29,505 nucleotides of DNA from IMG/VR virus record IMGVR_UViG_3300036715_001606, positions 1 to 29,505 of that record. One strand, given 5' to 3'. This DNA comes from a virus. Positions within the stretch are counted from its first letter, which is position 1. Each line of letters opens with the position of its first letter. Shown here one piece after another: positions 1 through 29,505 of this stretch. The translations under genes were made by a program, and so were the position numbers. Below the pieces are notes generated by a model. It ran no database searches. It was not told the DNA's origin and was given only the letters and a program-made list of their open reading frames with translations.

Positions 1-394
1 TGCCGATATTGGCGGTGACGGTGCCCGATACCGGAACCACGGCAGCGCGCAGTTGCGCGTCTGTGAGCGGCCCGGAAACGGGGACGGTAGCCGCGATGCT
101 GACGGGTTGGGTCGCTTGCCAGAACGTACCTGATACCGGCTGCGTGGCCTGCCAGAACGTACCCGATACCGGCTGAGTGGCCTGCCAGAAGGTGCCTGTG
201 ACCAGCTGCGACGATGGGAAGTTGTTGACGGCAAAGTTGCTTGGGAACCCGGAAACCGGAATTGGGGTGGCCCGCATCTGCGCGTCAGTGGCCGGGCCGG
301 AAACCGGAACCGGACTTTGGTCAGACGCAATGACGACAGGCCCACTGTTCGCCATCGTTGCTTGACCGTTCGGATTGCGCGGACTGTATGCCAT
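1..394 (-). CDS. Repeat-containing phage structural protein, partial (C-terminus beyond left edge)
   Basis: An open frame reads from ATG at 394 to the left edge without a stop (131 codons visible). It begins MAYSPRNPNGQATMANSGPV and is followed by VVIASDQSPVPVSG. The rest is built of short beta-prone motifs, PVSG and an 11-residue unit GTFWQATQPVS that occurs three times in a row. Such proteins are seen in tailed-phage structural operons near tail or head-fibre genes; an adhesive or fibre role is inference. The start overlaps the stop of the upstream gene (TAATG), so it is probably translationally coupled to it. Total length and the C-terminal domain are unknown because the gene is cut by the window. 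Confidence 0.75.
   Translation of the reverse strand, partial: MAYSPRNPNGQATMANSGPVVIASDQSPVPVSGPATDAQMRATPIPVSGFPSNFAVNNFPSSQLVTGTFWQATQPVSGTFWQATQPVSGTFWQATQPVSIAATVPVSGPLTDAQLRAAVVPVSGTVTANIG
117..215. repeat. Tandem 33-bp repeats encoding the GTFWQATQPVS motif
   Basis: Two near-identical 33-bp units (117-149 and 150-182) are followed by a degenerate third (about 183-215). They lie inside the partial structural gene, keep its frame and encode 11-residue repeats, so they look like in-frame protein repeats rather than a DNA signal. The unit length allows copy number to change by slippage or recombination without a frameshift. Confidence 0.85.
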
Positions 395-858
395 TATAGG
401 ATGCTCCAGTTAGCGCCGTCAGAAACGATGGTGATGGATTCAAACTGTGTGCTAAGAACAGCGGTCAAACCACCATCGACAGTCTCGCTGCCTGCGCCAT
501 CAATGGTGAGCGTGTTCGCGCTCGCGTCTATTTTCTTGAAGGTGAGCGTTGCTGTGTTACCGACTGCTGTTGGCAGTGTCACTACGATCGCTCCGCTCGC
601 AGCGTTGCACAAGACCGCTTTGCTGCCGCTTGTTGAAGTTTCACTGTAGCTCGCGCTAACCACTGAAACTGTCGCAGCGCCACCGCCACCGCCAGAGCCA
701 GCTGGGCCCTGCGGTCCTGTGTCGCCCTTGATCGCATAGAACACCGCAGCAGGAACGTCTGCTGGCGGGTATGTGACTGACACGCCGTTGACGACCACGA
801 CTTGCGTGATGTCGTACACCGAATAGCGAACGCTCTGCGTGAGAGTGTAGACGTTCAA
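394..858 (-). CDS. Tail or head fibre-like protein with collagen-like/glycine linker
   Basis: A 154-residue protein. Residues 1-43 form a compact N-terminal part that is probably the virion-attachment segment. Next comes a short collagen-like stretch (GDTGPQGPAGS, about 45-55) with a poly-glycine run. The C-terminal half (about 62-154) is Ser/Thr/Ala/Val-rich and beta-predicted, ending in SDGANWSIL, typical of small phage fibre tips. Assignment as a fibre or decoration protein rests on this architecture and on its position downstream of portal. ATGA overlap with the upstream gene (855-858) and a 1-nt overlap with the downstream gene indicate one operon. Confidence 0.65.
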   Translation of the reverse strand: MNVYTLTQSVRYSVYDITQVVVVNGVSVTYPPADVPAAVFYAIKGDTGPQGPAGSGGGGGAATVSVVSASYSETSTSGSKAVLCNAASGAIVVTLPTAVGNTATLTFKKIDASANTLTIDGAGSETVDGGLTAVLSTQFESITIVSDGANWSIL

Positions 859-1148
859 GGCGTAACCGGAGTTGTGAGGGATACGGCGACGGTTGGTGTG
901 TAGGAGACTTGGCCAGAACCATCAATGATCTTCGTATCAATGTAAATGTTCTCAGTGTCCAGGCTCGCAGTGCTGAACGTCAACACATACGTGCCGAGCG
1001 ACGGCTTGGTGACGGTGCACGATCCAACCACAGCGCCTTTCTCGCTGTCCTTGCGGACGGATGCGGTGATGGTGAACGCGGAGATGTCTTGGAGCGCACC
1101 GTTGAGCAAGACGGTGCCTGTGATCTGTAGCAGCGCCCCCATCTTCAT
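855..1148 (-). CDS. Small beta-rich structural protein of unknown function
   Basis: A 97-residue protein beginning MKMGALLQITGTVLLNG. It has alternating hydrophobic strands (TITASVRKD, GTYVLTFSTA, IYIDTKIID) consistent with a single immunoglobulin-like or BppU-like beta sandwich, as found in phage baseplate or decoration proteins. No catalytic motif is seen. The start overlaps the portal stop (ATGA, 1145-1148) and the stop overlaps the next start, so it belongs to the late operon. The domain guess is by pattern only. A second in-frame Met lies two codons in. Confidence 0.55.
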   Translation of the reverse strand: MKMGALLQITGTVLLNGALQDISAFTITASVRKDSEKGAVVGSCTVTKPSLGTYVLTFSTASLDTENIYIDTKIIDGSGQVSYTPTVAVSLTTPVTP

Positions 1149-3025
1149 GACTTGTCTCCCCGGTCAATCGTCGCGGATTGTGCCGCGCCATCGTTGTGAA
1201 CGTCCACCTGCACACCGCCAACGTCCACCACAACATCAGCAGGCGGGGGGAGATGGATGTGCAGATCGCCGCGACCGTTGCCCATTGACTTGGTGATGAC
1301 AGGCTTCGCTTTCTTTGGCGCAGCAGGATCGCTACCATCAGCGGGGGCAATCGTTGCGCCATTCTCATCGAAGCCTGGTGGCGGGTCGGGCTTCTTGGGC
1401 TCAAAATTCTTCAGCGGGTCAAGCATCGCGTTGATCTGCTCTTCGGATAGAGTTGGGAACGCGGCAGCGATGAGCGCGTGACCAGACTCAGGCGGCAACG
1501 CGCCTGTCGCTACCGAGTCCACAATGCCTTGCAGCGAAGTGATCTGCGTTCCATTGAGCGCCGTCGCTTGAACGTCTGGTCCTGCCGCGCCAGCTGCTGC
1601 CATTCCGCCGGGTGCAGGGTCCGTGGTTTGGGTCAGCATGGGTTCGCCGTTCTCATCCAGCATCGGTTTCCCGGCGGCGTCGAGCATGGGCGTTCCTTGT
1701 CCTGGCGCGGCAGGGTTAGTGGTCGAGGCGCGTGCGTCCATTCCCAAACGCTCGCGCACTTCGTTAACATCAACGACGTTGTTGCTGAGATAGATCGCGT
1801 CAATGTCAGCTTGGATCTTCGGCGCAATGTCCTCTTCATCATCCCAGCCGAAGCACAGATCATCGATCTTGAAGTATTTGAGGATGATGAAATCAATTAG
1901 ATTCTTCACCCAACGCTGCAACGGCACCAAGCCGTCGAGTTGTGCTTGGTCAGCGTTGGACTCTGCAACAGCACGGTTGACCTGCGACACGAACGGCGTG
2001 CAAGAAACACTGAAGGTGTAGCAGATGATGCGCGCCAGCCACTCATCGTACAAATCCTTCAACGGTGGCGCCTTCGCTTCCTTGTAGGTGCTGGCAGACT
2101 CCTTCGACATGAAGCGAATGCTGCGCCGCTTGTCCTGATCATTCTTCATCAGGTTGTCGAAGTAATTTTGGAAGTGCTCTATCTGCTCCGGGGTCCAAGT
2201 TTCCGGTGAGCCAGCAATCGCATCAGGGATCGTGCCAGCTTCAAAGTACGCCAGCTGCGACAGTGCGCGACGAATGAGGGTGTGGACGGTGGTGATGATC
2301 TGCTCAACGTAACTGAACCCGTACACCTTATGGACGCGCGGGTTGCGTGGCTTGTAGATGAGCTCATCAGCGGTGTACTGGACGGCGGGCATGCCCTTGA
2401 GCGTCTGCTGATATGCAGGCTGAGGCGGCATCGGACGGCGACCGGACGCATCAATGAGCAACTTGATCGTCGCACCATCCATCGGTTCAAGCGAGTATAT
2501 TCCGCCGCCCAATGTGAAGCGCGGATAGATCGTCGGGGCATCCGTCACAAACACTTCTTCAAGCAACATCCGCAACCAATCATCCCACGTGTGGATCTGG
2601 TCGGGATACGCAAAGAAGTCTTTGAGCTGTTCACAGCGCTCATCTGGCTTCTTGTCTTTGTCCTTGGGGCGGATAGACCACGTCATGCGCGCAATCTGAT
2701 CCTTGCGAGTCTCGATCACAGCGCGCAGTACGTCGCAGTTGTCTGCGAGTGCGCGCATCTTATCGAAGCCAACAGGCTCATCGCCGCGCGGATTTGAACT
2801 GCTGAGGTTGTAGCCAACAGGATAGTCAAACTGCCGGCCCTTCACATCTTCCGGCGCAACGGGTGCCATGGGCTTGCTCGGCCCCATCCATTCGCCGCCG
2901 CCAACGATCATCTTCATGCCCGCAGCAACGCGGTCCATGAATGACTTTGGGATGAGCGCAGAGCGACCGCCGCCAGCATCAGCGCGATCCTTGGATGGGG
3001 GCATCTGGATCGGATCATCAGCCAT
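1145..3025 (-). CDS. Phage portal protein
   Basis: A 626-residue portal protein. The dodecameric portal forms the DNA entry/exit channel at a capsid vertex and docks the terminase motor. Recognised from its place directly after TerL and from portal-like segments: DNCDVLRAVIETRKDQIA (wing and clip), the EEVFVTDAPTIYPRF region, and an IICYTFSVSCTPFVSQVNRA helix before a NADQAQLDGLVPLQRWV stretch. The C-terminal ~170 residues form a Pro/Ala/Asp-rich extension containing a MLDAAGKPMLDENGEPML pseudo-repeat. The chosen ATG (3025) overlaps the last codons of terL by 8 nt; a longer in-frame extension upstream would lie wholly within terL and is disregarded. Confidence 0.88.
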   Translation of the reverse strand: MADDPIQMPPSKDRADAGGGRSALIPKSFMDRVAAGMKMIVGGGEWMGPSKPMAPVAPEDVKGRQFDYPVGYNLSSSNPRGDEPVGFDKMRALADNCDVLRAVIETRKDQIARMTWSIRPKDKDKKPDERCEQLKDFFAYPDQIHTWDDWLRMLLEEVFVTDAPTIYPRFTLGGGIYSLEPMDGATIKLLIDASGRRPMPPQPAYQQTLKGMPAVQYTADELIYKPRNPRVHKVYGFSYVEQIITTVHTLIRRALSQLAYFEAGTIPDAIAGSPETWTPEQIEHFQNYFDNLMKNDQDKRRSIRFMSKESASTYKEAKAPPLKDLYDEWLARIICYTFSVSCTPFVSQVNRAVAESNADQAQLDGLVPLQRWVKNLIDFIILKYFKIDDLCFGWDDEEDIAPKIQADIDAIYLSNNVVDVNEVRERLGMDARASTTNPAAPGQGTPMLDAAGKPMLDENGEPMLTQTTDPAPGGMAAAGAAGPDVQATALNGTQITSLQGIVDSVATGALPPESGHALIAAAFPTLSEEQINAMLDPLKNFEPKKPDPPPGFDENGATIAPADGSDPAAPKKAKPVITKSMGNGRGDLHIHLPPPADVVVDVGGVQVDVHNDGAAQSATIDRGDKS

Positions 3026-4565
3026 GAGCAGCATTCCTTTGAGCGTCAATTTGTTCGGACTTCTGCTTGTACCAATTGAAGATGCCCATGTTGCGGTCGC
3101 GGGACGCGTACCAATTGATGGCTTGCGTCCACGCGTCCACTTCGTCGTCATTCGTTCCATTGGGGAATGAACTCAGCTCACCCAAGAATGATTCTATGGC
3201 CGGGTCAATCGCTGGATCAGGCAACCAGAAGTTTCCCGCCTCATGCTGTGGCTGGATCGCGTATGCGCGAGCCGTCTTGCCGCCAGCAGGATTGATCGCA
3301 ACGACTCCAGGCAATTCATTCTTGATGGTCTCGATGACTGCCGAGCCGTTCGCCTTGTCCTCGATGAGAATGGCGACACACTCCGGGTACAACGCTTTCA
3401 TCGCGCGCACCGCCATCACCGTCGCGCCAAAGCCCATACGCTCTTTCAAACGCTTGATCAGGTACTTGTTCGAGCCTGTGCGGCCAACGACTTGGATGGC
3501 GACAAAGTCCGTGCCGTCCGTATCCTTGAACGTGCAATCAACGCTGATCACTTTCTCTTCGATCTGCGGAAGTGCGCGATAGAATTTCCAATGGCCGCGC
3601 GCAAAGACGTTTCCCCCGCGAGAGTCTGGGTGCTGCTGGAGTTGAGCTGCGGTGTGGTAGGCGCCGATGGAGACTTCCATCGCCTTGACTGCTTCTTCAT
3701 TCAGCCTGTTCGGGCACAGCAACTCCCCCTCAACAACGCGCGGATCGCAGAAGTTGATTTTGGTTTTGACGTTGACCGTCTGGACTTCTGTTGCAATGCC
3801 GCCGATGAAGATGGTGCGCTTGGATTCGTAGCGCATCGGAAGCACAAGATGTTCCCACACACCTTGCTGCTCGCGCAACAAGAAGCCGGTGAGATCATTC
3901 TCGTGGAGTCGCTGGTGAACAACAACCGCAGCGTCCTCAGCGGGATTGTTGAAGCGCGTGCTAAGCGTTCCCTTGAACCACTCGATGGAGTCTTTGCGCG
4001 CAATCTCGTTGTCAGCTTGCAACGCGCTCAGCGGATCGTCCACCAAGATGCGATTGCCGCCGAAGCCGGTGGCGCCAGACTCTGTGGATGTGACAAATCG
4101 CGTTCCGCGCGCAGTGTTCTCATAGCGTGACTTGACGTTCTGATCAGACGTCATCTGGAACAGATTGCCCCAGCAGTCTTGATACGCGCTGGACTCGATG
4201 ATGCGACGACTGTTGACCGCGTCGCGTATCGCCAAGTCTTTCGCAAAGCTCGCGCTCAACCATTGCGTCTGTGGAGCGTTCAACCACTCCCACGCTGGCC
4301 ACGCTTGTGATACGAGAGTAGACTTGAGCAGCCGGAACGGCATGTTTATGATCAGGCGGTTGATTTCGCCGCGCGTAATCGCTTGGAGATGATCACACAC
4401 CGTGTGGATGTGCCAGTTGTCCACATACTTCGTCGCAGGCTCCAACACAGGCCACGCGAACTCTCGGAAGAATGTAAAGAAGTCTGACCTTGCGCGGTCA
4501 GCTTGCTTGAACAGAATCGCCCGGTCAATCTCGTACAACGCGCGTTGCTTGATGAGCGCGTTCAA
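3018..4565 (-). CDS. terL: Terminase large subunit (packaging ATPase/nuclease)
   Basis: A 515-residue TerL, which pumps DNA into the prohead and cuts the concatemer. The N-terminal ATPase domain has a deviant Walker A, NMPFRLLKST (about 74-83, Lys81), and a Walker B, RILVDDP (Asp176/177). The C-terminal RNase H-like nuclease shows three acidic sites: SVDCTF (Asp343), IEDKANG (Glu402/Asp403) and NDDEVDAW (Asp474/477). The QHPDSRGGNVF segment between the domains is typical of the family. It overlaps terS upstream by ATGA and portal downstream by 8 nt, the usual packaging order. The Phe and Leu within Walker A replace the more common Pro and His, but Lys-Ser-Thr is kept. Confidence 0.93.
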   Translation of the reverse strand: MNALIKQRALYEIDRAILFKQADRARSDFFTFFREFAWPVLEPATKYVDNWHIHTVCDHLQAITRGEINRLIINMPFRLLKSTLVSQAWPAWEWLNAPQTQWLSASFAKDLAIRDAVNSRRIIESSAYQDCWGNLFQMTSDQNVKSRYENTARGTRFVTSTESGATGFGGNRILVDDPLSALQADNEIARKDSIEWFKGTLSTRFNNPAEDAAVVVHQRLHENDLTGFLLREQQGVWEHLVLPMRYESKRTIFIGGIATEVQTVNVKTKINFCDPRVVEGELLCPNRLNEEAVKAMEVSIGAYHTAAQLQQHPDSRGGNVFARGHWKFYRALPQIEEKVISVDCTFKDTDGTDFVAIQVVGRTGSNKYLIKRLKERMGFGATVMAVRAMKALYPECVAILIEDKANGSAVIETIKNELPGVVAINPAGGKTARAYAIQPQHEAGNFWLPDPAIDPAIESFLGELSSFPNGTNDDEVDAWTQAINWYASRDRNMGIFNWYKQKSEQIDAQRNAAHG

Positions 4566-4918
4566 CCGCCCGCATCCGGTTGGACCTTCGCAATCATCTG
4601 GCGCATGGCGAGCAATTCAGTCTCGCTGAGCCCACTCATCTTCGCCGCGTCGAATACGCGGAACGGTCCTTGATCGCTGTTCTCGATCTGGATGGGCATG
4701 CGCTTGTGCACATACGGAGCCGCGACCTTCGCTGCGTCAATGCGCAAGCTGAGTGGCGCATCTTCGCTCGTCATCAGCGTCAGCAGAAACTCCAGCGGAG
4801 CTTTCTTGCCGGAGAGAATGTGCTCCAGCGCTTTGTCTCTGAGCAGCTGCGCGCGTGACTTGGACCCTTTGGGCCTGCCACGCGGATTGGGTGATGGAGC
4901 GCCTTTCTTTGCCGCCAC
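4562..4918 (-). CDS. terS: Probable terminase small subunit
   Basis: A protein of 118 residues from the chosen start. The N-terminus carries a basic NPRGRPKGSKS segment (as in DUF5681-type proteins), followed by helices and a motif near APYVHKRMPIQIE that is common in small terminases. TerS recognises the packaging site and feeds DNA to TerL. Identity rests on position immediately upstream of terL (ATGA overlap) and on size and composition. Two GTG starts are possible. GTG at 4927 overlaps the only Shine-Dalgarno-like GGAG (4927-4930), whereas GTG at 4918 lies 8 nt behind it, so 4918 is preferred. The adjoining repeat region could hold its binding sites. Confidence 0.72.
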   Translation of the reverse strand: MAAKKGAPSPNPRGRPKGSKSRAQLLRDKALEHILSGKKAPLEFLLTLMTSEDAPLSLRIDAAKVAAPYVHKRMPIQIENSDQGPFRVFDAAKMSGLSETELLAMRQMIAKVQPDAGG

Positions 4919-5009
4919 AATAGCCACTCCAGGGAAAATGATTATTAATTCATTGTTCCAAACATTCCAGCGCCTGCCCCGCGCTCGATGCGAGTCTGCG
5001 TCAGAATTG

Positions 5010-5029
5010 TGAGAAAGAAAAGAACCTCA
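5010..5029 (-). promoter_or_regulatory. 20-bp element upstream of terS, shared with 12711-12730
   Basis: TGAGAAAGAAAAGANNCTCA on the plus strand, matching 18 of 20 bases at 12711-12730. Both copies lie upstream of minus-strand operons in the same orientation (about 90 and 50 nt from the start codons). TGAG and CTCA at the ends form a short inverted repeat. A promoter element or operator is inference. Confidence 0.45.
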
Positions 5030-5054
5030 ACTTTGCCGGCGCATGAGGGACGCT

Positions 5055-5170
5055 AGGGACGCTAGGGACGCTATTTCCGAAATTCTTTTCCCCGCGTTTC
5101 CCCGGCCCTCTCCGGGGGTTTCTCTTTTTGTCAGAGAAAGAAAGTTGAAAGTAGCGTCCCTAGCGTCCCT
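5055..5170. repeat. 19-bp perfect inverted repeat enclosing two smaller hairpins
   Basis: AGGGACGCTAGGGACGCTA (5055-5073) is the exact reverse complement of 5152-5170. With one bulged G the stem extends by TTTC/GAAA. Inside lie CCCCGG-6nt-CCGGGG (5100-5117) and TTTCTCT-7nt-AGAGAAA (5119-5139). The first inner hairpin is followed by a T-rich tract and could act as a plus-strand terminator. The whole could extrude as a cruciform, as origins or packaging sites sometimes do. Confidence 0.75.
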
Positions 5171-5249
5171 CAACCACTCGCGGCAAGCATCTTAGCGTCC
5201 CTCGTAGCGTCCCTCGTAGCGTCCCTCAGGCCCATTATAGCGTCCCTCT

Positions 5250-5284
5250 CCACAGGAGCCCACGCGAGATGGGCGATCTCCCCT
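5250..5284. repeat. Hairpin repeat, left copy (partner at 25486-25519)
   Basis: Begins with CCACAGGAGCCCACGC, identical over 16 bp to 25486-25501 and in the same orientation. Similarity continues as TGGGC then TCTCCCC. It can fold as GGAG-CCCA, a 7-nt loop, TGGG, a 4-nt bulge, CTCC. The partner folds the same way with different loop and bulge bases. Confidence 0.6.
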
Positions 5285-5449
5285 GACCCTGACCAACCCT
5301 ACCGGCATCGCCCGGTAGCGTCCCTCGGCCCGTTATAGCGTCCCTGTAGCGTCCCTCGGATGCGCAGCTTTGGAGGGGAATTACGGCCCCGGACGGCCCC
5401 AGAATCAGCATTGGATGATCTGCCCCTGAGCAAGTCGAGTTGGAGGTGA

Positions 5450-6919
5450 TCAGAAGTCGCCTGATACTACCCGCAGCCCAAACAAGAATCGAGTCGCGCC
5501 GGTCTTGCCGCGCTTTACCTTCCCCATCAGCTGGCTCGCCAAACGTCGCGACAAGTAATGCGCCGCCATCGGCGGTATCCCCCGCGCTTCGCTCCAAGCC
5601 TTGTAGGAGTCGTACAGTTTCGTCATCTCAATCTTCGCGTCAGCATCCAGCACACAACGGTCCTCAACAAACTGAGAGAGGGGGTTATTTTCTTGATACC
5701 AGTCCTCACGGGCCGCGTTACTGCTAGCAGGTTCATCGAAGCGACCACGCGCAACGAGTCGTTGATATCCTTCCACCGACCATCGTGCTATGCCTGGCAA
5801 TTCTTTCTCTAGCTTGTCGAGCAGCTTCGTATCTTCCTTGCCGTAAAACGAATTGCCTAGCTGGAGGATCAGGAAGCGTGTATTGATTGCATCGCTGGAG
5901 TCAGATAGTTGCGGCATCTCGTTGGAGAGCATCATTACGCGACTTTCCAAGACACTCTGAAGTGATGTCTTGTGTTTCCTGCCAACATCAACCGCGTCCC
6001 CGGCGGTGATCCGCAATAGCACTTCGATGACAGCCATGATGTCGGCTTTGTTGCTAAGTCTCGCATCGCTGATCAAGCAAAGTCTCTTGTCAATCAACGA
6101 CTCCAGCCCGAAGTCCTTGCCAAGACTATGGAGCGACGGCGACGACACCATCGAGCGACCTAGCAGCTTGGACAGGATATGCCCGATAGTACCTTTGCCG
6201 GCTCGCTTGGGGCCGACGATGATCATGCCCTTGTGCGCCCACGTATCACCGCTCAAGACGTAGCCCATCCACTCTTGTAGCATCTGGACTTCTGGCGCGT
6301 CATCCTCGAACAGATCGCGCAAAAACTTCATCCACGCTTTCGGTTCCTTTGCTTTCTCATCCCACTTCCACTCAGCGCCGTTGGGGATGAAGAGATGATG
6401 ATTGGATTGGACTTCGCCGCTGAGCATGTTCACGATCTGTCCGCGACAGACGATCTTGCCGCGCGCATCTTGCTCGATCCATTGCCCGTCAATCAGCGCG
6501 ACAGGCGACTTGTAGTGCGATGGTATCGAGACCAGCTGCTGGACCTGGTATTGGATTTCTGCGACGTTGCGCTGCGCACAGTTGAAGTCTGTCAGATTTC
6601 CTTCAGCATCAGCCGTCCGACAAGTTACTAACTTAGCATGAAGGAAGTGCGTCACATCTTCGTCGCTGCGCTGTGACCAGAGTTGCTTGTAGTAACTGTA
6701 CCAAGTCTCCCGGTAGTATGCGAATTGCCGGAGCTTATTCTTGGTGAAGAATCGTTCAAGCAATATCCCGGCAGCACGGAGCGAGTCGGTGCGCACAGAT
6801 GGCAGCACAGGGAATCGCTCATCTGCCTCTCGAATTGCTACGCGCTCAGCCTCAAGCAATGCGCGCGACTCTTCGCGGATCGCTTCGCGTTGAGCTTCTG
6901 TTTCAGTCGTCCGTGTCAT
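5450..6919 (-). CDS. SF3 helicase of the D5-like/phage primase-helicase family
   Basis: A 489-residue replicative helicase of superfamily 3, a ring-forming ATPase that unwinds the template. An N-terminal helical region (1-200) is followed by the SF3 core: Walker A GPKRAGKGT (236-244), Walker B CLISDA (281-286) and motif C VMMLSNEMP with sensor Asn333, then an arginine-bearing NTRFLIL. The C-terminal part resembles the winged-helix tail of phage/D5 primases (YLSRRLASQLMG). There is no N-terminal primase domain; a separate RepB-type primase is encoded just upstream in the same operon. It is the last gene before the repeat region, where initiator-type helicases often sit. The ATG at 6919 follows a GAGG Shine-Dalgarno. 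Confidence 0.88.
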   Translation of the reverse strand: MTRTTETEAQREAIREESRALLEAERVAIREADERFPVLPSVRTDSLRAAGILLERFFTKNKLRQFAYYRETWYSYYKQLWSQRSDEDVTHFLHAKLVTCRTADAEGNLTDFNCAQRNVAEIQYQVQQLVSIPSHYKSPVALIDGQWIEQDARGKIVCRGQIVNMLSGEVQSNHHLFIPNGAEWKWDEKAKEPKAWMKFLRDLFEDDAPEVQMLQEWMGYVLSGDTWAHKGMIIVGPKRAGKGTIGHILSKLLGRSMVSSPSLHSLGKDFGLESLIDKRLCLISDARLSNKADIMAVIEVLLRITAGDAVDVGRKHKTSLQSVLESRVMMLSNEMPQLSDSSDAINTRFLILQLGNSFYGKEDTKLLDKLEKELPGIARWSVEGYQRLVARGRFDEPASSNAAREDWYQENNPLSQFVEDRCVLDADAKIEMTKLYDSYKAWSEARGIPPMAAHYLSRRLASQLMGKVKRGKTGATRFLFGLRVVSGDF

Positions 6920-6940
6920 GATGATCCTCAGTCTGGTTGT

Positions 6941-7174
6941 TCACTTGCTCGTTTGTCCCAACCCTTGCGCGACGGCAACAGACAACGGATTCAACAGCAG
7001 ACCGGACGCGCTACTGCGAAGGATCGGTTGCTGTTGTTTCGTCGTCACGCCGTCAACGGTGATCTCGATATCCTTCGCATCCGGCGGCACGTGGATGTTT
7101 TTCGTCTGATGGTCAATCGTGCACAGGTGCGTGATGTCCACGCCGCGCGACGTTACCTTAATGGATGATTTCAT
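6941..7174 (-). CDS. Small phage protein of unknown function
   Basis: 77 residues starting MKSSIKVTSRGVDITHLCTI. The N-terminal half looks like a small beta fold (IKVTSRGVDI, NIHVPPDAKDIEITVDGV); the C-terminal third is Gln/Ser/Leu-rich. No family is recognised. The ATG at 7174 overlaps the stop of the small membrane protein upstream (ATGA), and the gene ends 21 nt before the SF3 helicase, so it is co-transcribed with replication genes. Confidence 0.55.
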   Translation of the reverse strand: MKSSIKVTSRGVDITHLCTIDHQTKNIHVPPDAKDIEITVDGVTTKQQQPILRSSASGLLLNPLSVAVAQGLGQTSK

Positions 7175-7341
7175 TCAAAGCTCTCCACACCAACAAACGT
7201 AATCGTCGCAAGAAAGAAACCGAGCGTGGCTGGCAGAAAAGCGTCTGCTGTGAACAGCTGTCCGCCGCAAATCCAGAAGATGAACCATGCGTTCGCGTAG
7301 ACCATGGCCGCTGCGAGTGCTGCTTTGGTTTGCCTGTTCAT
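7171..7341 (-). CDS. Small two-helix membrane protein
   Basis: 56 residues starting MNRQTKAALAAAMVYANAWF. Two hydrophobic stretches (about 8-27 and 34-51) are separated by a short GGQLFTAD turn, so it probably forms a hairpin in the inner membrane. Function is unknown. It overlaps the genes on both sides by 4 nt, which supports it as a real gene despite its size. Its place among replication genes, far from the lysis cassette, argues against its being the main holin. Confidence 0.6.
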   Translation of the reverse strand: MNRQTKAALAAAMVYANAWFIFWICGGQLFTADAFLPATLGFFLATITFVGVESFE

Positions 7342-7541
7342 TTCTCCACCTCAATCACTTTCGCCTTCATCAACGCGACGGATTGGAGGCGCGACACGGT
7401 GATCATCATGTCGAGCTTGTGGTTGTAGCCTTCGCTCTGTGCGACGATCTTCCCCGCAGTCGTTTCCACGATGCGGAAGTAGTGCTGAGTCCTGCGGGTG
7501 AAGGTGGTGCGGCGCTTGAAGGTTTGGAATTCATATTTCAT
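7338..7541 (-). CDS. DUF1508/YegP-like small protein
   Basis: 67 residues from the ATG at 7541, which is preceded by AGGAGA at a good distance; longer in-frame starts lack a ribosome site. The HYFRIVETTAGKIVAQSEGY segment resembles the repeat of DUF1508/YegP proteins (phenylalanine strand, then I-A-x-SEGY, then a helix), here as one repeat. The biochemical role of that family is not established. It overlaps the downstream membrane protein by ATGA. Family assignment is by eye. Confidence 0.5.
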   Translation of the reverse strand: MKYEFQTFKRRTTFTRRTQHYFRIVETTAGKIVAQSEGYNHKLDMMITVSRLQSVALMKAKVIEVEK

Positions 7542-7582
7542 AACTGGTCTCCTGAACAGGGATTGGGAGTGGTAGTGGTACG

Positions 7583-8497
7583 TCATTTGAGCATTTCCTT
7601 TTGCGCGCGCAACCAACCGATCAAGTCATTGATGTCGCGCTCTGAGCAATGACCGTGGTGGCAAACAAATCCGCCGTGAAACGAATTGAGTGGCTCAGGC
7701 TCCATGAAGTACGTGCCTGATGTCGCTTTGTCGGAGTGGGAGTCGGCCCACGGGCAAATGATCTCGTGGTAACCGGCCCGTATTTCCTCTTTGTAGTATC
7801 CGAGCTTCTGCAACCACTTGATGGCGATCGTGCGCTCGATGTCTATACCATTGCGTGGAGCTTCACGTGGCGGTGCGACGGCTTTCAACGTCAAGTTGAG
7901 TCCGTAGGCTGCTGCGATCTGCTCTGGGGTGTAGGTGATGGTGACGTCTGCTTCTGCGACACGCTGGATCCACACTTCCCCTTTCGGGCCGCGATACTTC
8001 GTCTTGCCATTCGCACCGACCGGAACGCGTGCCACGCGTGTTACACCTTTCATGCCTGGATCCATCTCGGCGGAAATGCCCGCACAGATCATCTCGTTGA
8101 TCAGAGACTCGGCGTGCTGGATGATGTGGATGGGGCGAGCGAGAAACAACCAAGCCTGAAAGTTGCCGGGGGAAGTCTCGATGAGTGCTGTGGGCTTCAT
8201 CTTCAGATCGCTCATCGGCAGCTTTGTGCCGAGATCATCGATCATGACGCAGTGGAGCGCAGAGAACATCACCTTGCGCCGGTAAAACTTTCCTTCAGGA
8301 GTCGCGTGGAAGGAAGACACGCACACATAGTTGTTGGCGAAGGGATTGAGCGTTGGAAGCTGTTTGCCGGGAATCCACGGCATCGTGTTCCATCTTCCAT
8401 CCGTCGCCGGATCGCCGGTGAACGAGTGGAGCGATGCCGCTGCACCCGGTTGGATGTAAAGGAAAAGTGTATCAAGGAAGAGTTGATTGCTGATCAT
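7583..8497 (-). CDS. RepB-type DNA primase with C-terminal zinc-binding motif
   Basis: 304 residues from the ATG at 8497, which overlaps the stop of the gene upstream. The N-terminal two thirds resemble the archaeo-eukaryotic-type primase domain of plasmid RepB/prophage primases: MIDDLGTK with catalytic-type Asp87/88, ETSPGNFQAWLFL and RVARVPVGANGK. The C-terminus has a candidate zinc ribbon, C249-x5-H255 and C280-HHGH-C285, recalling CHC2 primase fingers. It would synthesise primers for the DnaE-type polymerase. With the SF3 helicase in the same operon it forms a split primase/helicase system rather than the fused protein of many phages. Confidence 0.78.
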   Translation of the reverse strand: MISNQLFLDTLFLYIQPGAAASLHSFTGDPATDGRWNTMPWIPGKQLPTLNPFANNYVCVSSFHATPEGKFYRRKVMFSALHCVMIDDLGTKLPMSDLKMKPTALIETSPGNFQAWLFLARPIHIIQHAESLINEMICAGISAEMDPGMKGVTRVARVPVGANGKTKYRGPKGEVWIQRVAEADVTITYTPEQIAAAYGLNLTLKAVAPPREAPRNGIDIERTIAIKWLQKLGYYKEEIRAGYHEIICPWADSHSDKATSGTYFMEPEPLNSFHGGFVCHHGHCSERDINDLIGWLRAQKEMLK

Positions 8498-8676
8498 GGC
8501 TGCTTGATCACTTCGCTGATGCTGACCTTCGCTTCCCACGCTTCAATCAGCGCGAGAGCGTCATGCGGGCCGACCGTCACCAGCGCGACTCCAGACTGGT
8601 TGGGATTGTTGGCGCCGGCAGCGATTGACTTCAACGCTGCCTTCTTGAGAGCTTCGATGCGTTCGTGCTGGTTCAT
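8494..8676 (-). CDS. Small helical protein upstream of primase
   Basis: 60 residues starting MNQHERIEALKKAALKSIAA, mostly helical, with no recognised domain. The ATG at 8676 follows a strong GGAGG, and the stop overlaps the primase start (ATGA), so it may serve partly to couple primase translation. A hairpin lies just before its ribosome site. Confidence 0.6.
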   Translation of the reverse strand: MNQHERIEALKKAALKSIAAGANNPNQSGVALVTVGPHDALALIEAWEAKVSISEVIKQP

Positions 8677-8689
8677 CTTTCCTCCAAAG

Positions 8690-8715
8690 TCCCCGGCCCA
8701 TCGCTGAGCCGGGGA
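8690..8715 (-). terminator. Intergenic hairpin (attenuator or terminator-like)
   Basis: TCCCCGGC (8690-8697) pairs perfectly with GCCGGGGA (8708-8715), loop 10 nt, between the stop at 8725 and the start at 8676. No clear T-tract follows in the minus direction, so an mRNA-processing or attenuation hairpin is as likely as a terminator. The stem ends about 5 nt before the GGAGG of the next gene. Confidence 0.5.
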
Positions 8716-8724
8716 GAGTTGAAA

Positions 8725-9564
8725 TTACATCTTGGAATCGTCGGGCTGCGTCGCGGCAACAGCGTTGTAGTCCACCTTCACGCCGTCCCCCTTCACAGCT
8801 TCGTAGAAACGGGCGGCTGCGTTGAACAAGTCCGCATCCTCGATGTAGCCTTTGCGGGTGATCTTCCAGCCGCGCCAGCTGCCCTTGTCGTTGGACTCAG
8901 CAATGGTCTCGGCGTGGAAGATGTGCGCGAACATCGGCGGCGTGTAGCTGGAGCCGTTGTCCGCCTTGGCGACGTACGACTGGAGCTGCGTCATCAGCAT
9001 CTTGCTCTTCTTGATCTGCGTGGAAGAGAAAGACTGGACCGCTTGCACAGCGGTGCCGTCAGGACGCACCACAAGCACGTAGTGGACGCGCGTGTCGCGG
9101 ATCAGATCGCCGTTGGAGCCGAAGAGCTTGCCATCTTGCTCGCGGATTGCGCCGGTTGCGCGCTCGTGCGTGACGACTTCGACAGGCATCTCGCCTTTGA
9201 ATCCGCCACCAGTCTTGTCGTCAGCCCAGCGCAGGAACACGCGACGATAGCCACAGTACACAAGGTCAACGCCATCTTCATCCTTGAAGACTTCACTGGA
9301 GCTGGTGAGCAGCAGGTCACCCACTTCCGCATCTTCCACGTGGGCATCATCGTCCTTGTCCACCTGCGGGCTTCCCTTCTGCATGATGGCGAGGAAGGGA
9401 ATGGCGAAGGAATCGCGGTCAGCCGACTCCATGCCGGCACCGCTGTACTTGGCGAAGTCCGCGCCCATCGTTGCCGGCAACGCGTCACGCTTCGGTGCGT
9501 CGGTGGTCTTGGCGGCGACGTTCTTGCCGGGAGCTTTCTTATCAGTTGCTTTCTTGGTAGCCAT
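8725..9564 (-). CDS. Conserved phage replication-module protein, possible ssDNA-binding protein
   Basis: 279 residues. A basic Lys/Ala-rich N-terminus (1-27) precedes a globular part with PFLAIMQKGSPQVDKD, VYCGYRRVFLRWADDKTGGG, HYVLVVRPDG and FSSTQIKKSKMLMTQLQSY segments. It ends in a short Asp-containing tail (QPDDSKM). Proteins of this kind sit in replication modules beside helicase and primase genes, and a single-strand-binding or annealing role has often been suspected. No OB-fold signature is plain by eye, so the role is inference from context. The ATG at 9564 is preceded by AGAAAGG. Confidence 0.45.
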   Translation of the reverse strand: MATKKATDKKAPGKNVAAKTTDAPKRDALPATMGADFAKYSGAGMESADRDSFAIPFLAIMQKGSPQVDKDDDAHVEDAEVGDLLLTSSSEVFKDEDGVDLVYCGYRRVFLRWADDKTGGGFKGEMPVEVVTHERATGAIREQDGKLFGSNGDLIRDTRVHYVLVVRPDGTAVQAVQSFSSTQIKKSKMLMTQLQSYVAKADNGSSYTPPMFAHIFHAETIAESNDKGSWRGWKITRKGYIEDADLFNAAARFYEAVKGDGVKVDYNAVAATQPDDSKM

Positions 9565-9596
9565 GTTGCATTTTCCTTTCTATGGATGGGATTGTG

Positions 9597-10187
9597 TTAC
9601 TTGCGCGGCTTGACGACAGCGACGTTGTATGGGCGCGCACCAAACAAGTCGAGTGGGAATGGTTCTGCTGCTTCTGCGTCGGCCATTCGCTCCTTTACGA
9701 ATGCCTTGAGGGATTGATGGTTGATGGACTGGCTGAGTTCAGGCTCCAGCCCTTGCTGGGCGAGGGTGTTGGCCAATTCCTTGGCACTCTCCAACTCTTC
9801 ACGGTCAAAGTGAATGGACAGATCACTCTTGATCAATCCGCCGAAGCCGTGTTCAACGAGCCATTCCATGGCGCTGTCGCGATTGGCGACGGAGATGCCT
9901 ACGGTGACGTCTGGTTTGAGTTTGATCTCAAGGTTGTCGTCGGTGACGAATTGCTTCACGCCGCACGCCAACATTGCTTCAGGCAGATCCACTTCAGCAA
10001 TCTGCCTGAGTAAGTCCTTGGCATCCTTTAAGCGATCCTCACAAGCAGCAACAGACAGCGCAGCCTCATGCTGGAGTTTGGCGAGTGCGCTAATGGCTGC
10101 CAACTCTTCATTGTTCCCCTTCACCACAGCACTGGTGCCGGCTTTCTCGATGAGCTTGGATACTTCTGTTTGACGTTTGGTGGCCAT
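9597..10187 (-). CDS. Coiled-coil phage protein of replication module, function unknown
   Basis: 196 residues from the ATG at 10187, preceded by GGAG; a longer in-frame N-terminus lies within the upstream gene and is rejected. Residues about 5-70 are helical or coiled coil. They are followed by IAEVDLPEAMLACGVKQFVT, the LEIKLKPDVTVGIS strands, EWLVEHGFGGLIKSDLSIHF and a C-terminal NHQSLKAFVKERM helix. This order is a recurrent phage family found near ssDNA-binding and nuclease genes, with no established activity known to me. Start and stop overlap by 1 nt with the MazG-like gene. Confidence 0.6.
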   Translation of the reverse strand: MATKRQTEVSKLIEKAGTSAVVKGNNEELAAISALAKLQHEAALSVAACEDRLKDAKDLLRQIAEVDLPEAMLACGVKQFVTDDNLEIKLKPDVTVGISVANRDSAMEWLVEHGFGGLIKSDLSIHFDREELESAKELANTLAQQGLEPELSQSINHQSLKAFVKERMADAEAAEPFPLDLFGARPYNVAVVKPRK

Positions 10188-10708
10188 TAGCGTTTGTCTC
10201 CGTCGCCGCGAATCGTTCCAGCTTCCAGCCGACCGGAGAGCTTGTTGACGTTCTGCTCGATGGCATCCTTGAAGCTGCTGTTGCGGTACTTCAGATTCCA
10301 CAGCACCCACGACAACAGATTGAGCAAGGCTCCGTGCGCCTCGTGATTCTTGGCGGCGAGCTTCGCTGCATCCCAAAACTCACCATCCCGAATGCGCTTC
10401 TTTTCCACGCCACAGATGATGCCGGCGTAACGCATTGGAGGGTGCGCCATCAAGTATGGATCCATGGGCATCACGTGCCCTGCAACCTGGCTGAAGGGAA
10501 TGCCCAGCACGCGCGTCGAGTAGCGAGCGCAGTACCACAGAACGTCGCCTGCTTCCAAGATGATGTCTTCCGGCAGGATTGCAGCAGCCAACTCGCCACA
10601 TTCATCAGCGATGCCGAGCGCGAGATAGAATGGCTCAGCAGTCGGCGGATACTTCGCCACTGCGTTCGTCCATTCTGCGTACAGGTCCAACATTTCTTTC
10701 TCTTCCAC
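10187..10708 (-). CDS. MazG-like nucleotide pyrophosphohydrolase
   Basis: 173 residues. The all-alpha NTP-PPase core is seen as ALGIADECGELAAA followed by ILEAGDVLWYCARYS, giving the ExxE...ExxD metal-binding pattern of MazG/dUTPase-like enzymes. A later NVNKLSGRLEAGTIRGDGDK segment matches the end of the MazG core, with about 60 extra residues inserted between. Such enzymes hydrolyse (d)NTPs to monophosphates; in phages they are proposed to clean the nucleotide pool or lower ppGpp. GTG start at 10708, six nt after GGAGAA. It lies in the minus-strand replication operon. Confidence 0.75.
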   Translation of the reverse strand: MEEKEMLDLYAEWTNAVAKYPPTAEPFYLALGIADECGELAAAILPEDIILEAGDVLWYCARYSTRVLGIPFSQVAGHVMPMDPYLMAHPPMRYAGIICGVEKKRIRDGEFWDAAKLAAKNHEAHGALLNLLSWVLWNLKYRNSSFKDAIEQNVNKLSGRLEAGTIRGDGDKR

Positions 10709-10722
10709 GGTGTTCTCCTTTC

Positions 10723-11079
10723 TCAGTAGAGATTTTCAAGATCATACGAAGCATAGCGGCTGCTATGCTTGTCCCACACCAACAAACGCAAGCAGCCGTT
10801 GGAACGTCGAGCGGCGATAGCCGAAGCCACCGCCATGATCGTCGGGCTGCCAAGTGGCAACAAGTAGTCGCCAGATTGATAATCAAGCTCATGAAGGCGA
10901 TGCTTGATGATGCGGGTGGTTTCTGACGCCGCAAAGAATTGCGAACCGGGCGGCAACAACACGACAACTTCGCCGTACGTTTCCGCCGAAGAGATGTTCA
11001 TCGTTGGAAGCCACAAGTTGCTCTCTGGATCTTTGCGTGAGGGCACTTGTGTGATGAATACTTTTGGCTTCCTGTTCAT
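10723..11079 (-). CDS. Phage protein of unknown function
   Basis: 118 residues starting MNRKPKVFITQVPSRKDPES. The order suggests a small alpha/beta fold (VFITQVPS, GEVVVLLPPGSQFF, DYLLPLGSPTIMAVAS, CLRLLVWDKHSSRY). No motif for catalysis or DNA binding is recognised. Start overlaps the SNF2-type helicase stop (ATGA), with a GGAG 14 nt upstream. Probably co-expressed with the helicase. Confidence 0.6.
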   Translation of the reverse strand: MNRKPKVFITQVPSRKDPESNLWLPTMNISSAETYGEVVVLLPPGSQFFAASETTRIIKHRLHELDYQSGDYLLPLGSPTIMAVASAIAARRSNGCLRLLVWDKHSSRYASYDLENLY

Positions 11080-12662
11080 AGCTGGTCATCTCCTGTGATG
11101 ATGTCTGCGATACTTTTCTTCTGCTGATTGGATATGGTGATGTGCCGGTCCACAGTGTTGATCGCTTCCAGATCGTAATACCGAACGTGGCCGGTGGTCC
11201 CGATGCGGTGGTTGCGATCCTCTGACTGAAGACGGTGCTCAAGGTTGAAGCTGTTGGAGTAATAGAAAGCCGTTTCAGCGACGGTGAGAGTGATGCCTGT
11301 TCCGCCTGATTGGGGGTTGCCGACAAAGTACCTTGCGCGTCCCTCTTGGAAGTCGTCAATGCCTTTCATGCGATCATCTTTCGACACAGAGCCGTCGTAT
11401 CGCACAATCTGCGCATCTTCGTATCCACACCGCAGGCACTCGATGATCTGATTGATCTTATCGGAGTGCGGTGCCCAGAAGATGATCGAGCCTTCAACAT
11501 CTTCAACCACTTCCATCATCGCTGCGTTGCGTGGATTCTTCATGACGTTATCGAACATGCGCACAACACTCTTGTCCTCAAGCTTCAAGTAGCCGCAGGT
11601 GATCTGCTGGAGCTTGGCCATGGCGGTGAGCTTATTAGCCACAATCAACTCGCGTCCAGCGAGCAATGCTTGCTCTCGTGTGAAGCTGCTTCCCTTCGCA
11701 CTCTTCCAAATATCATCCATGACGTTCAGAATCTCTGCGCGCTTCTCACGCTCCATCTTGTCGTAGACGGTGCGCTGCCTGTCGGTGAGATCGAAGGGGA
11801 TGACGTCATAGATTTTTTCGGGCAGGTCTAGGCAATCTTTCTTCAGCACGCGGAAGGAATGCGGCGCGATCAATCGCTGGAGCTTATCAAGATTCCGATA
11901 TTGCGGCAAACCTTCCTCATCACGCGCGATGATTTGCGGGACGCGCTTTGATGCTGAGCCGTCTTTCTTTGCCCAAGCACCGCGTTGGAGCTTCTTCACC
12001 AAGTAGTGATCGTCAGGAAGCATCTCAGCATACTCCGTCTTGAAGGCGGTGTAGCTGGTTGTGCGAAGGATTGAGTCATCCAGAAACGCGTATTGCCCGA
12101 AGATGTCGAATGGCGCCTTGGTGACAGGTGTGCCGGAGAGAATGCGACGCACCGGGAACCGGCGGCGACGTTTGTGGATCTGTTCGGTGCGGATTGCTTT
12201 TGGATTCTTGATGCGCTGTGATTCATCCACAACACACAGCGACTTGAAGCAGAGTGTGAACCGATCCAGCAATGCTTGTCCGTCTTTCGTTGCCAATGCG
12301 TCGTAGCTCATTGTGAGCACGCGCAAGGGATTGACTTGATCAGGTGCGGTTGTCTCAAAAAGTTTCTCCACCGTCGCTTTGTGCCGCTGTGATGCGCCGG
12401 CAGAGTAGTAAGCTGCGATGTAAGGAACCCAGTCAGGCATGTGCTTGGGAATCTCGATGGTCACCCACTTCGTATGGACGCCGTTTGGAGCAAAAACAAT
12501 CAGCGCTCCAATCTTCCCTTCACTCCACCATCGTGCGCAATCGTCAATCGCAACTTTGGTCTTGCCTGTGCCTTGCTCCATGAGCAATGCGAATGCGACT
12601 TTGCCCTCCATGAGATCGAGAGCTTGCTGCTGATGTGCCATTGGTTTTGTTTTGAAAATCAC
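11076..12662 (-). CDS. SNF2-type (SF2) DNA helicase/ATPase
   Basis: 528 residues from the GTG at 12662, which has AAGGGAAG at a suitable distance; a longer in-frame frame upstream runs through the control region. Motif I is MEQGTGKTK (Lys34), motif II VVDESQRIKN (Asp146-Glu-Ser-Gln), followed by LSGTPVTKAP (motif III). The second RecA lobe has FVGNPQSGGTGITLT (motif V) and QSEDRNHRIG (motif VI). This is the phage SNF2/Rad54-like family, which translocates on dsDNA and is thought to support replication, recombination or displacement of bound proteins. First gene of the leftward replication operon, about 50 nt from the 20-bp element. Confidence 0.9.
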   Translation of the reverse strand: MIFKTKPMAHQQQALDLMEGKVAFALLMEQGTGKTKVAIDDCARWWSEGKIGALIVFAPNGVHTKWVTIEIPKHMPDWVPYIAAYYSAGASQRHKATVEKLFETTAPDQVNPLRVLTMSYDALATKDGQALLDRFTLCFKSLCVVDESQRIKNPKAIRTEQIHKRRRRFPVRRILSGTPVTKAPFDIFGQYAFLDDSILRTTSYTAFKTEYAEMLPDDHYLVKKLQRGAWAKKDGSASKRVPQIIARDEEGLPQYRNLDKLQRLIAPHSFRVLKKDCLDLPEKIYDVIPFDLTDRQRTVYDKMEREKRAEILNVMDDIWKSAKGSSFTREQALLAGRELIVANKLTAMAKLQQITCGYLKLEDKSVVRMFDNVMKNPRNAAMMEVVEDVEGSIIFWAPHSDKINQIIECLRCGYEDAQIVRYDGSVSKDDRMKGIDDFQEGRARYFVGNPQSGGTGITLTVAETAFYYSNSFNLEHRLQSEDRNHRIGTTGHVRYYDLEAINTVDRHITISNQQKKSIADIITGDDQL

Positions 12663-12710
12663 TGGATGCTTCCCTTTCTTCTGTCTGCGAGAAAGGATGC
12701 GCTGAAAAGT

Positions 12711-12730
12711 TGAGAAAGAAAAGATGCTCA
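12711..12730 (-). promoter_or_regulatory. 20-bp element upstream of SNF2-type gene, shared with 5010-5029
   Basis: Same TGAGAAAGAAAAGANNCTCA sequence as upstream of terS; only the two N positions differ. Found about 50 nt from the GTG of the helicase gene. Candidate phage promoter or operator. Confidence 0.45.
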
Positions 12731-12802
12731 CGCTCGCAGCAGGAAATAAGGGCATTTCAAGTGGGCTTTCTTTTAGAGTGGAAATGGAAGAGAATTAACG
12801 GG

Positions 12803-12817
12803 CCGGGAAGTCCCCGG
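12803..12817 (+). promoter_or_regulatory. 5' leader hairpin before first rightward gene
   Basis: CCGGG (12803-12807) and CCCGG (12813-12817) with a 5-nt loop, followed closely by AGAAAGGAG. The same GGGAAGTCCCC core plus AGAAAGGAG occurs in the leader at about 23479-23509, so it may be a shared leader structure. Confidence 0.4.
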
Positions 12818-12835
12818 TCAGAAAGGAGATTTGAG

Positions 12836-13081
12836 ATGAAATCCATCCAGCTAATGATCAAGATAGTGAATCGCGCTTTTGGCATCTGCTGTGAGTTGAG
12901 CGTCACATTCAACGATGAGACTGGACTTTGGGAAGCGATGATATGTGACGCTGACTCAGATCGAGTTCACGAAGCGATCATGCTTGAGGATGATCAGGGA
13001 ACGGAATTGCTTGTGTGTGGCGAGTCTCTGGAAGAGGCCATCGAAAGACTCGATGCCGTTTGTGGGGGGGACTTCTCATGA
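12836..13081 (+). CDS. Small acidic phage protein of unknown function
   Basis: 81 residues starting MKSIQLMIKIVNRAFGICCE. The ATG at 12836 follows AGAAAGGAG; longer in-frame starts would read through the control region. Acidic, with a hydrophobic first strand (SIQLMIKIVNRAFGI) and a C-terminal helix (SLEEAIERLDAVCGG). The acidic, compact form resembles small phage regulators or inhibitors, but no family is recognised. Its stop overlaps the DUF2786 start (ATGA). Confidence 0.6.
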   Translation: MKSIQLMIKIVNRAFGICCELSVTFNDETGLWEAMICDADSDRVHEAIMLEDDQGTELLVCGESLEEAIERLDAVCGGDFS

Positions 13082-13767
13082 ACGACTCTTCTGAGCGCCA
13101 ACGCATTCTCGACAAGATTCAGAAATGCATGAAGCTGTCGAAGTCGAGCGAAGCCCATGAGGCAGCGGCGGCATTTCGTCAAGCGCAAAAGTTGATGGCC
13201 AACTATTCCGTCAGTGACGCAGAGTTGATGGGCCATGAGATCAAGTCTGAGCAATTCGTTTCACGCGCACCGTGCTATAAAAAGATTCCACTCAACTACG
13301 CATGGATGACTTCGATCATCCAAAAGGCGATGGGCGTCATGTGCGTCATGGAAACGGGATACGCAAACGGGAAACCGCGTTTGTGCTTTCGTTACTTTGG
13401 TCCTGCTGGTAGACCGGAGATGGCGGTGTTTGCGCACTGTGTGATCGAGCGCGGCATGTGGGCTGCTTGGAACAAGTATCGAGTCGCGTGCCCGGAGCTG
13501 GCGAACGTCCGTGGTGCACGCATGGGCTTCTGGGTTGGTTGGCTGATGGAGATCAGCGACAAGGTCATGGACTTCGGATTCCCAGAGGAAGAGAAAGCAT
13601 CCACTGAGCTGGTCAAGCAAAAACATTATGGCAATGGTCTTGCACCTACCAAGTTTAATGTCATATTGTTGCACGGCAGCATGCATGCTGCCGGCAGGAA
13701 CGCGGGCAAGGAGTTTGATATTCACCGACCGATGAATGGCGCTGGTCAACGCCGCCTCAGCAACTAA
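13078..13767 (+). CDS. DUF2786 domain protein
   Basis: 229 residues. The N-terminus (about 8-50) has the DUF2786 pattern: ILDKIQKCMKLSKSSEAHEA, then AAAFRQAQKLMANYSVSDAE, a helical domain common in phages. The central part carries a FRYFGPAGRPEMAVFAHCVI stretch and a GMWAAWNKYR helix, a conserved neighbour (DUF7168-like) in many such proteins. The C-terminus is basic and Gly-rich (HGSMHAAGRNAGKEF). No activity is established for the family. Start ATG at 13078 with a strong G-run ribosome site and a 4-nt overlap with the upstream gene. Confidence 0.8.
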   Translation: MNDSSERQRILDKIQKCMKLSKSSEAHEAAAAFRQAQKLMANYSVSDAELMGHEIKSEQFVSRAPCYKKIPLNYAWMTSIIQKAMGVMCVMETGYANGKPRLCFRYFGPAGRPEMAVFAHCVIERGMWAAWNKYRVACPELANVRGARMGFWVGWLMEISDKVMDFGFPEEEKASTELVKQKHYGNGLAPTKFNVILLHGSMHAAGRNAGKEFDIHRPMNGAGQRRLSN

Positions 13768-13791
13768 CCAACCACAGAAAGGATAACCACC

Positions 13792-14583
13792 ATGAAAGTC
13801 CTAACCACTGCTCAGCTGCAAGAAGTCGCCCCATCAATCTTCGCTACCAAGGCTCACAGCAGTCGCAGCGAGCGATACGCGTACTGCTCGACCATCGATG
13901 TGCTCGCCTATCTTCGCAAGCACGCCGATCTTGTCCCAGTGCAAGCATTCCAGTCTCGCGTCCACAAAGACAAGACACGCGTCAAGTTCACCAAGCATCT
14001 TGTGCGACTCCGTGAGCGCAAGTACATCGACATGGAAATGAAACCGAACACGCTGGTGCCTGAAGTTGTTCTCACAAACGGTCACGATGGTTCGTCATGC
14101 TTCCAGTTGGAGGCTGGCATCTTCCGGTTCATCTGCTCCAACGGGTTGGTGGTGAAGTCGAGCGACTTTGCTTCACTCCGCGTCTATCACTCCGGCAAGG
14201 TCCGCGACAAAGTCAATGAAGCTGTCGCACAGATCGGTGAGAGCTTCCCGAATCTGATGCGCGTCACGAAAGAGTGGGACGCCATCAAGCTCACACAGCG
14301 CCAGCGGATCAACTTCGCAAAGGAAGCACTGGCCATTCGCTTCCACGGCATCCCGCCCATCACCACCGAACAGGCGCTGGAAGTCCGTCGCAACGAGGAT
14401 GAAGCACCGACCTTGTGGCGCACGTTCAATGTGCTGCAAGAAAATCTGCTCATGGGCGGGATCCAAGGTGCGCGTCCCAGCGGACGCCGCGTCACAGTCC
14501 GTGCTGTGACTTCTGTAAACAATTCACTTCACCATAACAGGGGACTTTGGCAACTAGCAGAAGCAGTGGCATCGAGGAATTGA
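13792..14583 (+). CDS. DUF932 family protein
   Basis: 263 residues. It matches the DUF932 pattern seen in phages and plasmids: SSRSERYAYCSTIDVLAYLR near the N-terminus, then KHLVRLR, VPEVVLTNGHDGSSCFQLEA, FRFICSNGLVV, a SLRVYHSG segment and a C-terminal NVLQENLLMGGI motif. The function of the family is not settled; plasmid and phage copies lie near replication or anti-restriction genes. ATG at 13792 follows AGAAAGG. It precedes a gene family with which it often travels (low-complexity winged-helix protein). Confidence 0.85.
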   Translation: MKVLTTAQLQEVAPSIFATKAHSSRSERYAYCSTIDVLAYLRKHADLVPVQAFQSRVHKDKTRVKFTKHLVRLRERKYIDMEMKPNTLVPEVVLTNGHDGSSCFQLEAGIFRFICSNGLVVKSSDFASLRVYHSGKVRDKVNEAVAQIGESFPNLMRVTKEWDAIKLTQRQRINFAKEALAIRFHGIPPITTEQALEVRRNEDEAPTLWRTFNVLQENLLMGGIQGARPSGRRVTVRAVTSVNNSLHHNRGLWQLAEAVASRN

Positions 14584-14674
14584 GATGGGCAATCTCATCG
14601 CAACGCTGAAGGAACGTCAGCGTGACTATCGTGAAATTGAAATTCAACTTTTCTTACTACCTGAGGACTCTACC

Positions 14675-15256
14675 ATGACACTCGACCAAATCAAGAAGCT
14701 CACCACCGCTGAATTGCTGTCGCTGTACAATGAGCTGAAGGAAGCTCAGCTCAAACGCTTCGCAGATCGAGCGACCGCTGAGAAGCGCGTTGAGGAAGCG
14801 TTGCGCGAGAAAGGCAAGCTGGACGGCCCGATGACGAACAAGGAAGCCCAGAACATCAGGGACACGGCGAAGGCTGGCGTGAATGACGGGACGCCACTGC
14901 GGCAGATGAAGGCACCTAAGAGCCGCGCGGCGAAGCCCGAGCCAGCGCCGAAAGGCAAGGCTGCTGCGAAGCCTGCCCCCGGCAAGAAGTCCGCCCCTAC
15001 GCCCAAGAGCAAGGCTGGTGCCCCCACCAAGAACCAGACCTTCACCGCCATCGATGAAAAGTTGAAGGGGTACAACCCGAAGCAATTGCGCATCCAGTCT
15101 TCCAGTGCGCGGGCGAAGGTCTTGGAGTTCATCAAGAAGTCGGATGCCGGCAAAACGCGCAACCAGATTGACGCGCACTTCCCGAATGGCGACGTCAACG
15201 TGAGCAGCGCGTTGTACTTCCTGTCTGCGTACGGATTTGTGAAGGTGGTCGAATGA
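14675..15256 (+). CDS. Low-complexity (Ala/Lys/Pro) protein with C-terminal winged-helix-like domain
   Basis: 193 residues from the ATG at 14675, chosen because GAGG lies 8 nt upstream and MTLDQIKKLTTAELLSLYNE looks like a natural N-terminus; an in-frame ATG at 14585 would add 30 residues. Three parts: an N-terminal helical segment with KRFADRATAEKRVEEAL, a disordered basic linker of Ala/Pro/Lys/Gly (about 75-125, histone H1-like in composition) and a C-terminal domain (about 140-193) with KVLEFIKKS and NVSSALYFLSAYGFVKVV resembling a winged helix. A DNA-binding or host-regulatory role is inference. Confidence 0.68.
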   Translation: MTLDQIKKLTTAELLSLYNELKEAQLKRFADRATAEKRVEEALREKGKLDGPMTNKEAQNIRDTAKAGVNDGTPLRQMKAPKSRAAKPEPAPKGKAAAKPAPGKKSAPTPKSKAGAPTKNQTFTAIDEKLKGYNPKQLRIQSSSARAKVLEFIKKSDAGKTRNQIDAHFPNGDVNVSSALYFLSAYGFVKVVE

Positions 15257-16185
15257 CCATGATCATCGGCGCTGGACTGAGCGGCTTGATAGCAGCCGTT
15301 CAGTTCCCCACAGCGCAGGTCATCGAGTCGAATGGGCCGGAGCAAGTCGCCCATAAGGCGGTGCTCCGGTTCCGCACAGACTCGCTATCACGCCTCACTG
15401 GCATCCCCTTTCGCCAAGTGCTTGTTCGGAAGAGCATCTGGTACGACGGTGGGCATTGTGACCCTGACATGCAGATCGCCAATCTGTATTCGCGCAAGAC
15501 AAATGGCATGTACTTGGATCGCTCAATCTGGAACATTGAATCAGTTGAGCGGTTCATTGCGCCAGAGAATATCCAGCAGCAGCTGGTTGATGTCGTCGGC
15601 CCACGCATCACGTGGAACCAGCGACTTGGGGAAGCTGACATTCTGGATTCACACGCTTTGCGCGATCCAGTCATCAGCACCGTCCCCATGTCCATCCTTC
15701 ACAAGATGATGGTTGGTGACGCAGAGGATCAGGAGCAGTTCTTCAACTCTCCGATTGTTGTGGACCGCTATCGCATTCCAAACTGCGACGTATTCCAGAC
15801 CGTCTACTACCCTGATCCTGTGTCCTCAATCTACCGAGCATCCATCACTGGCGACCTTCTAATCATCGAACGCAACGGACATTTGCCGGATGGGGATGAG
15901 CTGGCTGATGTTTGCTTCTCATTCGGCATCGATGTGCGCGATTTGGAAGTGATCGAAGAGTCGCATACACAACGCTTCGGCAAGATCACTCCCATCAACG
16001 ACTCGTGGCGGCGCAACTTCATTTACTCGATGACACAACGCTTCGGCATTTACTCACTGGGGCGATTCGCCATCTGGAAAAACATCTTGCTGGATGATGT
16101 TGTGAAGGACGCAGCAGTCATCAAGCGACTCATCCAGCAAGGCAACTATGGCGCAACTCTCCACCACAACAAGGGTCAATCATGA
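15253..16185 (+). CDS. FAD/NAD(P)-binding Rossmann-type protein, possible flavoprotein oxidoreductase
   Basis: 310 residues. The N-terminus is a clear dinucleotide-binding beta-alpha-beta: MIIGAGLSGLIAAVQFPTAQ with GxGxxG at Gly6/8/11 and an acidic residue (Glu24) ending the second strand, typical of FAD-binding oxidoreductases. Later segments (DSHALRDPVISTVPMSIL, NCDVFQTVYYPDPVSSIYRA) fit the two-domain glutathione-reductase/mutase-like fold, but the helix after the Rossmann motif is short. Substrate unknown. ATGA overlaps link it to the genes on both sides, including the ThyX-like gene that also uses FAD. Related proteins in other phages are usually annotated only as NAD(P)/FAD-dependent. 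Confidence 0.65.
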   Translation: MTMIIGAGLSGLIAAVQFPTAQVIESNGPEQVAHKAVLRFRTDSLSRLTGIPFRQVLVRKSIWYDGGHCDPDMQIANLYSRKTNGMYLDRSIWNIESVERFIAPENIQQQLVDVVGPRITWNQRLGEADILDSHALRDPVISTVPMSILHKMMVGDAEDQEQFFNSPIVVDRYRIPNCDVFQTVYYPDPVSSIYRASITGDLLIIERNGHLPDGDELADVCFSFGIDVRDLEVIEESHTQRFGKITPINDSWRRNFIYSMTQRFGIYSLGRFAIWKNILLDDVVKDAAVIKRLIQQGNYGATLHHNKGQS

Positions 16186-16949
16186 AAGTCTCATTGCTGT
16201 CCCATACACCAGAAGCACTCACGCTGCTCTTGAAAACCAAGGGCACCCGGCTCGCACACGACTCTGATCCTGCAACGTGGTCGGAAGAGAAACGCCAAGA
16301 ACATCTAGAGTACATGCGCGACACCATCAAGTCATCGTGGGAGTTTGTTGACTACACCTTCAAGATTGAGGGGGTCACCCGTGCATTCACCCATCAGCTG
16401 GTACGAACGCGCACCGGTTCGTACGCGCAAGAAGCGATGCGAGTTGTTGACGCGAGCGAGCATCCGGTTGATTTGCCGCCGAGCATCGAAGCTAACCCGG
16501 AGTTTCACGACATCTGGGATCGCGGCGTGCACGAAGTGATGGATGCTTATTCGCATCTGCTTTCTAGTGGCGCATCTCCGCAAGATGCACGCGGCTTGCT
16601 GCCGACTAACATCACCACTTCCATCATCGCCAAGTTCAATCTTCGCGGACTCAGTGAGATGGCGAAGTTGCGGCTGTGCACCAGGACGCAAGGTGAATAT
16701 CAAAACGTCTTTCGGATGATGCGCGAGCTTGTCTGTGAAGTGCATCCGTGGGCGCGTGAGTTCATCGATGTCTATTGTGCGGCCCACGGCGCTTGCGCAT
16801 TCCCTCGTTACGGGAAAGTCGAGTGCCCGTTGTACAAGTACGTCATCCCGCATGAGCGCATCGAAGCCACCCGGCAAATCGTCCGCATGGCAGCAGACAG
16901 CGAGCGCTATGAAGCTGCGCCGGTAGCGCAGAACGGGATGGCGATGTGA
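16182..16949 (+). CDS. ThyX-like flavin-dependent thymidylate synthase with altered signature
   Basis: 255 residues. ThyX makes dTMP from dUMP with methylene-tetrahydrofolate, FAD and NADPH. Recognisable parts are the FKIEGVTRAFTHQLVRTRTG strand and signature region (about 60-80), NITTSIIAKFNLRGLSEM, the nucleotide-site segment KLRLCTRTQGEYQ and a Cys-containing C-terminus (ACAFPRYGKVECPLYKY). The RHRx7S signature reads R75-T76-R77...A85: His becomes Thr, and the usual Ser position is Ala. That position normally helps activate dUMP, so activity may be changed. It starts with ATGA overlap after the flavoprotein gene. A dUMP-modifying enzyme is an alternative. Confidence 0.8.
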   Translation: MKVSLLSHTPEALTLLLKTKGTRLAHDSDPATWSEEKRQEHLEYMRDTIKSSWEFVDYTFKIEGVTRAFTHQLVRTRTGSYAQEAMRVVDASEHPVDLPPSIEANPEFHDIWDRGVHEVMDAYSHLLSSGASPQDARGLLPTNITTSIIAKFNLRGLSEMAKLRLCTRTQGEYQNVFRMMRELVCEVHPWAREFIDVYCAAHGACAFPRYGKVECPLYKYVIPHERIEATRQIVRMAADSERYEAAPVAQNGMAM

Positions 16950-17185
16950 GCAAGCAAAATGGGGGGAGCGTGTACAGGTCTGCTCTGAGATCAGATATAG
17001 AGCAGCTATCTTTCCGCGAACAATTGATATTGAATTGGTCGTACGGTTACAGATTCGTTCACGTTTTGAAGATGACAGATGAAGCCATGGGTGAGCTACT
17101 TGAAATATCTACAAATCGCGTTGGGCAAATCCGTGATAGATCACTTACCAAGCTCGCCCAATTGGGCGATGGGGGAGAGCTGTGA
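16946..17185 (+). CDS. Stand-alone sigma-70 region 4-like DNA-binding protein
   Basis: 79 residues, GTG start overlapping the ThyX-like stop. LSFREQLILNWSYG (about 21-34) matches region 4.1 (L-x-x-R-E-x-x-I/V-L-x-x-x-[YF]-G). TDEAMGELLEISTNRVGQIRD (about 44-64) followed by RSLTKL matches the region 4.2 helix-turn-helix with its R-[VI]-x-Q-I-x-x-[KR]-[AS]-L-x-K-L recognition end. Regions 1-3 are absent, so it is not a complete sigma factor. A -35-type DNA-binding regulator, or a factor altering RNA polymerase promoter choice, is plausible. About nine extra residues sit between 4.1 and 4.2 compared with housekeeping sigma. Confidence 0.72.
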   Translation: MSKQNGGSVYRSALRSDIEQLSFREQLILNWSYGYRFVHVLKMTDEAMGELLEISTNRVGQIRDRSLTKLAQLGDGGEL

Positions 17186-17439
17186 GCAAGCCAATTAATG
17201 GTCGCTATGGACAATGGGCTGGTAATCCGAAAGGATCGCCAGAAGATAAGACGCGGTGCGTGGAGCAAGTCTATCCAGCGAGCAGTCGCCAGGGGTTTAT
17301 CGGGCGGCAATGCTCGCGTCCACGCGGCCACGGAAAGGATGGCGAGTATTGCTCACAGCACGGACGCGACACCACCAACATCGCACCGCTGAAGTACGGA
17401 GTCACTCATCATCATCGCCAGCGTCTCAACCGTCACTAA
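17182..17439 (+). CDS. Small Cys/His-rich protein, possible zinc binder
   Basis: 85 residues, GTG start overlapping the previous stop and the same first codons (GTGAGCAAGC) as the gene before it. Contains RCVEQVYPASSRQGF, then RQCSRPRGHGKDGEYCSQHG: three Cys and a His spaced like a small zinc knuckle seen in other short phage ORFs. The C-terminus is His/Arg-rich. Function unknown. Confidence 0.6.
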   Translation: MSKPINGRYGQWAGNPKGSPEDKTRCVEQVYPASSRQGFIGRQCSRPRGHGKDGEYCSQHGRDTTNIAPLKYGVTHHHRQRLNRH

Positions 17440-17456
17440 CCAGAAAGGATAACACC

Positions 17457-17648
17457 ATGTTTACAATTATGGGTCTTGCATTCGCTTTCATCGGCATCAT
17501 CTTCACCCTTCAAGGTGGTAGCAGCGTTACGCGCCTCAATCGTTTCATCGGTATCCCGTGCTGCTTGCTGGCGATTGCTTGCGCGCTGTACGTTGTCATT
17601 GCGCTGATTTGGCGCTTCGGCTCGCTCATTGTGCAGGTGATGCCATGA
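17457..17648 (+). CDS. Small two-span membrane protein
   Basis: 63 residues from the ATG at 17457, which follows CCAGAAAGG; the frame upstream of it lies within the preceding gene. Two hydrophobic helices, about 3-22 (MGLAFAFIGIIFTLQGG) and about 34-53 (IPCCLLAIACALYVVIALIW), joined by a short basic loop (TRLNRF). No lysis-cassette context, so a holin role is not assumed. Stop overlaps the next ATG. Confidence 0.65.
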   Translation: MFTIMGLAFAFIGIIFTLQGGSSVTRLNRFIGIPCCLLAIACALYVVIALIWRFGSLIVQVMP

Positions 17649-17815
17649 TGCGCTTCTATACCGCAGCTGATTGCCGGCGCAAAGCTGATCAGCACTACGA
17701 GATGGCTGGACTTGCGCGGCAAGACGGCGACAGCAAGGATGCTGCCGAGCAAACACGCAAGGCAAAGGAGTGGGACCAGCGAGCGAGTGAAGGCGGCTGG
17801 GAGGGCAACGCATGA
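17645..17815 (+). CDS. Small charged helical protein
   Basis: 56 residues starting MMRFYTAADCRRKADQHYEM, nearly all helical and highly charged, repeating Ala-Arg-Lys-x-Asp patterns; resembles a short TPR-like helical hairpin. No known family. ATGA overlaps on both sides support it as a real gene in the operon. Confidence 0.6.
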   Translation: MMRFYTAADCRRKADQHYEMAGLARQDGDSKDAAEQTRKAKEWDQRASEGGWEGNA

Positions 17816-18276
17816 TCACTCTCCCAGCAGCTGTCGTGGATCTGGACAATTGCATCAGCGACGATCTATGGCGGCATAAGTTCATGGAGCTTCACTTGCC
17901 GATGCCGAATGATCGGTACGCGAAGTACCACGAGCAGTGCCACTTCGACACCTTCCTCAATCGCCAAGCTATGCGCGACCTTTCGTGGCGCTACAAGATC
18001 ATCATCATCACCAGCCGTCCCGAAGCTGTCCGCATGCAAACTGAAGGCTGGTTGCGAAAGTGGAACATTGATACGAGTCTCGTGTTGATGCGCCCGGACG
18101 ACAACCACGAAGGATCGGTGGATCTGAAGCGTAAGTTGCTTCGCTCGATTCCTGACACATTCCAAGTTCAACACGCGATTGATGACCGCGTGGACATTCT
18201 CGATATGTATGCTGATGAGGGCATCTGTCGAGTCCAACGAGTTTTCATCCACACCACGGAGCAAGCGCACCCATGA
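17812..18276 (+). CDS. HAD-superfamily phosphatase (polynucleotide 3'-phosphatase/nucleotidase-like)
   Basis: 154 residues. HAD motifs in order: motif I VVDLDNCISDD (nucleophile Asp10, acid/base Asp12), motif II IIIITSRPEA (Ser68), a Lys near 106-108 in VDLKRKLL, and motif IV AIDDRVD (Asp124/125). The ITSRPE...WL pattern and the small helical cap are typical of phage PNK-type 3'-phosphatases and 5'(3')-deoxyribonucleotidases. No kinase domain is present. Likely roles are end repair of nicked nucleic acid or nucleotide dephosphorylation; substrate cannot be fixed from sequence. Coupled by ATGA to both neighbours. Confidence 0.75.
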   Translation: MITLPAAVVDLDNCISDDLWRHKFMELHLPMPNDRYAKYHEQCHFDTFLNRQAMRDLSWRYKIIIITSRPEAVRMQTEGWLRKWNIDTSLVLMRPDDNHEGSVDLKRKLLRSIPDTFQVQHAIDDRVDILDMYADEGICRVQRVFIHTTEQAHP

Positions 18277-18896
18277 TCAGTATCCTATGTAACCATTGCA
18301 AGCAATTCAACAGCATCTACATCACCGTTGAAGACGTTGTTGGCCGTACGTTCCGCTGCAGCAACTGTGGACAGTTCACGCACGTGCTCCAGATCGAGCC
18401 GCACGAGCAGACCATCAGCCCGGAAGTCTCCGGCATGTTCGCTCAGCTAGAGCGCGCACTGAACGGTGAGTCGCAGCGCGGCGTTCCTCTGGACAACATC
18501 AAGGAGCATCGCGGACAGAAGCCCACTCCAATCGAATTTCCATTTGCCGGGGCAATACCGTGCTCGATGGGTGGTGTGCTGTGCGATCCCCCGCCAAATC
18601 CAGTTCATGCCGACTCCATTCTGCGCTCTGGCGCGGACACGTACGCTGCGCGCAACGCATTGTACGGCGACTCGTACAAGACCTTCGGCAAGGTGATGGA
18701 AGCGATCATGCCAGCAGACTACCAGCCCAACAGTGTTGCTGGATGGAACCGGCTCGGCATCTTCACGATGCTCGTATCGAAGATCACGCGCTACGCTGCG
18801 AACATGCCGGACGGCGGTCACGCTGATTCGGCGCACGACATGATGGTGTATGCGGCGATGCTGGAAGAGCTGACCAACCAGCAGGGAGAGCACTGA
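18273..18896 (+). CDS. Zinc-ribbon plus DUF6378-like protein
   Basis: 207 residues in two parts. Residues 1-46 form a zinc ribbon: LCNHCKQF (Cys6/Cys9) and FRCSNCGQF (Cys29/Cys32). The C-terminal ~90 residues fit the DUF6378 pattern common in phages: RNALYGDSYKTFGKVMEAIM, WNRLGIFTMLVSKITRYAAN, then HADSAHDMMVYAAMLEEL, an all-helical domain with conserved His/Asp reminiscent of nucleotide-handling MazG-like folds. The middle is a linker. Function unproven. ATGA and TGATG junctions with its neighbours place it in the operon with the proofreading exonuclease. Confidence 0.68.
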   Translation: MISILCNHCKQFNSIYITVEDVVGRTFRCSNCGQFTHVLQIEPHEQTISPEVSGMFAQLERALNGESQRGVPLDNIKEHRGQKPTPIEFPFAGAIPCSMGGVLCDPPPNPVHADSILRSGADTYAARNALYGDSYKTFGKVMEAIMPADYQPNSVAGWNRLGIFTMLVSKITRYAANMPDGGHADSAHDMMVYAAMLEELTNQQGEH

Positions 18897-19534
18897 TGGC
18901 TGCGCGCAAGGGAAAATCCGCCACCACTCTCCCGGTCGAGTTGACGCCAGAGCACATCGAGTCGCTGCGCAAGTACTGGCTCAGCATGCCGGACAAACGC
19001 ACAAAGCGAACGCTGGTGTACGACACCGAGACCACCGGCCTGCTCAAACCGCAGATCAGCGATCTAAAGGCTCAGCCGAAGATCATCGAGTTTGCGTTGG
19101 CTGAGTTGGATGAAGGTTACAATTTGGTGCGGACGCACGAGTGGCTGATCTATCCCGGCGAAGATATCAGCGCTGAGATTACAAAGATCACCGGCTTGAC
19201 GAATGATGATCTGCGCGGCAAGCCGTCCTTCATCGAAGTGCTGCCTGAGATTGAGGATGCAATGATGGGCTGTGATCGGCTCATCGCGCACAATCTTCCT
19301 TTCGACATGGGCATGCTGACGAATGAATTGAAGCGTGTCGGCAGGGAATACGCATTCCCCTATCCGCCGAATCAGATGTGCACAGTGCAGATTGCTGCTG
19401 ACGTTTTGTTTGGTCGGCGCGCAAAGCTCACCGAGTTGTACGAGAAAGCCTTGGGCGAGCCGCTGGCCCAGACGCACCGTGCGCTGGATGACGTCTTGGC
19501 TCTCGCCAAGATTGTCCGCAAGATGCGGTGGTAG
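18896..19534 (+). CDS. DnaQ-type 3'-5' exonuclease (proofreading)
   Basis: 212 residues. DEDDh exonuclease motifs: Exo I VYDTETTGL (Asp43, Glu45), Exo II IAHNLPFD, and Exo III THRALDDV with the catalytic His and the final Asp. This is the fold of the epsilon proofreading subunit of DNA polymerase III. It lies two genes before the phage DnaE-like polymerase, whose own PHP domain has lost its metal ligands, so it probably supplies proofreading. The first ~38 residues are a basic extension outside the domain. Confidence 0.9.
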   Translation: MAARKGKSATTLPVELTPEHIESLRKYWLSMPDKRTKRTLVYDTETTGLLKPQISDLKAQPKIIEFALAELDEGYNLVRTHEWLIYPGEDISAEITKITGLTNDDLRGKPSFIEVLPEIEDAMMGCDRLIAHNLPFDMGMLTNELKRVGREYAFPYPPNQMCTVQIAADVLFGRRAKLTELYEKALGEPLAQTHRALDDVLALAKIVRKMRW

Positions 19535-19537
19535 GCC

Positions 19538-19747
19538 GTGGACAAGTTTCTATTCACCAATGTCGCACCGGGGATCATCCGGTGCGACTTCTACGATCCC
19601 GAAGCTAGTACGCCTGCGACTGTTGAAAGGCTCGTGCTGATGATCGGGATTACCGAAGCAATGCAGATGGCGGTTCTGCTGATGGATGAAATCAAGAAAG
19701 CAGAAATCATCAAAGCTGCTCCCGACAAGAAAGGAAAGCGCAAGTGA
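19538..19747 (+). CDS. Small protein between exonuclease and polymerase
   Basis: 69 residues, GTG start 3 nt after the exonuclease stop. N-terminal beta segment (KFLFTNVAPGIIRCDFYD), a central hydrophobic helix (LVLMIGITEAMQMAVLLMDE) and a basic tail (APDKKGKRK). Not recognised. Its conserved slot between exonuclease and polymerase (GTGA overlap with the latter) suggests a possible polymerase-associated role, but nothing in the sequence proves it. Confidence 0.55.
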   Translation: MDKFLFTNVAPGIIRCDFYDPEASTPATVERLVLMIGITEAMQMAVLLMDEIKKAEIIKAAPDKKGKRK

Positions 19748-22509
19748 ACCAGTTCCGCATTCGCACTGAGTTCAGTTTCCGTCGCGCGTTCGGGCAGATG
19801 TCGAAGGTCATCGCAGCAGCGAAGTCTGCCGGCGCATCAACCATCGCCATCACCGACCCCAACACCTTCGGTCACATCTCATTCTTCAAGCAGGCCAAAG
19901 CAGCAGGACTCCACCCTGTGTTTGGGATCGAGATGGTGGTGAAGCGTTCGCTGGAGGATGATGATCAACGCAGCGCACTCTTCTACGCCGCAACGTCCAT
20001 CGGACTGAGCGAGTTGTACGGGTGGAGCACGATTGCTGCCGGGCAAGGCAACGCGCTCACCTATGACGATGTTCACGAGATGAGCGGCGGTATTGTGGTT
20101 TGTGCTGCGACCTGTCATGAAGATGACTTCTTGAAAGGTCTTCACAAGCCAGCGTACATCGAGTTGAACCCATCCTCCAAGGCTCTCCGCGTTTCAGCGA
20201 TCCTCCAAGCAGGGAAGCACCAATTGCTTCTGCTTCCAACTTCTGACACGTACTACCCAGAGTTGGGCAATCGAGTCTCGGCAGACTTGCTGGGTGTTCA
20301 GATGAAGCCGACTCCGCAGCACATGCTGAGTGAAGTTGAGGCCAGGTTCCACATGCCAGAAGTTCCAAGCGACGCATGGCGCAATTTGGAAGGCTTGGCG
20401 AAGTATTGCGAAGGGGTTGAGCTGGCGAAGGCAGAGAACATCAAGCACCCGATGGATCTTGAGATGGCTTGCCGGAAGCGGATCAAGGCGAAGGTGAAGC
20501 GTTGGACAAAGGTCTACGAAGCTCGATTGGTGAGTGAGCTGGCGACGATCCACAGCAAGGGATTTGACGATTACTTCGCTGTACTTTGCAACATGTGCCG
20601 GTTCGCCAAGCTCCACATGCTTGTTGGCCCTGCGCGCGGCTCGGCTGCGGGATCGCTTGTGTGCTTTCTTTTGGACATCACTGAGATTGATCCGCTGATC
20701 CACGATCTCATGTTTGAGCGATTCATCGATGAAACGCGCTACGACTTCCCTGACGTGGATCTGGACTTTCCAGATGACAAGCGTGAACTAGTGTTCCAGT
20801 ATCTGCGTGATACGTACGGCGCAGCAAACGTCGCCCACATCGGAACCGTCAGCCGACTCAAAGCCAAGTCAGCCATCGGGCAAACAGCAAGTCGGCTCGG
20901 CATACCGCCGTGGGAGACTGATGCGGTGAAGAATGCAATGATCGAGCGAAGTGGCGGCGACTCCCGCGCAGCATTCTGTTTGGCTGATACTTTCGATACG
21001 GTTGAGATCGGTCAGCAACTCGTAGCGAAGTATCCTGCGATGCGCGGCGCGGCAGAGTTGGAGGATCACGCTTGGCACTCCGGTGTTCATGCTGCCGGCG
21101 CACTCGTGTGCAATACTCCGGTCCGCAACTACTGCACCATCAACGCGGAAGGGACCGCGCAGCTGGACAAGAAAGATGCTGAGGCGATCAACCTCATGAA
21201 GATTGACGTGCTTGGTTTGCGGACTCTTTCGCTGATTGAATCTGCTGGGGTGGATGTTCGCAACGTCACGCTCGATGATGAGGAAGCATTCACCGTCCTC
21301 AACACACAGCGCTTCACTGGCATCTTTCAATTTGAAGGATCAGCGCTCCAATCCATCACCAAGCAGATCGGCGTTCACGACTTTGAGGACATTGTTGCGA
21401 TTACTTCCCTAGCGCGTCCCGGCCCGTTGCACTCTGGCGGTGCGACTTCATTTTGCAACCGCAAGCTCGGCAAAGAATCCATCCCGCACATTCATCCTAT
21501 CTACGACCGCATCTGCGCCAAGACCCAAGGCATGGTCCTTTACCAAGAACAAGTCATGCTGCTGCTGCGCGAAGTCGGCCGCATGGAATGGGCCGACGTT
21601 CAGATACTTCGCCGCGCAATGTCGAAGAGTTACGGCTTGGAATTCTTTGAACAATTCTATGAACGCTTCAAAGTCGGCGCCACCATCAACAAAGTTCAAG
21701 CTGACAAGACGCGCGAGATGTGGGAGTTGATGATCCACTTCGGCTCGTATGGCTTCAATCGCTCGCACGCTGTCGCCTACGCCATCATCAGCTACTGGTG
21801 CGCATGGCTCAAGGCTCATCACCCTCTGGAGTTTGCTTGTGCCGCGTTAAAGCATGCCAAGGATGAAGATCAGGCGAAGCGATTACTACGAGAGATAATC
21901 AATGAAGGTCAGATCGAGTACACGCCATTTGATCGGGAGCACTCTGGCGAGACTTGGAAGATTCATGACGGCAAGATACTCGCCGGGTTGACGGCTGTGA
22001 AGGGAGTTGGCGACAAGCTCGCTGCCTCCATCGTCGCCAATCGCGCTGCTGGGAAGTTGACGGCCCGGCAAGAGTCAATCCTGTCTAACCCGACATTGAT
22101 GTTTGCTGACTTGTTCCCAGCCAGCCGACTCTTCGGCCACATCTATGCCGACCCAGACGCAAACGGCATACGCGGCGAAGTGACGTACCTGCGCGATCTC
22201 ACACAAGATTCTGAGGGAAGTGTTTGTGTGATTGCGAAGATGAACGCAAAGGACATCCGCGACATGAATGAAACGGCGAGCCTTGCCCGGCGCAACGGGA
22301 AGCGAATCAACACCAACAACTTGTTCATGAATTTGGATCTGGAAGATGACACAGACAAGATCGTCGGCACCATCGGGCGATTCGATTACGACGGCAAGAT
22401 GGGCAAAGAGATTCGTGACGCACCGTCTGGTAGCTGGTGGGTGTTCCGTGCCGACATCCGCAAAGGCTTCCGCAAACTCTACATCAAGAAGATCAGGAGA
22501 CTACAATGA
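19744..22509 (+). CDS. dnaE: DNA polymerase III alpha-type (DnaE-like) replicative polymerase
   Basis: 921 residues, family C polymerase. Catalytic aspartates lie in FPDVDLDFP (Asp337/Asp339) and MKIDVLGLRTL (Asp488). Supporting motifs are GPARGSAAGSLV, MVLYQEQVMLLLREVGRM and GSYGFNRSHAVAYAIISYW, with a helix-hairpin-helix-like VKGVGDKLAASIV near 755 and an OB-like end. It is shorter than bacterial DnaE (about 1160) and seems to lack the tau-binding tail. The N-terminal PHP domain is degenerate: the usual HSEYS and TDHG ligands read RTEFS and TDPN, so PHP nuclease activity is unlikely. GTG start overlapping the previous stop. It probably replicates the phage genome with the exonuclease upstream. 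Confidence 0.93.
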   Translation: MNQFRIRTEFSFRRAFGQMSKVIAAAKSAGASTIAITDPNTFGHISFFKQAKAAGLHPVFGIEMVVKRSLEDDDQRSALFYAATSIGLSELYGWSTIAAGQGNALTYDDVHEMSGGIVVCAATCHEDDFLKGLHKPAYIELNPSSKALRVSAILQAGKHQLLLLPTSDTYYPELGNRVSADLLGVQMKPTPQHMLSEVEARFHMPEVPSDAWRNLEGLAKYCEGVELAKAENIKHPMDLEMACRKRIKAKVKRWTKVYEARLVSELATIHSKGFDDYFAVLCNMCRFAKLHMLVGPARGSAAGSLVCFLLDITEIDPLIHDLMFERFIDETRYDFPDVDLDFPDDKRELVFQYLRDTYGAANVAHIGTVSRLKAKSAIGQTASRLGIPPWETDAVKNAMIERSGGDSRAAFCLADTFDTVEIGQQLVAKYPAMRGAAELEDHAWHSGVHAAGALVCNTPVRNYCTINAEGTAQLDKKDAEAINLMKIDVLGLRTLSLIESAGVDVRNVTLDDEEAFTVLNTQRFTGIFQFEGSALQSITKQIGVHDFEDIVAITSLARPGPLHSGGATSFCNRKLGKESIPHIHPIYDRICAKTQGMVLYQEQVMLLLREVGRMEWADVQILRRAMSKSYGLEFFEQFYERFKVGATINKVQADKTREMWELMIHFGSYGFNRSHAVAYAIISYWCAWLKAHHPLEFACAALKHAKDEDQAKRLLREIINEGQIEYTPFDREHSGETWKIHDGKILAGLTAVKGVGDKLAASIVANRAAGKLTARQESILSNPTLMFADLFPASRLFGHIYADPDANGIRGEVTYLRDLTQDSEGSVCVIAKMNAKDIRDMNETASLARRNGKRINTNNLFMNLDLEDDTDKIVGTIGRFDYDGKMGKEIRDAPSGSWWVFRADIRKGFRKLYIKKIRRLQ

Positions 22510-22727
22510 GGCAGATGCAAGAAAAGATGGAAGCATTCTACACTGAGCGACTCGCGCTGCGCGGCGTTACTGTTGGCTGGGGCCGCGACAAGACTGGCGA
22601 ATACTATTCCCAGTATGCCAGAGACGCTTGGGCTGCGTGGCAAGCTGCTAGCCCGCACCAATGTGACTGGAAACCAGACGGCACTGGCTCGTATTGCAAG
22701 GTCTGCGGCTACCGGGTGCCATTCTGA
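22506..22727 (+). CDS. Small protein with C-terminal zinc-ribbon-like motif
   Basis: 73 residues from the ATG at 22506, which overlaps the polymerase stop by 4 nt. The C-terminus HQCDWKPDGTGSYCKVCGYR has Cys-His spacing like a small treble-clef or ribbon finger. The N-terminal half is helical (MRQMQEKMEAFYTERLALRG) with an AWAAWQAA helix. Function unknown. Adjoins the nuclease gene (TGATG). Confidence 0.6.
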   Translation: MRQMQEKMEAFYTERLALRGVTVGWGRDKTGEYYSQYARDAWAAWQAASPHQCDWKPDGTGSYCKVCGYRVPF

Positions 22728-23254
22728 TGAAACCAGAAACCAAATTGTGGCACGCCATCAACGACAAGATGCGATTGCCGGGGGATCGGCTAGACCGGAT
22801 CGAGAACAGCGTGAGCAGCGGCGCAGGCGACGTCAACGGATGTCTGGCGGGGGAAGATGTCTGGATTGAATTGAAGGCTCCATCTGAACCGGTGCGCGCT
22901 GGAACGCCGTTGATGACGTCGAACAACAATCACCCTTTGCTCCAGACGCAAATGAATTGGTTTCGCCGGCAGCACAACGCAGGTGGCATCGCCTTCATCC
23001 TCGTGCGGACTGATCGAAGGATGATGCTGGTAGATGGAACAAAGCACGGCGATGTCTTCAACAAATGGACCGTTGCGCAGATGGTCACTCACAGCATCGC
23101 CAACTTCGCCGTCCCCACCAAGCAAGAAGAATGGAGACTCTTACGCAATGTCATCTTCACTTCAGCAAGGCATCGAAGGCTATCTGGCCACGCATCAGCT
23201 CAGCACATGCTCGATGACTTGGAACGGAAGGGATTGGCTGGTGATCGTCGGTAG
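22727..23254 (+). CDS. VRR-NUC-type PD-(D/E)XK nuclease
   Basis: 175 residues. The N-terminal ~110 fit a VRR-NUC nuclease: a KLWHAINDK helix, RIENSVSSGAGDVNGCLAG with metal-binding Asp35, and WIELKAPSE with Glu48 and Lys50, then QTQMNWFRRQHNAGGIAFIL with the conserved Gln. The family cleaves branched DNA, for example FAN1 and phage proteins proposed as Holliday junction resolvases. It may resolve replication or recombination intermediates before packaging. The last ~35 residues are basic and overlap another open frame (23148-23357), so the exact C-terminus could be re-examined. Confidence 0.8.
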   Translation: MKPETKLWHAINDKMRLPGDRLDRIENSVSSGAGDVNGCLAGEDVWIELKAPSEPVRAGTPLMTSNNNHPLLQTQMNWFRRQHNAGGIAFILVRTDRRMMLVDGTKHGDVFNKWTVAQMVTHSIANFAVPTKQEEWRLLRNVIFTSARHRRLSGHASAQHMLDDLERKGLAGDRR

Positions 23255-23357
23255 GGCCGGCAACGTTGCCTTTGCCCGTTCCGGTTCGCTCCGGGGAGCC
23301 GTCGAGGAAGCCGTTTCCGAGCTTCCGGGGCCGGGCCGGGGGGATCGTCCCGGCTAG
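23148..23357 (+). CDS. Possible overlapping small protein
   Basis: 69 residues starting MSSSLQQGIEGYLATHQLST, overlapping the end of the nuclease gene in another frame by 107 nt. A GGAG lies 11 nt before the ATG. SMTWNGRDWLVIVGRAGNVA followed by FARSGSLRGAVEEAVSELPG reads like a genuine compact beta-beta-helix protein. The last residues (GPGRGDRPG) run into a GC-rich palindromic stretch and look non-native. The long overlap is unusual, so this call is tentative. Confidence 0.45.
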   Translation: MSSSLQQGIEGYLATHQLSTCSMTWNGRDWLVIVGRAGNVAFARSGSLRGAVEEAVSELPGPGRGDRPG

Positions 23358-23421
23358 CGCATTTCCCCGGCTCCTGCAGCGTCCTGCATGGTTCCGCCTG
23401 CGGTTTCCCCCGGCCCTTTCT

Positions 23422-23491
23422 GGGGGGACTTCCCTTTTATGAAATTATGGAAGATAATTGGCCTACGGCCAAGGGAGGGGGAAGTCCCCCC
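23422..23491 (+). terminator. Large inverted repeat with internal hairpin (terminator or leader structure)
   Basis: GGGGGGACTTCCC (23422-23434) and GGGAAGTCCCCCC (23479-23491) are perfect reverse complements, 13 bp. Inside, TTGGCC-TAC-GGCCAA forms a second hairpin (23458-23472). It lies in the 159-bp gap before the gene at 23517, about 10 nt before AGAAAGGAG. No T-tract follows, so attenuation, RNA processing or mRNA stability is as likely as termination. Confidence 0.6.
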
Positions 23492-23516
23492 GCCCGCCGG
23501 AGAAAGGAGAAACGAA

Positions 23517-23777
23517 ATGTCCAACCAGTCCCTCAACAACCTCAAGCAAGCCTTCGCCGCCATCACCAGCGAGCGCATGACGCCGGAAGTCGAGTTGATC
23601 AAGAAAGGCGAGTTTGTCCGCCGCATCTCGGCTTCCGGCATTCCACAATCCAAGACCTACAAGCGCGGCGACTACGACCGGGCCAGCAAGCGTTACTCGC
23701 TCGTGGACTGCGACGATGTTTGCCGCGAAGTCTTTGTGAAGCGCGGCACCAAGTTGCTCATCGGCTTCGATTACTAA
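23517..23777 (+). CDS. Small basic phage protein of unknown function
   Basis: 86 residues from the ATG at 23517, after AGAAAGGAGA. N-terminal helix (MSNQSLNNLKQAFAAITSER), then a beta-rich basic core: KKGEFVRRISASG, KTYKRGDYDRASKRYSLVDC, REVFVKRGTKLLIGFDY. It may bind nucleic acid, judging by charge; no named family is recognised. First of a row of five short genes that share a nearly identical ribosome-site leader. Confidence 0.65.
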   Translation: MSNQSLNNLKQAFAAITSERMTPEVELIKKGEFVRRISASGIPQSKTYKRGDYDRASKRYSLVDCDDVCREVFVKRGTKLLIGFDY

Positions 23778-23799
23778 TCCACCCCCAAAGGAATCCAAA

Positions 23800-24033
23800 A
23801 TGAAAACGATCAACGCCAACAACTTCATCGTCATCGCCAACTGGGCTGGCCAATGGGCACGCGGCGAGTCGCTTGACTTCGCAATGATGACTCTTCGCCG
23901 GATGCTCCCGCTGCGGTGTACTGGCCCGGTGAACGTCTACGCCAGCGACGCATACATCTGGTGTGACAGTGAAGGCAATGTGACGGCGAGCGAAGATCAC
24001 CAGCTCGTCAAGTTTGTTATCCAAGCTCACTAA
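23800..24033 (+). CDS. Small phage protein of unknown function
   Basis: 77 residues starting MKTINANNFIVIANWAGQWA. Alternates helix (SLDFAMMTLRRMLPL) and strands (VNVYASDAYIWCDSEGNV, QLVKFVIQAH), consistent with a tiny alpha/beta fold. No family recognised. The leader CCCCCAAAGGAATCCAAA before the ATG is a diverged form of the one before the next three genes. Confidence 0.6.
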   Translation: MKTINANNFIVIANWAGQWARGESLDFAMMTLRRMLPLRCTGPVNVYASDAYIWCDSEGNVTASEDHQLVKFVIQAH

Positions 24034-24060
24034 CTCTCAACCCCAGACAGGAGAAACGAA

Positions 24061-24258
24061 ATGAAATCTTCAAATGTGATCGAAGTAATCGGCGTAGGCC
24101 AAGTCTCTTACGTTGATGCGTTCTATGATCGCCACGCGAGAGTTTGGACAGCGTTAGCGAAAGACGCCACCGGCAACCAGATTGGTCATGCTTGCTACGG
24201 AGTTACGAAGCAAGATGCGATTGATGAAGTGGTTTTTGAAAACAATCTTTCCTACTAA
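24061..24258 (+). CDS. Small phage protein of unknown function
   Basis: 65 residues starting MKSSNVIEVIGVGQVSYVDA. Pattern of strands with a terminal helix (YGVTKQDAIDEVVFENN), reminiscent of HicB-like or DUF1508-like small beta-beta-alpha proteins, but without a firm match. Leader CCCCAGACAGGAGAAACGAA. Confidence 0.6.
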   Translation: MKSSNVIEVIGVGQVSYVDAFYDRHARVWTALAKDATGNQIGHACYGVTKQDAIDEVVFENNLSY

Positions 24259-24275
24259 CAGACAGGAGAATCAAA

Positions 24276-24506
24276 ATGAAAATCTCATACCAAATCACCA
24301 CCACCGCTGAAGGCTCGCTTGCTGAACTCATCAACCATCCGAATCCGTACACTGCGCCGTCGCTGGATGAAGTCCTTGCGACGATGGAAGCGCTTGCGTT
24401 CATTGTCGAGACAGTCGCCCACCTTCAAGGCAAGGAAGCAGCGCTGCTTCCTTCCGCCGAGAAAGCCCGCAAGCAGATCGCCGCGCTTCAGTCCCACACC
24501 GCCTAA
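24276..24506 (+). CDS. Small helical phage protein of unknown function
   Basis: 76 residues starting MKISYQITTTAEGSLAELIN. After a short strand it is helical, with two amphipathic helices (SLDEVLATMEALAFIVETVA; EKARKQIAALQ) that could form a coiled-coil hairpin. No family recognised. Leader CAGACAGGAGAATCAAA matches those of its neighbours. Confidence 0.6.
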   Translation: MKISYQITTTAEGSLAELINHPNPYTAPSLDEVLATMEALAFIVETVAHLQGKEAALLPSAEKARKQIAALQSHTA

Positions 24507-24531
24507 TCCCAACCCCAGAAAGGAGAATCAA

Positions 24532-25275
24532 ATGAACACTTCCAAATTCGACAACCTTCACGATCTCACCTGCAGAAACCGCCAGTACGTCGCTTCTTCG
24601 CTCTCCGGCAAGAATGGCATCACCAGCTTCAATCTCAACAACGGCGAATCCATCCACCATGCGATCCATTGGCACGCTGATGATTGGCTGCGGGATGCCG
24701 CGCGACTGAGCTGGTGCGACGATGTGCTGCGTGAGATGGATGAAGCGATTCAGCGCAACCTAAACTTCGTCATCTACGATCAAGACAACCAGTTGTTTCC
24801 AGAAGAGTTTGAGGCTGCGATGGAAGTCGAAGCCCGCAAGATCAAAGCGCACTACATTGCTTTGGGATTGGATGCGGTGTGGCGTGGCGTCGAGCACTCC
24901 AGCAATCAAATGACGATCCTTGAAACGGAAGCAAAGGTGAATGCGGCGAAGTGGATGCTGGAAAATCTTTTCGGGTTCAGTTGCAATTCCTTCACTCACC
25001 CACACGCCATCGAAGATTTTCTTGCCGGGCAAGAACGTCGCGCTGATGCGCGCAGGGCGAAGATGGCGGCAACTCCGCAGAGCGTTGTTTGGTTCAAGCA
25101 GAGCGGCCACTACTTCGTGAAGGTGCTCAACGAGCTTCGTGAACCAATTGGGCAACCAACCAAGCTCCACGCCACTAACAAGTCTGGGGCAAAGGGTGAA
25201 GCGCACGGGATCGCTCGCGGCCTGAGCGATCTGCATGGCGTCGAGTTGCACAACATCGCTGTGCGGGAGGGTTGA
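24532..25275 (+). CDS. Phage protein of unknown function, 247 residues
   Basis: ATG at 24532 after CCCCAGAAAGGAGAATCAA. Largely helical (DDWLRDAARLSWCDDVLREM, PEEFEAAMEVEARKIKAHYI, AKVNAAKWMLENLFGF), with a C-terminal segment VVWFKQSGHYFVKVLNELRE of beta character and a helix-rich end. Not recognised; no catalytic or metal-binding motif is evident apart from scattered His/Trp near HHAIHWHADDW. Penultimate gene of the rightward operon. Confidence 0.65.
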   Translation: MNTSKFDNLHDLTCRNRQYVASSLSGKNGITSFNLNNGESIHHAIHWHADDWLRDAARLSWCDDVLREMDEAIQRNLNFVIYDQDNQLFPEEFEAAMEVEARKIKAHYIALGLDAVWRGVEHSSNQMTILETEAKVNAAKWMLENLFGFSCNSFTHPHAIEDFLAGQERRADARRAKMAATPQSVVWFKQSGHYFVKVLNELREPIGQPTKLHATNKSGAKGEAHGIARGLSDLHGVELHNIAVREG

Positions 25276-25277
25276 TC

Positions 25278-25409
25278 GTGATCATTCAGAACGGGCCAAT
25301 CACTCGCCGCGAGACTTTGCGCGCGCAGAAAATCGAGCGACTGAAGAAGTGGGCGTTTGTCCTGATCCCGGTCCTGGGGCTGGGCTTGATGGCGATCCTC
25401 TCCCGGTAG
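25278..25409 (+). CDS. Small single-span membrane protein at end of rightward operon
   Basis: 43 residues starting MIIQNGPITRRETLRAQKIE (GTG start). A basic N-terminus is followed by one hydrophobic helix (WAFVLIPVLGLGLMAIL, about 25-41), so an N-in membrane peptide is likely. GGGAGG lies 7 nt upstream of the GTG and the gene begins 2 nt after the previous stop. Last gene before the terminator. Confidence 0.6.
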   Translation: MIIQNGPITRRETLRAQKIERLKKWAFVLIPVLGLGLMAILSR

Positions 25410-25441
25410 CCGTCCCGGCCCGGTCCGGTCCCAGCAGAAAG

Positions 25442-25474
25442 GAAAGGGGGGAGCCGTCGCGGCTCCCCCCTTTC
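25442..25474. terminator. Strong bidirectional Rho-independent-type terminator
   Basis: A 14-bp perfect stem (25442-25455 pairs with 25461-25474) with a GTCGC loop. The stem is G6/C6-rich and flanked by AAA and TTT, so it works in both directions by form. It lies at the convergence of the rightward early operon and the leftward late operon, 33 nt after the last rightward stop. Confidence 0.85.
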
Positions 25475-25485
25475 ACATCCCCGGA

Positions 25486-25519
25486 CCACAGGAGCCCACG
25501 CAGGCTGGGCTTTCTCCCC
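25486..25519. repeat. Hairpin repeat, right copy (partner at 5250-5284)
   Basis: CCACAGGAGCCCACGC identical to 5250-5265, continuing with TGGGC and TCTCCCC after a changed loop. Folds as GGAG-CCCA, 7-nt loop, TGGG, 4-nt bulge, CTCC. It is nested in a wider inverted repeat, CCCCGGAC (25479-25486) with GTCCGGGG (25571-25578). The rest of the 172-bp spacer holds no gene. Confidence 0.6.
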
Positions 25520-25581
25520 CAACCCGGTACCCTCGTCCTGGCCCCTGGCCCTTTCGGCCCTCTCCGGGTCGTCCGGGGGCG

Positions 25582-25866
25582 CTAGTTCGCCTTGCGCTTG
25601 AACGCGCCGGAAGCCTTGTACAGCGACACCAGTGCAGTGATCATCGAGCTGATCACAGGCCACGCATCTTGGAACGACACCGCCAGGGCGTCAAACTTGT
25701 GCCACGAGCGTTCCAGATTGACGCGGACGTGTTCCAGCTTGTCAGCACCTGCGGGGTAAAGCCCCTCAGCTTCGTGAACCAAGCCGAGAACGGTGGCGAC
25801 GGCGGCATCTGCCTGCGCCATTGGGGTGCTGCTGAACAGGTTGAGGATTGACTTGAAGATGCTCAT
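25582..25866 (-). CDS. Last gene of the lysis cassette, function unknown
   Basis: 94 residues starting MSIFKSILNLFSSTPMAQAD. Helical; an amphipathic N-terminus and a moderately hydrophobic C-terminal helix (WPVISSMITALVSLYKASG) before a basic end (FKRKAN). It could be membrane-associated, for example a holin or antiholin accessory, but that is inference from place after the spanin-like genes. AAGGAG precedes the ATG at 25866. Confidence 0.55.
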   Translation of the reverse strand: MSIFKSILNLFSSTPMAQADAAVATVLGLVHEAEGLYPAGADKLEHVRVNLERSWHKFDALAVSFQDAWPVISSMITALVSLYKASGAFKRKAN

Positions 25867-25877
25867 GATGATGCTCC

Positions 25878-26186
25878 TTACAAAATGACGCCGCGTTTGC
25901 GATACGAGTCGAGACAGGCGGCGATGCCATCTCGCAAGAGTGTGTTACGCTTCTCAACGCCAGCAGCCTGGATGGCCCAGAGCGATTGAGCGACGATGTA
26001 TTGCTTGTCCGTCATCGCGCCTTGCGCCGGATATGCCGGCAACTTCTCACGTGGCGCGTGTTCATTGCACGTGATCGTCGGAGTTGGCTGCATCAATCGC
26101 GCGTTGGACGTCCCGTTGCAGCTTGTCAGGGTCATCAGCGTCAGCAGTAGCAGCAGCGACAGCAGCATCGGTTTGTTCACGCGCAT
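25878..26186 (-). CDS. Outer-membrane lipoprotein, probable o-spanin (Rz1-like)
   Basis: 102 residues. Signal peptide MRVNKPMLLSLLLLLTLMTL with lipobox LTSC (Cys23), then a Pro-rich stretch (MQPTPTITC, EKLPAYPAQG) and a helical C-terminal domain. Type II signal, Pro-rich mature start and overlap with a membrane-anchored partner fit the Rz1 outer-membrane subunit that joins the i-spanin to breach the outer membrane. It is longer than lambda Rz1 (60 residues), so it could instead be another phage lipoprotein. Start preceded by GGAG inside the partner gene; overlap 125 nt. Confidence 0.65.
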   Translation of the reverse strand: MRVNKPMLLSLLLLLTLMTLTSCNGTSNARLMQPTPTITCNEHAPREKLPAYPAQGAMTDKQYIVAQSLWAIQAAGVEKRNTLLRDGIAACLDSYRKRGVIL

Positions 26187-26355
26187 GTTGTATCTCCACT
26201 TCAGTCTTGGTAATGATCACGGCGGCGTCAGCGTCCGCGTGGGCCTGATTGTCCTGTGCGCGAGTGAGCGCGATGGTCTCCTTCCGCTTACTCCACCAGC
26301 CGGTGATCATGCTGATTAGAGAACCGAACAGGGACTTAAACAAAAACTCAAACAT
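26062..26355 (-). CDS. Inner-membrane protein, probable i-spanin (Rz-like)
   Basis: 97 residues. N-terminal membrane anchor (FLFKSLFGSLISMITGWW, about 4-21) followed by a basic junction (SKRKE) and a long charged helix (ALTRAQDNQAHADADAAVII and onward), the topology of an i-spanin with a periplasmic coiled coil. The 3' part overlaps the lipoprotein gene in another frame, as Rz and Rz1 do. Unusually short for Rz (about 150 in lambda). Identification rests on topology and arrangement rather than on sequence motifs. Confidence 0.55.
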   Translation of the reverse strand: MFEFLFKSLFGSLISMITGWWSKRKETIALTRAQDNQAHADADAAVIITKTEVEIQHAREQTDAAVAAATADADDPDKLQRDVQRAIDAANSDDHVQ

Positions 26356-26357
26356 AC

Positions 26358-26669
26358 TTATTCCTCTTTCGGCGGAGTGACGGCTGATTTAATGGTACCC
26401 AGAGCGTCGTTCTGAGCGTGGAGAATTGCTTTGGACTGCTTCTGGTTGCTCAAGCTCCGCGCCTGCATGGCAATCATTACCGCCACACCTAGCCCAACAA
26501 TCGGCTCTATCAGGCCCTTGAGGCCGGACAGGATCAGTTGGAGGTCGGCAAAGAAGCGATTGATGATATCAGCATCGTGCGCAGCACCGGATGGCGCGGC
26601 ATTGACCGCAACGCTGATGAGCACCAGCAGGATCATCAGAATGATAACAGTGACCAGTTTCTTGTTCAT
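26358..26669 (-). CDS. Two-span membrane protein, candidate holin
   Basis: 103 residues from the ATG at 26669, after AGGA; a longer frame lies in the amidase gene. Hydrophobic segment 1 is about 4-23 (LVTVIILMILLVLISVAVNA), which could also be a signal sequence cleaved after VNAA. Segment 2 is about 48-67 (IEPIVGLGVAVMIAMQARSL), then a charged tail ending PPKEE. Next to an endolysin and spanin-like genes, a holin that releases the endolysin is the natural guess. It overlaps the amidase stop by ATGA. Confidence 0.55.
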   Translation of the reverse strand: MNKKLVTVIILMILLVLISVAVNAAPSGAAHDADIINRFFADLQLILSGLKGLIEPIVGLGVAVMIAMQARSLSNQKQSKAILHAQNDALGTIKSAVTPPKEE

Positions 26670-27136
26670 GCGGGGATTCCTGTAATGTGTTCGCGGGCCA
26701 GCCATTCACGCACATCGAAGCACGGACATTGCTTCATCCATTCATTGGGCGTGATCTTGCCATCGTGGTTGAGGTCAGGCGACAGGTCGCGGTGGCCGAC
26801 GATCTTTCCGATAGCGTACTTCTCGGTCAGCCGGTTCACCAGAGTCTTCAACGTCGCCCACTGCGCCGGAGTGAATGTGTCCTTCGCCGCGCGAGCGTGG
26901 TCAAGACCGCCGACCATGCAGATGCCGAGGCTGTGCGCGTTGTAGCCTTCGGCGTGGGCGCCGATCACATCATCAGCGCGGCCCTTCTCAACGCTGCCGT
27001 CGAGCCGTATGACGTAGTGGTAGCCGATGTCAGCAAAGCCACGCGCAAGATGCATCACGCGCAATTCCTTCGCGCCGATGTCCAGTCCTTCTGGCGTGGC
27101 TGAGCAGTGAATGACGAGCAGGTTGATCTCTCTCAT
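26666..27136 (-). CDS. N-acetylmuramoyl-L-alanine amidase endolysin with EF-hand-like loop
   Basis: 156 residues. Amidase_2/T7-lysozyme fold cutting the amide between MurNAc and L-alanine in peptidoglycan. Zinc ligands are His10 (LLVIHCSATP), His115 (KIVGHRDLSP) and a Cys at 137 or 139 (QCPCFDV). Other family signs are GFADIGYHYVI and the NAHSLGICMVGG stretch. Between His115 and the Cys ligand lies DLNHDGKITPNE (121-132), a textbook DxNxDGxIxxxE calcium loop. No signal peptide, so a holin is needed. ATG at 27136 after GGGGGGA; overlaps on both sides by 4 nt. Confidence 0.9.
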   Translation of the reverse strand: MREINLLVIHCSATPEGLDIGAKELRVMHLARGFADIGYHYVIRLDGSVEKGRADDVIGAHAEGYNAHSLGICMVGGLDHARAAKDTFTPAQWATLKTLVNRLTEKYAIGKIVGHRDLSPDLNHDGKITPNEWMKQCPCFDVREWLAREHITGIPA

Positions 27137-27366
27137 TTCTGAATCCCCCCTATATGAATAAGACCTTTGATTGCGGCGTAGCAGATGCCGGTTGCAATGG
27201 CGATCTTCGACATGAGGAACACGAAGGCGATCATCGTCTTGGCCGACTGCCATGCCTCAACAAGGTCGAGCGTTGCTGACGTGTTCATCGCCAGTTGCCT
27301 GCTGAGTTCCTTCATGTCCTGCTCAAGCAGTACAAGGCGTGTGTGGTCTGACTCTTGCTGGTTCAT
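27133..27366 (-). CDS. Coiled-coil plus membrane helix protein, possible holin-associated (XhlA-like topology)
   Basis: 77 residues from the ATG at 27366, chosen because AAGGA is 6 nt upstream; the ATG at 27372 abuts it directly. N-terminal amphipathic helix (HTRLVLLEQDMKELSRQLAM) followed by a C-terminal membrane helix (AFVFLMSKIAIATGICYAAI, about 46-66), the same topology as XhlA-type lysis proteins. Overlaps the amidase start. A holin or antiholin role is inference. Confidence 0.55.
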   Translation of the reverse strand: MNQQESDHTRLVLLEQDMKELSRQLAMNTSATLDLVEAWQSAKTMIAFVFLMSKIAIATGICYAAIKGLIHIGGIQK

Positions 27367-27375
27367 TACCATTCC

Positions 27376-27795
27376 TTAGAGCAGGTGCGCAGAATCACGC
27401 GAGGTATTCCCAGCCACCACAATCGCTCGGCGGATGTTTGTGCTTGCGCGAATGCCGGCATCCCATCCACACAACAGCTCTTCACCGTTCATTGTCGGCG
27501 GTTCACCCAGCACAAGCAGCATGCACTCCCGGCGCAGCGCGTCGTCGCCTACTGCTTCAACTTCCGCGTCACACGCAGAGTGGCGGATGCTTGTCTTGAT
27601 TTCGTAGCCGTGCGCGTCGCACCAGGGGCTTCCATCTGGATTGATGGCACGCGCAGTCGCGCAGTAGACTGGATTGTTTGTGTTGACTTGTCGCTTGACG
27701 AAACAAGACACAGCGACAAGATCACCGCTGTCTAGCAGCACGGCGGTTTCGCCATCATTCAATCCCGACTGATCAAGTTTCTTTTCGTAGCTCAT
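27376..27795 (-). CDS. Phage protein of unknown function after tail fibre
   Basis: 139 residues from the ATG at 27795, with GAGGG 7 nt upstream; the longer frame overlaps the fibre gene. Contains GETAVLLDSGDLVAVSCFVK, a central NPDGSPWCDAHGYEIKTSIR and a C-terminal RRAIVVAGN. Several Cys residues. No known family recognised. Location between the Hint-tailed fibre and the lysis genes suggests a tail accessory or fibre chaperone, but this is only position. Confidence 0.55.
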   Translation of the reverse strand: MSYEKKLDQSGLNDGETAVLLDSGDLVAVSCFVKRQVNTNNPVYCATARAINPDGSPWCDAHGYEIKTSIRHSACDAEVEAVGDDALRRECMLLVLGEPPTMNGEELLCGWDAGIRASTNIRRAIVVAGNTSRDSAHLL

Positions 27796-27805
27796 TTTGA
27801 AACCC

Positions 27806-29505
27806 TCATGGCTTATAGGTGTTATGGGTGAGGATGAACGCATCGGCACGCTCACCGGCGAAGTAACTACCACCGCCAATACTGATGCGATTGACTGGGC
27901 GCATTCCGGCATCTTCGATCTTGACCACAGTTTCCAAATCAGTAGTGCCACCGCGCAGCACAACAACTTCCTTCCAAAGCATTTCGCTGAGCATGACACT
28001 GGAGCCGTCCATCAGGGTCATTGGCGTGGACTCGCTGGCGACGACAGCGGCCCCGAATTCCGTCACCAAGCGTAGGCATGGTTCGATGGAAATCTTTGAA
28101 CCTTCAACCATGCGCCCAAAAGTCTTGAACGTATGATGATCGAATGCTGTGATGTTGTCACCAGCTTGGATAAGACCTGCAGATCCACACTCCGGCATCT
28201 GCTGTGTGATTTCAACGCATCCGCCGCCGCCGGAGCCGCCGCCGCCCGAACCAGTGCCGGATGCGGGTACAGTCACCGTCACTTGACCAACCCACACAAC
28301 GGATTCAGTTGTTGCGAGCTGGTTCGGGTCTGTTGTGATGTTCAGGGTCTTGCTACCACCTGTCCAGACAGGGTCTAGGTAATAGAGGAAATACGTTATA
28401 GCGGTTGAGCGTGCTTGGTTGACGGTGCCGCTGGATGAGTTGTAGGCGATCAGCGCCTCACCAGTTCCCATTTGCAACGTGGACGCGGTAACGCTGATAG
28501 TAACGACGGACGGCGTTGCTGTGCTGTAGCTGGAAGTGATTGCCAAGCTATTGTCCCATCGGCTCGTCAGACTCGCCGCGTTGATCGGCGGGAGATTCAC
28601 TTGGCTGTTCATTTGCTGGTAAGAGAACATGTCGTCAATCAGCACATCCATGAACGTCTGTGCAGCAGTCACCGTCAATGCGCCACCGGAAGTATTCGCA
28701 ACCGCCATATTGATGAAGAATTTAGCCTTGGTCGCTGATGTCGGTACGGCGCTTATGCCGGCCACCTGAACAAAGCTGCCGCCAACCGGAGTTGCTGTGC
28801 TCCATGAGTCGGAACTAACAGGCACATCATTCTCTTGGTAATACTGGATGCCGATGCTCATCGTTGCGGTGAGACCGGCATGAGTGTAGGTGCCAGCACT
28901 CCACTTCACCATTCCACCGAATTGAATGATGCCGCCAAGTACGACAGGGATCAGTGAGGAAGACATCACCTGCATAGAACTGTTGCCTGTCGGGATCACC
29001 ACGCCGGCAGTGATCAGCATTTCAAGTCCTTGCTGTCCGCCGTTGAACTTGCCAGCGGCTGTCATCAGCTTTACTTGGTAAGTTGAGTCACTAATCATCA
29101 CGCGCCAGTTGTCGCACAGCGGCAAGTTAGCAGCAATCGCGCTACCGACAGGCGCACCAACCCGATTGGACTCGAAGCCTGGATTGAGAATCAGGTTGTG
29201 CCCTTCGGACGGGATGAATACCTTGCCAGTGCTGCTTAGGATGGAAGTGTATGCAGACCAGCCAGCAGAGACGAGAACGCCGCGTGCTCTTGCGCGATAC
29301 CAGTATGTTTCGCCTGTTGCGAAATGGTGGACGTAACCTGTGCCGGTCGGCCCGACTTGGGCGAGCACGGTGTAGGTGCCGCCACTGGTCGTCGAGTATT
29401 CGATTGAGGTGCAACCGACTGATGCAGGGTTCTGGTTCGTCCAAGTAATATTGACGCCATCCGCCACGGCAGTCACCGCAAAGTTATTCGGAGTCAGCGG
29501 AACAT
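27806..29505 (-). CDS. Large tail fibre/tip protein with FN3, jelly-roll-like and C-terminal Hint domains (5' end beyond right edge)
   Basis: At least 565 residues; the frame is open to the right edge. Numbering from the first visible codon: an FN3-like domain (1-90, NFAVTAVADGVNITWTN), then NLILNPGFESN opening a CBM4/9-like jelly roll (about 100-290), a beta region with TYFLYYLDPVWTGG (about 370), a poly-Gly linker and, from Cys429, a ~133-residue Hint-type domain ending ILTHN, with four residues (TYKP) after it. Such modules belong to receptor-binding or tip proteins of siphophages. The Hint domain may self-cleave at Gly-Cys. The upstream part probably contains the virion-attachment region. 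Confidence 0.78.
   Translation of the reverse strand, partial: VPLTPNNFAVTAVADGVNITWTNQNPASVGCTSIEYSTTSGGTYTVLAQVGPTGTGYVHHFATGETYWYRARARGVLVSAGWSAYTSILSSTGKVFIPSEGHNLILNPGFESNRVGAPVGSAIAANLPLCDNWRVMISDSTYQVKLMTAAGKFNGGQQGLEMLITAGVVIPTGNSSMQVMSSSLIPVVLGGIIQFGGMVKWSAGTYTHAGLTATMSIGIQYYQENDVPVSSDSWSTATPVGGSFVQVAGISAVPTSATKAKFFINMAVANTSGGALTVTAAQTFMDVLIDDMFSYQQMNSQVNLPPINAASLTSRWDNSLAITSSYSTATPSVVTISVTASTLQMGTGEALIAYNSSSGTVNQARSTAITYFLYYLDPVWTGGSKTLNITTDPNQLATTESVVWVGQVTVTVPASGTGSGGGGSGGGGCVEITQQMPECGSAGLIQAGDNITAFDHHTFKTFGRMVEGSKISIEPCLRLVTEFGAAVVASESTPMTLMDGSSVMLSEMLWKEVVVLRGGTTDLETVVKIEDAGMRPVNRISIGGGSYFAGERADAFILTHNTYKP
27821..28219 (-). other. Hint (intein/hedgehog-like) domain in the tail fibre
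   Basis: Starts at Cys directly after GSGGGGSGGGG and ends at His-Asn. Block A-like: CVEITQQMPECG, then LIQAGDNITAFD (the I-x-x-GDxV pattern). Block B-like: LRLVTEFGAAVVASESTP then MDG, with Thr where the usual His stands. Block F/G-like: TVVKIEDAGMRPVNRIS, then SYFAG and FILTHN. The order and strand pattern fit the family; the missing His raises doubt about activity. Confidence 0.7.

Follow-up and report, generated by a model that had tools for sequence, protein, structure and literature searches.

A head-to-head iteron array 3' of an SF3 helicase gene is a probable replication origin of an uncultivated tailed phage

Gene content of the record

The window, by which we mean the whole stretch of DNA analysed here, comprises the 29,505 bases (29.5 kb) of IMG/VR record IMGVR_UViG_3300036715_001606. 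A dense array of short repeats is located between the terminase genes and the gene of an SF3 helicase, as had been described in a sequence-only reading of the window. The features discussed below are as follows.

1145-3160, minus strand: portal protein
3018-4565, minus strand: TerL (Terminase_6C)
4562-4927, minus strand: TerS-like protein (phrog_641, 2.7e-6), the gene of which starts 119 bp from the array
5046-5072, minus strand: three tandem 9-bp iterons (AGGGACGCT on the plus strand), inverted half of the array core
5074-5152: 79-bp core spacer, presumed melting region, 48% GC compared with 56% in the window
5153-5170, plus strand: pair of tandem 9-bp iterons AGCGTCCCT, forming the other half of the array core
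5194-5247, plus strand: four additional iterons with spacings of 12, 12 and 21 bp
5317-5356, plus strand: three helicase-proximal iterons with spacings of 20 and 11 bp
5450-6919, minus strand: SF3 helicase (D5/P4-alpha/SaPI-Rep-like; DUF5906, Pox_D5), stop at 5450
5468-5683, minus strand: predicted winged helix, helicase residues 413-484, proposed iteron-binding domain (structure model; Pox_D5 match)
7583-8539, minus strand: RepB-type primase, probable partner of the helicase
19744-22509, plus-strand part of the record: DNA polymerase

The plus-strand part also encodes an exonuclease-like protein, a thymidylate synthase and polynucleotide kinase-like proteins; the genes of the latter two, together with that of the phage's own DNA polymerase, occupy 15253-18896 and 19744-22509. 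Two genes at 8725-10376 match the gp33 and gp34 families of cyanophage Pam3, the function of which is unknown. Because of its gene content, including the portal, TerL and DNA polymerase, the record represents not a satellite but a tailed phage that encodes much of the machinery for its replication. PICIs are mobile elements recognised as satellites without their own packaging and replication polymerase set, and the presence of portal, TerL and DNA polymerase genes places the record outside this class.

Anatomy of the iteron array

The 9-mer AGCGTCCCT occurs exactly twelve times, always within 5046-5356 and nowhere else in the record. Three copies are on the minus strand (at 5046, 5055 and 5064) and nine on the plus strand (at 5153, 5162, 5194, 5206, 5218, 5239, 5317, 5337 and 5348), in agreement with the three inverted and nine direct copies counted in the sequence-only reading. 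The chance expectation for the whole window is 0.22 copies, and the maximum found in 100 shuffled sequences was two. The best 9-mer per 350 bp reached at most three copies in 20 shuffles, compared with the twelve observed. The start-to-start spacings are 9, 9, 89, 9, 32, 12, 12, 21, 78, 20 and 11 bp, and the regular 9- and 12-bp spacing noted previously for parts of the array corresponds to the steps of 9, 9, 9, 12 and 12.

The core of the array is formed by three tandem 9-mers and, across a spacer of 79 bp, two tandem 9-mers in the opposed orientation; seven further copies are positioned on the helicase side. Read in the 5' to 3' sense of the helicase gene, the array begins with three copies (spacings 11 and 20), continues after a step of 78 with four copies (21, 12 and 12), and after a step of 32 reaches the two tandem copies, the 79-bp spacer and the three oppositely oriented tandem copies. 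The array adjoins the helicase gene on its 3' side and is upstream of the TerS-like gene on the same strand. The extended 19-bp unit GGCCC[A/G]TTATAGCGTCCCT is present in two copies, as claimed, at 5229-5247 and 5327-5345, which are 95% identical.

The inverted repeat around the spacer is perfect, as had been reported, but its arms are 21 bp long (5044-5064 and 5152-5172) and not 19 bp. The repeat results from the head-to-head arrangement of the tandem iterons, of which it is the inner part. The inverted iterons also account for the strong folding predicted for the complete stretch (z = -6.0). The two hairpins proposed within the 79-bp spacer do exist, but they are no better than those of shuffled sequences (z = -0.9 for the spacer alone), and a cruciform as a functional element was therefore rejected. 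A direct blastn comparison of the array region with named phages yielded no matches.

The helicase and its predicted winged helix

The nearest relative of the helicase in the PDB is the SaPI5 Rep protein (7ola), which was identified by sequence profile (3e-27) and was also the top fold match. In the structure model, residues 413-484 are predicted with a pLDDT of about 90 and contain secondary structure elements in the order helix-strand-helix-helix-strand-strand, as in a winged helix. We propose that the helicase is an origin-binding, self-loading initiator and that this C-terminal winged helix would bind the iterons.

Nearest relatives of the window helicase

The closest helicase, encoded in L247, is 69% identical to that of the window, and the sequence of L247 stops four bases past the match. 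The closest relative with sequence available on the 3' side is L431, the helicase of which is 51% identical and is accompanied by twelve copies of ATCGTCG. The core of the L431 array consists of two tandem copies, a gap of 77 bp and two inverted tandem copies, and the corresponding core gap in the window is 89. A subcluster of the L431 array has spacings of 11-12 bp and resembles the 12-bp subcluster of the window. The spacers start alike beside the core cluster on the helicase side, with ACTTTCAACTT in the window and ACTTTCTACTT in L431. Between the two, the layout is conserved and the iteron has changed. The sequence-only reading had named a lack of conservation in relatives as a refutation; this lack was not observed for position and layout, which are conserved, and applies only to the sequence of the 9-mer.

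Arrays of the same layout beside other SF3 helicases

A strict detector that assumes no sequence was applied to 80 helicases from IMG/VR with a relationship to the Rhizobium prophage type; it requires units of 8-12 bp repeated in tandem and an inverted partner at a distance of 50-220 bp. Arrays were identified on the 3' side of the helicase gene in 31 of the 80 cases, but in none of the 80 regions on the 5' side and in none of 80 shuffles. The period of the tandem units was nine in 28 of the 31 matches and eight in the other three. With a looser rule, under which a 7-mer had to occur at least five times within 700 bp and in both orientations, arrays were present 3' of the helicase in 61/80 loci of the Rhizobium-type set, compared with 2/80 on the 5' side and 2/400 shuffles, and in 12/57 loci with window-like helicases, compared with 2/57 and 1/285, respectively; since both helicase sets were selected by similarity to array-bearing or window-like helicases, these proportions are not unbiased frequencies. 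The remaining 45 of the 57 window-like helicases, including those of the Sasha and 9NA types, have no such array on the 3' side by the looser rule. Neither does phage RR1-A, although its helicase shares 77% identity with an array-bearing one.

The iterons vary among the phages and include AGCGTCCCT, AGCCTCCCT, ATCCTCCCT, ACCTTCCCT, CCTTCCAAA and others. The core gap of the surveyed arrays is about 75-115 bp, centred on 92 bp, and the GC content of the spacer is below that of the contig in all 20 loci measured. The layout is present in Aurantimonas phage AmM-1, Pseudanabaena phage Pan4, Synechococcus phage Sc-Yong805-1, Rhodobacter phage RcapNL, Microcystis phage Mae-JY28 and Listeria phage PSA. 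In the Rhizobium-type loci L342-L412, purines and pyrimidines often alternate over a part of the core spacer close to the left cluster (GCGCGCGTG-like), and an element resembling YATGCGTA is often present close to the right cluster; it is possible that these are second conserved motifs. In L471 and L472, arrays of eight to nine copies of AAGTGGT and GCGCAAC are upstream, not downstream, of the helicase gene.

The distance between iterons follows the overall distance between helicases (r 0.37-0.43, permutation p 0.0005), in an analysis in which some automatically called iterons are uncertain in orientation and the iteron of L431 was set by hand. Co-evolution of the iteron specifically with the C-terminal domain was not detected beyond the overall divergence of the helicases (partial Mantel r 0.05, p 0.22).

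Occurrence of the same iteron in other genomes

A scan of IMG/VR and GTDB genomes for paired copies of AGCGTCCCT yielded 243 loci. Among the 30 loci in which the copies form 9-bp tandem or head-to-head arrays, eight had an SF3 helicase in the fetched DNA, compared with none of the 213 loci with other layouts. The array adjoins the helicase in seven of the eight helicase-bearing loci, and the eighth, L055, shows only a cut helicase fragment. In L012, L039, L040, L130 (Rhizobium), L246 (a Myxococcales assembly), L423 and L426, the array is on the 3' side of the helicase gene, at a distance within about 800 bp in L040 and shorter in the others. The helicases of these loci are only about 20% identical overall to that of the window, and even the ATPase domains of those from L130, L039, L012 and L423 are only about 26% identical to it. 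The occurrence of AGCGTCCCT beside distant helicases, while the closest relative uses another iteron, may reflect convergence, retention or origin swapping.

The fetched stretches of L029, L038, L082, L108, L186 and L425 contain arrays and no SF3 helicase. The copies of AGCGTCCCT in L029, L038, L082 and L108 are arranged head to head, and the L029 array adjoins a phrog_9306 gene, as does that of L130. Many other pattern matches were discarded as coding or simple periodic repeats with spacings of 12 bp or 27/30 bp and no SF3 helicase; those in L424 and L427 are inside frames of 2000 amino acids, likewise with no SF3 helicase. In L163, L176 and L132 (Myxococcales UBA1660), pairs of AGCGTCCCT with an inner spacing of 25 bp recur at intervals, on both strands in L163, in a layout unrelated to that of the window.

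Packaging, regulation and replication as functions of the array

The sequence-only reading offered three functions for the array: a packaging site, an operator or a replication origin. At a cos or pac site, TerS would bind the repeats and TerL would cut there, which is in line with the start of the TerS-like gene 119 bp from the array and the TerL gene following it. Furthermore, a related array in RcapNL (TGCGTCCCT/ATCGTCCCT) is directly beside the cohesive ends, and more copies are present at the start of that genome. Nevertheless, packaging is very unlikely to be the main function. The strict detector found no array in 80 loci of TerL relatives, which is a limited test because many of these loci are short. 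The genes beyond the arrays are mostly not those of terminases: beside window-like helicases they encode a DNA methyltransferase or ParB in seven of ten cases, and a head protein, TerL and an unknown protein in one case each. Beyond the arrays of the Rhizobium type there are phrog_9306 genes (11/46), Holliday junction resolvase genes (10/46) and other unknowns, and no terminase gene. The feature that stays constant is the placement of the array beside the helicase.

The RcapNL copies are on both sides of the cohesive ends (L331:4266-4586 and L489:1-90), and the origin and cos would therefore be interleaved after circularisation of the genome, so that an overlap of origin and packaging functions is possible. 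A region that serves both purposes and couples replication to packaging is a variant of the origin reading and compatible with it. Terminase genes are beside the arrays in the window, L012, L423 and L449; however, most array-bearing relatives lack a terminase gene next to the array, and we consider a dual role unlikely for the window.

Dense repeats can also serve as operators, and the array is upstream of terS on the same strand, where a regulator bound to the repeats could control the TerS-TerL-portal operon as an early/late switch. We regard this function as extremely unlikely. A scan for promoters of the sigma-70-like type identified none at 4500-5700, and positive evidence for an operator was not found. 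A switch would explain neither the core gap of about 75-115 bp nor the link of the arrays to SF3 helicases rather than to any particular downstream gene. Autorepression by the helicase could coexist with an origin.

The replication-origin option is strongly supported: arrays of this architecture accompany the SF3 helicases of many phages, and an origin annotated in a phage has the same organisation. The array is very probably a replication origin of the SF3-Rep kind known from SaPIs, PICIs, P4 and Sfi21, with iterons that the C-terminal winged helix of the helicase would bind. The cumulative GC-skew, which had been suggested as a check, has its minimum at 7374, about 2 kb from the array and not at it, in a record that may be partial and in which the gene strand confounds the skew.

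Proposed mechanism of replication initiation

Based on the layout of the array and the model of the helicase, a mechanism of initiation can be proposed. The helicase, which is encoded immediately 5' of the array on the same strand, would bind AGCGTCCCT by its C-terminal winged-helix domain. Because the clusters face each other head to head, they would load it onto both flanks of the 79-bp spacer in opposed orientations, probably in the form of two hexamers. Melting of the spacer would follow, and the RepB-type primase would prime synthesis, after which the phage's own DNA polymerase (19744-22509) would extend the two forks. The extra copies on the helicase side may raise occupancy or set the copy number. 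Dense repeats that lacked an explanation thus become a testable origin-initiator pair of an uncultivated phage.

Comparison with known origins

The annotated origin of Streptococcus phage Sfi21 is a non-coding region of 302 bp that directly follows the 3' end of an SF3 "primase" gene, and this element has been described as an independent replication origin (PMC6356513). The strict detector, for which Sfi21 served as a positive control, finds head-to-head tandem 8-mers there (TTTAGTTACTTAGTTA and TAACTAAGTAACTAAA), 89 bp apart. The Sfi21 origin (PER element) shares its placement and head-to-head tandem iterons with the window; it differs in the 8-bp iteron TTAGTTAC, a very AT-rich spacer and a distant helicase. 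Phage P4 also has an SF3 helicase, and its crr, which is needed in cis for replication, is directly 3' of the alpha gene and has repeats in both orientations, but P4 has two separate cis regions (crr and ori), a fused primase and the iteron GGTGAACA. The strict detector gave no match in P4 crr.

The C-terminal domains of SaPI Rep and, in vitro, of Cch2 bind iterons that directly follow the respective genes (PMC7581432). SCCmec Cch2 is, like the window protein, an SF3 helicase, and direct repeats in this position are recognised by its C-terminal domain (PMC7581432); however, it has only three 5-nt iterons and does not belong to a phage. The likeness to PICIs and SaPIs includes the D5-like SF3 helicase, with SaPI5 Rep 7ola as the closest solved structure, the position immediately 3' of the rep or helicase gene (stop at 5450 and array at 5046-5356 in the window) and two opposed iteron sets around a less GC-rich spacer, which in the window is only moderately AT-rich. 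Unlike PICIs and SaPIs, the window belongs to a tailed phage with TerL, portal and DNA polymerase genes and a separate RepB-type primase, and its array has the iteron AGCGTCCCT in twelve copies, with extra subclusters on the helicase side.

An organisation in which iteron sets of opposed orientation enclose a melting region on the 3' side of an SF3 rep gene has been described as restricted to PICIs, and our survey conflicts with this restriction. It is reasonably likely that the organisation called unique to PICIs is a common replicon of tailed phages, with a conserved layout and iterons of about 9 bp that diversify fast. If this is true, a phage replicon would have been shared with PICIs or inherited by them, and the pairs of helicase and iteron would represent a natural specificity code. 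Since the layout is present beside 61 of the 80 SF3 helicases surveyed in one group of phage proteins, an exchange of the replicon between phages and satellites is probable. Dozens of such pairs are available for studying origin recognition by a hexameric helicase, and head-to-head repeats of about 9 bp just 3' of an SF3 helicase gene provide a rule for finding origins in phage genomes. The layout itself is known from small virus satellites, and its wide spread in tailed phages is the more interesting result.

Follow-up and report, generated by a model that had tools for sequence, protein, structure and literature searches.

The gene at the end of the window raises two linked questions: what kind of domain closes the protein that it encodes, and what such a domain could do at the tip of a phage fibre. 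The window is a whole virus contig, IMGVR_UViG_3300036715_001606, of 29,505 bases. Our answer to the first question is a Hint (Hedgehog/intein) domain. For the second, we consider it probable, if only slightly so, that a single-turnover Hint autoprocessing domain, working by the logic of type A bacterial intein-like (BIL) domains, closes the C-terminus of the tail fibre.

The fibre-like protein and its Hint fold

The features of the locus are collected in Table 1. Across its junctions the domain reads GSGGGGSGGGG-CVEIT...ASESTPMTL...ILTHN-TYKP-stop, and the range first drawn for it, 27821-28219, runs exactly from Cys429 to Asn561, with TYKP outside it at 27809-27820. The name tail fibre, which came with the original prediction, is a probable one that leans on the homologues, several of which are encoded in tail gene clusters and some of which carry tail or fibre PHROGs, whereas the window protein outside the Hint domain gave no database match of its own. 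The downstream gene, P0010, was considered as a conserved partner and dropped, as the next gene varies between phages; in a BLASTP comparison P0010 had no real similarity to the protein encoded downstream in Microbulbifer. An amidase endolysin (phrog_822) is encoded near the fibre gene, at 26666-27142 on the minus strand.

Table 1. Coordinates in the window of the fibre gene, its C-terminal domain and the gene downstream
Feature	Position	Strand	Basis
Tail-fibre-like protein, 565 aa; 5' end cut by the record edge	27806..29503	-	ORF
Gly/Ser-rich linker ASGTGSGGGGSGGGG, directly ahead of the Hint domain	28220..28264	-	ORF translation
Hint domain and C-terminal tail, residues 429-565 (137 residues)	27809..28219	-	AlphaFold, structural alignment, profile
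Cys429, equivalent of intein Cys1 and Hedgehog Cys258	28217..28219	-	22/22; structural alignment
Block B equivalent, Ser490-Glu-Ser-Thr493-Pro	28022..28036	-	Alignment to gp41-1 intein
His560-Asn561, block G penultimate His and terminal Asn	27821..27826	-	22/22
C-terminal tail TYKP, with the single tail Lys	27809..27820	-	ORF translation
P0010, next gene downstream, about 139 aa	27376..27795	-	ORF

The Hint fold of residues 429-565, as modelled, is as good as certain because profile matches, an AlphaFold model and structural alignments all point to it. The model of the domain is confident (mean pLDDT 89.1, pTM 0.86), and its fifty best structure matches in the PDB are all inteins, BIL or Hedgehog domains. 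Structural alignment gave Z scores of 19.1 with the NpuDnaB intein, 17.8 with Hedgehog, 17.8 with gp41-1 and 17.1 with BIL2. Model positions 4..136 (Cys429 to Asn561) align with residues 1..440 of a RecA intein and positions 4..137 with residues 258..401 of Hedgehog, and Cys429 superposes on intein Cys1 and Asn561 on the last Asn of the intein. The fold thus spans the whole domain, which in 22/22 members starts with the N-terminal Cys nucleophile of the Hint superfamily. Scans of the window sequence against Pfam, PHROGs and NCBIfam returned noise only, with no match to a Hint or BIL model, and a single-sequence phmmer search of the PDB found nothing; a profile was needed. A profile built from six to twelve family members had only Hint proteins among its PDB matches: the gp41-1 intein (E 0.001 and 0.002), the BIL 2lwy, and the KlbA, CDC21-1, DnaB and VMA inteins, with E 0.025 for the BIL 2lwy against 0.002 for gp41-1. 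The original prediction had proposed a Hint fold at the C-terminus of a fibre-like protein; structure prediction, with a match over the full length of the domain, bears out the fold, and the sequences of the family support the placement.

Relatives, fibre stems and degenerate copies

The relatives are about 27-38% identical overall, and 32-40% in the tblastn matches, which close fibre or tail proteins of several phages: LucasX, PhiXhv-12/15/16 and XacN1 of Xanthomonas, Ep032 of Erwinia and DLP_6 of Stenotrophomonas. Another comes from Microbulbifer, on a plasmid with phage tail genes, and more copies were found in IMG/VR. Among bacterial genomes there were copies in 6/396 Sphingomonadales and matches in 5/390 of the order of Microbulbifer, one of them (G585) a weak intein-like fragment only. 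The Burkholderiales sample gave no real match (0/399), the class of Burkholderiales gave intein-like fragments only (2/369), and the Alphaproteobacteria sample gave one intein-like fragment in 385 and no real match; these last three thin samples show rarity, not absence. Pattern matches at six loci (L014, L015, L017, L019-L021) are due to chance and do not match the family profile, and weak genome matches at four others (L037, L049-L051) look like pieces of ordinary inteins.

Several individual genomes merit mention. Microbulbifer variabilis (G003; L013, L024-L029, L045-L048) has ten Hint matches spread over several contigs, some of them broken or truncated. DLP_6 has an unannotated frame for a 550-aa Hint protein that runs off the start of the record (L006:3-1655), and a second Hint copy ends a gene labelled 'VlrC'. 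XacN1 and LucasX (L005, L003) each encode a Hint-tipped protein of this family, despite papers on both phages describing tail fibres as not visible by electron microscopy (PMC5852040, PMC9009655).

The Hint domain is joined to unrelated fibre scaffolds, nearly always at the extreme C-terminus. The stems include a jumbo-phage protein of phrog_11610 and a DUF4815/PKD protein of 1825 residues; in Microbulbifer they are J-like tail proteins, and in Sphingomonadales other large proteins. In many homologues poly-Gly precedes the Cys. When window positions 27809-28399 are compared with the closest relative (L002:1-591), nucleotide identity changes abruptly close to the Gly-Cys junction: the 180 bases ahead of the Cys codon are 98.9% identical, the first 45 codons of the Hint domain 74% and the remaining ones 93.5%. 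Based on this pattern, the Hint domain appears to have been exchanged as a unit from near that junction. One member departs from the common layout: the Sphingomonas aracearum protein (L018:5520-8000) is the only one with a long part, 114 aa, after His-Asn, and a search of phage records and of 51 genomes from its genus gave no relatives of this part.

Some copies are free-standing or truncated. A free-standing Hint gene lies right after the Hint fibre gene in PhiXhv-12 (L004:6423-6842) and Ep032 (L007:6372-6839), and its product retains none of Cys1, the block B Thr and His-Asn. This makes a useful contrast, in that the catalytic residues persist in Hint domains at the end of a fibre and have gone from the one that is not. 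Truncated fragments in the order of Microbulbifer (L040:1426-1662 in G586 and L044:1498-1659 in G412) have THK in place of THN.

We found no description of Hint domains at phage fibre ends in the open-access papers searched. As far as we searched, the family is new to family libraries and to the open literature, and represents a known kind of domain, Hint, in a previously undescribed place.

The altered active site and a putative autoprocessing reaction

Alignment of 22 members defines an active site that is both conserved and unusual. Seven columns are invariant (model numbering): Cys1, a Gly before block B (with one gap), the block B Pro, Val112, Gly125, His135 and Asn136. The probability that Cys1, His and Asn would all fall among the seven by chance is about 8e-5. 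A dN/dS of 0.15 for the Hint domain, from the window and its closest relative, points to purifying selection. This selection, together with the invariance of Cys1 and His-Asn across the 22 members, makes self-cleavage or ligation plausible, and the window domain is likely to be active, as judged from sequence. A point against is that the window copy has Gln and Leu in place of two otherwise conserved Trp residues.

The main doubt over autoprocessing is the missing block B His. In block B, S is found in 21/22, T in 20/22, A in 2/22, P in 22/22 and His in 0/22, such that S-x-x-T-P stands in place of the intein T-x-x-H in nearly all members. The original prediction had read the block B His as Thr, correctly: the window has S-E-S-T-P at this position. 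At the block F position, where many inteins have Asp, 15/22 members have K, R or H and the others a hydrophobic residue or Pro. The residue at -1 is Gly in half of the members and Trp in the Microbulbifer group. The +1 residue is G, T, A, I, V, K, N or Q, with Thr in 4/22 including the window, and splicing through a Thr(+1) nucleophile, a role that the original prediction had left open for the Thr after His-Asn, was rejected for the family as +1 is not conserved among the 22 members.

These features place the family near, and apart from, several known systems. Class 1 inteins such as gp41-1 (6qaz), NpuDnaB (4o1r) and Ssp DnaB M86 (6frh) share the fold (Z 17.8-19.1), superposable Cys1 and terminal Asn, the C-terminal His-Asn and a weak but specific profile match. 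In contrast to them, the family has neither block B T-x-x-H with its His nor a conserved +1 Cys, Ser or Thr, has no endonuclease, and in most members interrupts no extein. Type A BIL domains, of which one from Clostridium thermocellum has been solved (2lwy), have the Hint fold, Cys1 and His-Asn and no conserved +1 nucleophile, an anatomy found across the family, with a +1 Thr in the window copy. The family differs from them in having Thr or Ala for the block B His, always one Lys in the tail, and a position at the extreme C-terminus of phage fibres. It resembles type A BIL domains with a rebuilt active site.

The proposed reaction, the order of its steps and its role in fibre maturation are what we infer from this anatomy. 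Once the fibre chain has folded, Cys429 would attack the preceding Gly to form a thioester (an N-S acyl shift), aided by Ser490 and by some other group that takes over from the lost block B His and block F Asp. Water or an amine, the latter perhaps the tail Lys, would then resolve the thioester, leaving the fibre ending at the Gly-rich linker or joined to the amine. Finally, His560 would assist cyclisation of Asn561, detaching the short Lys-containing tail and freeing the Hint domain. The fibre tip would thereby be trimmed and the Hint cap released. The BIL pathway (Gly-Cys thioester, release by water or amine, Asn cyclisation) fits the anatomy of the domain. BIL domains without a +1 nucleophile mostly give cleaved products; in type A BILs, which end in His-Asn, attack on the thioester by an amine can also lead to joining of the flanks (PMC4031507; PMC7664689).

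Work on inteins counts against a reaction without the block B His, yet offers two ways around it. Two inteins without it were known in 2014, one a pseudogene and the other with a compensating Lys, the kind of replacement found in Tko CDC21-1 (PMC4031507). With Gly at -1, as in half of the members here, the Ssp DnaB intein cannot do without this His, although a bulky -1 residue can replace it (PMC6333167). By analogy, the Trp(-1) of the Microbulbifer group would fit the bulky -1 route, and the basic block F residue or the tail Lys may act as the compensating Lys does in Tko CDC21-1.

The loss of the block B His in 22/22 members and the replacement of the block F Asp could also mean that the chemistry is gone. 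The domain would then be a structural relic, an unreactive, intein-derived module retained as a folding cap, a trimerisation aid or a receptor-binding tip. We regard this as unlikely, though it deserves more weight than any other alternative. A free-standing, degenerate Hint domain has indeed been retained beside the fibre gene in PhiXhv and Ep032. However, a relic does not readily account for Cys1 and His-Asn being invariant in 22 sequences, although they are lost in the free-standing copy, or for the single Lys retained in every tail. Autoprocessing is further favoured by the extreme C-terminal site, often after poly-Gly, as expected of a self-releasing tip, and by the loss of catalytic residues from free-standing or truncated copies.

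The single tail lysine and the meaning of a proposed Hint cap

Nearly all members have 4-8 residues after His-Asn. When members were reduced to lineages under 50% identical, and the first six residues of one long tail were used, exactly one Lys was present per tail in 12/12 divergent lineages, at +1 to +7, and none of the other residues occurred in >6/12 tails. The original prediction had overlooked this Lys. When tail letters were shuffled among tails, Lys was present in every tail in 16/200,000 trials, and Lys is found in the last 3-8 residues of 12-24% of other long frames from the same loci; as the tail lineages are related, both figures are guides. The shifting position of the Lys argues for selection for having a Lys and not for an inherited fixed residue.

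The tail Lys is a plausible candidate acceptor because the Hint domain of Tetrahymena BUBL1 BIL2 passes its thioester to a Lys side chain, forming an isopeptide bond between ubiquitin-like domains (PMC8616854). BIL2 (6y75, 6tmm) has the same fold (Z 17.1), Cys1 and terminal Asn, and uses a Lys acceptor where the family always has a Lys downstream; it differs in keeping the catalytic His69, in using zinc and in its ubiquitin-like flanks. In an extension of this idea, the fibre Gly thioester would be passed to the epsilon-amine of the tail Lys on the same or a neighbouring chain of the trimer, and Asn cyclisation would then free the Hint domain, leaving a fibre tip that is sealed or cross-linked. 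We think this rather improbable, and somewhat more so than a relic. One Lys per tail in 12 lineages, in a tail that is otherwise variable, the known BIL2 bond to Lys (PMC8616854) and its alignment with the model, and the lack of a conserved nucleophile at +1 all speak for it. Against it, the Lys does not sit at one fixed place, the AlphaFold model shows a disordered tail (pLDDT under 50), and the Lys could instead serve catalysis or binding.

The Hedgehog C-terminal autoprocessing domain (1at0) is also close in fold (Z 17.8) and C-terminal in position, and its Cys258 aligns with Cys429; it differs in having the block B His and in attaching cholesterol. Hedgehog lacks His-Asn. The Hedgehog-type Hog arrangement, a thioester without His-Asn, is not that of the family, in which His-Asn is invariant. 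By analogy with Hedgehog, a thioester that persists in the virion would react with a host-surface amine or hydroxyl, free the Hint cap and fix the fibre to the cell. The position at the fibre tip, the absence of a conserved partner gene downstream and the close structural match to Hedgehog are consistent with such a covalent adhesin; free thioesters hydrolyse, however, and His-Asn is invariant here, and we consider it very improbable. Equally improbable is that the domain is a true intein and splices the fibre to an extein on its C-terminal side. The 114 residues after His-Asn in the S. aracearum protein and the +1 Thr of the window speak for it; against it, every other full-length member has a C-extein of just 4-8 residues, and most lack Cys, Ser or Thr at +1.

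We return to autoprocessing as the reading that we prefer. Among the cases checked, the only self-cutting fibre caps known are of the intramolecular chaperone autoprocessing (ICA) type. The endosialidase-type ICA domain of phage tailspikes assists folding of the trimer, after which it removes itself by means of a Ser-Lys dyad (PMC3742443). The domain described here would parallel it as a C-terminal domain that cuts itself off a trimeric phage fibre, with a different fold and different chemistry. A Hint family with Cys1 and His-Asn and no block B His would test how the N-S acyl shift proceeds without that residue, and could yield new self-processing or isopeptide-forming tools. If the tail Lys does accept the thioester, these fibres would carry a built-in ligase, with an ATP-free isopeptide seal or cross-link at the tip, possibly between the chains of the trimer. 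If autoprocessing is true, the intein-derived cap would be an independent solution to fibre maturation, placed where the phage meets its host.
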